DNA of 64,000 bases, from contig NAJO01000021.1 in NCBI GenBank assembly GCA_002077065.1, forward strand, positions 434,001 through 498,000, written 5' to 3'. The notes below the pieces were generated by a model, which saw only the letters and a list, made by a program, of their open reading frames with translations, did not search any database and was not told where the DNA came from. Below are positions 1 to 64,000 of this stretch, in pieces. The DNA comes from Cryoendolithus antarcticus. Lineage: Eukaryota > Ascomycota > Dothideomycetes > Cladosporiales > Cladosporiaceae. The position numbers and the translations under genes were made by a program. The stretch's first letter is position 1; every line of letters starts with the position of its first letter.

Positions 1-648
1 TCTCGCATCCTCTTGCGCAACCGTCTGCGCGTTGGCATATTCTCCACCGAGGGCGAGCGAATGCCTCACGAATCACCGTTTGCGCACCAGGACAGCAGAT
101 GTGAAGACATCTTTGCCCTCAACGAAGTGCTGCTACATCGAGGAGCATTGCCACATCTTGCCCACATCACAATCCTCATTGGATCTGGACCTCAGCAAAA
201 AGTCCTCACGACAGCTATTGCAGACGGGTTTCTCGTCAGCACACCCACAGGCAGTACAGCCTACTCACTGTCGAGCGGTGGGTCGATAGTCCACCCTCTC
301 GTCTCCAGCATCCTTCTCACGCCGATTTGCCCACGGTCCTTGTCCTTCCGGCCCCTCGTATTACCTGCAAACACCCCGATCACACTCCGCATCGACTCCG
401 AGAACCGGTCAAAGGAAGTCGAAGTGTCGATCGACGGCGTGAGGCGAAAGCAGGGACTGAGAGCAGGCATGGAGGTCAGGGTTGTTGGTGAGGAAGTGCG
501 GACTGCTGGAGCGCCTGGATCGAGGGACTGGGTTGGCGGGGTGCCATCTATCGTCAGGAGTGGTGGAGCGGTGGATGGAGATGATCACTGGGTCGGAGGG
601 TTGAATTCGTTGCTGAAGTTTAACTACCCATTCGGCGAACACGGGTAG
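1..648 (+). CDS. POS5: NAD(H) kinase, C-terminal part (5' end outside window)
   Basis: ATP-NAD kinase that phosphorylates NAD(H) to NADP(H). The reading frame is open from base 1, so the N-terminal half lies upstream of the window. The conserved family core TPTGSTAYSLSSGGS is visible, preceded by ADGFLVS. The beta-rich C-terminal domain ends in LNSLLKFNYPFGEHG. The short C-terminus without a long acidic tail fits the mitochondrial POS5 type better than the cytosolic UTR1 type. That subfamily call is inference, because the N-terminus with any mitochondrial presequence is missing. No intron is seen in the visible part. The next gene on the same strand begins more than 1 kb away, so this is an independent unit. 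Confidence 0.8.
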   Translation, partial: SRILLRNRLRVGIFSTEGERMPHESPFAHQDSRCEDIFALNEVLLHRGALPHLAHITILIGSGPQQKVLTTAIADGFLVSTPTGSTAYSLSSGGSIVHPLVSSILLTPICPRSLSFRPLVLPANTPITLRIDSENRSKEVEVSIDGVRRKQGLRAGMEVRVVGEEVRTAGAPGSRDWVGGVPSIVRSGGAVDGDDHWVGGLNSLLKFNYPFGEHG

Positions 649-1769
649 CACTGTTTCTAGCGATACAATCCCCGAGACAAGTCACAGCACTCTTCTGATC
701 ACATCAATATCACAACGAATCTGTTGGTCGCCCACGTCAATTGTCTTGAGGCTTGATACGTTCCATATCGTATTGGCCTCGACGATAGCAGGATACAGTA
801 ATAGTTGACTTGCCCAGCCTGTCAGCCCTGAGAACAGTTAGTGGAGCCCGGGCCGCTCGGCACCCAGTTCGCCGTTTTCAAGCCTAACACCACTTCATCT
901 CGCTTGATCACGCTATTGCCAGAGGAACCGTTTTCACGGGTGGCTGACATCGCGACATAAGGGGCAGATGGGCGAGTTGCGCACAGAAATCATCAGTCTT
1001 ACACGAGGATGATGATGGTGTGTTCTCAAGTGGTTCATGACCAAGGGAGACAACGATCTCACTCATGCGGCGCACAAAGGATAAGCTGCAGCCAACCTCA
1101 ACTCCGCATTTGAAGATCTCGGATGCAGGTGCATGCACAGCCTATCACATCACCTTCGGAGAGTTCGTCCGAGTGATTTGCCGGCACGCAGGCGCTTGGC
1201 CCTCGGATCCCTGAGATTCACACAGGGACCAAGGAAGCCCAATGCTGACAATATTCTCGAAACAGACTGTGACTTCCGGTCAGTGGCTCCACCACCGCGA
1301 GCAGTAGGCAACGCGTGTCGCGCAAGCTCCACGCTGCAATCTCGCGACGCGCAGAGAGTTCTTTGACTTCTCGGATACTTTGCTTTGAGTTCGTGCATGC
1401 ACCGTTGTGCTGTGTGGTTGGTCGTCAGGACCCCTCTCCGATGGTATACCCGCAGGACGCGGTTAGTGGTCCAACGGCGCGTGAACCCAGCCCTCTGCGC
1501 GCGCATGGGCGCCGGCAGTGGCATGTCGATAATGATGAGGTCGATCTGTCGGTCAGACCACGAACGCGTTCCTTCCGTACCCTCACTCACATGCATCTTC
1601 CTTGACTTCTGTCGGCTTCTTTGGACATTACGGATTAATTGGGGAAATCTCCGAAATCGAGTTTGATTGGAGTTGATGCGATAGCTCAAGGATCTGTGAT
1701 GCGGGTGAAAGAAGAGGCGTTTCTCGGTCCTGTCTACACACGCGGCACGACGTTTCATAGGCGCGCAAC
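649..1769. other. Intergenic region, no supported gene
   Basis: About 1.1 kb between the NADH kinase stop and the DUF4203 gene. It presumably holds the 3' UTR of the first and the promoter of the second. Open frames exist on both strands (for example 1150-1758 on the minus strand), but their translations are Arg/His/Ser-rich with no recognisable motif. I see no RNA gene or repeat. Confidence 0.5.
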
Positions 1770-4700
1770 ATGCGGCTCTCGGATGTCACCACGACTCTAG
1801 TCACTGCGCTACTATGCGCGCAGGGCATCACAGGCAAGGAAGTCTGGCAACGGCGGCAGGGTACAACAAACGTAGATGCGACATCGACACAATCCGCAAC
1901 GCAGACGACGACCGGAGGCACTTCTACCCAACCGAGTTCGCAGAGTAGCGGCTCCTCAGCTACAGACTCAAGTGCAGCAAGCGCAGCTTCGTCGAGCGCG
2001 CGATCGACTGGCGATGCTATTTCGACTTCGGCGCCGAGCACTGCAAGCGATATCGCTAGCTCGAGCGCGCTGTTCCAGTCGACATCGCTTGCATCATCGG
2101 CATCGACCGCAACACCCACAGATGCCGTGGCGGCGAACGCGACCACTGCGGCTGGAGACCAATTGCCCATCGAGCCGAAAATCACGCCAGCTATAGGACT
2201 CGCAGGAGCTTTCCTGATCTTGGCTGGTTTGGCGCTCTGCTTGATCGGCATCAAGCATGAATGGCTCCAGGTCTTCCTCTCTACGGCCCTGCTGGCCAGT
2301 CTGGCGGTTACAGTCCTGATCGTATATGTTATGAACCCGCCAGTGAGCGATGCAGTGCAGGGCGCCTACTTTGTCGCTGCGCTGTTGACGGGTGTGATAT
2401 TGGGATCAGTGTCAGTGGTTTTCAAAGAGATCACCGACGGGCTGGGCTGTTTACTTGGAGGGTTCTGCCTGGCAATGTGGCTACTCGTGCTCACGCCTGG
2501 TGGAATCATCCAATCTAACGCTGGACGTGGCATACTAATTGGCGTTTTTTGCCTGGTCTGCTTCTCCCTGTCGTTCTCGCAGTACACTCGGACGTATGGC
2601 CTGATAGCTTGCACGGCATTCGCTGGAGCCATGATCACAATACTGGGAGCGGACTGCTTTAGCCGAGCTGGACTGAAGGAATTCTGGCTATACCTGTGGA
2701 GTAAGTGCAGATGAGTGAGACAGTAGTACAGGCAGCTGACCCATTACAGATCTTAACGACTCCGAATTTCCGCTGAACACAAATACATACCCCATCACAC
2801 GTGGTATACGGGTAGAGATAGCGTGTACCATAGTTGTCTTCCTCTCCGGCTTGATGTCACAATTCAGAATCTGGAAAGTCGTCAAGGAGCACCGGAGCAA
2901 GCGAGAGCTCGAGCGGATGCGTGATGAGGAGAGCCGAGACGAGCTTGAGCACGCTGTTGGCCGTGAAGTCGAAACCAACAATGAGCGCGACAGGAGGGAG
3001 TGGGAGGCAGTGTACGGCGAGAAGTCAGCAGCACGCGCAAACACAGACTCTGGTGTCAAGTCGTCCGTTGTGACCTACGACAAGAACGGCGAGACCGATG
3101 TCGATGCGATTGAGATGGCCGATGTGCCGCGAAGGCAGTCCAGTCGATTCAGTAAGCGGCTATCGGCCATTGCTGGACTTCGTCAGAGCGACAGTGCAGA
3201 TGTACAGCGACCCGCAGGCGAGTCGAGAGATGGTCTGATCGGTGAAGGGGACGGGATAGTGTCTCAATCCTCGACCAAGCGCAACAGCGTCGCATCTGTA
3301 GCGATCAACGACCCTGCATTTAGCGCCAATTCCTCGACAGCCGGATTCGCACCAGGAGCGCCTTCGGTGGTGCCACTGCCATTCCGACTTCCTACTGAGA
3401 CCGACGGAGAGCGTGTGCTCGAGGCCGAAGGATCGGTCCGATCGAGAGCAGTAGAAGACAAAGGCACAGCGACGTCCGTGGCTGGTGCGCCTGTCGTGCA
3501 GCCGCTGTCTCTCCAGAGGCTCATGGAGCACAACCGCACTGCAACTGATGCGCGAGATGCTGATCGAGCATCCTCAATAGCTGCGACCGCTGACGATCGA
3601 CCAGATCTGGATGCGCTGTCAACTTGCCGCCAGTCAAAGGTGCCCTCACTGGATGGAGTTGCTTTCGAGTCGGAAGGATTAATGCTAGCTCACTCAGCTG
3701 AGCGTGATGACCACTCGAGGCGATCATCTTGGCGTGCGGACGCCGGTGAAGCATTAGAGGAGGACGATAACGAGGCACTCGAGCGACCTCCTACTGCACT
3801 TGAGGGCCAGATATTACCGGTCGGTGTGACAGACTCGCGTCCGCGGAAGCAGTCTCTCGGTGTAGACGATGGCCATGATACAAGCGGGCCAATGCCGGCA
3901 ATCGAATCGGACACGGCATCGATCTCGGCAGGCGCAGTCGATGAGCTACCACCGAAATTCTCAAAGATCGCAATGACCTACCGCACAAATGAGTGGGCGA
4001 AGCACATCGCGGATGCGGACACGCCTGAGGTCGAGGAAGCGCCAGAGCAAGATCAACCTGGCGTACAAGTCGATCATCGGGCGCCAGTAGAGGTAGCGAA
4101 GCCGGTCAACGTTAGAGATCTACAACAACCCACGACCATCCCGGTGCCGCCACCGACACTGGCGCGCAAGGACTCGAAAACACTGGGGAGGAAACCTAGC
4201 AAGCTGAACAAATACAAGCCAAGCATGTCGCGGGCATCATCTTCACAAAGCATCACGCCAGTGTACGCCTTCAACCGCAGCGACTCGCAGATGTCCATCG
4301 ATCGCCAGGGCAGCTCAGCCAGCCTCTCGCACGGCTCCAAGCTCGCTGGTCTCAGCATGCGCAATAGCTCCGCTCCACTACACAACCAGCCTGTCATCGA
4401 GTCGCCCATAGCAGAAGACCTGCTCGCCGCCAATGACCCGCACAATGTCCCGCGCTCACCCTCAGCGATGAGCAGTGCCAATCTTCTGGAGCAGCGCAAT
4501 GAGCGTCTCGTTCGTCGCACGACCTCGACATCTTTCAACGTCCTCGGCTCGTCCCCCCACGTCAACATCACAACACCTTCCGAGCCCGCACTCTCTCGTG
4601 GTCCGACCCCAGATCTCCTCGGTCGTGTCGCCTCCCCTATAAACGAAGATGATTTGACTTTGAATCAACGCCGCTCCGCAGTCCGCCGAACTTCCAACCC

Positions 4701-5070
4701 GCTCTCTCCACAACGCACCACGTCTGCATCGAACATCCACCCGCACTCCTCTGTCATCTACGACTCCCACCAGCCCAGCCGCCATACCTCCGTCAATCCC
4801 ATAAAGCAGTCCGCACGCCTGTCGCAGTGGCGATCATCGCTAAAACCCGCGCAGTCGCCGCAACAAGTACAGCAGGCGCACATAGCTGAGGAGCAAGCGC
4901 GTTTGCAGCTCCTGGAAGACAGGCGCGTTGCTGAGATGAGGGAAGCGAAGAAGCGAGAGGAGCGGGAAAGGAGAGAGCGAGGGATGGATAGAGCTATGAG
5001 GAGTGGAGCGCTACATGAGGCTCATCGGGAGGCTATGAGGAAGATGCAGAGGAAGGCCAACGAGAGTTGA
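1770..5070 (+). CDS. DUF4203 multi-pass membrane protein with long cytosolic tail
   Basis: Two exons, 1770-2700 and 2750-5070. The intron 2701-2749 begins GTAAGT and ends TTACAG, and joining restores one frame of 1083 residues. Residues 1-22 look like a signal peptide. Residues 30-125 are a Ser/Thr/Ala-rich, probably O-glycosylated, outer region. From about residue 138 there are about seven hydrophobic helices typical of DUF4203 (TMEM198/TM7SF3-like). The last helix is completed by exon 2, reading IACTIVVFLSGLM. The remaining 700 or so residues are a hydrophilic, Ser-rich, probably disordered cytosolic tail that ends in a charged coiled coil rich in REE/RER. Family members are plasma-membrane or vacuolar proteins of unknown biochemical role. 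The tail is much longer than the membrane domain, which hints at a scaffold function (inference). Confidence 0.85.
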
Positions 5071-5938
5071 TGCAGGTGGGTGGTGATGGTCTCTTGGATC
5101 GACTGAGCCAAGACAGCAACGTGATGCGGATCTAATGGTGATGCACAAGCTCGGTAGGGACTGACGTCGGGTTATACAGGACGGGGCAAACGGAGGAGGG
5201 GTACAGGATGATATACGAAAGTTTCTGGTATACCTACGTAAGGGCAAGAGAACTGGAGGGTGTGGTCAAAGATTGGCTTGGGCAGGGGTGAATTGCTTGC
5301 GATGTTCAGAGAGCGCGATACCCTTTCGATTCTGCGGTTATGAGAAAGCTAGCGGTACATAATGTGTGATGTTGAGGTGAAGTAAAGGCTTGTTCAGCCT
5401 ATCGATTGGACGTATGGCTTCAAAGAGCAGTCCGGTCGTTCAAGATTAGTTGCATGTTGGCAAAGACCCGACTGCGTGGGCCGCGCTAGGTGAGATAACG
5501 ATTATGCACCTCGATCTTCCAACATCATGCCTTGGCGAAGTCTGGACTGCAGCCATCAATTGTGAAGTCACGGATCATGATAGAGTATACATTGCCGTGG
5601 CAGGTGCAAACAACAGGCGCATCGTGCTTTCACATGCTTTCATACATAGGATACCTGCTGTGCTGAGGCTGCTGTGACCTCGCGCTAAGCAGACAACGTG
5701 AGCATGTGCACAAGAAAGCCTTGCCGTGCATCCTCACTACTGCGGCATCACTCACAAACCCACACCCTCAGTCGTACCTGCCTCGTGATATCACGGTCGA
5801 AAGAATCGTTGCGCCGATAGATCTCCTGCCAACACCAGATCACCACAGCGACAGAGACATCTCCGCAAACCGAACTCCGCCATCTTCCACGACTGACGAC
5901 ACCACCACCTGCACTGCGCCTTGCGCGCAAACAAGAGC
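5071..5938. other. Intergenic region, no supported gene
   Basis: About 0.87 kb between the DUF4203 gene and the SIZ-type ligase, both on the plus strand. The second half is C/A-rich just before the ATG at 5939, as is common in fungal 5' leaders. No convincing coding frame or structured RNA was seen. Confidence 0.5.
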
Positions 5939-8115
5939 ATGGCGTCCGGGGGGCATCAGATGATTGAGAAAAGACGGAGCGTAGAGGCCCATATCAAACA
6001 GCTACTGAATCCGATTTTGAAGGACATATGCAAGGCTTATGGTCAGCAAGTATCGGGGACGAAGGCGATATTGCAGCAACGGGTGATCGATGGTAAGGCG
6101 ATACTCCTCACGATTGAGTGGGAAGGTGTGGGGTAGTCATTAGGCAACTGGTCGCGACTCCAGATTGCGATCCGAATTCACCACAGGTATATCCGATCAT
6201 GGGCTGACGATCTGTGTGTGCAGTGGCGGATAGTTTTGTGCAGAAGGGCGACCCCGTCGGACTGGATAAGCTGTACTACCGCGTCAGAAATCAAGGTGCT
6301 GCGCCGCCACCTGGAGCTTCCACATCGACCACCAGCGCGTCGCACGGCATGGCGCCTGGTGGCGCAAGACCACCGGTAGCACGGAGTGAGTGAAGTACGA
6401 TTGTTGACATGGACGAACTTTCACTGACGACTGGACAGTGGAGTTCAAGGCCAGTCCATTCTACGAGTTCCAAGATGTCATACTTGGACAGCAAGATCTT
6501 CCAGGTAGATACGCCTTTTCCTTCACCCCTTCTAGTGACACACTTACGAGATGCTGAAGCAGGTGCAGAGATGCCGCAGAACCGCCACACCGTTCGGGTG
6601 AATATTACGCTGTCAGACGAGCAAGCTCGGCGACTGAAGGAGGACTCCAGCATGAGGCTGCTTATCTACTGCGGTCAAACTTCCGACATGGCCGCCTGGT
6701 CACGCCTCGACATCGCCTTCCCGAACCAGCTTGAAGTGAAGCTCAACAATGATGATATTAAGGGCAATTTTAAAGGGCTGAAGAACAAGCCTGGTTCGAC
6801 GAAGCCGGCGGATATCACCGACTGGGTCCGCAAGGTGGCAGGGTATCAAAATCAGCTGTCTATATGCTATGCACTGACCTCGAAACGCTACGCCTTCACG
6901 GTACATCTGGTCAAATCTCGGACTGCTGAGGAACTCACACAACGCATTAGGACTGCACGAGTGATATCCAAGCAGAAGGTGATTGATGAGATGAAGCAAG
7001 CCAACGCGGATCCTGACATCGCTGCGATGAGTTCGAAGATGTCACTCAAGGACCCTGTGTCGACGATGCGGATCAGGATACCGATCCGCTCGACAGTGTG
7101 TCACCATAACCAGTGCTTCGATGGAGGGTACTTTATGCTACTGCAGGAGCAAGCACCGACTTGGAGCTGCCCAATCTGCAGCAAGATGGTAAGCTTCGAG
7201 AGCTTGTGCGTGGACAAGTATTTTGAGGAGATCTTGTCGACCACGACATCGTCCATCGAGCAAGTCACCATCGAGCCAGACGGCACCTGGCGTGTCGAAG
7301 AGGATGACGAAGACAAGGGGAAGAGCAATCAAGCACGTGGCGAGAAGCGAGCATCATATGATGATGACTTCGACGATGACTCGATCATAAACTTGGACGA
7401 CACCCCGAATGGACCAACCGCCAAACCCAATTTTCCGACCAGCTGGGGCGAGCCACCGTTCGGTCAGCCAAACCTGAACACGCCGCCACTGTCGTCTCGC
7501 GAACCGAGTGTGGCTCAGTCTACTACCTCTGCACAGCGAGTGGCGGGGCAAAAGCGGCCGTCAGCTGTGATTGACCTCACCCTATCGGACGAAGATGAGC
7601 CGCCTCGGCCTGCCAAGCGGGTGCAGACGACTAATTCGGCGCCGTTACTGAGCTCACGATCGTACGCGACTTCCGCTCCAACCCCAGAACTGCCACGACC
7701 CTCGATCTTCGGACAGCGACCTGCTGAGCCCGCTCAACGATCAACTTCAACCTCGTCTTTCCAGGCACCACCTCTGCGACCCCGCACACCCACTGGCTTC
7801 AACGTCGATATGTCCATGTCGCCCCCCGCACAACCCGGAACTTTCGGCGGACCCAGCCCCGGCTCGACGGCCTTCGGTGCGCCACCGAGACCTAGCGCTA
7901 GTCCAGGGAGGCAGGATAGTGAGGCGTACAATGGGTTTGCGGATCAGACGACGCCTCCGGCTATGGGGTTTCTGCCTGCTTGGAATTCTGGGCGTGGGAG
8001 CGCAAGTGGACAGCAAGGAAATGGAGCGCTGAGGTTGCCTTATAACGGATCAGGTGCTAGTGGCAACGCGAGTGGGAGTGGGAGCAATGGCCAGGGTTGG
8101 CGGGAGAGGTATTAA
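5939..8115 (+). CDS. SIZ1: SIZ/PIAS-type SUMO E3 ligase
   Basis: Four exons: 5939-6092, 6224-6385, 6439-6504 and 6563-8115, giving 644 residues. An N-terminal SAP helix pair (about residues 8-50) should bind A/T-rich DNA. The PINIT domain follows and is assembled across exons 2-4 (FYEFQDVILGQQDLP, then HTVRVNITL). The SP-RING (MIZ) zinc finger lies near residues 295-350, with the C-H-x-x-C-F-D series and the SCPIC pair that bind zinc and recruit the E2 Ubc9. A SUMO-interacting motif VIDLTLSDEDEP sits near residue 462. The C-terminus is Pro/Ser-rich. The expected role is transfer of SUMO to nuclear substrates such as septins, PCNA or transcription factors. Whether it corresponds to SIZ1 or NFI1/SIZ2 cannot be told, because filamentous fungi usually have one. 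Splice phases agree at every junction. Confidence 0.9.
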
Positions 8116-8763
8116 TGAGCTTGGTGCTCTAGCCTTCATGATCAGATGCTGTGTGTTTGAGAGCGGGAGTTTGGCATAGCATGGTACTGTAGCGAAGGCA
8201 TGACACGCTAGGCGAGCGAGCAAGTCACGATACTGATGCTGGGGATCAACAGCGAACGAGTGTAGACATGTAGCGAAAGTACATCAGCTGCTATGAGAAC
8301 GATGATGCCTCTCGTGTGACAGCCGTGCTACAACAGACATCGATTATCATCCCTCGCTCATCGTTATCAGATCCTGCAGGGGAGTGAACTCTGCTGGCAC
8401 GTTTCTCCAGGCGAAGAAGCTTAATCATATATCTCAGCGAATCGGAAGTCGCATGGCAGACCCTGCATGGCGCTGGAAATGCAGGACCCACTTCAAATTG
8501 TGCTCGAAGTCGTACGGTTTTGTGTGGAGCTCGGTGTGTTAATAAGCTCATACTTGGGAGGCGTTCACGGCGCTCTGCAGTCTTTCCTGTGCATATCGCT
8601 TTGATTTAGGAAAATCGCGACACTAGGATCTTACGATTGGTGTACAGCTTGTACCGTTGGGAGAGACGACGAGTATCAGCGACAGCACGATCCCACCTCA
8701 CCGTAAATCGCGGGCAGACCACACAGCATCTGAATAAGCTTGCGGGCAACCAATACCTACACC
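8116..8763. other. Intergenic region (ERG3 promoter side)
   Basis: About 650 bp between the SIZ gene and ERG3. It should contain the SIZ 3' UTR and the ERG3 promoter. I did not identify a convincing sterol-response element by eye, and I see no open frame with family signature. Confidence 0.45.
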
Positions 8764-9931
8764 ATGGACGTTGTTCTCGAGCTTGCGGACACGTTCTTCT
8801 TCGATCGACTCTACGCCACAGTCCTACCAAGTGCGGCAACCTCATTCTCAGTCTTTAATCCGGTCAGCACATTGGCTGCTGGCTTCAAGGGCTACGACAA
8901 TGAGACCTTTTCACAACAGCTCGGTGGGCTGGTCGGGTCGAGGAGTACATGGCAGTTCGAGCCAGCGAGCCAATACTTGAGCGTACAACCGAGTCAATAC
9001 GCATATCAGAGCCAATGGGATCGGGACAGCATACATCGCCAATTCGTGAGCTTGTATATCATCACATGGTGGGATCGCTCTTCCAAATCTAGACAACGAC
9101 CTCTCAACTAACAGAAACCCCAGGCTCTTCGGCTCTCTAATCTACTTCACCTGCGCAACCCTAAGCTACATCTTCGTCTTCGACAAAACAACCTTCAACC
9201 ACCCCAAATACCTCAAAAACCAGATCCGCCAAGAAATCTCGCAAACCGTCCGCTCAATCCCCATAATGGCCATCTTCACCGTCCCAGCCTTCGTAGCCGA
9301 AGTGCGCGGCCATTCATTTCTCTACGACGCCATCTCATCGCCAGGCTTCTCGCACCCAATATTCGATGTTTTCGGCAAGAGCTGGACCTACATCCAGTTT
9401 CCGTTCTTCCTCCTCTTTACGGACTTCCTGATCTACTGGATCCACCGCGGTTTGCACCATCCGATCCTGTACAAGAAGCTGCATAAGCCGCATCACAAGT
9501 GGATCATGCCAACGCCTTTTGCGTCGCACGCCTTCCACCCGCTCGATGGGTTCAGTCAGAGTGTGCCGTATCACCTCTTCCCTTTCCTCTTCCCGCTGCA
9601 GAAGTTCGCCAACATTGCGCTCTTCACTTTCATCCAGATCTGGACGGTCATGATTCATGATGGGGAGTACGTCGCCAACTCACCCATCATCAACGGAGCG
9701 GCGTGTCACACGATGCACCACTTGTACTTCAACTACAATTATGGGCAGTTCACCACGCTTTGGGACCGGCTGGGAGGGAGCTACAGGCAGCCTAATCCGG
9801 AGCTCTTTGCCAAGCAGACGAAGTTCGGGCAGGATGAGTGGAGGCGGCAGGCGAGGGAGATGGAGAAGATGGTCGTGGAGGTCGAGGGTGAGGATGATCG
9901 GAGCTATGGCGAGAAGAAGAAGTTAAAGTGA
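8764..9931 (+). CDS. ERG3: Sterol C-5 desaturase
   Basis: Two exons, 8764-9068 and 9124-9931, encode 370 residues. The intron 9069-9123 (GTGGGA..CCCAG) restores [11 protein letters not shown] across the junction, a signature ERG3 membrane segment. The ATG is in good context (acaccATGG) and lies upstream of the conserved start. The fatty-acid hydroxylase superfamily di-iron ligands are all present: HRGLHH, then HKPHH, then [13 protein letters not shown]. The enzyme introduces the C5-C6 double bond of episterol in ergosterol synthesis at the ER, using cytochrome b5. The C-terminus is a charged cytosolic tail rich in Glu and Lys. Length and spacing are normal for the family. ERG3 loss is known elsewhere to change azole response, but no lesion is visible here. 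Confidence 0.95.
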
Positions 9932-10430
9932 GGGATACGCAAGAGAATTGAGAGGATAACATTCACACATTAGCGGGCAGGAGGCGGTAGTGTGGCGTTT
10001 TATGGAGTACACAGTAGGGTATACATGGGTGGCGAAAAGCCGGATATGATTATGCAGCAGCTCTGATGCTTGCGCTCAAGCCATCTTCCTAACACTGATC
10101 CTCGATCATTTATTCTCATATCATGTCAACAGCTGGACCTCTCCGCAATTTGGCAATCCCTTCATGCGCCTGGCAACGCTTCCACAACCACTGACTTGGC
10201 GCTATGTGCCATCTAGTGTCGGCTCATCATATCCGCTTCAAAGCGGCACTGATGAGAGGGCCCTGAGATGCAGCGGAACGGCGTAAATTTCCGCTGCTGA
10301 TGCAATGTCGATTTGCGCACTGGAGAGTCTCGAGATTTCTAGGAGCATGAGGGACACCATCGTCTTTCCTCCATCAACAAGCCACGAGATACTTTGGTAA
10401 TATCGAGTCAAGGCGAACCGTTCCGATGAT
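9932..10430. other. Intergenic region between convergent genes
   Basis: About 500 bp between the convergent ERG3 and the Cys-rich orphan. It probably holds both 3' UTRs and terminators. No further gene was supported. Confidence 0.45.
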
Positions 10431-11300
10431 TCACTCCAGAGCATCAGCCAACGCATCCTCGACTTTCTCCGCAATCCGCGCGTCCAGTCGCTGCGCAATG
10501 CGCTCCTCGATCCTTTGCTCTAGTCGCCCTTCGAAGCCCGTGACGATACGCCGGAGTCGATCTGGCTGCTCCTCGTCGACATCAATCGCCTCGTCGCTCT
10601 CCATGCGCTGCCGCTTGATCGGCCGCACTCGCTCGATGGCGTCTCGACTCTGCTGCTCAAGAGCTTCCAGGCGCGCCTCGAGACTTTCGACGGCGGCGAG
10701 CCTTTTCTTGCGCTCCGCTACCTCGTCCTTGAGAGCTGCGAGGTCGTCTTTCAGGCCGGCGCAGCCATCGCAAGTCGTGGCGTGGTCGTCTGCAGAAGCC
10801 GCTGGCGTCTCGAGCGCGGATCCTTGAGTGCTAGGCTCACAAGTCCGATGCTGGATGATACATCTCGCGCACCGCTGACTCAACGTCGCATCTAGTGCCC
10901 TCGCCTCGGAACTGAACATCTGACAACTCCAGTACTCATTCGGCTCGAGAGCTTTGATGCAAGCTACGCATGGCTGGCCGGTTTGAGAGGGCGTGCCTTC
11001 GTCCGTGAAGAGGATGCGGATTACGTTTCGCCATTGGCGCTGAGCGATCTTGTCGAGGCCGTCGTAATGATCTTTCGTGCAATAGTGGTTTGCAACACAG
11101 GCCTCGCTGGATTGGTCGGGATTAATGTGCGAGTCAATGTATTGAAGTCTCGCTCGCCAATTGACCTGTGTTTGTTAGGCTGTGGCAAGCAAGTCCAGCC
11201 ACACACCAGGTCCCACCCCCATACTTTGACATACTTTATGAACGATAAGCTCTGATCCGAGCTCCGATAACAACTCTAAATTTATCAATCTCTGTTGCAT
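10431..11300 (-). CDS. Cys-rich, coiled-coil protein of unknown function
   Basis: Two exons on the minus strand, 11300-11235 and 11165-10431, join in phase 0 to give 266 residues. The intron 11166-11234 starts GTATGT and ends AACACAG after a CCTAAC branch-like site. I do not recognise the family. Ten cysteines lie between residues 45 and 157, several in pairs that could bind zinc: C45/C51, C88/C91, C121/C124 with C131, and C154/C157. A basic stretch RPIKRQR near residue 204 could be a nuclear signal. Two amphipathic coiled-coil stretches follow (about 158-205 and 222-266). The first ATG of the longest single-exon frame (10919) is not the true start, because the frame stays open upstream to the splice acceptor and a short first exon completes it. 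The start codon lies only 70 bp from that of the divergent DUF2423 gene. Confidence 0.6.
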
Positions 11301-11370
11301 TTCGAGACAGCCGCATCTCAAATAGTTACAAGTCTTGTACTCTGCAGTTCGGTATCACGAAATAGTCACC
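11301..11370. promoter_or_regulatory. Very short divergent promoter
   Basis: Only 70 bp separate the two divergent start codons (minus-strand ATG at 11300, plus-strand ATG at 11371). Both promoters and both 5' leaders must overlap here, or each must extend into the other gene's 5' end. Co-regulation is inferred from spacing alone. Confidence 0.45.
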
Positions 11371-11810
11371 ATGGCCAAAAGCGCGCGCTCCTCCGGTATT
11401 AAGAAGAACAACACAGCCCTGCGAAGGAAGGTCTTCGGTCCCGTTGAGAAAGCACGAAATGAGCGACTTTCCGCGAAGCTGCTCGCACTTGCACAGCAAG
11501 AGAAGCCACCCAGGCGCGAGATGGAAGTGGAGCATGGTACTGATATCGAAAGCAATCGCAGTACTCCGTGGACTAACAGTGCGCAGACGAGATACCACTA
11601 GACCCCAAAGCAGACCCCGACGCAATGGACGATGCAGATGGTGCAGCGCTCACAAAGACCACTACTCGGGAGACGAGGAGCAATTCACAGATCAAGAAAG
11701 CGAAAGAGGTGCGGAAAGGCAGGAACGACAAGCACAGGCATCGCAAAGTGGCGGCCAATATTGCGTTTGCGAAGCATCCTAGTAAAGTGAAGAAGGGTGG
11801 GAAGCGATGA
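11371..11810 (+). CDS. DUF2423 (Llp/YBL028C-type) small basic nuclear protein
   Basis: Two exons, 11371-11536 and 11587-11810, give 129 residues. The intron 11537-11586 contains a GACTAAC branch site and ends GCGCAG. The N-terminal MAKSARSSGIKKNN block and the following Arg/Leu/Ala-rich helix are the DUF2423 signature. The C-terminus is strongly basic (KKGGKR), which fits a nucleolar protein. Yeast YBL028C is associated with pre-ribosomes, so a role near ribosome assembly is plausible but inferred. Length is normal for the family. It is divergent from and very close to the Cys-rich coiled-coil gene. Confidence 0.85.
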
Positions 11811-12190
11811 GGTGTTTGATGACGATGTTGATGGGCGATGCTAAATAACCAGAGTGGATGACATGCGAGATGGCCACCGAGCTGGAAGTGTCTGATGCCC
11901 GCGGGTCTTGAAGATTGTCGGGACGAGATGTGCTGCGGGCGATGCAGGAAGTGAGGGCGATCATCAGCAAGCTGCTGTTTGAAGTCGCGGCTAGCCGATA
12001 CATTTGGGTGAAAGTACCGCAGAACGCCGCGAGCAGACTGTTCTAGCTGTCAAACGGCGGCAATGGGAATTGAGAAGGTCATGGCAGGCGTGTTCTGCTA
12101 CACCGCAGAAATACGGTTCTGGGTGTCATAATCGTGTTGAGTGGCGTGGTACATATAATAGACTACACACTCAAGCTTAAGCTCAAGCTG
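11811..12190. other. Intergenic region between convergent genes
   Basis: About 380 bp with the DUF2423 and Zn2Cys6 3' ends facing each other. A short imperfect AAGCTT/AAGCTC run lies near 12170-12190. Nothing else was seen. Confidence 0.45.
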
Positions 12191-14384
12191 TTAGCTCCAA
12201 CCCCAAAGCTCCTTCAAGGCTTTCACTTTGCCCTCCGTGACAACGCCCGTGTCTCCCTCCACAGCACCGAGCAATTCGATCACCAGCTTTCTCTCCTCGT
12301 CAGTCTCCATGCACAGTCCTGCGGCATAGAGCGGCAGTGGCATCTCAACTCTAACGGCGGGATGTGGACGCCCGATCGCTATCCCCAAAATCTCGTACGC
12401 GTGCGCCAGAGCCTCTTGAGGTACAGGAGCGCTGAGATCTGGTACAGGTGGACTGAGCAGCAGCGTAATGCGCGCGAAGTGGTACAGGAGCATTGTCGCT
12501 GCCGTGAGAGGTATCGGATAAAACCTTTCCATCAAAGTGGGTGAGATGTTGGAGGTGACCGAGGGCGTGAGACCGCGCATCGGGCGTCGACGAAGCTGTG
12601 CGCATGGCTGGAAGACCGTGGGAAGGGTGTTGTGCCAGCTGTCAAGACTTGAGGATAGTGATTCGTGTATTGCCTGGCGGGCGGTTGGAGGTATGCTGGG
12701 AGTTGCTAGATAGTTCATAACCCGCAGTACGAGATAGAGGAGAGTATGTGAGACCAGCTCCGTCGTTGTGGACTTGTAACCGGGATCCCTTTTGACCTTG
12801 TCAGGATGGTGGTACAACTCTCCCAATGTTGAGACCTCTAGACCGCAATCTTGCCACATGCTCATATCCTCTGTATTGAGTAGTGTGACGGTGTGGTTAG
12901 TGCACGCTGCTTGGTAGTCGGCTCGTGCAAAGTTCCAGAACGATGCTAGTCGACCGACGCTTTGGTCTGGTGGCTTCTGTGGTGTCTCTGCTGGAGGTCT
13001 TACGACGCTTAGTAGCGACTTCATACCTGTGAGATGTCTAGCTTGTGTCAGTGCCCAGCCCGCAGATTATCGCATTGTATGTGCTTACTGTAGCCAACCC
13101 GTCTCTATCGTGTCAAGCGACTCGTACAGTGTGAACATCGACACTGCCAATAGTAGGTCGTCGGAGCTTAACGACGTTCCCGTCGCAGTGATCGCTGGCG
13201 AAGGCGGATTGCTCAAACTTCCCGACAACTGCTGCAAGTATACTCTCGAGTAATGGATGGCCTTGTCGTAGTAGTTGGCAGCCTTGTAGTACCAGTCAAT
13301 ACTGCGTGCATCATCAATGATTTCCATCAACGCAGGCTTTTGGCATTGCGCGCTGGCAAACAGCTTCCGACCACCCATGCGACCAAGCTGCTTGGCAGCT
13401 ACTGCTGCTATTGCGTTCTTCAGTAAGGCGTCACCCAGCGCTCTCAAGGGTACTAGGTGACTGAAGTGATTGTCGCAGTCATATAAGTCCATCCAAGGTC
13501 CAATGAACTCCGTGAAATGTCGTATCAGAAACGCCATTTCATGTTCGCGCTCGTCCGTGATGAGACCACTCGTGTGAAACTGGCTGTCGGTGGCCCATGG
13601 CAGGCTTTGCGATGTTCCAGGTCGGGGCAGTCTTAGATCGGACTTCTCTATCGACGGCATAGCATCGAACTTGTCGACTTCATCCACGATCTCGGGGAGA
13701 TTCGGGATGAAACCACACGAGTTGTTGTTCTTGCCATAGAATGAGTCCGGTTCGAGGTTGAACCAATCGGGATCGAACTGCAGCGGGTCCAAGACTTCGT
13801 GGAGTATGTTATCGAGGTCCATGTCCGATGCTAAGGGTGGAAGCTGATTAAGCGCAGTGGGCGGGCTGTACATTGGCTGAGATCTGAAGCACTTGAGATC
13901 ATCGACCGGATTTGTACTTGGCTTGGCCACATTCTGGCCGAGTCGAGACGGTAGTGCATGAAGAGATGTCCGTCTTCGCCGCACTCCGTCAGACGACGAC
14001 GGGGAGTCATGGTTAGCGCCAGCTATCGTACTGTGAGGACTCTGTAATGCTGTCAGAACTAGCTTGAATAACTGTCATAAGAAATTCGTACATTCAGAGA
14101 GAGCTCAGCGAACTCTCCAGTATTGCTGCGCTGGTCCATTTCCGTCTCAAACTTCTTTCGAAGCGTCACACCCTCGTCCACGAACTTCCGCTTCTTGTCG
14201 TAGCCAGGGCACGGCTTGCCGAGTTTCTCGCAACGAAAGCATGCCGGATGGCGTTTGTCGCACTTGTTACGTTGTCAGCATCGCGGACCGAGAGTCACTC
14301 AATACCTCGCGGCCAACTCACCTTCACCCGCCGCTCTCGACAGCGATCACATGCTCGTTCCACTGGAGCCGAGGGCTCCGCCAT
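12191..14384 (-). CDS. Zn2Cys6 fungal transcription factor
   Basis: Four exons on the minus strand: 14384-14322, 14262-14092, 14041-13089 and 13037-12191, giving 677 residues. The binuclear zinc cluster spans the first intron: CDRCRERRVK is encoded by exon 1 and CDKRHPACFRC by exon 2, followed by EKLGKPC. Six cysteines with the normal C-x2-C-x6-C-x6-C-x2-C-x6-C spacing are present. The last junction (acceptor CTAG at 13038) restores GWLQHLTGMKSLL, a common segment of the fungal-specific regulatory domain. The middle region carries that all-helical domain. It should be a DNA-binding nuclear regulator that recognises CGG half-sites. The target pathway is not evident. It is divergent from the MOSC gene with 341 bp between starts, so the two may be linked in regulation (inference). 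Confidence 0.9.
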
Positions 14385-14725
14385 TGTGTGGACCAGCAGA
14401 TCGCGACAGAGGTACCACGCTCGTTGATCTCCGTCTAGCTCCTAGCATTCGACTATGCGATAGACTGCCATTGCATCATTTCGTTCATTGCAGAAAGAAG
14501 AATGTCACTCGGCGTGCAGTCTGACTTTCGATGGCGCGAGGGTTGTAGCAGCCCACGGCAGCCGAGGGTCTAGAGCGCTAGGCCCACCCTAGACATTGCT
14601 GATGAATGAACAGCAATGTGGCGTCGAAACCAGACATCGTATTACTTGCGTTCGGCATCGACCGGACGATACATGACAGCAGTCGGTCGCGTAGTATAGA
14701 ATGTGAAGAGACAGCGACCGGCGCC
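14385..14725. promoter_or_regulatory. Shared divergent promoter, Zn2Cys6 regulator / MOSC gene
   Basis: This 341-bp region separates the two divergent start codons. No operator could be assigned with confidence by eye. The Zn2Cys6 product could bind its own promoter here, which would need testing. Confidence 0.4.
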
Positions 14726-15952
14726 ATGAAGATCCAACGAGTAGGGCACCCTCTACCTTCTGAGCCTATACACCTATCGGACTTGAGCCGACCACTGACA
14801 CAAGGTCTCATAGCTTTTTATATATCCCGTCAAGTCCCTGCGACCAGTCGAGGTCACGGCAGCGGAAATCACAAACGAAGGGCTGCGATTCGATCGACAA
14901 TATGTACTCGTCAAACCGCCCACAGGCGAGTGCCATGGCCTGTGCGAACACATAACGATCAAGTGCGCCATGACGCAGGGACAGAAGTCCATGCATTTGA
15001 GGTAACAACTAGCAGATCATACTTCGAACTCGGTCTCTTCCACTGCGCAGTCGATATTGCTTGGTCGAAGCTCACAATCACGCAAATTCAGGCCAAGGAG
15101 AATCGATCTATCGTGATCCCGCTCACTCCGTCTCCACTCGTCCTGATGAGTGCACAAACCTTCCAAGTTTCCATCTTTGGTACACGAGCAACTGGCATCG
15201 ACATGGGAGACGTGATCTCGGACTACTTCAGCCATCACCTCAAGTTCCGGGTTCGACTGTTATACATCGGCGGCAACGGCCAACGTGAGATCCCAGGCGC
15301 GGCGTACATGCCTAAACATTACCAGGCGCTGTCAATCTCAGTCAACGATAAGCTGCAACCGCAGCGTTTACGCTTTGCTGATGCTGCACCATTATTGATT
15401 ACTTCTTCGGCGTCTGAAGAAGACGCACGACGGCGGCTGCCAGCTGTGGCGCAGGGCGAAGATGTGATCATTCGCTTCCGGCCCAATGTGCATGTTGACG
15501 TTGGGGAGGAGCAGGAACCGTACGAGGAAGATGGATGGAGTATGCTTGCAATTCGATCACAGAGTGATCCTGAGCAGGAAGTATCCGTCAGATGTCTGGC
15601 TCGCACAGTCCGCTGCCTGAGTCTGAACGTCGATCTGGCAAAAGGCGGCATGATCGCTACGAATCGACAGCTCTATGGTCTGCTTGCCAAAGATCGACGA
15701 GTCAATGATAAGTTCCCTAGTGAGTCTTATTGTCTTACCTCTCGATTAGAACGTGACTGAAATTCTGCAGACAAGCCAGTATTCGGTCAGTATGCCTGTG
15801 CAGGTCCCTCAGGTGCTGTCTTGCGTGTAGGAGACGAAGTCGAGATCACGGAACGCATCAGCCGCGCGAACACGCCGATGAGTGCAAGTCCCATTACACC
15901 AAACGGACCGGTCACGCCCATCACGCCTTACGGTCCAATCACACCTGGCTGA
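14726..15952 (+). CDS. MOSC-domain protein (mARC-like)
   Basis: Four exons: 14726-14740 (only 15 nt), 14814-14962, 15016-15719 and 15771-15952, giving 349 residues. Joining yields MKIQRLFIYPVKSLRPVEVT, a clear MOSC N-terminal beta-barrel start, and GLRFDRQYVLVKPP. The second junction uses donor GTGCGC at 14963 and gives EHITIKSYFELGLFHCAVDI, which matches the family pattern. The MOSC domain follows, with FRPNVHVDV, PYEEDGW and RTVRCLSLNVD. MOSC proteins of the mARC class bind molybdenum cofactor and reduce N-hydroxylated compounds, and the fungal homologues are little studied. The C-terminus ends in a Pro/Thr repeat (TPITPYGPITPG). A single-exon reading from 14606 would give a wrong N-terminus. 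It is divergent from a Zn2Cys6 regulator. Confidence 0.85.
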
Positions 15953-16926
15953 GTTCTTAGAAAGCGTCTGTCGCCATTCCGTCCCATTCCAACACTGACG
16001 GCTAAGTCAAGCTCACAAAACAGTCTGCTTGACGCTCGAGACGAGGCAATAGGCGTAGACAGCTGTTTTTACCGGCGTCAGCCGTCCGAGCCACGCGCCA
16101 GCAGAGAAGACATGTCAGAAGCTATGCTAGGCAGAGCATGGAACAGCCATCCATGCATCTCGATCATTGGCTCTTGAAGCCCAGGACAGTCACGCTGCGC
16201 TGGGCTGGTTTCGGATTGGAGTTGGGAAGCAGAGGACCCAGATCAAGGCGGAGAATCCACTCGCCGATAACGCCCATCGCTCCCGCCGTGCTCTACAGAA
16301 GGGTATGGACCTACTCCAAAACGCAACGCAATCCGGATGGGCACGTTGTCGCAGCTCGAAATACGGGCAATAATCATTTCACCAATCGTTAGTGGTCACC
16401 GACGATCACATGGGCGGGCTGCCACCACCCGTGGAAACCGGAGACAATTCACCCGTCGTCGCTTAGCATGATGCTGACACAGTCTCTCCTGAGATCCGAG
16501 CGGGCTCCTCTGCTTCTGTTAATGCACCCGCTGCGGCGATACTGGTATCCCGGTGCCGGCCATGGGCCTGCACGAGCAAGTGATGGTCGCTTGCCGGCTC
16601 ACTACAACGGTAACTCACCGTCGACGTGGCCATGTCATCGCTATCTCCACTCGCCCGAAAGAAAGACAGCTATGTGAGACCGTTCCGAGACAGACAAGTG
16701 CAGCTTGCGCGGAATGAACACAATGTGTACCGAGCCATGGACATCCGATGAATTGTAGATCTTTTTAATTGCTATGTAGCTAGCTATACACGTGAGCAAC
16801 TCCAGCTAGTCCTTCGTATCATCTATTCACTGCCCACGCCACCGAGACAGCCAAGACACGCCTCATGCATCGTGACCATGGCAACCGCTGTTTCTTATCA
16901 TCGTGGAAAGCGCCACCGTAGCACGC
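15953..16926. other. Intergenic region between convergent genes
   Basis: About 970 bp between the MOSC stop and the SNF2 stop. Short open frames near 16138-16392 show no family resemblance. No repeat or RNA gene was recognised. Confidence 0.5.
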
Positions 16927-19900
16927 TCACTGTTCTCCGCGCCTGGGCGTAGGCAACCCGTGCACGCCTTTATCAGGCGAAGATCGAACAGTCGCCACTG
17001 GCGGTCTAGCCGGCGGATCGACTGACATAGGCGCGAAGCCATCCTGGAATGTGCCGTTACGCACATCCCTGCCCCCACTAGCGAAATGGTGCGGTTGGAC
17101 GTTCTGCATCTGAGGGAGATTCATCCACGCGTGCGAGCCGGGGAAGCCTTGCGGCTGGAGCGAAGAGCTACTCATACCACGAGGGACTTGCGTCGCTGGT
17201 ATCGCAGCACGAGGCATACTGGTTGCAGCTTGCGTTGCTGGAATCGGAGCTGCGTCTATCCGCGAAGGACCGATCATTGCGGGGGCAGTGCTCGGAACGC
17301 TTGTTTGGGCAGCAGCAACAGGAGGGTGCTCCAAACCCCGAGGCATCACTTCAGGGGGACCCAATTTGCGGTTCGTGCGGTTCTCGTCACGCCACTGCAT
17401 TTCCTCCTCGACCCTTCGCATGTCCTCTTCATTGAGATCCTCCTCGTCAGCCGCCTCTTGCTGCAGGGTCTCCATTGTGTCGATAGCGCAGATGTCCATC
17501 GATGAGTCCTTCTCTGTACGTGCAGATTGCGCATCGATGATCTTGTCGAGGACGTACTTGTCCTTGCCATGCTCCACGTTGATGTCATTGTGTTTCACGG
17601 CCCGCGGATGGTACAGGTACTTGGTCAAGTCGCGCTGGGCATTGCGACCTGGTTTCCTTTTGTCGACGACGCGCTGTGCAAGTGAGGTCTTGAACAGCGT
17701 CTTGTTGTAGAGGTTCGTCTCAAATGTGCCGCCTGCGATGAAGCGGTAGACATAGACCGCCTTCGTCTGACCCAGGCGATAAGCCCGGCCGATGGCCTGC
17801 TCTTCCCAAGACGGATTGAAAGAAAAGTCAAAGAGTATCACGCGATTGGCGCACTGTATGTTGAGCCCTTGGCTTCCGGCTTTGGTCGAGATCAGAAGTA
17901 AGGAGTACTTACCTTCCGAGAAGTCCTTCAGGATGTCGGATCGCTTGGCGGTGGCAACATTGCCGTCGATGCGCGCACATTTGATGTTGCCAGCCGCAAA
18001 GAGTTTCTCAAGATAGTCAAGAGTAGGGATTTTGTGCGAGAACAGCAGAAGCTGGTCCCCACATGCCATTGAAAGCTCAATGATTCGCATCAGCAGGGAG
18101 ACCTTTGCTGATAGAGCTGGGTCAAGCGTATCGGTAAGGTCCTCCACGAGAGCCTTGATGGCCACGTCGTCGAAGCCCAATCCAGTGAGTGTTGATCCCT
18201 CGTCGGCGGGTTCATCCGGCGCGACTATTTCAGCAGGACTGTCCACCGTTGACTCCGATGCGTTACCATCGGCTGCTTCCTCAAGAGCTTGGATAGCTGT
18301 CGTGCGTCTCTTATGAATCTTAGCGATTCGCTTCTTTGGGTCGAGAGACTCAAGAATTCTTCTGCGATACGCGGTTGGATGGTTGTTGAGTAGGAACAGC
18401 GCATCAAGCCACCCAAAGATCCTCATCTGGCTTACATCCTCGATACCTTCGGCAGCGCCGGTAATCGCGTGGATGTACTTCGAGTACGCGGCTCGCTGGG
18501 TGCCGGTCAATTCGACGGTAACGACGAACTCCACTTTAGATTTGAGGGATCCACGTAACACCGTGATATCGGCACGATGTACTTTGGGTGCAATCTCGCG
18601 GTGCAGCACCGTCAGCTGCACTTTGCTCCGGCGACGCTCGCCAGCATCACTATCCTGCCACAAGCCCGCTTTGATGGGATTAGCGAAACGTCCTTGGAAT
18701 TCAGTCTTTCCTCCGAGGTATCCTGGTGCGACCCAGGAGATGAGTGAGAAAATCTCGTTGACATCGTTACTCATGGGCGTGCCTGTCAGAGCGATGCGAC
18801 TGTGCGTCTCAAGCATATCGGCGGCCTGGGAAAGCCTGATCCTGTCATCTTTGAGTGCATGTGCTTCATCAGCCACAACAAGATTAGTTCCCGCGAGCAG
18901 CGTGGTTTGCACGAGATCGCGATGCTCAGGCGTGTTCAAGACGCGAGAGGCTTTGCCAGACTTTCGCGAGTCGTCGCTGTCATCCGCCATGACTAAAGCA
19001 CGGAAAATGCTGTAGCCGATGAGCAGTAGACCACCCATACGATGCCACTCTTTCAGGATTTCTGCGTATGACAGCTCGTCCTTCTTCCTCATGACAGTGG
19101 TCTCGATAACAAACACCCGTGAAGGCCCACCAAAACCCTGCGGCGCCCACTGCTTGATCTCCTTTTGCCAGTTGCGCAGCAAAGATGCCGGACAAAGTAT
19201 CAGAAAGCAAAGTCGACGACGGAACACTCTACGTTCATCGCCCTTCACTTGCAGCCTCAGTGGCAATTGGTGTCGGATCTTAGCTGTTGGAGATTGAGAA
19301 GCCTCATCGACAGCCATCAGCATTGCGATGCTCTGCATGGTCTTTCCCAGGCCCATCGTGTGGGCAAGGACTGCACCCTGACTGCCGGCAGAGTCACGAG
19401 CCGTGATCTCTCGCCAGAGAAAGCGGACACCTTCATGCTGGTAGTTCTTCAGGCTGTGGGCTATGGCCTGGTGGATGAAGATCGGCGGATCGCCAGCATC
19501 GTGCAGCGGATTGATTGCGAGCCTTGACTGACTTGGGTTGGCCGCAATCATCTGCGAGAGCATGTCCGGATTGGATGACAACTGGGACTGCAACTGCACC
19601 TGCGTGAATAGATGGCTTCGTGCTTGTGCATTGCTCCTCCGCGTCTTCGCGACTTCGTCTTGCTTCACCTCCTTTGGTTTTTTCGCGGAGCCATGCCTGG
19701 TCGACGGTGTATCCGCGGCGTCTTGCACCTCGTCTGCCTCGTCGATATCATCTACTTCATCTTGAAGGTCTTCGTCAGAGTCAACATTGTACGGAATAGC
19801 CTGCGTGGCCGATTTATGATGCACGAAAAGTTTGCTCGTGCGCTTCTGCAGTAAAGCCCGCAGCTCAATCACGAACATGTAGACCTGTCCGTCTTGATTG

Positions 19901-22647
19901 AGGAATTGCTGAATCATGTCTGAGTCGCAGGAAACTCGAGGCGAGACGGAGCAGTACCAAGCACATGCCATGTGGGCGCACTGTTGCATCACTTCCACGA
20001 GATGTGCCTCCATCACCTCGCGCAAGCCTTTATTGTCGTTCATATGTAATATCGCAGCGATCAGCCTTTGCTTGAAGCCTGGGTTTGCGAGCTCCTGCCA
20101 TGCCTGCCATAATTTCTCCTGTAATGGCTGCCCAGCGTCGTTTAGCATCTTGATCAAAAGGTGCTTGCGCTGCTTCGTCTCAGCGAGCTGGTCGAAGTCC
20201 CACTCGTCAACATCGGAGGCGGTGGCCAGGAGAGGATTTCCAACAGGCGTGGGCTTGCTGCGCACAGAGGGAGTGCTGCTTTTCGATGCTCTCTTGAGCT
20301 TCTTGCTGGGCCCGACGATAGGCTTGGCCTTCCTTCTGGGTGTACCCTTGCTTGCTGAGCTGTCTGTCAACAATGTCAAGTCAATGACGCCAGTCTTCGT
20401 GCCGACCGGTGTACGTGGTGCATGACTATCGCTACTTCGTGGACGGTCTGTATCATCTGGAATCTCTTCTTTGACTCCCTCTGGAGAGAATGACGGTCGG
20501 TTCGGTAGCGTCCCATGTATGCCGCGAGCGTGCTTGAACGAGCGCGGTGGATCCGAGCTCTCGTTGATCTCGTCAGGTACTAGCTCGGGCGACGTGGAAT
20601 TTCGCTCAGACATGAGCGCATAGTCGGCACCATCTGCAGGCTTTTCGACCGTATCCGCTTCATGATTGAGACAGTCGCTGCGCAAAGCGTGCTCGGAGTC
20701 TGCAATGACGTCCTCATGCTGCTCGACGTCCTCATGCTGCTCATCGTCCGCGAGCACCACGTCTGACATGACAACGTTGTCCAGCTGCTCCTGATCATCT
20801 TCGAGTGCTCCGTCCGGCACCACAAAGTCGTCACCGCCAGCCACGATATGTGGCTCGTCTGGTTTCGCGGTGGTAGAGCGCTCATCTCCCGCTTGGGTTG
20901 ATGCAGCGATCTCTTCTGCGAGAGTCTGCGACAGCATGCTTACGGTACGCTGTGGCGAAAGCTGCATTCGATCGCCAGGTTCCAGCAGATTCAGTGCGTT
21001 CTGCAGGGAAGAGCCATGTGCACTCGCTTGCTGCGCTGCCGTACCGGGAATATGAGCTGACTTGACAGTTGAGCGGATTGGCCGCGCAGGTGCCTGGCTG
21101 GCGACCCAGATGGAGATCTTCCACAACTCCTTCTCGCGGTCATGTACAGTAGGCTCAAGCATCTCACACTGACGCCTAAGGCTTGCCGCACCTTCCCACT
21201 GCATCCCGACCATATCATTTCGATACTTCGTAAGTCGCTTGCCAAGCAGATCGCTCACTCGTTGAGCTCCACGGACGAGCTCATCACGGACAGTACGACT
21301 TCTCTTCATCTTCTTCCACACGAACCAAGCCTCTTTCGTGACAAGGGTCGGCAACTTATTGTCATGCCACTCTTGCCGGAAACGTTCAATGGCAGCGTCA
21401 ATGACCAGTGGGATGTCAATCTGCTCATGCTCTTGCTCACTCTCGACATCGGCAAGATCATCGCCACTCTCATCGTCGGTGTCTTGCTCCACGTCTGCCG
21501 CGACTGTAGTGGCATCGTCATCACCTTCTGGAAAGGCAGTGATATCGACATCACCATCGCGGTGCTTCCAGTTGAGAAGGAGATGGTCATATTCGCCACC
21601 GATTTGTGCAGCATCCTGCATGGAATATCCCAGGTCAATCGCATTGCTGTTGATCATGGCGTCAGACTCCCGTGTGATGATGATCCGGTCCTCGTCGTTG
21701 ATGTGCGCCGATGTCGCGGTGTCTGGAGCGTACTGTACGACGTAAGCGCATCGAGCAGCGTCAGGCATCAGACGCCCATGTCGATTGGTCTTGCTGGTGG
21801 CCAAGGCAACGCCAGCTTTCATGTCGTATCTGTACGGGTAGATGACCAGCGCGTCTCTCGACTTGCGGATGAAATGGCTTTCCTCAGGCGCGTGGAGAAA
21901 GCGTGACATGCAGCGATAAGCGTACTGCGTGAGCCCGCATTGTACGAGCGGATTGACATACTGGAAGTCATCGGACTCTTCATCTTCACCGTCGTCGATA
22001 AAATGCCTGTGCATGGGAGGCAAGAGACCAACAGCAGCGCCAAGCGCAGTATTACCAAAGAAAAGCTGGTCGATAGGCAGGCCTCTCGCAGGTAAATGGA
22101 TCTTAGAATCATCAATTTCGTATTTTGAAGTCGTGATGCCGTGATCAAGCACCGAATCATGATCAGTCACCAGTGCCGCCGAGTCTAAGCGACGCCGCTT
22201 GCGCGGACGACCATCATCGATCTTTTGCTCGCCATGCGTAAGATCATCGCCGACTATGGGTGCTACAATGCTGTGGGCAACTGTCGTGGTCTGGCGCTCG
22301 TTCATGTGGGCTGGTTGCGCAGTAGATTCAGGCGCAGGCCACTCGATTGGCTCGTCTTTGATCCTGTACCTGCATGAGCTGTCTTGAAGATGCCGGATAC
22401 ACCGCAAGTACGCAGTTCGCTCTCCTAAAGCCTTCACGCCACATTCCTCTCTGAGGAAGGACAGATCGACGGCAGTCAGCAGCGTGACGCCATCGACGCT
22501 GTTCTCAACGAATCTGGCAACGAGCTGCTCGAGTGAAGGAAACGTCGCGTGTGGTACATCGCGCCTGATATACTGCACAGCGTCGCCACGAAGGAAATCA
22601 GTAACGTCCTCGACAGTCCAATGCCACACATCTGGTGGACGCGTCAT
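16927..22647 (-). CDS. SNF2-family ATPase (RAD54/ATRX-like) with SAM-like N-terminus
   Basis: One uninterrupted frame of 1906 residues. The first in-frame ATG is at 22647; the frame is open further upstream but has no ATG there. Residues about 8-90 (VWHWTVEDVTDFLRG onward) resemble a SAM domain. Residues 90-1050 are mostly acidic or low complexity, with scattered helical blocks. The helicase core starts near residue 1090: motif I HTMGLGKTMQSIAML, motif II VVADEAHALKD (near 1260), then ALTGTPMSND. The C-terminal RecA lobe carries STKAGSQGLNIQCANRVI and QAIGRAYRLGQTK (near 1620). This is a chromatin-remodelling or recombination ATPase of the RAD54/ATRX branch, acting in the nucleus. Subfamily assignment is inference. 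A Pro/Ala/Gln-rich tail follows the core. Confidence 0.88.
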   Translation of the reverse strand: MTRPPDVWHWTVEDVTDFLRGDAVQYIRRDVPHATFPSLEQLVARFVENSVDGVTLLTAVDLSFLREECGVKALGERTAYLRCIRHLQDSSCRYRIKDEPIEWPAPESTAQPAHMNERQTTTVAHSIVAPIVGDDLTHGEQKIDDGRPRKRRRLDSAALVTDHDSVLDHGITTSKYEIDDSKIHLPARGLPIDQLFFGNTALGAAVGLLPPMHRHFIDDGEDEESDDFQYVNPLVQCGLTQYAYRCMSRFLHAPEESHFIRKSRDALVIYPYRYDMKAGVALATSKTNRHGRLMPDAARCAYVVQYAPDTATSAHINDEDRIIITRESDAMINSNAIDLGYSMQDAAQIGGEYDHLLLNWKHRDGDVDITAFPEGDDDATTVAADVEQDTDDESGDDLADVESEQEHEQIDIPLVIDAAIERFRQEWHDNKLPTLVTKEAWFVWKKMKRSRTVRDELVRGAQRVSDLLGKRLTKYRNDMVGMQWEGAASLRRQCEMLEPTVHDREKELWKISIWVASQAPARPIRSTVKSAHIPGTAAQQASAHGSSLQNALNLLEPGDRMQLSPQRTVSMLSQTLAEEIAASTQAGDERSTTAKPDEPHIVAGGDDFVVPDGALEDDQEQLDNVVMSDVVLADDEQHEDVEQHEDVIADSEHALRSDCLNHEADTVEKPADGADYALMSERNSTSPELVPDEINESSDPPRSFKHARGIHGTLPNRPSFSPEGVKEEIPDDTDRPRSSDSHAPRTPVGTKTGVIDLTLLTDSSASKGTPRRKAKPIVGPSKKLKRASKSSTPSVRSKPTPVGNPLLATASDVDEWDFDQLAETKQRKHLLIKMLNDAGQPLQEKLWQAWQELANPGFKQRLIAAILHMNDNKGLREVMEAHLVEVMQQCAHMACAWYCSVSPRVSCDSDMIQQFLNQDGQVYMFVIELRALLQKRTSKLFVHHKSATQAIPYNVDSDEDLQDEVDDIDEADEVQDAADTPSTRHGSAKKPKEVKQDEVAKTRRSNAQARSHLFTQVQLQSQLSSNPDMLSQMIAANPSQSRLAINPLHDAGDPPIFIHQAIAHSLKNYQHEGVRFLWREITARDSAGSQGAVLAHTMGLGKTMQSIAMLMAVDEASQSPTAKIRHQLPLRLQVKGDERRVFRRRLCFLILCPASLLRNWQKEIKQWAPQGFGGPSRVFVIETTVMRKKDELSYAEILKEWHRMGGLLLIGYSIFRALVMADDSDDSRKSGKASRVLNTPEHRDLVQTTLLAGTNLVVADEAHALKDDRIRLSQAADMLETHSRIALTGTPMSNDVNEIFSLISWVAPGYLGGKTEFQGRFANPIKAGLWQDSDAGERRRSKVQLTVLHREIAPKVHRADITVLRGSLKSKVEFVVTVELTGTQRAAYSKYIHAITGAAEGIEDVSQMRIFGWLDALFLLNNHPTAYRRRILESLDPKKRIAKIHKRRTTAIQALEEAADGNASESTVDSPAEIVAPDEPADEGSTLTGLGFDDVAIKALVEDLTDTLDPALSAKVSLLMRIIELSMACGDQLLLFSHKIPTLDYLEKLFAAGNIKCARIDGNVATAKRSDILKDFSEGKYSLLLISTKAGSQGLNIQCANRVILFDFSFNPSWEEQAIGRAYRLGQTKAVYVYRFIAGGTFETNLYNKTLFKTSLAQRVVDKRKPGRNAQRDLTKYLYHPRAVKHNDINVEHGKDKYVLDKIIDAQSARTEKDSSMDICAIDTMETLQQEAADEEDLNEEDMRRVEEEMQWRDENRTNRKLGPPEVMPRGLEHPPVAAAQTSVPSTAPAMIGPSRIDAAPIPATQAATSMPRAAIPATQVPRGMSSSSLQPQGFPGSHAWMNLPQMQNVQPHHFASGGRDVRNGTFQDGFAPMSVDPPARPPVATVRSSPDKGVHGLPTPRRGEQ

Positions 22648-23205
22648 CTTGCGCGTTAGTATGCTGTGTGGTGTTGAAGTGGGTATCGGTGTCTTGTCGA
22701 GGCGTGGTGTGGTGCTGTGTGGTGGTAGGAGGTGAGGTGATGTGTCGTAGATCTGGGTGTAGAAGGTGAAGTGCTTCTCGAGGTGAGCGGCTGATCCCGC
22801 ACAGGCACGTGAACCTAGTAGAAGGGCAAGTGCAAGTGCAAGTGCGTCGACACGTAGATGTGGCAGGAGCAACCGAGAGGATGCCTAGTGAGTGTGTGTA
22901 GCTGCGGCTCAAGATCTGCGGATTGCGCGCAACAAGAGCTTCTGCAAAACGCGACAGGTCAACACACGGTTATTGCAAGCTCGACGAGCAAGAAATGAGC
23001 TCTTTATACGCTTTCCAGTCGAACGAGAAGGCTCGATCGTACAGGCATCGACGTAGAGAAGTGCGGATGCGGTGGATCTGCCTTATGCTGATGCGCTGAC
23101 ACCTTGCCGGCCACCGACTATTCGTTGTAAAGGAGCTTACTGAATGCTGACCACGAATGCTGCCACACAAGCAAGCAGATCCTATGTAGCTCTTCACACG
23201 TCCCT
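22648..23205. other. Intergenic region upstream of the SNF2 gene
   Basis: Promoter and 5' leader of the SNF2 gene. The 22660-22750 part is G/T-rich on the plus strand. The SNF2 frame stays open to 22872 but lacks an ATG, so translation of this part is unlikely. No other gene was supported. Confidence 0.45.
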
Positions 23206-23520
23206 ATGCCTCCTTTTTGCGCGACTCAAAAGCCGCTGGCGCAACGACCTCAAATCGCTTCTCGAGTCCGGCGCTGGAGCATACATGTCTCGTAGTGCGC
23301 AACTGGAGCTCCAGAGCGAGGCAGAAGCTGATCTTCGGGTGGATGATGCTCCCGGTGGCAGGCATGCGAAGGACTGGCAATTGCGAAAATCGTCAGAAGC
23401 ACTTGGACCGTCTCGTCCGAAGTTCTGTACCCCGATGTACCCGCTCAGGCCAAGGAGGAAGTCCTACATGAGATCTACCAGACGCGCATCATATGGAGTC
23501 CAGACGACTCCAGGGTCTAG
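23206..23520 (+). CDS. Possible small two-exon gene, uncertain
   Basis: A frame ending at 23520 reads AKIVRSTWTVSSEVLYPDV and then AKEEVLHEIYQTRIIWSPDD. That is balanced in composition and looks like a real protein end. It opens just after a plausible acceptor (GTGGCAG near 23360). A frame from ATG 23206 (MPPFCATQKPLAQRP, then Arg-rich RVRRWSIH) looks like a mitochondrial presequence and can be joined in phase, but only through a weak donor (GTCTCG). The product would be about 75-90 residues. I do not recognise it. The first exon and splice sites are guesses, and chance open frames overlap on both strands. Confidence 0.28.
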
Positions 23521-23710
23521 CGCGACCGGCAACAGCATGGTAATTGTGGAAGGCGCGATGTCAGGTCATGCTTGCATGCAGATGGAGTCCAGATCCCGCC
23601 AAGCCGTGAACTCTGCCGGGTGAACTCGACTTTGTCAGCACGCCATTGCGTTCCACAGCATTGAAAACCTCCGGCGATCAAACCAGCGTACCGATCATTA
23701 GCTTGTAACG

Positions 23711-25470
23711 ATGACCAACGCCGTGTATCCACCATATCCTCCAATACTCACCCAAGCCGAGCAAGAGTACCTCTTGACCAACCTCAAAGACTGGTCGATC
23801 ACCCATGGTCTCGCCGTACGGCCTACCAGCGCATATGTTGCCGAAGATCTCGACCCGGCGAGGGCTCTCGCAACCACAGCACCTGTAACGCTGTTTCCAA
23901 GTCTCTTCCCAAGGTCCTGCTTCGACCAAGCTCGGGCTGTCAGCCAGGCGTACAGCGAGCTGTACTCTGCTATTGCTGCAGACGAGGAATGGCTTGGTGA
24001 GATTGTCAAGGAGTAGGTCAGATGAATATTCCCCTTATCACATGCCTGTTTTCAGCATAGCTCGTGTCGACATCACTTTGAGCAGTACACTGTCTTCAGC
24101 TTAGCCGCAACGCTGCAGCTTATCACTTCACTTCCACAGATCGCCGTCTGACAGTCATTCAACAGGCTGTTGGAGATCGACGACTTCATTGAAAATCTAT
24201 GGAAAGTCCATCTTGCCGTGAAGAAGGAGGGCTATGCTCAAGTCGGTAGTTCGTGCACCACACATGCATATGTCCCACTGACAGTGCATAGAGTCTCCAA
24301 CTCGGTCTCTTTCGCTCAGACTATATGGTGCACGTGTCAGACAGTGACAGCGACTCGAGACTCTCCGTGAAGCAGGTCGAGTTCAACACTATCGCGTCCT
24401 CATTCGGTGGTCTCTCGAGCCAAGTGGCCTCGTTGCACCGCTATTTACATTCCGTCGATGCATACCCGGAAGTCACATCACTACTCATCAATGATGCGTC
24501 CCTTCAGTCCAGCGGCTCGGTCCCGCAACTTGCGTCAGGCCTTGCGAAAGCGCATCGAGCGTATGTTAAGTCAGACAAGCCTAATCGACCGGCTTGTGTT
24601 CTCTTCCTTGTGCAAGACGTAGAGCGGAACGTCTTCGATCAGCGCCACCTGGAGTATACTCTTAACACAGACCATGGCGTCCGCACGTTCCGCCTTGCCT
24701 TCAGTCGAGTCCTGCAAGACACCAGTCTCGGGCACGACCGCAAGCTAATCTACACTCCGCCATCACTTTCAGGCAAGCAGTGGGAGGTCTCAGTCGTCTA
24801 CTTCCGAGCCGGCTATGCACCGACAGAGTACAATTCACAGCGTGACTGGGATGCGCGACGACACATTGAGCGAAGCGCGGCTATCAAGTGTCCAGGCATA
24901 CTGACACATCTCGCCGGCTCGAAGAAGGTGCAGCAAGTGCTTGCCACGCCTCACTCACCACATCTCGCACGTTTCTTACACGATAAGAGCGCTGCAGACA
25001 AGTTGCTTGCCACATTCGCTCCGATCTACCCACTCGACGAGAGTGAAGCGGGTCTTGAAGCTCGCAAGCTCGCTACAGATCCGCAAATGGCGCAGAAGTA
25101 TGTCCTTAAACCTCAGCGAGAGGGTGGCGGCAACAATATCTACCGGTCCGAGATTCCCGGATTTCTGCAGAGCTTACCCAAGACAAAGTGGCCAGCCTAC
25201 ATTCTGATGGAGATGATTGAGCCGCCTACACAAGGTAATGCGATCTTCCGCAACGGTGAGGTACAGAGTGGTGAGGTGATTTGCGAGCTAGGAGTGTATG
25301 GCGCTTGTCTATGGCGGGACAAGGTCGAGAACGGAGTGGTCAAGGGCAGAGGCGTGCTGGAGAATTTCGAGGCAGGGTATCTGCTGCGCACGAAAGGAGC
25401 AGGGAGCAGTGAAGGGGGTGTTGCTGCTGGGTTTGGGAGTGTCGACAGTTGTTGTCTCTTAGACTTGTGA
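23711..25470 (+). CDS. GSH2: Glutathione synthetase
   Basis: Three exons: 23711-24012, 24166-24241 and 24292-25470, giving 518 residues, normal for the eukaryotic enzyme. The junctions restore VKELLEIDDFIENLW and YAQSLQLGLFRSDYMVH, both typical. The ATP-grasp elements are clear: KQVEFNTIASSFGG, then KYVLKPQREGGGNNIYR for nucleotide binding, and MEMIEPP. The enzyme joins gamma-glutamylcysteine to glycine, the second step of glutathione synthesis in the cytosol, as a homodimer. The first intron is long for this window (153 bp). The second uses a weak donor (GTCGGT), chosen because it is the one that keeps phase and family match. The C-terminal residues after the Gly-rich loop (RTKGAGSSEGGVAAG) are usual. 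Confidence 0.92.
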
Positions 25471-26042
25471 GCGATACAGGGCCGGCCGACGTTGCTACTG
25501 AGCAGGCGACGATACGAAGTACCCTTTATCATTGCCATAGACTGAGCCTAGCCCAAACACTATGATATAGTTACTCGAACAGGGGATCGTCACCTCCACT
25601 CGCCAAGCTTTGCTGACTACACATCTCAGCCCGGACGTCTCTACAGCTTTCCGGCTCTCCAATCCTTCCGAACCAACATCCATCATCGGATCATCCCACA
25701 CCTCCACGACCAGAGACACGACGCGTGGCCCACACAATCGTGACATGTCCTCAGTACCGAGTCCGACTGGGCGCACGTATCTTTGCACAGCGTCCTGCTA
25801 CTTTGCAGCTCCTTGCTCTGGGTTTGTAGTTGCCATGGCGCGGTGCACAGCCTTGTCAGAAGTCTAATATTTCGGGATCACAAACGGTGGCCGGAGAGCG
25901 GTGCGTGTTGCGCTGGGCATTGGGATTTGGGCTGGTTGGCACCGTTGGTTATCACGGCTGCTCGTCTCTTTCTCAAACACTGTGTTGCTTTCTTTACCGT
26001 GTTATCTTACCATATCTCCTTCTTTCGCGTCATACCCTCAGT
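25471..26042. other. Intergenic region before the b561 gene
   Basis: About 570 bp: the glutathione synthetase 3' UTR and the promoter and leader of the b561-type gene. A long frame reading into the next gene from 25783 is a by-product of unspliced translation and lacks family features. Confidence 0.45.
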
Positions 26043-26952
26043 ATGGCGATGTCAACATTCAGACAAAGCGCGGTTCTTCTTGCACTCGGTAAGACTCAAC
26101 ACCTCTGATCACAACCGAGCATCACTAACAAGTTCAGCAACCCTCGCAGCAGCTCAGTATGGCCCTCCAAGCGGCTCCGGCTACACAGGCGGCAATCCTT
26201 ACGCGAACGGCGGCGATGGTGACTCCGGAAGCTCTGGCTTCGGTGAGGGTGGTGCCGGGCGAGGTGGCTTCGGCGGCGCCCGCGGCAACGCGAGCACGAT
26301 CATAACCGCACACGCCGTCCTCGGCAGTCTCGCCTTCGTCCTCTTCTTTCCTCTAGGCGGGATTCTCATCCGCGTCGCCTCCTTCCCAAAACTCTGGCTC
26401 GCGCACGCAGGCCTACAAATCGTAGCCTGGATTTTCTACATCATCGCTTTCGGGATCGGGGTGTGGATGACGGTGAATTATTACACGTTCAAGAGCGCGC
26501 ATCCGATTATTGGAATTGTGCTGTTTGTGCTGTTGGCTTTCCAGCCGGCACTGGGATTCGTGCACCACATCATGTTCAAGAAGCACTCGAGGAGGGTGGT
26601 GTGGAGCTACGGACACATCTGGCTTGGGCGGATCATCATCCTTGGCGGCATCATCAACGGCGGACTCGGATTGCGACTGGCACAGCAAACGAGATTCATG
26701 ACGCCTAGCACGGGTGCGGTAGCCGGCTATACCGTTGCTGCTGCGATCATGGGCGGCGCATACCTGGCGAGCATCATATACGGCGAGAGGAAGCGGAGCA
26801 AGGCAGCCAAGGGGTTGGCAGCGCCGTACAAGGAGGTGTCGAGGAACGACTATGAGATGGGTGGGCCAGCAAATAATGCCACGCGCTCCGGCGCACCTGA
26901 GGGTGCGGGCGAGTACTACAAGCAGCAGAAGAGCGGGCAGACGTATGCTTGA
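26043..26952 (+). CDS. Cytochrome b561/FRRS1-type membrane protein
   Basis: Two exons, 26043-26088 and 26138-26952, give 286 residues. Exon 1 encodes most of a signal peptide (ending in ATLAAAQ after splicing). Residues 22-66 are a Gly/Ser-rich outer region. Five to six transmembrane helices follow, with conserved histidines H74, H105, H137, H158/H159 and H175 placed as in the b561 domain that binds two hemes. Family members pass electrons from cytosolic ascorbate or similar donors across a membrane. Unlike the CDH-cytochrome or DOMON fusions, no DOMON domain is present, so the outside partner must be another protein or small molecule (inference). The tail after the last helix is short and polar. 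The substrate is unknown. Confidence 0.85.
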
Positions 26953-27349
26953 GGGATTTGCAGGACTATCGTACTGTACATATACGCTTATACATGAGAC
27001 GACCTTCTCCTTACGCAGATCTGACCCACCGTGCTGCTGCATGGTACACATCCCAAAAGAGTGGGCAGAAGTATATCTCAGGGACAGCGGAAATCGTGAC
27101 ACACAAGATAGATAGCACCAATTTTTTGCCGCGAATGTTGCATCAAGAGAATGAGTCGGTGTAGGCAGCATCCACGCACCTTCGCTCGCAGCGCAGCGCA
27201 CGATCTGCACCATTTTGTAAACGTTGTCGTCCTGACACGATTAGCCGTTGTGAACGGCGCATGGTTGGAGGATGAGGAATGCACGAATTATGGATGATGA
27301 CCGCCAAGCGACTCCGGAACATGGAGATGATTGAATCCATCAAGCATAC
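26953..27349. other. Intergenic region between convergent genes
   Basis: About 400 bp with the 3' ends of the b561 gene and the HET-PHD-NFYB-C2H2 frame facing each other. No gene was supported. Confidence 0.45.
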
Positions 27350-30300
27350 CTATGGCCACGTCAGAATCTCCCTTCTTGTCGAACTAGCCTTTCCGGACAC
27401 ACTTCCATCGGCGTCCGACCTCCCACGTAGTGCTGACTCTTTCCCATGGGCTTGCCTTATATGATCTCGGTATTTGTCTTTCCGGATGAACCCGTGCTCG
27501 CCCTTGCGCTGACATCCAGGTTCTTCACAATCAATCATGGTCAAAATTGCGTCGCTGCTATGAGCTTGCGTGATATGTCGGCGCAAGTCTTTGGGAAACC
27601 CGAAGTTTGATGAGCATATAGAGCAAGGGAAGGTTGCCTGCTCTTGTGAGAGATTCAGCCTGGTCTTCTGCAATATGCATTCGTCCATATGATCATAGAA
27701 CGCCTGTGGACCAGCGAAAGTGGAGTGGCAGCCCGAGCATCTGTAACGGACGTGAGATATCGCACTGTCGCTCGAAGTGTCGGGCACGGTACTTGTTCGG
27801 GCAGACTTGGGATCCCGTTCCTGCGCACCATGCGTCGTGGCAAGATGTTCCTTGAGCTTCTTGAAACGGAGAAGCCGTGGATCTCTTGAGTCGTTGGCAC
27901 TACAGAACGGACAAGCTGAAAGGACAGGGTAGTGGCTCTCCATATGCCTTCTGAGATCTTTCGCTCTCGAGAAGCCTGTGCGATGGTATTGGCATGTATT
28001 GACAGGGCACACTTGTACATTGCGGGTCGGCATTGGTGCGCTTCGCGTGCGAAACCCACGCTCTCTGCTGTACGACAGCAACGGGTGGGGTGCAGTAGTA
28101 GACGACGAGAACTGAAGACTTCTCGACGGTGCACGGCTTTGCTGGTGAGACATTCCGAGATTCACAGGGGCTGATCTTGCAGACTGTATGCCAACATTTC
28201 GGTACGCTGCTACACCTCCCTGATATGCGCCTGTGTGTGCGCTAGTCTGCGCATTGATAAGCGTCGCATCTGCCGGCCAGAGCTGATGATCGGCGACTAA
28301 TGAGTTGGTAAGACACATGTCGGCGGGTTGTTCGCCAACCTGCTGCGCCAACTGGTCAAAGACCAATGGCTCCGGTGGGTTATGTTCGCGCGCTTGGCCA
28401 ATGTTCCACAGCGGAGTCAGTGAGTCATTGAGGTGGTCTACGGTGTAGAGACCTCCTGGATCAGCAAACCCTGTCTCTCCCCATAGATGGTGGAGCTCAT
28501 GCCCATCGAGTGTCGTAGCGTTGTTGGGTGTCCCGCGGTATGAATGATCCTCGAATGAAAAGTGGTCGGGGAAGGAGAGGTCTACTGTCCAATCCAGTTG
28601 GCCTGTCTGTTTGTTCTGCGCGCTACTCTCTTCTTGCCGGTCAAGTTCAGCCATCTTGTGTGCCGCCATCGGATGTGAAAAGCCATCAGCTTCACGCAGG
28701 AGAGGATGGTTATGACTATCGGGTACATGCGTCAATTTCTGGATCTTCGCAGCTCTGCCGTCGGCAACGTCCGGATCCTCTCCCGCACCGACATAGGTTT
28801 CTTGCGGCTCAAGCGCTGATGCTGCAGGCTTTGCATGAGGAGACTCAGCAGCGCTCCCAGCGTCCAAATTCTTGGATGTTTGGACCATGAAACCGGATAT
28901 GTATGTCCGAAGGAATGATTCATAACGTGGGAAGTCATGAGTTCCGAAGGCGTATAGAACATCTTCCCCGATGATAGCCTTGCGTTGGTCGAGCTTGCTC
29001 CTAGCCACCGCTGCTCTCGTCATGTACTTGATCAGCTCCGTGCCACACGTCTGCATCAGTTTTTGGCCGTCCTTTGCTACTTTGGCATCATCGGGCAGTG
29101 CGGCTTTCATCACGCGGGCGACATCGGCAACAGGCAAGTATGAGTCGTTCGCGTTGACTTCGAAATCATAACCAAGATCATAATCTGTCAGGTTGAAGTT
29201 CGGCGACGATTCGCGTGATGTCAGACGCGCGATGTCAGAGGCTTCGTGAGCTGCAGTATCGACATCACGCGACGAAGTGGACGAGAACTCGACGATCTCA
29301 TCCCGTTTGCGCTTGAGTGACTGCTTGTTACTGGGTGGCACAGCCACCTGTGGCGCGCTCGTAATCGTGGTTCTGCTACGCCGGTCCAGCAGCCGTCGGC
29401 GCTTGTACTGTGATCCAAGGTGACGCAACTCAGTATCATATGACAGTAGTTGATCCGCACCACTCTGCACAGAATAGATTCCGCTTGCGTACCCGACAGA
29501 TGCTTTTACCTTAAGTGGACCGGCTGCGTGCCCGCCGGTGCAACTGCATTCTCTATGCTGTGTGGGCATCGCATCTTGTGCGACTTCAGAAACTGAGACT
29601 GGAAGCCGCGCGGGAGAGCACTGCGTCAGGTCTTCGGCCGAGTCGGAGATGTGTTGTGTGTTCATATCTACACCACGCGATCTTTGGCGACGAGCTTGCT
29701 GGCGCTGACGTGCACCGTCTTTATCAATCTGTCGGGGATGACACGCGATGCAGCGGTGATATATGTTGTCTGGTAAGTCGCTTGTCTCAGCGAAGGGATA
29801 GTAGCAGATAACATGTTGCCACTTGTCACACAAATCGCAGGTGATCATGGTACCGTACTCGTCAAAGTTGCAGATGCAGGCCACTTCACCTGTCCCGTAC
29901 GAGAATGGTGTGATGGCCAGTGGTCGCTGAAAGCGCCTGCTCTCACTCATAGTGCTGAAGCTCGCACTCAAAGCATCCGCGATGTTGAAGCTAAGCAGTG
30001 ACTTCCAGGGCCGCTGAGCTTCCTCGAGGATAGTGCGTTCCAGGCGATACACAGCTCGCAATCCTTCCCCATATATCAGAGGCATATACACATCGAAGAT
30101 ACCAAGTAAGCAGTAAGCCTGATCCTCCAATTTAGTGGTACGGCGCCCTTGCTGCCATTTGATCTTCTCCTCGACGCTGAGTGCCCTACTTTTCTCGAAG
30201 TCTTGAAGGACAATTTCGGGTATTCCGGTGATCTGCGCGATTTCAGCATTGAGAAGTGGTCCAGCACCTCTACAGCTGGAAGTCGTGTCGCACTGCGAGC

Positions 30301-30805
30301 ACTTGTGTCCAATGACCTCCCAATTTTGGGTAAAGAAAATGACTGTCCTGGGCGCAAGGAGTTCCTGCAGAGTCCAACCTCGCTGGAACCACTCGCTCTC
30401 TGCGAAATCGCCCAATACCTCCACACGACCCCGTGTCGCACTGAAAGGCAGCACGTCGGCCAGATAGGCATGGCACTCGATGGAGTCGTGATACCAGCGA
30501 AACATTGAATTGATTGACTCTTGCACCTCAGCTGCGCTGGTGGTATCGATGCAGGCCGTATCGATCCATAGCCAATCAGAAACGGTTGAGTCGTTCAAGT
30601 TCTGAAGGATGTCGTTGGTATGCCTGACTTGCTCACAAAAGCCTTTGATCTTGGCCCAGCCCACACTGGCTGTGTTTCTCTGCTTCCTCACATCCTTATA
30701 GGTGGCCTCATCATTCGACCAGCGATGGGACGTGATGACGTAAGGCTCAGTATTGTCACCGTGGAAGTCTCGAAATCTGTAGTCGTGAACATTGAGCAAC
30801 CGCAT
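27350..30805 (-). CDS. HET - PHD - NF-YB-like - C2H2 multidomain protein
   Basis: A single uninterrupted frame of 1151 residues from ATG 30805. Residues 1-260 are a HET domain: MRLLNVHDYRF start, PYVITSHRW, WIDTACIDTT, MFRWYHDS, FQRGWTLQELLAP, then LEDQAYCLLGIFDVYMPLIY. Residues 308-356 form a PHD finger with C310, C312, C323, C326, H331, C334, C352 and C355. Basic stretches at 468 and 498 (KRKR) could be nuclear signals. Residues 552-637 are an NF-YB/HAP3-like histone fold: YLPVADVARVMKAALPDDAK, then RKAIIGEDVLYAF. About five C2H2-type fingers lie from residue 928 to 1120. HET domains act in heterokaryon incompatibility and related cell death, while the rest suggests chromatin binding. An internal ATG at 29950 (residue 286, just before the PHD finger) would make a separate product without HET. 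The combination is not one I know. Confidence 0.8.
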   Translation of the reverse strand: MRLLNVHDYRFRDFHGDNTEPYVITSHRWSNDEATYKDVRKQRNTASVGWAKIKGFCEQVRHTNDILQNLNDSTVSDWLWIDTACIDTTSAAEVQESINSMFRWYHDSIECHAYLADVLPFSATRGRVEVLGDFAESEWFQRGWTLQELLAPRTVIFFTQNWEVIGHKCSQCDTTSSCRGAGPLLNAEIAQITGIPEIVLQDFEKSRALSVEEKIKWQQGRRTTKLEDQAYCLLGIFDVYMPLIYGEGLRAVYRLERTILEEAQRPWKSLLSFNIADALSASFSTMSESRRFQRPLAITPFSYGTGEVACICNFDEYGTMITCDLCDKWQHVICYYPFAETSDLPDNIYHRCIACHPRQIDKDGARQRQQARRQRSRGVDMNTQHISDSAEDLTQCSPARLPVSVSEVAQDAMPTQHRECSCTGGHAAGPLKVKASVGYASGIYSVQSGADQLLSYDTELRHLGSQYKRRRLLDRRSRTTITSAPQVAVPPSNKQSLKRKRDEIVEFSSTSSRDVDTAAHEASDIARLTSRESSPNFNLTDYDLGYDFEVNANDSYLPVADVARVMKAALPDDAKVAKDGQKLMQTCGTELIKYMTRAAVARSKLDQRKAIIGEDVLYAFGTHDFPRYESFLRTYISGFMVQTSKNLDAGSAAESPHAKPAASALEPQETYVGAGEDPDVADGRAAKIQKLTHVPDSHNHPLLREADGFSHPMAAHKMAELDRQEESSAQNKQTGQLDWTVDLSFPDHFSFEDHSYRGTPNNATTLDGHELHHLWGETGFADPGGLYTVDHLNDSLTPLWNIGQAREHNPPEPLVFDQLAQQVGEQPADMCLTNSLVADHQLWPADATLINAQTSAHTGAYQGGVAAYRNVGIQSARSAPVNLGMSHQQSRAPSRSLQFSSSTTAPHPLLSYSRERGFRTRSAPMPTRNVQVCPVNTCQYHRTGFSRAKDLRRHMESHYPVLSACPFCSANDSRDPRLLRFKKLKEHLATTHGAQERDPKSARTSTVPDTSSDSAISHVRYRCSGCHSTFAGPQAFYDHMDECILQKTRLNLSQEQATFPCSICSSNFGFPKDLRRHITQAHSSDAILTMIDCEEPGCQRKGEHGFIRKDKYRDHIRQAHGKESALRGRSDADGSVSGKASSTRREILTWP

Positions 30806-31186
30806 CTTCAAGCCTCGCTTGCATCGTCGTCAACACTGTGTATTTCAACGTCAGAGGATTTACCGGTCAAGAAGGTCGTCATCTTGTTTAAATCTCCAAG
30901 GAAGAGGCCATACGGGCAGCCAGGAAGCCATCAGCTGAGGTGGCTTGCAGCGAGGCAGTGCATATGCATGCCCATCACTACATAGAATTGAGGCTCGAAT
31001 CGCCTCGCGCTGCAAGGATGAGATAAGCACGTGATAGGTAAGGTGCTCGGAAGACGGCAAGTTTGAGCCGAGACTAGCGGCTCCGGGAAGCTCACTCTCT
31101 GAGGATTCGCGCAGCGCGTCGGGGGTGCCCTGATCGATCGCAAACACTCAAACATATCGAGTGCGACAAATACACGAGTTGCAACC
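30806..31186. promoter_or_regulatory. Divergent promoter, HET-PHD gene / CBP80
   Basis: This 381-bp region lies between divergent start codons of the HET-PHD-NFYB-C2H2 gene (minus) and the cap-binding gene (plus). Core elements could not be assigned. The housekeeping neighbour suggests an open promoter. Confidence 0.4.
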
Positions 31187-33971
31187 ATGGCGGACGTTGA
31201 TCGCCGGCGCGACGACAGAAATGGCGGGGCGGGGTTCCGCGGAGGGCGCAATGATCGCAGAAAGAGAGGAAGAGGTAATGACCTCCCAGCGCGAGTGAAT
31301 TAATCAGTTCACTGACTCAATGGTACACAGAGGACGATGAGTACGAACACGGCAACTTCCGCAACCAGCGCGCCCGACAGGAAGTCCCACCAGGAACTCG
31401 CATCCGCCGCGTGCTGGTCGAAGCCGCCGAGGATGTCCAAGGCCGTGAGCCGGTGGATGTTAAGGGGGCGCTGTCCAATGTTGGCAAGCTTGCAGCCGAA
31501 AATTGGGGGGACGAGTATGTGAGGGAGGTGTTCGTCGCTGTGGCGCTCAAAGTGTGCGTAAATTCAAGTCATTGTACGCTATACATCGGCTGACCTTCCC
31601 ACAGCGTTGCTGAACAGCCATTGAAAATCCCCTTCATGGCAGCGGCAGTGCTCTATGCGAATGAGTACAAGTCGGAAGCTGCTGCAGAGGTGGTAGCAGC
31701 GGCAACATCGCAGCTCCAAGAAGCCTTGCAAGATGGTGCATGGCGAACGGTTAAGCTCCTGCTCCGATTCATTGCCTGTCTTAGCCCGCTTTTCGAAGAA
31801 GACGGCATTGTGCCTGTACTGAACGAGTTGTTCGATCGGGCAGTCGATCTGCAGACAGCTTCCTCCGAGGATGTATGTTGAAGTGCCACATGTTCAAGTT
31901 GCACTCGACTGACAATTTACCAGGCCATCGGCATCGAGCTCGTGAAGATCATTTTACTTACGATACCCTACCTTATTGCAGCGAACGACAGCAATGCAAT
32001 CAAAGAGCAAGTTGCCGAACTACTTGAAAAGACCGAGATCGTAGCAACAGCTCCGCACAGCCTTGATGTGCTGGTCAACCCCTACCCAGCGATCGGTGGC
32101 GACGACGAGAGCCGACCCATGGCATTTGGCGGCGTCATCTCACTCATTCAACGGCAACTGCAAGAGGAAACGAACAAAGGCTGGCCTCTGAGCTGTATAC
32201 CGAGGGCATTCGATCCTGTGAAGCGCGAGGCGGAAGCCAATGGAGATACCAACGGCAATGAGGAGCATGCATCATCCCAGAAGCACGCATTCCCGGTCGT
32301 CGAGGTTCCGTCGCCAGTCTACGCGAACTCCGGTGAGGTCTTCCCAGAAGCGTTCTTCTCCCTCTACGCAGATCAGGACGTCGAGTCTGTGCCACCGACG
32401 ACGCACATTGCATGCTCGTTGATACGTGATGCTGTTGTGGACACAGTGAACATACTGGACTTTAATCGGAACGCAACATCGAAGTACCTGAATGAGCTCG
32501 ACAACTTCTGGACTCCCGGCACTTTCACTCGCCGTGAGACAGGCTTCGACAGGCTCAAGGAGTATACTGGTGGAGTATCAACCTGGAAGCCCGAGGATGT
32601 TGGGATCGACGCACTCTTCTCGCAGATCTTCAAGCTCCCGACACCACAGCATCGACTGATCTGCTACCACTCGGTCATCACCGAGGTCTGTAAGCTCGCG
32701 CCACAGGCCATCGCCCCCAGTCTTGGCAGAGCTATTCGCTTCATTTACCGCTCTATCGACCAGCTCGACCTCGAGCTCCAATATAGGTTCATGGACTGGT
32801 TCGCACATCATCTCAGCAACTTTGAATTCCGCTGGAAATGGCAAGAGTGGTATGTACCGTCCCTCATCAAGCAACGATGGTTACTGACAAGCGTAGGATC
32901 GCCGACATCCCACTTCCCGAGATCCACCCAAGGAGAGCCTTCATCAATGGCGCACTCGACAAGGAGATTCGCCTCTCTTTCGCCAAGCGCATCCGCGAGA
33001 CCCTGCCAGATCCCTTCCAAGCTCTAGTACCAGCCAGTAAAGAGAAGGACGTTCCCGACTTCAAGTACGCAGATGACAAGATGCCCTATGCCAGTGAAGC
33101 CCGTGCTCTCCTCAAGCTTCTCAAGGAAAAGGCATCCGAAGAGCAGATCCAAGCCATTCTGGACGACGTCCGTGACCAGGCCACCAGCCACGGCGTGCCT
33201 GATCCACTGGTCCCAAGCACAGACGTCTACATGACTTGCATCCTCAACGTCGGCTCGAAGAGCATGTCTCACGTGATCTCTAACATCGATCGCTTGAAAG
33301 ACAAGCTCTCAGCCCTCGCCACGCAATCCGAAGCTGCCCGCCGGCAAATCATTTCGAGTGTAGTCGACTTCTGGAGCCTGCACCCTGGCAACGCAGCGAA
33401 TATCGTCGACAAGCTACTGAATTACACGATCATCACGCCCATGTCTGTCATCGAGTGGGCGTTGCACGAGCGCATGGACCGTGGCAGAGCTTTGGCTTCG
33501 GCGCAGATGTACGAGCTCGTCTCTCACACTGTGGCCAAGGTCTCCGCGCGCGTGCGCCAAGTCCTGCAACAGCGAGCAAACACCTCACTCCCCTTCGACC
33601 AGCGCCAGGTCATCGACGCCGTGTTGCCTAGAGAGCGACAGACGCTGCGAGACCTGTACGCTACGATCGAGGACGCCGTAGCGAGCGTCGCGAATGGCAG
33701 CCAGGACGAGATGATGGAGAGATATGAGGGTGAGGAAGAGGAGAGAGCCATCATCATGCAGTGGGGTGAGAGGTGGGCTCGAGTCTGGAGGCGGAAGGCA
33801 GCGGTCGAAGAGGCTGTCGTCGGGGAGGCAGCTGTAGGAGAGCTGATTGAGCCGGAGCCAGTGCCAGAGCCGGAGCAAGAGCCGGTGGCCGATATGAATG
33901 ATGCTCTCGATGCTTTCGAGGCAGAGGCTGGCGCGGGAGGGGCCATGGATATTATTGATGAGGTGTCCTAA
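31187..33971 (+). CDS. CBC1: Nuclear cap-binding protein, large subunit (CBP80)
   Basis: Five exons: 31187-31274, 31331-31553, 31605-31872, 31924-32849 and 32897-33971, giving 859 residues. All junctions keep phase. Examples are VVAEQPLKIPFMAAAVLYAN in the first MIF4G repeat and WIADIPLPEIHPRRAFINGA in the central repeat, both typical of the family. The Arg/Gly-rich N-terminus (RRRDDRNGG..RKRGR) holds the nuclear localisation signal. Three helical MIF4G-like repeats follow. With CBP20 the protein binds the 7-methylguanosine cap of RNA polymerase II transcripts and guides splicing, 3' processing and export. The C-terminal end is acidic and Glu/Pro-rich (EPEPVPEPEQEP). Length is normal. Confidence 0.93.
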
Positions 33972-35032
33972 AGACCTCTACAGGACGATAGTGCGTTCCG
34001 TTAGTTGTGGAAGGCATTTCGCTGTACTGTGCTGCTGCACTATCTCTGACGTTGGATGAGCAGACAGCTGCAGGCGTGTATGCAATTGTACCATCACCTA
34101 TATGTTGACCGCATGTTTGGCAACATCATACAACGCTTCCACGGAGTATTTTCCGCGAACCGGACTACCTAGGATCCTGTGCTTCTAACATCTTGGCCAA
34201 GGCATCTCAGTGTTGCAACTCTACGTCCGGCAGAGCCTCGACATGGTCAGAACAAGTAGCGTCTGGGTCCTCTTCTCTTCATCGCGTTGAATGCTCGGCT
34301 CGCTCTAGTAGATATGCTTGAAGGAGCAGAGGAAGAGCTTCCTACCTCACAGTTCTAAGCAAACCGGTACTTTTGCGGCACAGACTCTATGAAAGCGGTG
34401 CATCACAAGCTGTGGGGGATGGAGACTTGCTGAGGTGCCCTCGAAACTCAACACACAGGTATCGTAGGAAATGCTTTCTTTCGCTTCAATCGGCAAGCCA
34501 GTCGCACCAAGCTCTCTAAAGCCCAGTCCAGCAATGCCCATTGGGTAGTCTATCATATTCTCATACTAGCAACATTCATCCTCCCCGTGCATAAGCTGTG
34601 CACTCCAAAAGATTTTGCCATCGCCCGCTCGCTAGCAGATGGGAATCGTGCTTTTCGCGGCACCCCAGTCCAGCCGTGGATTCGCGCCGTGAACGCCGAT
34701 GCCCAAATGACCACTGTGAGTCTACGCGAGCTTCCTGCCATGCAGAGCTTTCCCCTCTCAAATGTACTGGCCGGTAGCAAGAATACTCCCTCTTCTTGTT
34801 CTCCTCTCTGCCGTGACGCTCCCAATGAGATACCCTCTATGCCATGCATCAAGCTCTTCGCCACGTGCACCCGTTCGTCCGGATCATGTCCATGTACATG
34901 CCAGGCCCGAATGGCTTGTTGTGGTATGCTTTGATCCAATGCGCATTGCCATGCGTGAATGTCTTCATGATGTGTCGTTGCACTCGTGGTGTCAGAGTGA
35001 GAGATGATGCTTGAAGTTCTTGTTTTCCACTC
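33972..35032. other. Intergenic region between convergent genes
   Basis: About 1.06 kb between the CBP80 and GSK3 stop codons, longer than needed for two 3' UTRs. Overlapping open frames exist on both strands near 34553-34939 (115-128 codons), but neither resembles a known family and they lie opposite each other, so neither is called. No repeat was recognised. Confidence 0.45.
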
Positions 35033-36547
35033 TCAATCCAGCCGTGCAAGCATCTGCTCCCTTGGCATCGGCACCAGATTGTCGATGTCGAGGCCTTTCG
35101 CTGCGAGAATCGGCTTCATGTGAGCGGGAACCAGTTGGTGATTGAGGTGAGGTGCTATGGACAGTTCTGTGGATTCTCGTGTCAGTAATCGCTCGGAAGT
35201 GCGGAGGTGGCCATGCGACGTACCATGGTGCGTGAAGTCGAACAGTGTCGGCAGATCCTTGGGTGGTGCGTTCGGGTGACGCGAGTCGGCCAACTTCGTG
35301 CTCGGATCGCGGAGCTCGTCGAAGAAAGGATGCACCATCGCGTCGATCGCTGACAGGCGCTGAGTTGGCGTGTACTCGAGCAGCTTCGAAATGAGATCGA
35401 TAGCATTGGGATCCGCCTTACGGAAGACCTGCTTACATGTCAGTAGCGCACTTCACGAAAATCCCATCATAACGCAATACATACCTTGCCAAATGGGTGC
35501 GGCTTGATCTGCGGGAACTTGTGCTCCATGTAATTCGGGTTCATCGTGCGGATTTGGTCGCGTGTCGGCGTTCCCAGCACTTTGATGATCTCCACAAGCT
35601 GGTCGATACCCGACTCTCCAGGGAACAATGGTTGCCCGAGCATAAGCTCTGCCATGACACAGCCGGTTGACCAGACGTCTGTTACAAGTCAGCTCAATAC
35701 CTCCATTACTCTGACCAGCCGCACATACCGATTTTTGTAGTGTAGTTCGTGGCGCCAAAGATCAACTCTGGCGCCCGGTAATATCTCGAGCAGATATACG
35801 ACACGTTCGGCTCATTCTCCACCAGTATCTTCGCGCTCCCGAAATCGCACAACTTCAATATCCCGCTCGCCGGATCCATCAGCAAGTTCTGCGGCTTGAT
35901 ATCCCGATGGCAGATACCCTGCGAGTGGATATATGCAAGTGAGCGGAACAGCTGGTAGATGTACAGCTTCACCTCGAGGATGGGCATGGTGGTTTTGAGT
36001 TTGTTGAAGTGCCTGCTCGCGCGGTAGACGGTCTCCGGCACAAACTCCAGCACCAGGTTCAGGTATACCTCGTCCTTCTGAGCGGCCATTAGAGCTGTTT
36101 GTACACCCATGAGGTTGTCTGTATCGCGTACCCGGTCTCCGTTGGAGTAGTAGAATGCTTTGAGCTCGACGATGTTGGGATGTCGGACAATGCGCATGAT
36201 TTGGAGTTCTCGGTTCTGCCCTTGTTGTCAGCACGTGAGCCGAGTACTGCGGAATATGACATGCACATACCTTGAAGCGCTTGTCCTGGAGCACTCGCTT
36301 GATGGCTGCATCTTCGCCTGATGGAGAGAGCTTGGTCTGGAAGACCACACCAAAGGAGCCGTTTCCCACTATCTTGCACTGCGTATACTGCATCTCCTTG
36401 GTCTCGCCCGTCAGACCGTCTTGCACCTTCTCGCGGATGACCTCTGCAAGTCATATTAGCATACTTGTACAGCACACATGCGATCAGTACGCAACACTCA
36501 CCACCCATCCTCAAGCTCTGGAAGGCCGACGGCCGGCTTTGCGACAT
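35033..36547 (-). CDS. GSK3: Glycogen synthase kinase 3 (shaggy-type Ser/Thr kinase)
   Basis: Six exons on the minus strand: 36547-36502, 36443-36271, 36215-35729, 35678-35485, 35428-35224 and 35166-35033, giving 412 residues. The kinase motifs are complete: [13 protein letters not shown] loop, [29 protein letters not shown] catalytic loop, CDFGSAK, then [19 protein letters not shown] with the activating tyrosine. [20 protein letters not shown] follows. Splicing gives [15 protein letters not shown] at the C-terminal lobe. GSK3 kinases phosphorylate primed substrates in glycogen, cell-wall, stress and developmental signalling. The fifth intron (35167-35223) is 57 bp and has no stop, so retention would insert 19 residues in frame. 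The family's short, mostly kinase-only layout is kept. Confidence 0.95.
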
Positions 36548-38959
36548 GGCGATGTGAAGGGCGTAGTGCTAGCTGAGCGCGGTAGAGTATGGCGGCGTAT
36601 TTCGGCAGTCCGCGGTCGCAATGATGTCGTCCGTGGTGGGCGGATGGAAGGGTATGTCAGGTGATCCTGGTTGATGTGCGCAGGTGATGTAGGAGTTGCA
36701 GGCCTGGTGTAGTGCAAGCACAGCAGTGACTACGCCTCGAGGTAGGTCGAGTGCGGTGCGGCGGGTGGAAGAGGCTGAGAGCGGCTACGAACTGCAGGCC
36801 GGCGCGAACAACAGATTGGATTCTGGTAGAGTGAATTTGGCGCAGACTTTCGGTCACAAAGACAACAGTGATGATGGTGGTAGTCAGGATGTGGTATGGC
36901 ACGGCAGGCAATATTGATGTATCGTGACAGCAAGATGCAGCATGAGCAGTAGTGTGCAGGCACGGCCAGAGATGAGGGGCTGCCCTCACGTGCTACTGTA
37001 CTGCTGTTGACGCTGCGTGCACTGACCAGAGAAGACCTGTGACCACCACCAACCCAGACCCATCCTCCCCTCGAGGAACCCACAAACCCACCCAGAAATG
37101 ACAGCAACGTTAGGCTAGTGCCGGGAGGTAACGAAACAACCGCAATATGACGTCCCCATGCTTGTCGCAGTCTAAGCTCCCACACGCCCGTCCATCAACA
37201 AATTCAATGCCCATGCACGCCGCGTGTGTTGTTGATGCGATGATGGCTGAGCATGCGAGCCTTCACGTGCGCATCTCACACAACTCGCATCAGATCCAAG
37301 GCAGTACTCGATGCAGTAGCCTAGCTGCAGCAAGCACCAGCTGACGCATTGTGGGGCCTGCGGCGGACATTATTGGAAAAAGGCTCAGGGCGAGAGGTCA
37401 CCTGCGTGTCGAAAATACCAGTCCTTGGCGGATTGTCCGCAGCAGCTGGGTGAGATGAAACACGCACCACCTCAAACCACCAACACGCACTCCTCCTGCT
37501 GATCCTCCGCTGTAACCATGCACTCCTCGTGCGCAACACTCACATCTCTGCAACATCCCGAGAAGTGAAGTCTGCAGACTTTTCCATCTGTCTAATCTCT
37601 CATTGGCCCGCCTGTCGTTCATGTGCATTTGCAGACTAGGGCCGGTACCTCGTGACCGCCCACATGTCTCCCTGCCCCACCGCCGCAAGCGCGCTCGGTC
37701 TGCGTACTCCATCAATTTCTGCCCGCCCTGCCCTCAATCGCAATCTCAACCCCGCGATCCCCGCTGCCATTGGCCCACCTCACCCTCCGTCACGCACAAT
37801 CAAGCTATCGTGTTTTGACGGAGTGACAGGCACATGGCTATAATTCGCCAGCGCAAGGCACAACTTGCTGATCTGGCCCAGAGCAGTGGCGCCATCTAAG
37901 CGAACGCCTCTTGAGGAGATGCATGTACAATCGTACTGCTCGCTCGAGCTCTTGCCTGCGCCCGGGGAGCAGAGCGAACGCCAGCGGCTCGTTGATTTCA
38001 TGCACGTAAACGTCGAGCTCCGGCCCAACCGGCTTGCGGACCAGATCATGCACGCGCTGCCAAAGCGGCCTGCTGCAGGTACCTCGCTCGAAGTTTTGAC
38101 GAGTTTGGCATGGTGGGATCTCTGAGACGAGCCCAATGGTGCGGTCGTTGGATGCTCGGGAATTTTGGATGTGTGTGCCGACATGAACATCCACGCATTG
38201 GGAAGTAGCATGATAGCTTTGCGTTCGATCGGCTATGGTGATGACTGCTACTCATGGGATCTGCCTTACTAGAGACGCGAGTCCGCCTCGGTATGTTCAA
38301 CCGTCCCCAACTGCCAAGATGCACAAAATATGAGGCGAGACAACGCCCGATTTCGTCCTTACAACCCTAGCGCGAGGAACAAGGCAAACGTTGAGGATCG
38401 CCATGCATGATCGACGCATTGAAGCAACTTCACTTCATCACGCGGTCCTATGCGCTCCCGCCAGAATATAGGTAGAGTCGGATTTGGAGTGTACGTGCAA
38501 AGAAAGCAGGGCAGGCACGACCAACAGCGCGAAATCCACCGCAGCGAAGCCTGACCTCAACAGCATCAGCGGTGAGAACTAGATGTACGAGACTTGGGAC
38601 ACGTGCATCATCGTATGAAGACTCCTTGTGCGTTGACAAGGCTGACGTCGAGACTCGCGTGGGACATGGCGGATGCTTGTCTCTCAACCGCAGGTGAAAC
38701 ACTATCACGACTTCAAGGCAGGCTGTACAGTGTCAGCCTTGTGTCTCCAGACGTCGAGAGCCGCGACGTGTCACTAATGGAGCATAATGTGAAGGTGGTC
38801 AGCTCATAGGGTGCGGCGTATGCCGATCGTCAGTCGCTAATCGTACACTATTCGTACACTATTCTGTACAGCCCAGCTCCATGCGTATGATCGTTATTGA
38901 CCTTCCCGTACGCCTTTTGCAACGCCATCGCAATGCATCAACACCGAGCCAGTAAGCTT
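36548..38959. other. Long region without a supported gene
   Basis: About 2.4 kb between GSK3 and MTO1. The GSK3 5' leader and promoter lie at the left. The best open frames sit opposite each other at 37780-38211: a minus frame of 143 codons and a plus frame of up to 86 codons ending at 38125, whose first ATG is 37919 (MHVQSYCSLELLPAPGEQSE). Composition of both is unremarkable and neither matches a family I know. I see no transposon ends, tRNA or tandem repeat. Confidence 0.45.
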
Positions 38960-41071
38960 CTAGGCCACTGCCAAACCCTCCTCGCCGATCCCCATGCCCT
39001 CCACCGTCTCCTTTACCATACTTTCCTTCTCCCGCCTTCGTCCTATGCCCTTGACGTACACAGCTACTCTCAGCGCTCCCGTGGGTGTGACTCCTTCCAC
39101 TCGCCTCGCCATACCTACACTCTCTGGCCGAACTCTTTCGAGTGCTCGCTTCTCCTCGAAGCTTAGTCCGCTGATGCTTTCGTAATCAAGATCGCCTGGT
39201 AGTTTCAGCTCTTCATCACGCACCATGGAAGCAGCGGTGCTGGTCTGCTGTGTGATATATGGCGCGTACGTTCCTTCAATGTCCATCCGAGCCAGTAAGG
39301 CGGGTGAGTATGAAGCTAGGGCTGGGATGAGAGGCAGTAGCGTTGATGTAGTGATCGAGGAGGAGGCGAGAAGGTCAAAGGCATTGCGTCGGTGGGTGTC
39401 GTTCCGGACTGGAAGGCCTTTGGCAATCCAGGACTGTGAGCCACTTGAGTGTGATTCGAGAAGCTCACGCAGTGAGTCCAGCTGAGCTTTGGTATCACTG
39501 AAGTGTCGCCAGCGGCTTGAGGAGATGACTCCTGCGGCGTGGCCTTTTGCTGTGAGGCGGAGATCGGCGTTGTCAGCACGCGCAGACATGCGGTACTCAG
39601 ATCTCGAGGTGAACATCCTGTACGGCTCCGAGACGCCTTTAGTCACGAGATCATCGACCATGATGCCTATATAGCTGTCCGCGCGTGTCATCGTGAAAGG
39701 TTCGCGACCTACAGCGGCGTTACCAGCATTTATTCCTGCGAGTATACCCTGTGCAGCAGCTTCTTCGTAGCCTGTTGTGCCGTTAATCTGCCCTGCCAAG
39801 AAAAGCCCTGAGATGGCTTTTGTCTCGAGTGTCGACTTCAGCCCACGAGGATCGATGTAGTCGTACTCGACACCGTACCCCGGCTGTACCACCACCGCAT
39901 TCTCCAGACCTTCCATGGCACGGACGGCGGCTTCTTGCGCAGCCGGCGGCACTGTCATGGAGATACCGTTAGGGTAGACGAGGTCTGAGTCGAAGCCTTC
40001 CGGCTCCAGCCAAACGAGGTGCTGGGTCTTCGTATGGAAGCGGACGACTTTGCTCTCCAGTGAAGGGCAGTATCGAGGTCCCTTGACAGTCTCACGAATG
40101 TGAATGCTCTTGTCGAGATTTTCACGGATGATGTCGTGCACTGCTGGGTTCGTGTGCGTGCTGTAGCAATGCAACTGCTTCTCCACTGCTACCCGATCGT
40201 TGAGGTAGGAGAACGGCGTTGGTGGGTCGTCCCCTGGTTGAACTTGCAGCTTCAAGTAGTCTATAGTCTTCTTGTCTATTCGAGGAGGAGTGCCGGTCTT
40301 GAGGCGGCCGAGCTGAAAGCCTGCTTCCCGAAGAGACTTGGAAAGCCCGAAGGTAGCTGCTTCGCCCATGCGGCCTGAGGGGAAGACTTCAAGACCTATG
40401 TGGATCTCACCGCCGAGGAAGGTGCCTGTTGTGATCACTACACTGTTTGCATCAATCACTTCGCCAGATTCTAACCTCACCCCAGTGACCTTGCCATGCC
40501 GACCCTCCACTGTTGACTCTGGGGATCGATCCACAACGATGTCTGCCACCTTTCCCTCCTTGCCAGTGAGATTGGAATACGAGAGTATCTCCTCTGACAT
40601 GTGCTTCTTGTAAAGCTTGCGATCAATCTGTGCTCGAGGTCCCCACACTGCAGGTCCCTTCTTGCGATTGAGCATCCTGAATTGTACGCCAGCCTTGTCT
40701 GTGATCTTTCCCACAAGCCCGTCCAACGCATCGATCTCTCGCATCATCGTTCCCTTGCCGATGCCGCCCAACGAAGGGTTACAGCTGCACACTCCAAGGT
40801 TCTCCGTGGAGGGCGTAATGAGCATTGCTCGTGCGCCTGCTCGCGCAGCTGCGGCAGAAGCCTCGCAGCCAGCATGACCGCCACCGATGACTATCACATC
40901 TACTGGAGGCCTGTCGGATTGTTAGCATAGACTACGTTTCATTGCATTCGGGGTTTGGTACCGAGCATCTACAGGAAGGTCTGTCACAGTCGCAAAGGTG
41001 CGCCTGAGAACCGCAGCAGACCTCACGCGAGGCGCATGGCCCCAGAGAGCATGCGCTCGTATGGCAAACAT
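38960..41071 (-). CDS. MTO1: Mitochondrial tRNA uridine-5-carboxymethylaminomethyl enzyme (MnmG/GidA family)
   Basis: Two exons on the minus strand, 41071-40962 and 40910-38960, give 686 residues. Exon 1 encodes an Arg/Ala-rich mitochondrial presequence ([20 protein letters not shown]). The junction restores [20 protein letters not shown], the FAD-binding GxGxxG start of the family. Further signatures are [25 protein letters not shown] and [19 protein letters not shown]. With MSS1 (MnmE) it modifies the wobble uridine of several mitochondrial tRNAs, using FAD and folate. The C-terminal helical domain, which binds the partner, is complete. Without the first exon the frame would begin at an internal Met inside the FAD site, so the spliced model is preferred. 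Confidence 0.95.
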
Positions 41072-41384
41072 TGCCACAGGATCATATGCCGATCGAGGAT
41101 GAAAGGGAGTACATCGGCTTGCCTGCCATTCGCCTTCGCTATGCGATTCAGGACGCTCGGGCCAGGCGTTTGGTGAAGTTCACTTCCGGCATCCGACAGG
41201 ATTGCAACGTCGACCGTCTCACATATGGACATGTTTCATCAAGGTCCTTCCTCTTCTGCGGGATTTTGTTGAAGTATCCAGGATAGGTTTATTCCTCTCC
41301 TGCGGTCTTCTGGTGTTCCGAGAAGCGTCAGTCACACCACAACTTCATCCTTGGTTGTAGCTGGATCGACCATGCCGCGAAGAT
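41072..41384. promoter_or_regulatory. Divergent promoter, MTO1 / SLP1-type gene
   Basis: A 313-bp gap between divergent start codons. No element was assigned. Another ATG at 41372 lies in a different frame and does not lead into the SUN-domain frame. Confidence 0.4.
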
Positions 41385-44198
41385 ATGCCCAGGCCGTTGC
41401 GATCTCGGCTCCTGGGTCCCCTGCTGTTACTACTTGTCACGTCCGCTCACGGTGATGACGAGACGACTACGATCACATTGGCAAACAATGCGACTCCTTC
41501 GTCGTCTTCTTCGATAGCTAGCTCTTCTTGGCTTGGGAACGCCACTTGTCCCAGCCGGACGGCCAACTACATCACCCATACTTTACCACAGCAATGCCTC
41601 AGGACCGATCGTGTCTCGACCTACAACACTACTCTTCTATTGAGCGCATCCAGTAATGTGACTTCGACAAGTACCGTTACAAGCTCGCTGTCTTCCACCT
41701 CGGCATCAAATGTCACAGATGGCGGCAGCTCGACAGTGACTGCTCTGCCTACAGAAACACCGAAAATCTCGACTTTGGATGGCTCTATAGCAGTCAGCAC
41801 TCCGAGCACATCGGAGGCTGGGACTTCGACTACCACAGCAGCTGAAGATATTGAGACCGACTCACCCCTCGACACCGCACACTTCCTCTCGTTCGACGAG
41901 TGGAAGAAGCAGAACCTGGCGAAGGTCGGTCAGTCACCCGAGAATCTTGCCGGCCGCGTGCAGTCCATCGACCCGAATCGCCGACGGCCAGTAATCAACA
42001 ACGCACTTGACACTCTTGGGGAGGAGAGCGAAATCGAGCTCGACTTTTCCGGCTTCGGCAGCGGGCATACTCAGAAGCAAGATAGCGTCGGCTCGTCGAA
42101 TCATGCAAGTCGAGAAGATGCTCCTGCAGTGCCTACGTCTCAAGCACAGCCAGCACTGCGGTCAAAAGACGCTGGTACGACATGCAAGGAACGGACGAAC
42201 TATGCCTCCTTTGATTGTGCCGCGACGATGTTGAAGAACAACCCTGAGGCGAAGTCAGGATCATCCGTGCTGGTCGAGAACAAGGACAGCTACCTGCTAA
42301 ACAAATGTGCCGCCAAGAACAAGTTCATCATCGTGGAACTTTGCAATGACATCCTGATCGACACAGTGGTGCTGGCAAACTACGAGTTCTTCAGCTCCAT
42401 TTTCCGTCACTTTCGCATCTCGGTGTCTGACAAGTACCCGGTCAAGATCGACAAGTGGAAAGATCTGGGTACATTCGAAGCACGCAACACTCGCGAAGTA
42501 CAGGCATTCCTTATCGAAAACCCGCTTATTTGGGCGCGATATCTCAGGATTGAGTTCTTGACGCATTATGGCAGCGAGTATTACTGTCCCGTGAGTCTCC
42601 TGCGGGTGCATGGCACAACGATGATGGACGAGTTCCGACATCAAGAGGAGCTTGCTAGGGGCGAGCCGCAAGACGACGACGAGATCCTGGAGCCAGAAGT
42701 AACTCCTCAGGTGTCAGTGGCACAAGAAGCACTAGTCGCATCGGTGCAGGGAGACGTGGCAACTGCGCAGGTAATACCAACTGTGGATCCCAACACGAAA
42801 CCGGCTTCAGACGTCGTAGTCGCGAGCTCGAGTCCAGTCATATCCTCACCGGTCACGACAGCAGCTGCTCAAGCTAGAACCACAGCATCTTCGACGGTGT
42901 CAATGGACGTTCCTGTTGATGACCCGCTGCTTGACGACGCTGCCACTTGCGCTCCCAGAAGCACTCCAACAAGGAATATGGCGCAATCAGACTCGACCGC
43001 CGAGGCTGAAGTTGAGACGGCGTCACCAACTTCTGAAAACATACCAGTCTCCGTCTCGGCCCCGAACGTCACAGCGCCATCCTTGCCGCAGGACATCGCC
43101 AGCAGCTTCTCGACCACATCGATCGAGTTGATGCCAACAACACCCCTTACCAGCATCGACTCAGCCACCACGAGCGTGGCGTCTGCGAACGCCAGCACCA
43201 TCGGCGACTCTGTACCGAGCAGCTATTCGAGCCTAGACGCTGTGAATGTCCGACTATCATCCACAGCCGCTCCGCAGAACTCAACGACCCCAGCACCCTC
43301 GCCAAAACCTGCCAATGTTACGACAAACGCCACTCGCGCATCCGTGCCGGTCTCCTCATCTGCTCCCGCGCAGCCTGCCACGCAAGAGTCCTTCTTCAAG
43401 TCTGTGTCCAAGCGCCTCGCTCAACTCGAAGCCAATTCAACCCTGTCGTTGCAATACATCGAGGCGCAGAGTCTTATTCTTCGTGATGCATTCAGCAAAG
43501 TCGAGAAACGACAGATCAGTACTACCACGACATTCCTCAAGCATGTCAATGATACCATCATGACTGAGTTACACGGCTTTCGACAAGCTTATGACCAGCT
43601 TTGGCAGAGCACGGTACTGGAGCTTGATGCTCAGAGGGAGCAGTCGCAGCGCGAAACACTGGCTCTGTCCTCTCGATTGACACTTGTCGCTGACGAGCTC
43701 GTCTGGCAGAAGCGGATGGGCATCGTGCAGTCGACGCTTCTACTCATGTGCCTTGCCCTGATCTTGTTCAATCGTGGGGCTATGGGTACTAGTGGGCCGT
43801 ACTCTGCGTTGGAGATCCCACTATTACAGCATATGCTACTGAAGACACGATCTGGCATGGAAAGTGATCCAGAAAGCCCCGCGGATGCAAAGAGTCGAAG
43901 TCCGATCAATCTGTTTCGACGCAAGGTCTTGAGACGAAGTGCAGGGGATATTATGGGGAATGGAGATGTGACAGATGACAGTCGGCCGGTGAGCAGCGCT
44001 GGGCCTGCACCTGCCGCACGTGTGGAGATAGACACACCGCCCGACGAAGTCATGATTGGGCATGAAGGGGTCAATGGGCATGTGGATGACGCCGATGCAT
44101 ACATCGGTCCAGAGTGCGCCGAGAATATGACACGACTGGACAGTCCGCAGCAGAGATCACTCGCCAGCCTCGTGACTAGCGAACGCTTGACTCCATAG
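41385..44198 (+). CDS. SLP1: SLP1-type SUN-domain protein
   Basis: Single exon, 937 residues. A signal peptide (RSRLLGPLLLLLVTSAHG) is followed by a Ser/Thr-rich region. The SUN (Sad1/UNC-like) domain of the SLP1/OPT class lies at about residues 265-420: TNYASFDCAATMLKNN, then LLNKCAAKNKFIIVELCND, ANYEFFSSIFRHFRISVSDK and GSEYYCPVSLLRVHGTTMMD. A second Ser/Thr/Ala-rich spacer follows. Then comes a coiled-coil stretch (about 675-775) and one transmembrane helix (VQSTLLLMCLALILF) near residue 785, with a cytosolic tail. Yeast Slp1 with Emp65 protects soluble ER proteins from degradation. Orientation would place the SUN domain in the ER lumen. The long mucin-like segments suggest heavy O-mannosylation. 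Confidence 0.88.
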   Translation: MPRPLRSRLLGPLLLLLVTSAHGDDETTTITLANNATPSSSSSIASSSWLGNATCPSRTANYITHTLPQQCLRTDRVSTYNTTLLLSASSNVTSTSTVTSSLSSTSASNVTDGGSSTVTALPTETPKISTLDGSIAVSTPSTSEAGTSTTTAAEDIETDSPLDTAHFLSFDEWKKQNLAKVGQSPENLAGRVQSIDPNRRRPVINNALDTLGEESEIELDFSGFGSGHTQKQDSVGSSNHASREDAPAVPTSQAQPALRSKDAGTTCKERTNYASFDCAATMLKNNPEAKSGSSVLVENKDSYLLNKCAAKNKFIIVELCNDILIDTVVLANYEFFSSIFRHFRISVSDKYPVKIDKWKDLGTFEARNTREVQAFLIENPLIWARYLRIEFLTHYGSEYYCPVSLLRVHGTTMMDEFRHQEELARGEPQDDDEILEPEVTPQVSVAQEALVASVQGDVATAQVIPTVDPNTKPASDVVVASSSPVISSPVTTAAAQARTTASSTVSMDVPVDDPLLDDAATCAPRSTPTRNMAQSDSTAEAEVETASPTSENIPVSVSAPNVTAPSLPQDIASSFSTTSIELMPTTPLTSIDSATTSVASANASTIGDSVPSSYSSLDAVNVRLSSTAAPQNSTTPAPSPKPANVTTNATRASVPVSSSAPAQPATQESFFKSVSKRLAQLEANSTLSLQYIEAQSLILRDAFSKVEKRQISTTTTFLKHVNDTIMTELHGFRQAYDQLWQSTVLELDAQREQSQRETLALSSRLTLVADELVWQKRMGIVQSTLLLMCLALILFNRGAMGTSGPYSALEIPLLQHMLLKTRSGMESDPESPADAKSRSPINLFRRKVLRRSAGDIMGNGDVTDDSRPVSSAGPAPAARVEIDTPPDEVMIGHEGVNGHVDDADAYIGPECAENMTRLDSPQQRSLASLVTSERLTP

Positions 44199-44586
44199 AC
44201 AGTGTACAAACTATTGATCCCATGCTGTTCATTCATTGGTCGCACCAGCCGGGCGCTAGCGGCTATACACAATCCACGAGTGTGGCTGACAGCATGAACC
44301 ACCATGCCAGAGGCTCATCTGCGGTGAAGCTGCTTCACGCAGCAGTGACTCAACACTCGTTCGCTCCAAAATGTCCTCGAGTGAAGCCCACGTCATCTCG
44401 TGATCTGTTTCGGATCGCAATGCTGTTTGCCTAGACTTGTTCGCAAAGAACACGTTTCCGTTCCCAGCCTTGTCAGCCAACCTTCGCCACTGGTACACAC
44501 CGTATTGGAGTAATATTCTCGTTCATTCGATAACAAGGCTACATCGTACAGTCCAGATCTGCGGGCTCAATCAACAAACTTTCACG
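44199..44586. other. Intergenic region before the SARAF-like gene
   Basis: About 390 bp between same-strand genes. It holds a 3' UTR and a promoter. The SARAF frame is open upstream from 44437, but the ATG at 44587 precedes the signal peptide and is preferred. Confidence 0.45.
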
Positions 44587-45594
44587 ATGCACACCTTCCA
44601 CCTTCTCACCGCTCTCCTCTCCGTCACCCCATCCCTGGCCGCAAAAAGACCCAAAGAAGCCATCCTCCTCTCCACAGTCAAATCCCTCACTCTCCACACC
44701 AACAGCCTCACAACTTCCCGCCGCCTCGCCCCAATCCCCCAACTAACATGCGTCGGCGGCTCCGCTTCAAAGTTCGCCGATGTTGTGGAAGTGATGCGCT
44801 GCACGAACTCCGGCCGCGGCTACGGCAAGGAGGACGTGGAGTGGACTTGCCAGGCTGAGCTGCCGGAGGAGTTCAAGCTGGGGAGTACGCAGGTGGTTTG
44901 TGAGGGGTACGAGGGACCGGAGGACGAGTATGTGTTGAAAGGGAGTTGTGGGGTTGAGTTTCGGTTGGTGTTGACGGGGAAGGGGGAGGGGAGGTATGGA
45001 CGGGAGCCGAGTGGATTATTCGGGAAGGGGAGTAGTGGAGGTGAAAAGGGAAAGGGATTGGGGGAGAGGCTGTTTCAGGTGGTGTTCTGGGTATTGTTTA
45101 TTGGTAGGTGCCTAGTTTCTGTAAAGGGAGGCGGTCCGAGACTGACATATGGCACAGGGATCATTGGACTGATTGTGTACTCTGTCTACACGAATAACGG
45201 CAATGCAGGAGGGAATGCTGGACGCAGGCGACCTGGCGGCGGCTGGGGTGGTGGAGGTTGGGAAGGTGGCGACGACAACGATCCGCCTCCACCGTACGAG
45301 CCGCGTTCTCAGCCTCGCAGCAAGCAGAGCTGGTCGTCTCAGCCTTCATCCTCCAATGCGCAGGCCTGGCGTCCAGGCTTCTGGTCTGGCGCTGCTGCTG
45401 GTGCAGCAGGAGCGTCGTATCTAGGAAATCGCAATCGAACAGCACCGGCTCAAGCAGGCCCCTCGAATTGGTTCGGTAACGATGGTGGCAGAGCCGCGCC
45501 GACCTATCGTGGTGGCGGGGGAGGTAGTTCTTCACGTCCGCCAAGTTCGAGTCGATACGAAAGCACTGGGTTTGGTGGTACCAGTCGTAGGTAG
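44587..45594 (+). CDS. SARAF-like ER membrane protein
   Basis: Two exons, 44587-45103 and 45158-45594, give 317 residues. The signal peptide (HTFHLLTALLSVTPSLAA) is followed by the luminal SARAF domain with LTCVGGSASKF, VMRCTNSG, VEWTCQAELPEEFKLG and VVCEGY, whose paired cysteines are conserved. Splicing the 54-bp intron makes one continuous transmembrane helix, FQVVFWVLFIGIIGLIVYSVY. Read without splicing, the frame stays open but a polar 18-residue insert breaks the helix, which supports the intron. The cytosolic tail is Gly/Pro/Ser-rich. In animals SARAF slows store-operated calcium entry through STIM/Orai. Fungi are thought to lack that pair, so its role here is unknown. Confidence 0.85.
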   Translation: MHTFHLLTALLSVTPSLAAKRPKEAILLSTVKSLTLHTNSLTTSRRLAPIPQLTCVGGSASKFADVVEVMRCTNSGRGYGKEDVEWTCQAELPEEFKLGSTQVVCEGYEGPEDEYVLKGSCGVEFRLVLTGKGEGRYGREPSGLFGKGSSGGEKGKGLGERLFQVVFWVLFIGRCLVSVKGGGPRLTYGTGIIGLIVYSVYTNNGNAGGNAGRRRPGGGWGGGGWEGGDDNDPPPPYEPRSQPRSKQSWSSQPSSSNAQAWRPGFWSGAAAGAAGASYLGNRNRTAPAQAGPSNWFGNDGGRAAPTYRGGGGGSSSRPPSSSRYESTGFGGTSRR

Positions 45595-46183
45595 CTCTGC
45601 AGAAGATACCGCTCTCATCAAAATGTGAACGCCTTTTCCGCTCTTATGCATCTAGCCGGTACTGCGAACCCCGCTAGCGATGTGCCACGGAGAGATGCTA
45701 AGTCTCGAACGCGGAGCACTCTCATGCACGCGGTTGTATGTATGTGCTCCCGCGGCACAGTCGATCGTCGCTCAAGAAAGCATTCCCGAATTGTGAGAAG
45801 CTGTTCAGTGACGACGAGCCTCCTCGAGCGCATGAGCCTATTCGATGACATCGTGCATGAACTCCCGAATGGCAGGTGGTCTCTCGATGATCGCGATGCG
45901 AAGAATCAAGACGATTGCAGTAGCGGTATGCACAGTCAATTTGAAGAGACCTTTCATGATGATGATCGAAGCAAAGCCCTGCGAATGAAGCCGCATGCTT
46001 AGTGAGCGTAGCAGTGCGATGGCGATGATGCGCTGTCTGCGTACCGACGTTGCGCAAGTGATTGCCGAGGCCTTGATGCAGCGCTTGAGTGAAATCTTGC
46101 ATATCTTACCGCTCTGAGCTGATGCTCTGGCTGTGATGGAGTAAGCAAGTAACGGGGAGCGGCTCATATTTGAAGTCATCCGC
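45595..46183. other. Intergenic region between convergent genes
   Basis: About 590 bp between the SARAF stop and the end of the orphan minus-strand gene. Overlapping frames on both strands (for example 45838-46308 minus) have no family features. Confidence 0.4.
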
Positions 46184-47758
46184 TTAGTGGCATGCTTTAG
46201 GCGCAGTCGTACGAGCCTTTGCGCCGCCCTTACTGATGATGCGCTCCGGAGTCCTGGGTGATGCAGTAAGGTTTTCATTCGAGCCAACCCCTGATGCGCT
46301 GATGTCATGTTTTAGCGACTTCATGCTCTTGGCAAAGAACTCGCTGATCTGCATGTCCTTGTCGAGGATGTTCTGATCCTGCAAGGATCAAAGGGCCAGC
46401 TGAGTAGCTTTGCGACTGAGGACTAAGTATTCTGAGGTAGCCTGCTGCTCAGCCGTGACTGAGCTGATGGCATCTGTCTGCTGCTCGCTCGTATTCGAAG
46501 TGCCGGCTCTGAGCGACTTCAGATGATTGACGGCAAGTGCTGTGGCTTTGCGGCTAGTGATGAGATACTGAATGACCCAGGCGCGCTCCCTGGGTAAGTG
46601 AGAGGCGAGCTTGTGAAGGTCCTCGATGATGTTGTCGGGTACCAGAACTTCAAGGCGATTCATCTAGTCGGTGTCTGTGATCACCTGCTCACCTCGGAAT
46701 TATTCATCGGCCGCATCAATCCAGCCTGCAGCAGTGACCGGGTCGGTCTTCGGGACACGGGGCTCAGAGGGTGCTCCTGGAGTAGGAACCTCATCTGAGG
46801 TTGTCGCATCGGGGATCTATTTCATCGCCCTCGTCGCAATCACCACAACAGCACCAGCCGCCCCATCGTTCGCCCATTCGCTCATCCCTCCCATACCATC
46901 ATCTTTGGTAAGATCATCGCTCCCAATCGCACCGGTGAGAAAGGCAGAGTCGTCGTATGCAGCACCGCTGCTCCCATTCACACTCTCCTCGTCAATTCTC
47001 CCTGCCAATGTGACTGTATCCTCACCGCCGCATTCAACTGCACCTCCGTCGTCGCTGATCAACGGCGCCACGAAGGAAGCATCACTGCAGCCTTCCTCAA
47101 AGTCGGACGGGATGAGCTGCTGGGTCTCGTCAAAGTCTACAGTGAAGTCAGCTTCACTTCAAGCACTCCGAGATGCAGCCCGTCACTTACCCGTGTCGCC
47201 GTCGACATCAACTCCATACAGTTCAGAGTCCTCGATGCCTGATGGTGAGCTGAGAACGGGGGGACGCGTGACACGATACCCAGTGGTAGATGCAGGTTCG
47301 ATGGTGCGCACAATACGAATTGGAGACACGTCGTCTGTCCGCGTGAAGTCGACCTCATCGTTTTCGTCGTCATTGACAATCACGCCATTGCTGGTCTTGT
47401 TCTCGCCGGCACTGACAATGAGACCCTCGCTAGGCTCGTCATCACCGGCAACGACACCCTCGCTAGGCTCATCATCACTGACAACAATAACCTCGCTAGG
47501 CTCGTCGTCGATAGGACTTGCGGCCGATGCTTTGTTCCGTGAGACAAAGCGAGGGACGCCGGAGTATTCAGCATGTATCTGGCGCTTCAGCGAGGATACC
47601 CCACTCGGAGGCATGTCGCGCAGGATCTTCTCGGTAACTGGGTTGGCGAAGTAGGGCTCTGATACGCAGAGCCGGAGAGCTTGCGGTGCGCACAGCGCCT
47701 CACAGGAGATGCTGCAGAATGAATAACCTTCTACCAATGAGAAAGCGCTCTCTGGCAA
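46184..47758 (-). CDS. Orphan acidic repeat protein, uncertain exon structure
   Basis: Minus-strand gene candidate with unsure model. The first exon, 47758-47191 (MPESAFSLVEGYSF onward), contains an 11-residue acidic repeat (DDEPSEG type). A good intron, 47137-47190 (GTAAGT..CTGTAG with GCTGAC branch), joins it in phase to an exon from 47136 (DFDETQQLIPSDFEEG onward). A further junction may lead from near 46890 to about 46795 (DEVPTPGAPSEPRV). The frame with MNRLEVLVPDNIIEDLHKLA (46663-46388) may be its last exon. After one in-frame TGA at 46388 the same frame stays open to 46184, with related wording (SRKAT.LA; MKSLKHD). That suggests either an unseen intron or a nonsense change. I do not recognise the family, and the antisense frame here is rejected. 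Function unknown. Confidence 0.4.
47426..47524 (-). repeat. 33-bp tandem repeat, about 3 copies
   Basis: The block CCTCGCTAGGCTCRTCRTC recurs at 47426, 47459 and 47492 with exact 33-bp spacing. On the minus strand each unit encodes 11 residues of the DDEPSEG type inside the orphan gene. The multiple-of-three period and the codon-level variation fit a repeat kept in frame in an expressed protein. Confidence 0.8.
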
Positions 47759-49489
47759 TGCGCGATAGAAGACAACAGCGCAATATGCAATAAAGTAGCT
47801 GAACCTGAGCTGAATTGGTGGTCGTAACTGAAGCTTCGATCGTACGGCGGACGTGATCTCGTTGCCCAGGGAGAACCCTCAGGCTCCCTCGGGCAACTTT
47901 CATGACAGGGGCACCCACCCACGGACCACCGCGCTGTCTACAAAACCCCGCTCCCTTTCCCTTCCCCTTCTCTTCCACTCAATATCGTTGAGTTCGTTGA
48001 TGAAGTCGGCTAGCCCAAGTGGTGAAAAATGAGTACTCATGCAAGCTAGTCGGGATGGCGCGTGGTAAGAGGGAAACCACAGGCTGGAGCCACCGGGGCC
48101 ACGTTGTCTCAGCATTGCTTCGATTTCGCAAGTCTTGTGGTTGTACAGGATGCGCGGGTCGCGGTGGTGTTGAGGCTCGAAGACAGCCTCATCTTTTTCA
48201 CGCGAGTGGCCTGCGTGGACGCCGGTCAGGGGACATTAGGCCAGGTTCAACGGGCAGGGATTGCGAGCGGGAAGATGGTCGTCCAGACAGACCCTGGAAC
48301 CCATTCGAGGTCATTGACGATGCCGGTGGGTCCGAGTGTCCAGGTCCGCGATTCCATGCGAGCCCTAGGCCAGAGTCACTTGAACTCATCCGAGATCATT
48401 GACGAAGCCAGTGGGCCCGAGTGGCCAGGTCTGCGATTCCAAGCAAGCCATAGGCCTGAGTCAATGGGCGAGGATTGCTGCCAGACACTATGGGCGGCCA
48501 GGTGCAACCCCGGACCCATCACTGAAGGTAAGTATACACCCACAATGCCTCTGACAGACAGCTACCAATGTCTTCTTGCGCATGCTGCCCCTGGGGAGCT
48601 AACTCGCCTACACTTCGGTGAAAGGCCATTTCGCAGGCTGGTATGTTGTTTCACTGTTATACTGCTTTACCCAAAGAGCAAGCTTGCATGTCTCGGACTT
48701 GCTTGAGTTGTCCATAGAGCGACTGGGGCTTTCTCTTTCATCGGTGATCTAGCTCCAAGCAGGATACCGGAGACGTTTCGACCTTTTTTTTCGCACCATC
48801 TTGCACATCTCGCGTCAGAGGCGATACTATCACCCGCGCACGCTTGTTCTTATTAGCTGTACACACATCTTCGGACAGAGTGCAGGACCCTCGTCATGCT
48901 CCTAGCATAGGAAGAGGCAGGGCAGGGTAAAGCCTCCACCATGGACCAGCAAGTCTCGATTCGCACGAGTGAAGAGCTCTCTGGACGACGATGTTGGGAT
49001 CACCAGGATGGAACACTGTAACATAATCATGACCCAGCAGCGACAGGAAGTGAGGTAAGAACAAACCCCGGGATGCCGCATTGGGATAGAGCGCATTACA
49101 CCGCCAAGCGCCACGGTCTGGACTGTATGTAGCACATGGTACCCGGGATTCGGTTTTTCTGGTACACTCATATACTGAGCAGTGGAGATACCCGTCATCG
49201 CTTGTAACTACACCTAGTGCTATGCCATACTGCTTCGCGTTAACTCGCATTCCGACCAACCTGCGGGATCGCTGCTTCTCAATATCGACCTGTCCCTAGT
49301 AGAGCTAATACCAAAGTAGCTGCGACGGTGAAAAGCAGCGTGCCACATCCTGAGGTTACTCGTGCCAGTGGCCCTACACGTACGCAGGACTTACAATCTC
49401 TTTCCGAAGCGTTGCCATGCAGATTCTGGTCTCTAAGTAGCTTCACACTAGCATAGAAGCATTGGAAACCCCCACGAGAGATAGCCAAC
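47759..49489. other. Accessory patch with no conserved gene
   Basis: About 1.7 kb between the orphan gene and UDP-glucose dehydrogenase. It contains the 85-bp tandem duplication described separately. Open frames at 48062-48706 (plus) and 48894-49259 (minus, 121 codons) have no features I recognise. It may hold decayed coding sequence, but no clear source can be named. Confidence 0.4.
48297..48466. repeat. 85-bp tandem duplication, two diverged copies
   Basis: Copy 1 is 48297-48381 and copy 2 is 48382-48466. They adjoin exactly and differ at a minority of positions by eye. Both encode closely related peptides (EVIDDAGGSECPGPRFHASP and EIIDEASGPEWPGLRFQASH) on the plus strand. The 85-bp period is not a multiple of three, so the two peptides lie in different frames. 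Confidence 0.75.
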
Positions 49490-51600
49490 TTAGATCGTAC
49501 TCGCGCGTCCCAGCGTCTCCAATCTGAAGCCAAGTGCGTCCATACCAGCGGCATCAAGTACGTTCCTTCCGTCGAACAGCATCTTAGGCTGCCGGACCAA
49601 TGTCGCTACTCTACTCCAGTCCATTGCCTCTTGCCGCTGTTTCGAGCCCATGCTTTTGCTGACCAGTAAGCATTCCTCGCACCCTGTCCCGCACTCCGCT
49701 TGGGGCTGAAGCCTAGCGAGGATCTCCTCTGGTAGGCTGCCGACTACCACCGCGCCTCTGTCAGTTGTAGGTGGCGTCTGCTTGGATCTTTGCGGAAGAT
49801 GTAACAGCTCTGCCGGCGTTGATGGCGAAAACCTAGCAATCATAGGCGAATCCACCGGCTGCGCTTTGACTGGAGCAGGTCGAGCTTGCAACTTGAACAT
49901 ATCCCAGTCTGTCAAGACCAGCACAGCACTACTATCTTCACACGCCTCGTAAGGATCTGCGCAGACCTTGACAATATCTTGCGCATCCGCAGCAGGCAGC
50001 GCAGATAGCTCGTATCGAATATCGGCCTCGCTGCAGAGCGGATCAAATATGGCGATGCTTTTAGGTCCTTCCTCTAACAGTATTCGAACGACATCCAGCG
50101 CTGGCGATTCTCGAGCGTCGCCAGTATCTTTCTTGAAGGCGTAGCCCAGGATAGTGATCTTCTTGCCCCGGAGCGAGTTATTGAGCTTCGCGACGACGTT
50201 GAGTGCGAATCGATCTCGTTGGTAGTTGTTCATCGTGAGGACCTACGCATAGCAATCAGTACAACGTTCGTTCGCGCAGATATGCTCCGTTCCAACTCAC
50301 CTGCTCCCAGTACGCAGCCACCTCTGGCAATCCAAGTGACTCCGCCAGATATGTCAAGCTCGCAATATCTTTCCTGAAACACGATCCGCCAAAGCCAAGC
50401 CCAGCTTTGAGGAATTGCGGCCCTATCCTCCTGTCAAGTCCAATGCTCTTTGCGATCTCGCCCACGTCCGCGCCCGTTCGCTCGCAGATCGCTGAGATAG
50501 AGTTTATGCTGCTGATTCTTTGTGCCAGCATAGCGTTCGCCGTCAACTTGCAGAGCTCCGCTGACCAAATATTGTTCGTCACGATGCGCTCTCGTGGAAC
50601 CCAGCTTGCGTATAAGTCTGCTAGTGCCTCTGCTGCGGCAGTGCCAGATGGCGTGGTCTCGCATCCTATGATCACGCGATCGGGTCGCATGAGGTCTTTG
50701 ATTGCGGTGCCTTCCGAGAGGAACTCTGGATTCGAAAGGACTGGGAAATCGAGCTCGGGTCTGTGTTGTTGTGTCTGCAGCAATCATTAGCATCAGATAA
50801 GCCGTCTGCAAGTGGACCAGCTCACGATATTATTGATGAGCTGCCCCGTCTTACAGGGCACTGTGCTCTTCTCAACTATAATGCAGCCTCTTCTTGAGTG
50901 CGTAGCAACATCTCGCGTCGCTCCCTCGAATGCGGTCATGTCCGTCGCTCGGCCAGCACCTTGCCCTCGACGCTTTGTAGGAGTATTCACACTGATCATG
51001 ACAACATCGGCCTCTGCAATGGTCTCCGCGCAAGCAGTCGAGAAGAAGAGGTTCGGCGCCCGCGTCGAGCTCTCATCATTCGATGCATCAGCGCGTCCAG
51101 TGCCGTCAACGCCCGGCCGAAGACCATCTCTTGCAGCTCGCACGACATCGCTGAGACCGGGCTCGTGTATGGGGAGATGCCGACTGTTCCATGCACGAAC
51201 TCGCCTCTCGTCCCTGTCGACAACTGTAACGCGGATGTGCGGATTGTGCAGAGCGATCATTGCGGCCGTCGGTCCACCTGCCCGAGCTTGTTAGGGAATG
51301 ATAATAGAGCATTTGTTACGTTCGCAACCACGTACCGACGTAGCCTGCTCCTATGCAGCACACGTTGCGGATCTGCCGTCGCACACTATGACTGATGCGT
51401 CCTTCTCGCGAGCCGCCGAGAGGCAAATCTGCCCTCATGACCGGCTGAAGAGCAATCTCGTCCATGGGTATCGAGTAATGCTCTCCCACCACATTAGGTG
51501 ACCAATTCGCTGGAGTGTCGGGCACCGAGCAATTCGAGCTCGAATCGGTGCAGTCTTCCGACCCGGTGAGCGAGGGCGTGCGATCCATCTGAACGGCCAT
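49490..51600 (-). CDS. UDP-glucose 6-dehydrogenase
   Basis: Four exons on the minus strand: 51600-51336, 51277-50826, 50774-50301 and 50242-49490, giving 647 residues. The NAD-binding start is restored by splicing ([20 protein letters not shown]). Other motifs are [44 protein letters not shown], the catalytic cysteine in [10 protein letters not shown] and [13 protein letters not shown]. It oxidises UDP-glucose to UDP-glucuronate with two NAD+. The protein is longer than animal or bacterial enzymes because of an N-terminal extension of about 80 residues and an insert of about 90 residues ([11 protein letters not shown] onward) in the C-terminal domain; fungal members often carry such inserts. 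It lies divergent from a GT4 glycosyltransferase, a likely user of UDP-glucuronate or a derived sugar (inference). Confidence 0.93.
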
Positions 51601-52421
51601 GTATCACAAGTCAGATTGTTGCAGATGCTTCACTTTGCTTCTCTTCGTCTTCGTATGCCTCTAGATCTGCGCTTTGGGTAGGCTGTATTGTGGTGTCAGA
51701 ATTGAACATGAGCAAGAGAAGAAAGTCGAGAAAGTCAAGAAATCATTGCGCCACGGCCTCCACGTGCATACGAACAAGGCAATACATGCAAAGGGAGATT
51801 ACCTGCAGGCCCTTCCACCAGACTTGGCGGGAAATGACAGGACAAGCAACCGATGCTCGCCGCCTCCGCCGAGGTCAACCCACCAAAGCCATCACATACC
51901 GCGACAACGTCACGTACCGCCTCGTTGAGCGTCTGTCAACACGACAGTCCATCCGCGATAGACCCCTCCAACCTCACCCATACCTGAAGTCGGAGATCCG
52001 AATCCAGCCAATCAGCATCGAGTACGCGCGCATGGGCGAATCCTGTGGTCTGTAAGGAATGCTGCGACCATCTGTTCGCCAGGCCTCGTGCTCGCAACGA
52101 CACGCGCTGGATGCTTCGTTGGAGGGGCACTATCGCGATGTAGTCCGGCGGTTGTTGTGCAGGGGGTGTGATATGCTTCGAGGCGCCCTTGTCATGGGAG
52201 CGTGAAGAGTTTTGTGCATGAGGGTTGGTTATGTAAGTTCGACTGCCGGATAGAAGCAGTCACTGCTATCGTGCAGGCAAGAGAAAGTCCACATAAGGCG
52301 ACGAGCGTACTCTGGTGGCAAATATTCTCTCTCACAGCTCACTGCGCACAGAAGGAGATGTCGTGAAGCAGACGTGCGAACACCATCTATCGGACCCAGT
52401 TTCTCCGACTCCCGGCCCACT
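51601..52421. promoter_or_regulatory. Divergent promoter, UDP-glucose dehydrogenase / GT4
   Basis: About 820 bp between divergent start codons. It is long enough for two separate promoters. Frames inside (for example 51690-52055) lack features. No regulatory motif was assigned. Confidence 0.4.
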
Positions 52422-54065
52422 ATGGCGACTTTACTAACGGCTACGAGCTCGGACTTCCCTTCTGAGTTGGTTGGCAAGAAAGTGCTTCTAGCGAGCGAAT
52501 CCCTAGGACCGATCAACGGAGTGAGCAGAACAACGCAAAGTCTCATAGACTATCTACGGAAGAATGGCGTCAATGTCGCGACCGTTGCGCCGCAATACGC
52601 TGGCCAGCCCATCAATGCCAACGACACTAAGACTGAAGTCAAGCCGGAGAGAGTGCCCATAGTCAACAAAGACTGGGTTCGCTCGATCGAAGCCAAGTCC
52701 TCATCGCTAGGATCTCGAGCACTGGGAGGCGCCTGGACCTGGCATCATGAACGAGATGCATCCGACAAGGCCGCTCAGCAGCCGCTGCTGCAACCCACTA
52801 GCAGCACGAAGCGACCTCTGATGATCAACCGCAGCCGCAGCGAAGAGCCAAAGCGGAAGGTCGAGACTACCAATGGCCCAAGGGTGAAGCCCGAGTACCG
52901 CCTTCACGGCTCACCCCTTCCCTACAACCCCGACCTCTCAGTCGCCTACCCCTTCCGCCTCGGCGTCCTCTACGATCGGACCTTCAAGCCAGATCTCATC
53001 TATCTCGCCTCACCCGCGAGTGTTGGCTTCCAATTCCTCGTCCAGCTCCGGCAGCTCAGGAACCCAATTCCAACACTCCTGAACTTCCAGACAGATCTTT
53101 CTCACTACAGCACCATTCTCTTCGCTCCTCCCATGGATACGTACGCTGTGGTCATGCTGCAGTTGGTGCAAGGCTACCTCTTCCGCTCTCCAGCGGTGCA
53201 TACGATTTTCTACCCATCGGCGTACATCAAGTCGTACATGGTTGCTGCTGGTGCGCCGGGGGAGAGGATGCAACAACTTGGCCGCGGCGTTGATACCACG
53301 CTCTTCCATCCTTCTCGAAGAGACGACGCTTATCGTAAGGAGCTCGCGCCGAATGGCGAGATGATATTCGCTTGCATCTCTCGTCTCGCGCCAGAGAAAG
53401 GCTTCGAGTTCCTCGCCCGCGCCGCCTTAGCTCTCGCAGGCTCTGGACTGAACTTCAAGCTCCTGATCGTCGGCGGGAACAAGAATGCCGCGGTCGAAGC
53501 GGAAGTGCACAATTACTTCCGGCCCATCGCCTCACGGGTGGTCTTCACAGGCATGCTGCGCGGCGTTGCACTAGCTCGAGCGTATGCGGCCGCGGACGTG
53601 TTCCTCCACTGTAGCATCACCGAGACGTTCGGCTTGGTGGTACTAGAGAGCATGGCTTCCGGCGTTCCGGTCATCGCCAGAGATGAGGGCGGACCGAGCG
53701 AAACCGTTAAGCACGGCGAGTCTGGCTTCCTAGTTCCACCACAAGACCTAGACGGCTTCGTGGCGATGGCCCTGGAGCTTGCGAACGACTCTGACTTACG
53801 GCTGCGAATGGCGAACAAGGCTAGACTGCAAGCTGAAGCAACGACCTGGGACGAGATCAACTTGCAGGTTGCGCGCAAGATGGTCGAGGCGCTTGCTGGT
53901 GTGCCGGAGAAGAGTGACGAGCAGAAGCTGAGAGAAGGGTATTATGGGAGCTGGATCGAGACGGTGAGGGTTTATTGTGCTGTGGGCATTGTGTGGATCT
54001 TCTGGTTCATTGCGGTGATACCCCTGTTCATCATGGGCTGGGTGCATGGGATGGCGCATCGGTAG
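52422..54065 (+). CDS. GT4 glycosyltransferase (SQD2/SqdX-like)
   Basis: Single exon, 547 residues from the first in-frame ATG at 52422. The GT-B fold is clear: KKVLLASESLGPINGVSRTT at the N-terminal acceptor lobe, LGRGVDTTLFHPSRR, SRLAPEKGFEFLARAALAL, and the GT4 donor motif ETFGLVVLESMASGVPVIAR with both glutamates. A fungal-type insert of about 110 residues lies between the first two blocks (from about 65 to 175). Two hydrophobic stretches near the C-terminus (YCAVGIVWIFWFIAVIPLFI) suggest membrane anchoring. The RGVDT and EKG blocks resemble the SQD2/SqdX and MgtA group, which moves sugars to diacylglycerol or similar acceptors. Donor and acceptor are not proven. The neighbour makes UDP-glucuronate, so a glucuronosyl lipid or polysaccharide is possible (inference). 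Confidence 0.85.
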   Translation: MATLLTATSSDFPSELVGKKVLLASESLGPINGVSRTTQSLIDYLRKNGVNVATVAPQYAGQPINANDTKTEVKPERVPIVNKDWVRSIEAKSSSLGSRALGGAWTWHHERDASDKAAQQPLLQPTSSTKRPLMINRSRSEEPKRKVETTNGPRVKPEYRLHGSPLPYNPDLSVAYPFRLGVLYDRTFKPDLIYLASPASVGFQFLVQLRQLRNPIPTLLNFQTDLSHYSTILFAPPMDTYAVVMLQLVQGYLFRSPAVHTIFYPSAYIKSYMVAAGAPGERMQQLGRGVDTTLFHPSRRDDAYRKELAPNGEMIFACISRLAPEKGFEFLARAALALAGSGLNFKLLIVGGNKNAAVEAEVHNYFRPIASRVVFTGMLRGVALARAYAAADVFLHCSITETFGLVVLESMASGVPVIARDEGGPSETVKHGESGFLVPPQDLDGFVAMALELANDSDLRLRMANKARLQAEATTWDEINLQVARKMVEALAGVPEKSDEQKLREGYYGSWIETVRVYCAVGIVWIFWFIAVIPLFIMGWVHGMAHR

Positions 54066-54264
54066 TCTTGGGTCTGCATGTTGCGTTAGTGGGTACTAAT
54101 GCTGGCAAAGACTGTGATGAACGGCAGAAGGCGAAGCTCAACGCTGCCTGGCCGTATCGCCTAGCTTACAAACGTGCAGGTACGTTTCGACCGTGGTTGA
54201 ATAAATGCTCTCATGTCATCTATGTATGCAAGCGTCAATCCCGTAAATTTCTCATAGCAATAAT

Positions 54265-55017
54265 TCATTCCTTCGAACTTATCCACGCAATTTTGAACAC
54301 CTTAATTAACCTCTCCGCCTCCTCCGCATCCCGCAGTCTCTGCGTCAAAAACTCCTGCAAATCCGTCCAAAACTCCCCCGTATTCAACGCTCCAGGCCCG
54401 CTCGGTCCTTCCGACTTCCCCTCTGCCTCAGCCTTCGCCGTCTCGCTGCCAGGTCCCGGTACGACTGGAGGCGGATCGTCGACGTCCATCTTGTCCTCAC
54501 CTCCAGCAGCAGGCACTACAGGCACGGCAGGCACAGCAGCGTCTACAGGGTTGCCTTTCTCGACGGCAGCAGGCGTGACGGCCGCGCTGGCACCTCCTAG
54601 GACCATGACGCCAAGCTCGACGGTGCTGCCTGTTACGCCGAGGTCTTTGAGAGTCTTGAGATCGCCGGCCGGTTTCTTATTGTACAGCAGCTTGATCTTT
54701 TCCTGCGGCAGTGAGGTCTTTTCCGCATACCGCGTCTTCAGATCATGTATACTCGTATCTAAGCCCACGCCCTCCAACTTCACCGGCCCCTCCCCGCCCC
54801 TCACAGGCGCCAACGTGATACTCACAGTTGCCTCCTTATCGCCTACCTTCGCCCCTGCGCCCACAGCCCGTCGCGGGAAAGGGTGGGTTTGTCGTGGCAG
54901 AGTGAAGGGCGATTGATTGGGATACTGTCGCGGATCGGAGACATGGTCGGAGGGGAGTTTGATGGGTTTCTTGTCGAGCTGCGAGAGGAAGGACTTGGCG
55001 AAGGTGACTTCGGACAT
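54265..55017 (-). CDS. GET5: GET5/MDY2-like ubiquitin-domain protein
   Basis: Single exon, 250 residues. The N-terminus MSEVTFAKSFLSQLDKKPIK is the Get4-binding segment typical of fungal Get5. A ubiquitin-like domain covers about residues 65-140 (VSITLAPV..IHDLKTRYAEKTSLPQEKIK, then LLYNKKPAGDLKTLKDLG). A Pro/Ala/Gly-rich linker leads to a helical C-terminus (EFWTDLQEFLTQRLRD) that should serve as the dimer domain. With Get4 and Sgt2 it hands tail-anchored membrane proteins to Get3 in the cytosol. It is divergent from CWC27 with 296 bp between starts. A related STI1/UBL protein is a less likely alternative. Confidence 0.82.
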   Translation of the reverse strand: MSEVTFAKSFLSQLDKKPIKLPSDHVSDPRQYPNQSPFTLPRQTHPFPRRAVGAGAKVGDKEATVSITLAPVRGGEGPVKLEGVGLDTSIHDLKTRYAEKTSLPQEKIKLLYNKKPAGDLKTLKDLGVTGSTVELGVMVLGGASAAVTPAAVEKGNPVDAAVPAVPVVPAAGGEDKMDVDDPPPVVPGPGSETAKAEAEGKSEGPSGPGALNTGEFWTDLQEFLTQRLRDAEEAERLIKVFKIAWISSKE

Positions 55018-55313
55018 GATGGTGCGTTGGAAGCCTCCGTATAGCGTGTCGCCTTCGGTGAAGTAAGCCAGGGTTGCGGGTGATGAGTGTGAGGTGCGTT
55101 GTTGTTGATGGTGTGGAAGGGAAGAGAGTTCGAGGTGGAGGTGCTTGGTTTGTGGGAGCGTTGGGTGGGTGTGAGGTCATCGCAGGAAGCTGTCGTGAAA
55201 TGTTGCGCAGATGCACCTGCATGCTGCAGATGTCGCGATACATCATACACTTCCTATGCCGACCGTAGTATGAGGTGGAGGGGAGCTCTCAGCATTAAGG
55301 ACGACACACAGTA
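55018..55313. promoter_or_regulatory. Divergent promoter, GET5 / CWC27
   Basis: A 296-bp gap between divergent housekeeping genes. It is G/T-rich on the plus strand near 55080-55160. No specific element was assigned. Confidence 0.4.
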
Positions 55314-56816
55314 ATGGCCTCCCTCTACAACCTCGAGCCCCAACCCACGGGCAAAGTGATCCTCCACACCACCACCGGCGATCTCCTCCTCGAGCTCTGG
55401 GGCGCCCAAGCCCCCCTCGCAACCCGAAACTTCCTCCAACACTGCCTAGACTCCTACTACACCAATACAATCTTCCACCGCCTCGTCCCGAACTTCATCC
55501 TCCAAGGCGGAGATCCCACAGGCACCGGCAGCGGCGGCATAAGTGCAATCAACAACGGCGATGGCTTCGAAGATGAGCTACACAGTCGGCTCAAATTCAA
55601 TCGGCGAGGGCTGCTGGGGATGGCCAATGAGGGCAAGGGGAGCAATGGGAGTCAGTTCTTCTTGACGCTTGGTGCAACGCCAGAGTTGCAGGGGAAGCAT
55701 ACGATGTTTGGGAGGGTGGAGGGCGAGACGATATATAATTTGATCAAGATGGGAGAGGCGGAGATGGGTGATGGGGAGGGGAGTGAGAGGCCGATCTATC
55801 CTACGCGGATCACGGGGACGGAGGTGTTGGTTAATCCTTTTGAGGATATGGTTGCGAGGATTGTGGATGCGCCGAGGACGGTAAGGGAGAAGGATGGCGT
55901 GAAGAAGCGGAAGAAGCCTGCGGGGAAGAACGTGCTGAGCTTTGGTGGGGAAGAGGGGGAGGATGCGGGGAGTGCGCCGGTGCTGAAGAAGGCGAAGGTG
56001 AATCCGAAGTTGGTGCAGGTCGAGGAGGCTGCGCAAGTCGAACGTGAAGAGGCAGCTGTTGTGGACAAGGTGTCGACAACACACGAGAAGGCTAAGCCAA
56101 TTTCGAGAAGGAAGCTATCCTCGCCAGAGCTTGAGCCCGAGATCAGGGCTGCAGCGCCCGTGCGAGATCCACAGCCGCCCGAACGAATGGACTTCGACGA
56201 TGATGAAGACGAACCCGCAGAAGATACCCGCAGCTCAAAGGCGCAGACCGCACTCGAGAAGACGAACGCAGAGATCGCAGCGATCAAGGCAAGCATGAAG
56301 CGCACGACAGACACAGCACCAACACATCACGAGAAACCCAAAAGCCTCCTAGAAGCAATGATACCCGCAACCAGCACCCGAGCTCGCAAACGCGGCAGAC
56401 CCAATGACGATAAGTCCTCCTTCGACCTCTTCAACGCCTGGAAGAAGCAGCTCGATGTCGCCCCTCCAACCGAACCCCCTATACCCACAACTGGCACCCA
56501 CAACCCTCCTTCCGGCGCCCCAGCACCCACAGACACCGCCGAAGACGATGAAGCGGCGCTCTGCGACCTCCACTTCATCGCCAACTGCCAGAGCTGCAAA
56601 TCCTGGGACGAGGGGCAGCCCGACCACGAAGCTGACGAAGACGGCGATGACGATCCGGGATGGATGTCGCATCGACTTATTGCTGCTAAGGATAAGTTGG
56701 GCAAGGATTTGGAGTGGAAGCGGAGGATGGCAGAGATTGAGGTTATCGACCCCAGGGTAAAGGCGACGGAAATCAAGGAGGCGGGGAGGAGGGGGAAGGG
56801 GAAAGAGAGAAAGTAG
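55314..56816 (+). CDS. CWC27: CWC27-type spliceosomal cyclophilin
   Basis: Single exon, 500 residues. The cyclophilin domain (about 10-170) has TTTGDLLLELWGAQAPLATR, FHRLVPNFILQGGDPTGTGS and NGSQFFLTLGATPELQGKHT. The catalytic arginine in FHR is present, but the position of the cyclophilin A substrate tryptophan is Glu (ELQGKHTMFG), as reported for CWC27. Isomerase activity is therefore probably absent or weak, and the domain may serve as a binding module. The rest is charged, with acidic and coiled regions, ending in a basic tail (GRRGKGKERK). The protein joins the activated spliceosome with CWC22 and other partners. Length and layout fit the family. Confidence 0.92.
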   Translation: MASLYNLEPQPTGKVILHTTTGDLLLELWGAQAPLATRNFLQHCLDSYYTNTIFHRLVPNFILQGGDPTGTGSGGISAINNGDGFEDELHSRLKFNRRGLLGMANEGKGSNGSQFFLTLGATPELQGKHTMFGRVEGETIYNLIKMGEAEMGDGEGSERPIYPTRITGTEVLVNPFEDMVARIVDAPRTVREKDGVKKRKKPAGKNVLSFGGEEGEDAGSAPVLKKAKVNPKLVQVEEAAQVEREEAAVVDKVSTTHEKAKPISRRKLSSPELEPEIRAAAPVRDPQPPERMDFDDDEDEPAEDTRSSKAQTALEKTNAEIAAIKASMKRTTDTAPTHHEKPKSLLEAMIPATSTRARKRGRPNDDKSSFDLFNAWKKQLDVAPPTEPPIPTTGTHNPPSGAPAPTDTAEDDEAALCDLHFIANCQSCKSWDEGQPDHEADEDGDDDPGWMSHRLIAAKDKLGKDLEWKRRMAEIEVIDPRVKATEIKEAGRRGKGKERK

Positions 56817-58345
56817 CCAGATAGGTAAGTTTCCGACAGCGGGGATGGAAATGTCAGCTTACCATGTACGCCGTGGTACGACTACCATGTGGCAGACGTG
56901 AAGTGTGAAGCGGGAGCTCCACGTGGGCGAGAAGCGACACCGCTTGAGCTCCCTTCCTAGCCTGGAGTCCTTCTCTGATGATGACGGCACTACCGCACGT
57001 GGGTCTAGCCAAAGGCTGATCATGCAGAGTGTGCCAGACCGGCTCTTTGGTCTAACTCGAGGCTCCGAGCAGCTCGAGGGGATAGGGCTTCTCATACGAC
57101 AGGTGCTCGCGTGGTCTTTCGGCCCGTTACTGTGAAGGGTGCTATCGTTGCGCGCTCGTTAACCTTCAGATCTTGCTCTGTGGGCCGTCAGCCTTTCGAT
57201 ATGTTTCATGCCTGACAACCTGGACTTCTCCTCGGCTATCATTGAAGTCTCTGTCGAGCACCCGCAGTAGTCATAGAAGAGGGCTGTATGTCGCGCAGGG
57301 CCGCTAGCGTTTCCTCATCCTGATCAAGAGGCTACCAGACACCACCTAGATCCCTGCATCACTGTCGCGGTCAGCCGATGGGCCCCTCTGACATACAGTA
57401 CTGTACGCGCAATGTAGCTCTGCCGCAACGGGAAAGCATCTATATTGCATCTTGCTGATGTGTACCGAGATGAGGACTCGTACTCATGTCAGCCGCCCCG
57501 CTGCCCAGACCAAAGCTTCTGAAAGAGTGCAATACATTCGACCGGTCAAGCCGGCTACATCGCGGTGCTTGAGCCGAATACCCGTGCAGGGCACGTAGAT
57601 CCATGCAAGTGTAGAGGAACTGTAGAGCCCCGCGACTCGAGTCGAGAGGCATGGCTATTCTGGGCAGTAGCAAAAGAAGTTTCGCGGCCCCACAGCCTTG
57701 CAGCGGTAAGAGCGGAACAGGGGCGGAACAGGGGCTTGTGAGGCATACTGGCAAAGCTTGTCCTCATCGGGGCAGACCTCAGCAACGTGCGCTTCAGGGT
57801 CTGTCGTGGATGCCGCGGCCGAACCGTGGTGAAGTGTTCCAATTCCCATCAAAGTCCGCCACGTTGTCGCTACAAGAATGGCAACTCTGGGCTCACCTGC
57901 CATGTGGCCCCCGGATTTTCCATCACAGTCGCTCGTGTAGCTCCACAAAACCACATACAGATCTACATTCGATGTCAGACGCAGGAACGAAACGATAGTT
58001 TGGGACTTCCCCATGAGGCGCCACGTTCTCACAAACTCTCCCGCAAAAAGCTTGACTAGACTTCTCCCAGTCAAGGCTGACCCCCTAGCCTGGGCATAGC
58101 ACGCGCTAGAGCCGTACACGCTACCTCCTACTGGCCGGCTGTCGGCACAAGGTTGCCTGATGGTATTGATCTGCGCGCCAGGTTCGCTAATTGCGTCGTA
58201 TTCGACGGGCATGGACTGGGCCGCTGAGACGATGTACGCCACTGCTGGGAAGGTATAACAGCATTTGCTCTTCTCGTCTTGTTATCTTTTCGTTGCTCAG
58301 CGTACAGCGTAGTTCTCGCGCAACAGTCGTTTCGATCAATCGATC
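56817..58345. other. Intergenic region upstream of the Agd3-like gene
   Basis: About 1.5 kb. Frames on both strands at 57440-58240 lack family features. A short GGAACAGGGGC direct repeat lies near 57715. The part before 58346 should be the promoter of the secreted deacetylase. Confidence 0.45.
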
Positions 58346-60502
58346 ATGTCTTTCGTTAATAAATTCTGCGGCTTGGTCGCGGTGACCTCTGCTCTTTTCC
58401 TTTCGTATGCCTCGGCCATCACGGTCAACAGCACCATCCTCGTCCTCGCTCCGACGGCGGATGTGCAGTCCTCGTTTTCCGCGACCTCTGGCCTCGACGC
58501 CTATGGCATCCCCTACCAGCTGGTCATTGTTCCATCCGCAGGCACGACACTCCCTGCCCTGAACTCCAGCGCCACTGCTGGCAACTTCGGAGGCATCCTG
58601 ATCCTCAGCGATGTCTCGTATGACTACAGCGGCTCGTACAACAGCGCCATCACCACCGCACAGTACAATGCTCTGTACGCGTACCAAATTGCCTTTGGTG
58701 TGCGCATGGTCCGTCTGGACGTCTACCCTGGCAGCGACTCTGGCACGACTGCCGTCACTGCAAATGGCGCGACTGGCTGCTGTGCCAATGGCGTTGAGCA
58801 GACCTTCGCCTTCACCAACTCGACTGGCTTCCCTACAGCGAACATCAAGACTGGTGCCACCGTCAGCACGCTCGGCTTGTATCACTACCCGGCGAAGATC
58901 TCGAGCACTGCCAACACTTGGGCCATCGCACAATTCGGCACAAGCGGAGGCTTCACTGCCAAGAGCACCGCTGCTGTGATCAACATCCCATCTCCTGGTC
59001 AGCAGCAGATGGTCTTCTTCATCGGCTGGGCGTCGGAATGGTCGTCGACTTCGAACTACCTCCAACACGCGTACGTCCACTGGATGACCCGCGGTCTGTT
59101 CACCGGCGCCAGGAAAGTCTACTTCGGCACCCAGATCGATGACATGCACTTGACGACCGCTCTTTGGTCGCCAGCTGGCGCTAAGTACCGCGTCACTCCC
59201 GGTGACATGTCTGTGTACCAGGCCTGGACTGCAAGCGTCAACAGTCGTCTGCCTGCCGGATCCCAGTACTTCGTCGAGATTGGCCACAATGGCAACGGCG
59301 ATATCATCAACTCTACCAACATCGGCTACTCTATGTACCCTAGCCCATGTCAGCCGGTGGACGCCATTTACTACGCCTCCCCGGTCGAGTCACCAGACGA
59401 GGAGTACATCAAGCCGATCGGCAGTGGACTTGACCTGTGGCCCGCTTCCGCTCAGTCCTACAACTGGACTCTGCAGTGCGCTCAGCTGGACAAGCTTGCG
59501 ACTTGGTTCATGAACACCACCAATCGCGATGTCTTCGCTCACATCTCGCATACATTCACTCACCTGAACTTGGACAACGCTACCTTCAACGATGCTACTC
59601 GTGAGATCTACTACAATCAAGCTTGGTTGGCCCAGGTCGGCATCTCGGCTGGCAAATTCTCGCCACATGGTCTGATCCCGCCTGCCATTACCGGGCTACA
59701 CAACGGTGATGTGATCAGGTATGTACAAAGATAGTAGCTTAACACTGGACACATGCACTGACTTCCATCCCACAGAGCCTGGTTCACCAACGGCATCACC
59801 AACGTCGTCGGCGATAACTCCCGCGACGTGCTCCTAAACCCCACAAACGTCCACTGGCCGCTCATCTCCAACGTCTCCGAGAACGGCTACGCAGGCCTGA
59901 ACATCATCCCCCGCTGGCCCACATCCATCTTCTTCGACTGCGACACCGCGAACTGCACGACACTTGAGTGGACGCAGACTCAGCAGGGCGACGGTACCTT
60001 CACAGGGCTGTTGGCTTTCGAGAAGGACACCACGATGCGGTACTTGCTCGGCTTGAGGCACGACCCGTATATGTTCCACCAGGCCAATCTGCGCTCTACG
60101 GGCGTGGGTAGCTACAAGGTTGGGTCGCAGACTGTGAATTCCATCTTCCAGATCTGGGTCGAGACGATGACTCAAGAGATCACCCGTCTGACCAACTGGC
60201 CGCTCCAGACTCTCAAGCATGACGACATCGGCACTGCGTTCCTGAACCGCATGGCGAGGGATGCGTGTGGTGCGTCGCTCGCGTACACGTACGGTACGAA
60301 CGGCAAGACCATCACGGCTGTGACTCTGTCGGCTGCGACCGGCAACACATGCAGCACGCCCATTCCTGTTACTGTGCCCGGGACAGGGACGACGAGTGGC
60401 AGTGCCACTAGTGATAAGACTGGCGCTGAGCCGTTGATCTTTTGGGTCACGCTGAACGGCAGCCCGGTTACTATCAACCTCGGGTCGGCTGTTACGGTTT
60501 AG
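58346..60502 (+). CDS. Agd3-like secreted polysaccharide deacetylase (CE18)
   Basis: Two exons, 58346-59718 and 59776-60502, give 699 residues. The intron 59719-59775 joins in phase (DVIRAWFTNGITNV). A signal peptide (VAVTSALFLSYASA) leads the protein. The N-terminal beta-rich part (about 25-280) resembles the carbohydrate-binding module of Agd3. The catalytic part has GTQIDDMHL, where the aspartates act in base and metal binding, and HISHTFTHLNL with the two metal histidines. In Aspergillus fumigatus Agd3 removes acetyl groups from galactosaminogalactan, which makes the polymer sticky. The usual partners (Uge3, Gt4c/Gtb3, Ega3, Sph3) are not in this window. Several N-glycosylation sites are seen. 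No GPI signal was recognised. Confidence 0.88.
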
Positions 60503-61516
60503 GTTGTTATTATAGTGTACAAAAGCATTCTTGATTGTGTTTCTCCTGTCACTCCCAGCCTTGTCAACGCTACTATAGACGTAGTCAGAGCAGTGAAGCT
60601 CTAAAGTGGTACGTCGGCGAGAGACACGCTGCAAAAGGACTCTCAGGGTCCTCACGCGTTGGTATCTCGACAGCGTTGTGATGTAGAAAGCGCAGTGCTG
60701 AGTATGTCTAACGAAGCATTGTGCCTCTGCAGATCTCGGAGAGAAGAAACCGCAATCATGTGCCTCGTTCTCACATCGCTCAAACGCAATCATAGAGAGG
60801 CAATCGCTCGGCCGTCGTCGACTGTTTTGGGGAATTGGTCGGCAGCGCTCGGGAATCAGGGTGGATCCTCGTGCATACTGCACTACTTCATCTCACATCT
60901 TTGCCATCATCACCAATCTATATCAGCGTCAAGAATGCGTATGTGTAGCGAGCGCCCCCTCGGCAAAACAACATGAGATTGTATCCAGAGCGGGGGGTCC
61001 AGACATGGCGAGTTGAAGCATTTTACATCTCTCTATTCATTTTCTTATTGACACCCTCTTTCATCAATAAGAATGTCTGAAGACATCAAGCCCGGGCGTC
61101 ATTCTTTGCTATGGACTACAACAAAGACAGCAACGCGTGGCTAGCACATGGTCAGCAGCTGGTATGCTGGGTGTCGATGCGCGAGACAGATGCTCGAGTG
61201 AAGATGTATCCTATCACTCTTTTCGCGGTGGGTGAGTTGTTCTTCTTTGCTCGTTATTGAGAAATTATTGTCATTTTGTGCCTATAGTCGCCAATGGGCT
61301 ATTAGAGTAATGGCTGGTATTGAGAGCATCGCGAAGTTTTAGAGCTAGAGCTTGTCAGGAAGGACTTCACAACCATGACGCTGGGTACTCAATCCAAGAG
61401 TATCACCAAGTACCTCGACTGTTAAGCAAGCCGATCAACTACTACGAGTACTCCAAGTAGCCGTTGCAAGTCCAGCTCAGACAGATCGTTCTCCTTGTGA
61501 AAAGCACCAGTCATCG
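60503..61516. other. Intergenic region before the STE3-like receptor
   Basis: About 1.0 kb. A small plus frame (from 61112, about 49 codons, MDYNKDSNAWLAHG start) was noticed but has no support. No pheromone-precursor pattern such as a C-terminal CaaX was seen. Confidence 0.4.
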
Positions 61517-63049
61517 ATGTCCGACTCCCTTTACGCCACGCCAACCATGGCCGCGACGTCGCAAATTCCCTCCACCGCGACCTACCCGACAGCCATTCTT
61601 CTCTCCGTCTCCGCTCTTCTGATCTCACTCTTAATCATCCCACCCATGCTCTGGCATGCCCGCAACAGGAACATCGGCGCCACTTCCCTCATTGCCTGGA
61701 TCCTGATCCTCAATATCCAGATCGTTGTCAATGCCTTGATTTGGCGGAACGACAACACAGACTCCTGGTTCTCTGGCGCTGGACTCTGTGATATCGAAGT
61801 CAAGATTCAAGTTGCCAGCGGCGTCGGCTTCCCCAGCAGCGCTGCTTGCGTACTGAGAGCGCTGGCTGGAGTTATGGACACGGAGCGCACTAGCTTGGGG
61901 AACACTAGAGCACAGAAGAAGAGAGGCTATGCGATTGATCTGCTGTGGTGCGTGGGCTTTCCAGCGCTGCAGATGCTGTTCCACTACATCGTGCAGCCAT
62001 CACGGTACTATGTCTGGGGGATTTCAGGATGTGTGCCGAGTGTGAGCAACAGCTGGGTGACGGACTTGCTCATCATTGCTCCGCCTGTGGCGTGGGTGCT
62101 GGTTTGCGCAGTCTATGCTGGTACGCTTTTGCTTGCCCATCTTTCACGCTCGCGGCTACTGACAAGCGCAACAGTTCTCATCCTTATCCGCCTGCACCGC
62201 TACCGCCGCAACTTCTCCACACTCCTCGCAAACTCAAACACCAACACCTCTCGCTTCCTTCGTCTCTTCGTCCTCTGCATCTTCTGGCTACTCATCTCTC
62301 TGCCGCTTCATGCCTTCATACTCTACACTCAAGCCTACATACCTCACGAGCCGTACTCATGGTCGGCACTTCACTCAGCCGAGAACTGGAGCAAAGTCGG
62401 GATCACGCCTAGTGGCGGGACTGCAAGGTACATCGTCTACATCTGGCTTGGCAGCGGTGTGGCAGTTTTCATGTTCTTTGGCTGGGGCAGAGATGCGGCG
62501 AAGATGTATCGGCAAGGACTTGTGGCATTGGGGTTGGGCTACTTCTTTCCTGGGCTGAGGGATCCACGGGTGGGTAGTGGGAGACAGCATTCGATGGCTA
62601 ACACGCTGAGCTCGGTGACCAGCAAGGCGAAACTGGTATTCCAGCGTGGCGGCGGAACCATTGCAAGACACGAGTCTTGGATTTCAGGGTCTTCGTTGAC
62701 TGGCTCGAAGTTCGATTCGACAAGCAGCTCTGACGCCGAGCCTATCTCGCCGAAGACTGCTGCCTTCCCGCCTCCTACTATCTACGAGGAGGTCACTTCG
62801 TCACAGCAGCCTGCAGGTTCATCCTGGCTGCATACTTCTGCTTCACACGATATGAAGACTGGCACCTTGCCAGCCACTCGATTAGAGCGGCTTACCGCAG
62901 CGTGGAAGAAGCCTCAAGTAACACCTCAGACGAATGATCGCGGGATCGCACTAGGGAATTTTGCACCGTCACAAGGTGGCAAGACCGCGGTGGTCGTCAA
63001 GAAGGAGGTAAGGCAGGGTAGCACAAGGCTCGAAGGCGAGCACGTGTGA
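61517..63049 (+). CDS. STE3: STE3-type pheromone receptor (GPCR)
   Basis: Two exons, 61517-62120 and 62175-63049, give 492 residues. Seven transmembrane helices are seen, with family blocks NIQIVVNALIW, AACVLRALAGVMD, GISGCVPS and FFPGLRDPR. Splicing of the 54-bp intron restores one helix (CAVYAVLILIRLHRYRR); unspliced it stays open but gains 18 polar residues. The C-terminal tail of about 150 residues is Ser/Thr-rich, as expected for receptor down-regulation. STE3 receptors bind the farnesylated a-factor-type peptide and signal through a heterotrimeric G protein in mating and chemotropism. A second in-frame Met (MAATSQ) at residue 11 is possible. The gene is not next to a mating-type locus in this window. 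Confidence 0.9.
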   Translation: MSDSLYATPTMAATSQIPSTATYPTAILLSVSALLISLLIIPPMLWHARNRNIGATSLIAWILILNIQIVVNALIWRNDNTDSWFSGAGLCDIEVKIQVASGVGFPSSAACVLRALAGVMDTERTSLGNTRAQKKRGYAIDLLWCVGFPALQMLFHYIVQPSRYYVWGISGCVPSVSNSWVTDLLIIAPPVAWVLVCAVYAGTLLLAHLSRSRLLTSATVLILIRLHRYRRNFSTLLANSNTNTSRFLRLFVLCIFWLLISLPLHAFILYTQAYIPHEPYSWSALHSAENWSKVGITPSGGTARYIVYIWLGSGVAVFMFFGWGRDAAKMYRQGLVALGLGYFFPGLRDPRVGSGRQHSMANTLSSVTSKAKLVFQRGGGTIARHESWISGSSLTGSKFDSTSSSDAEPISPKTAAFPPPTIYEEVTSSQQPAGSSWLHTSASHDMKTGTLPATRLERLTAAWKKPQVTPQTNDRGIALGNFAPSQGGKTAVVVKKEVRQGSTRLEGEHV

Positions 63050-63669
63050 GCAGACTGTGGCGCACAAGTGTCATAGTAGCGGAACGAGTGGCTAGAGCGG
63101 GATCGTGGTGAATCCATTGGATGAGCACGTCAACTACCTGAGTCCCACGCAGCGTCGATCAGCAAAGATGACCGCATATGATTCAAGGACGATGGGTCGG
63201 GTGGCGCTGGTGTATACTCGGAACTTCAGTACTAAAGTCGTTGGCGTGCTCGGGATACTAAATTTGAAGTGTACATTTTACACACCATTCCTCTCTCCCC
63301 TTCGTACGAAACGCCTGCGCCTCTATATTGAATGTCGTGGGTGCCGGTTATGGAAATGTGCCTTTTCGAGAGGTATTTGACTTAACCTCGTCACTTAATT
63401 ACAATAACTTCCGAACACCGTGCTTGGATCTGACGTTAACTTTGCCCTTTCGTACCGGGTCCCAACAATTGTTCATGCGGGCAAGTCCCATCTGCGTTGC
63501 TGCCTGACTCTTGAGGTCGTGACTTCCCTCTGTAGCCTGTCGTGGCGGACCAAGCGTGCAGTCAATGGGGTCACTACACCGCTGCACACAGCTGATGAAC
63601 TCGCGTTGGACCGCTGATCGGTAGATGACACGACCGACAACGGGATGATTGCACTCCATAACTAACAAT
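63050..63669. other. Intergenic region
   Basis: About 620 bp. It holds the STE3 3' UTR and the promoter of the last gene. The part 63240-63410 is A/T-richer than its surroundings. No gene was supported. Confidence 0.45.
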
Positions 63670-64000
63670 ATGTCCGCCACCTGCCCGTTCGCGTGCGGCT
63701 ACAAATCCGACGATGGCTACGCTTTGCAATTCCACATCGAGGAGCATCACACCGAGGATTCGCCCTTCATCACAAATGACAGACCCTCTCTGCCTAAGAG
63801 AACGAAGTTTGACGATCGTCTGATCAACGACATTAGGCCTCCAGAAAGCGGCGCTCAACGGAGAGAGTCGGAATGGTTCAAATGCACCAGACCTGATTGC
63901 GGCGAATACGTTGCCTTATTCGACATCGACGAGCATCTGGCAATCCACGAATCGATCGCTACAATCGATACAGGTGAGCAGCAGTCGACGACAGACAGTC
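63670..64000 (+). CDS. ZUP1/C78-type deubiquitinase-like protein, N-terminal part
   Basis: The frame begins at ATG 63670 and runs out of the window. Two C2H2-like finger units are seen. MSATCPFACGYKSDDGYALQ leads to FHIEEHHTEDSPF, and FKCTRPDCGEYVALFDIDE leads to HLAIHE. The pair, with the phrase HHTEDSPF, is the N-terminal pattern of fungal proteins with a C78 peptidase (ZUP1/UFSP-like) that cut K63-linked ubiquitin chains. The catalytic part lies outside, so this is a family-based guess. A possible donor GTGAGC at 63974 may end the first exon. Confidence 0.6.
   Translation, partial: MSATCPFACGYKSDDGYALQFHIEEHHTEDSPFITNDRPSLPKRTKFDDRLINDIRPPESGAQRRESEWFKCTRPDCGEYVALFDIDEHLAIHESIATIDTGEQQSTTDS

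Follow-up and report, generated by a model that had tools for sequence, protein, structure and literature searches.

The HET gene of the window (the whole 64,000 nucleotide stretch of DNA analysed here) encodes a HET domain and a PHD finger that recur in this order in related proteins, followed by a middle module that differs between copies. This module is an NF-YB-like histone fold in the window. Since the same-locus copy borne by C67 and a protein of Oleoguttula carry an acyl-carrier domain instead, the stable unit appears to be HET-PHD with an exchangeable middle. We give a probability of about 0.45, a little under an even chance, to the reading that this is a TIR-like HET executioner whose exchangeable baits are akin to regulators of the cell itself, at a site with the shape of a het locus.

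The gene and its parts are the following.

27350..30805, minus strand: whole HET gene, 1151 codons plus stop, ATG at 30805 and stop at 27352-27350 (homologues with the same HET-PHD order)
30011..30805, minus strand: HET domain, about residues 1-265 (Pfam HET, homologues, AlphaFold, weak NDT/TIR-like matches)
30359..30379, minus strand: GWTLQEL, residues 143-149, including E148, candidate for the TIR alphaC glutamate position
29888..30010, minus strand: HET-PHD linker, residues 266-306, its RPLAI stretch kept in relatives (homologue alignment)
29678..29887, minus strand: PHD finger of Set3/MLL5 type, residues 307-376 (Pfam, structure templates, ligands)
29150..29677, minus strand: linker, residues 377-552, probably disordered (pLDDT mostly 30-50, which is weak evidence of disorder as the model is equally unsure over the NF-YB part)
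28886..29149, minus strand: NF-YB/HapC-type histone fold, residues 553-640 (Pfam, HapC structure match, alignment with the genome's own HapC)
29012..29017, minus strand: residues 597-598 (R, A), at the positions of NF-YB S97 and E98 (alignment)
28010..28885, minus strand: linker, residues 641-932, probably disordered (predicted model)
27446..28009, minus strand: about five C2H2-type fingers, residues 933-1120 (Cys/His spacing)

Read from 30805 to 27350, the minus strand is a single open frame with no internal stop. A preliminary description of this DNA had reported the uninterrupted 1151 codons, correctly, and had left the strand unstated; the plus strand of 27350-30805 has stops throughout. 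In simulated windows of the same dinucleotide make-up (n=40), the longest stop-free frame had a median of 234 and a maximum of 314 codons. The chain of four modules described at that stage (HET, PHD, NF-YB-like fold and C2H2) was borne out by profile, structure-template and ligand checks. In the domain search that it called for, CBFD_NFYB_HMF and HET scored above their cut-offs, PHD just under, and C2H2 weakly and under.

The same description allowed for two genes meeting near 29950. That the HET part and the remainder are transcribed separately, or are joined by chance read-through, is highly improbable. In its favour, most of the listed HET relatives show no PHD, and codon usage gives no in-frame signal over the PHD segment of the window gene (-0.041, with 0.051 in a shifted frame). 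Against this, the in-frame codon-usage score is positive in 6 of the 7 window gene segments and in 7 of 7 in C67, and three more sequences, of which two do not belong to this genome, have HET and PHD in a single frame. In the PHD segment of C67 the reverse strand outscores the frame (0.206 versus 0.114). HET, linker and PHD stay joined in the C67 copy, in Oleoguttula P0002 and in P0003, and the division near 29950 was rejected on these homologues. Because HET-PHD recurs in them, the HET gene of the window is almost certainly one gene.

The HET domain scores 27.6 bits with Pfam HET (PF06985) against a cut-off of 22.5. In the AlphaFold model, 25 of the 26 ten-residue blocks over residues 1-260 have a pLDDT of at least 86, the remaining block being at 74. 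S26, H27, W29 and E148 are among the invariant columns of 41 aligned HET proteins, with E148 identical in all 41, and W[TCS]LxE[LF] is present in 121 of 122 compared sequences. E148 of GWTLQEL is a candidate counterpart of what we take to be the alphaC glutamate of TIR domains. Structure matches of HET to TIR and NDT proteins are weak and stand among matches to unrelated folds, and Foldseek with the whole predicted model returned nothing at E 0.001. Neither NACHT nor NB-ARC was matched up to E 1 in the window protein (Pfam), and identity as a fungal NLR was rejected on this ground. Of 18 further HET frames scanned in this genome, 4 have NACHT; the scan covered 18 HET loci out of 42 match rows (the rows include the window and two for the C67 copy). 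Modules comparable to those of the window were found in none of these 18 other frames, some of which are cut. HET belongs to the most common domains in filamentous fungi, its mechanism of cell-death induction being given as unknown in the excerpts of PMC10890737, and just 5 of 125 HET genes in Podospora are described as acting in incompatibility (PMC10197012, in part).

The PHD finger, at 21.7 bits just below the Pfam cut-off of 24, aligns to the PHD structures of yeast SET3 (E 7.7e-11) and human MLL5 (E 2.3e-10). All eight C4HC3 ligands are kept (C310, C312, C323, C326, H331, C334, C352 and C355), as are the aromatic-cage positions W329, M320 and an acid, by our own mapping onto the MLL5 residues. 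Trp141 is described as a cage residue of the MLL5 PHD (PMC3793974, in part). C4HC3, WQH and a CxPRxxD tail are shared with the SET3 and MLL5 fingers (5tdr, 2lv9); in contrast to these proteins, the window protein has no SET domain, and its PHD is identical to that of this genome's own SET3 at 26 of 70 positions. The PHD could dock on H3K4-methylated chromatin. Neither PHD nor NF-YB is seen with confidence in the full-chain model. Protein searches with the linker-PHD part and with the NF-YB part gave no match; because the former also missed a true relative, P0002, these results say nothing about rarity.

The histone fold scores 47.6 bits with CBFD_NFYB_HMF (cut-off 21.4) and matches Aspergillus nidulans HapC (4g91_B, E 1.9e-17). 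It belongs to the NF-YB class, with 65.7 bits for HapC versus 24.9 for DNA polymerase epsilon subunit D. Identity to this genome's own HapC extends to 31 of 78 aligned positions, and just 31 of the 65 positions common to human and Aspergillus are retained. With the NF-YB numbering anchored by E90, placed in VSEF, E90 is kept and E98 is replaced by Ala, so that the pair of NF-YA contacts is incomplete; S97 is changed to R and N61 to D. E98 is described as important for NF-YA binding (PMC3422339, in part). Modelled alone, the stretch has a mean pLDDT of 44 with helices in histone-fold order, too weak for a structure search. Judged by its sequence, it is related to the genome's own HapC but degenerate. 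The histone-fold core is held in common with HapC/NF-YB of the CCAAT-binding complex (4g91), whereas the loss of E98, the intronless fold and the membership in a chain of 1151 amino acids set it apart. The C2H2 Pfam models match the C-terminal region weakly, under their cut-offs. The Cys/His spacing, on our own reading of the positions, fits about five fingers of C2H2 type, of which one is C2HC, and these are related to a C2H2-type protein of this genome. The genome thus holds its own HapC, SET3 and C2H2-type protein, the homologues expected for integrated decoys.

These features could also belong to a transcription regulator bound to chromatin, with HET turned into a protein-interaction module and NF-YB paired with HapE (NF-YC), so as to form a HAP subunit of an alternative or dominant-negative kind. 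The PHD ligands and cage positions, compared with the MLL5 residues (PMC3793974, in part), fit this, as does the histone-fold core, since an NF-YB that only dimerises would still bind NF-YC. The loss of E98 and the S97 and N61 changes speak against it, as do the relatives without NF-YB and the fact that HET is the most strongly kept of all parts, and such a regulator is distinctly improbable. Because the fold core is kept while the NF-YA-contact positions are changed, a HAP-complex decoy, as first suggested, is possible for the NF-YB part; as sole explanation it was rejected on the relatives without NF-YB.

A WQH-type PHD signature follows HET in 4 of 122 compared sequences (P0001, P0122, P0002 and P0003), two of them from this genome. 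The search for the same architecture upheld one part of the preliminary description, since HET-PHD recurs in three other proteins (the same-locus copy of C67, Oleoguttula P0002, and P0003), but the NF-YB module is not fixed. NF-YB in the middle slot was seen in one sequence alone, that of the window, and PF00808 was in none of the best 120 of 136 relatives' domain lists (two lists partial); the relatives compared were these 120 of the 136 proteins. The module behind the PHD is an acyl carrier (PP-binding) in C67 (49.1 bits) and Oleoguttula (48.5 bits), with the serine of GIES kept (the acyl-carrier serine of C67 is S500), and both NF-YB and PP-binding sit between the PHD and the fingers. In P0003 there may be a GCN4-like basic region, weakly indicated: the whole protein gave bZIP_2 at E 0.009, under the cut-off, and its 65-residue C-terminal piece passed no Pfam model and matched GCN4 at E 0.002.

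Identities between C67 and Oleoguttula are 269/272 in HET, 100/104 in linker plus PHD and 422/558 in the rest, and between the window and C67 they are 209/272, 50/104 and 171/557. By these values it is the tail that diversifies, whereas HET is kept. P0038, P0057 and P0072 also have HET in one chain with a phosphopantetheine domain whose serine is kept. These differ from the C67 and Oleoguttula forms in the position of this domain, near residues 520-600, and in an additional PF26640; no PHD was found in them at E 0.01. Among the matches listed in a literature search, judged by title, opening of the abstract and term counts, no paper joined HET to a PHD, NF-YB or acyl-carrier domain; in one set of 21 papers, none contained the term PHD finger.

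In the reading preferred here, the N-terminal HET would be a TIR-like part that executes cell death, by analogy with other HET proteins. The C-terminal half would be made up of successive modules akin to nuclear regulators of the cell itself (Set3-type PHD, NF-YB-like fold and C2H2 fingers), in which the HET-PHD core is constant and the middle module, NF-YB or acyl carrier, is swapped between copies. The protein would act as a nuclear or chromatin-associated sensor with the exchangeable module as bait, and HET would be released when a parasite product, or a non-matching partner met through hyphal fusion, binds or modifies the bait. NF-YC/HapE, H3K4me and a phosphopantetheine transferase are concrete candidate partners of these recognisable modules. 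If true, the bait idea would no longer be limited to NLRs but would include HET proteins that lack NACHT, and fungal cell-death control would be placed on chromatin. Plant NLRs with integrated decoys and fungal NLRs with non-canonical domains likewise join an immune-type effector domain to relatives of cellular proteins, with C-terminal zinc fingers as in the window protein, which differs in the absence of NACHT or NB-ARC (excerpts of PMC12258605).

The genome is duplicated, and around the locus a single inversion, that of the CBP80/HET pair, interrupts the collinearity of C64 and C67. The neighbouring features are as follows.

25783..26952, plus strand: cytochrome b561-like gene in the collinear flank to the left of the inversion (21.7 bits with Cytochrom_B561, slightly short of the cut-off of 23)
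30806..31187, no strand: stretch separating the start codons of HET and CBP80 (unaligned to C67 over 30826-31047, aligned over 31048-31187)
31188..33971, plus strand: CBP80-like cap-binding gene (MIF4G_like_2), which shares with the HET gene the inversion relative to C67
34462..40357, no strand: collinear flank to the right of the inversion, 86% identical to C67 in DNA

Aligned flanks have 74-96% DNA identity per 500 bp. The 5' third of the HET gene has about 70-73%, and the remaining 2.4 kb gave no blastn match; the divergence between the same-locus copies is bounded, in uneven flanks. No co-diverging partner gene was found next door, CBP80 being about as similar as the other flanks (92-95% protein identity in two compared pieces). 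At 4-fold sites the silent difference between the window and C67 HET genes is 0.667 (0.589-0.756), within the range of four unrelated HET comparisons (0.583-0.804). Seven flanking gene pieces gave 0.194-0.533 and the SET3 pair 0.244; the C2H2 pair L050/L051 was left out, as the key stretch is absent in L051. The flanking silent divergence is uneven, and the GidA interval (0.471-0.605) overlaps that of HET.

One explanation of this pattern is a classical het locus for allorecognition, with the window and C67 genes as two old incompatible alleles in a hybrid or diploid-like genome and the tail as specificity region. A divergent gene in collinear flanks, the inversion and the near-saturated silent divergence fit this. 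In the HET domain, the C67 copy is 98.9% identical to Oleoguttula and the window copy 77.6%, a comparison of the HET gene alone; no second instance of the window form was found elsewhere. The pattern also resembles described systems. Podospora het-B combines HET with a divergent C-terminal specificity domain, its alleles being 69% identical with trans-species polymorphism, and its Bh protein is, like the window gene, single-exon, non-NLR and N-terminally HET with highly divergent copies (PMC10890737, in part). By analogy, specificity in the window gene may also lie in the C-terminal part. Bh alleles, however, all consist of HET, HAD and a lectin fold, and het-B has an adjacent divergent partner gene, Bp (same excerpts), whereas the window and C67 middle domains are different folds and the neighbouring CBP80 is not unusually divergent. 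The Aspergillus fumigatus het loci are likewise divergent single genes in similar flanks, with hetB alleles that differ in length and direction; there, segregation was mapped and three genes were expression-tested (PMC11138114, in part), whereas the analysis here compares sequences. Both forms are present in one genome, however, where a strong incompatibility pair should not be tolerated unless silenced or suppressed, and other HET pairs of this genome show similar divergence, which leaves incompatible alleles somewhat unlikely. It is also doubtful that this is an idiomorphic immune or self-recognition locus, with a common HET-PHD core on chromatin and wholly different baits (CCAAT-complex histone fold versus acyl carrier), in which specificity would change by module swap and not by point changes.

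The silent divergence at the level of unrelated HET genes and the differing middle modules would also suit two ancient paralogues, one lost per subgenome, that are not alleles. Both copies, however, stand head to head with CBP80, with the same genes on either side of the pair, and paralogy needs two losses and an inversion of CBP80 only, where one inversion otherwise suffices; it is quite unlikely.

Divergent HET homoeologues are usual in this genome. Of the five control pairs, those appearing among the 18 small HET loci, four are below 80% HET-domain identity (62.9-78.8%) and the fifth is at 91.7%, so that the 77.1% between window and C67 is unexceptional. High protein divergence is likewise not confined to HET, since the first 500 codons of the flanking ORF 16927-22872 have 68% protein identity (456 codons).

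The HET gene of the window lies on the minus strand (ATG 30805, stop 27350, 1151 codons); the plus strand of 27350-30805 is closed by many stops. The longest open frame in 40 simulated windows was at most 314 codons. By codon usage, the given frame scores better than both shifted frames in six of seven segments, the exception being the PHD segment (given frame -0.041, shifted frame 0.051). The uninterrupted frame claimed in the preliminary description is a real gene, and its strand is minus. A search of the full translation found the four domains in the order claimed, with the PHD and C2H2 parts scoring below the Pfam cut-offs:

residues about 1-265 of the window protein, minus strand: HET
residues 307-376, minus strand: PHD
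residues 553-640, minus strand: NF-YB-type histone fold
residues 933-1120, minus strand: about five C2H2-type fingers

When the PHD is aligned to the SET3 and MLL5 PHD structures, all zinc ligands, the cage tryptophan and the downstream CxPRxxD are present. Among 122 sequences surveyed for motifs (the window protein, its same-locus copy and 120 listed of 136 relatives), the WQH-type PHD signature occurs in four, each with a HET domain. These are the window protein (P0001), the copy on contig C67 (P0122), P0002 from Oleoguttula sp. CCFEE 5521, and P0003 (source label lgn), taken as a metagenome contig. The linker RPLAI...GEVAC is kept in the alignment of P0001, P0002 and P0003, and also in P0122, judged from its sequence. 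HET and PHD are thus parts of a single chain. The nearest named protein, among the matches listed, is that of Oleoguttula (Teratosphaeriaceae). P0012 has a weak PHD match at residues 462-509 (17.5 bits, below cut-off), distant from its HET domain and by eye of another PHD type.

The 47-Mb genome has two versions of the genes examined, with pairs seen for HapC (its own NF-YB), SET3, CBP80 and several HET genes. The window region, on contig C64, is collinear with C67:683001-706000. On the left, both contigs have genes for glutathione synthase and a b561-like protein; on the right are a gene read as kinase-like, GidA and a SUN-domain gene. Between these flanks is a single inverted block, the head-to-head genes CBP80 and HET. 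The inversion lies within window 26957-34461, with breakpoints in intergenic stretches that barely align. DNA identity per 500 bp is 74-96% in the aligned flanks and 71-73% over the first kilobase (5' end) of that for HET, with no DNA match to C67 for the gene's remaining 2.4 kb or for upstream 30826-31047. As protein, the finger region (930-1129) is still alignable, at 37%.

The C67 protein is HET-PHD-acyl carrier-C2H2 (PF00550, 49.1 bits, serine 500 kept), as is that of Oleoguttula (48.5 bits). The four-domain chain of the preliminary description stands in the window protein, but its middle module is interchangeable, NF-YB being one of two or more that occupy the position. Identities between the window and C67 proteins are 209/272 in HET, 50/104 in linker and PHD, and 171/557 in the rest; between C67 and Oleoguttula they are 269/272, 100/104 and 422/558. 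Because identities fall from HET to tail in both comparisons, the HET domain is the more fixed part. Against control HET pairs, whose domains were judged by Pfam alone, the whole-domain exchange and the inversion are distinctive of this pair.

The four-fold-site difference between the two HET domains is 0.667 (0.589-0.756; 90 sites), inside the range of four unrelated HET comparisons (0.583-0.804). It is lower in seven flanking gene pieces (0.194-0.533) and in the SET3 pair (0.244). This suggests from silent sites that the two HET forms separated earlier than the flanks. Two flanking genes speak against it: the interval for GidA (0.471-0.605) overlaps that of HET, and the first part of the large ORF 16927-22872 (SNF2-like in our reading) has just 68% protein identity. 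Five control HET pairs also count against it, with HET identities of 91.7, 78.8, 70.0, 69.9 and 62.9% and four-fold values of 0.295-0.636; divergent HET pairs are therefore usual in this genome. Silent divergence from C67 is uneven across window 20435-44307: 0.19 in the SUN gene, 0.24-0.28 immediately left of the locus, 0.45 at the start of ORF 16927-22872, 0.34-0.49 in CBP80 and 0.53 in GidA.

The modules resemble proteins of the cell itself. Within the genome the window NF-YB is closest to HapC (C134/C126; 31/78 identical), the histone fold of which is apparently split by an intron, whereas the NF-YB part of the HET gene has none. Outside the locus the PHD is closest to SET3 (C70/C61; 26/70). 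The fingers match a protein on C24, C2H2-type by its Cys/His pattern, with a match on C84; identity to the C24 protein is 39/114 for the window and 72/160 for C67. An open frame on C24 (L053, C24:481494) has C2H2 fingers and then, by eye, an apparent bHLH stretch. The acyl carrier is similar to, among others, the carriers of CurA and the aflatoxin polyketide synthase. At its C-terminal end P0003 has a basic region with a weak match to GCN4 (E 0.002).

The window NF-YB retains 31 of the 65 positions at which human NF-YB is identical to Aspergillus HapC. With numbering anchored by E90 in VSEF, E98 falls in TSE. Of these two residues, described as important for NF-YA binding (PMC3422339), E90 is retained and E98 is replaced by Ala; S97 is replaced by Arg. 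The fold should still form, trimer formation is doubtful, and the pattern would look like that of a bait or a dimer-only subunit. Our main reading, held at slightly under even odds (about 0.45), is a HET executioner with modules that serve as baits, the locus having the shape of a het locus. The 68% flanking piece, the overlapping GidA interval, a mixed list of folds and the codon signal of the PHD segments weaken details and leave the ranking of readings unchanged.

Other HET relatives have Zn2Cys6 clusters (P0016, P0027 and P0085; by eye, inside the HET domain in P0016) or acyl carriers (P0038, P0057 and P0072). The latter keep the serine and were seemingly gained separately from the HET-PHD type. 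Such partner modules occur in none of 18 other HET frames scanned in this genome, some of them partial, and NACHT in four. Several HET genes are clustered at C139:823936-884324 (L013-L015, L017 and L019), two matches having an in-frame TAG. Shifted alignments show a minisatellite, its repeat unit about 99 bp long, next to a HET-NACHT gene pair on C133 and C94 (L029 1045-2371, L030 1482-2318). Elsewhere in the window, 58346-59734 encodes a CBM87-bearing, Agd3-like polysaccharide deacetylase, the frame of which ends short of the profile end, with a second frame from 59828, and 61517-63049 encodes a pheromone receptor of the STE3 type (Pfam 269.9 bits).
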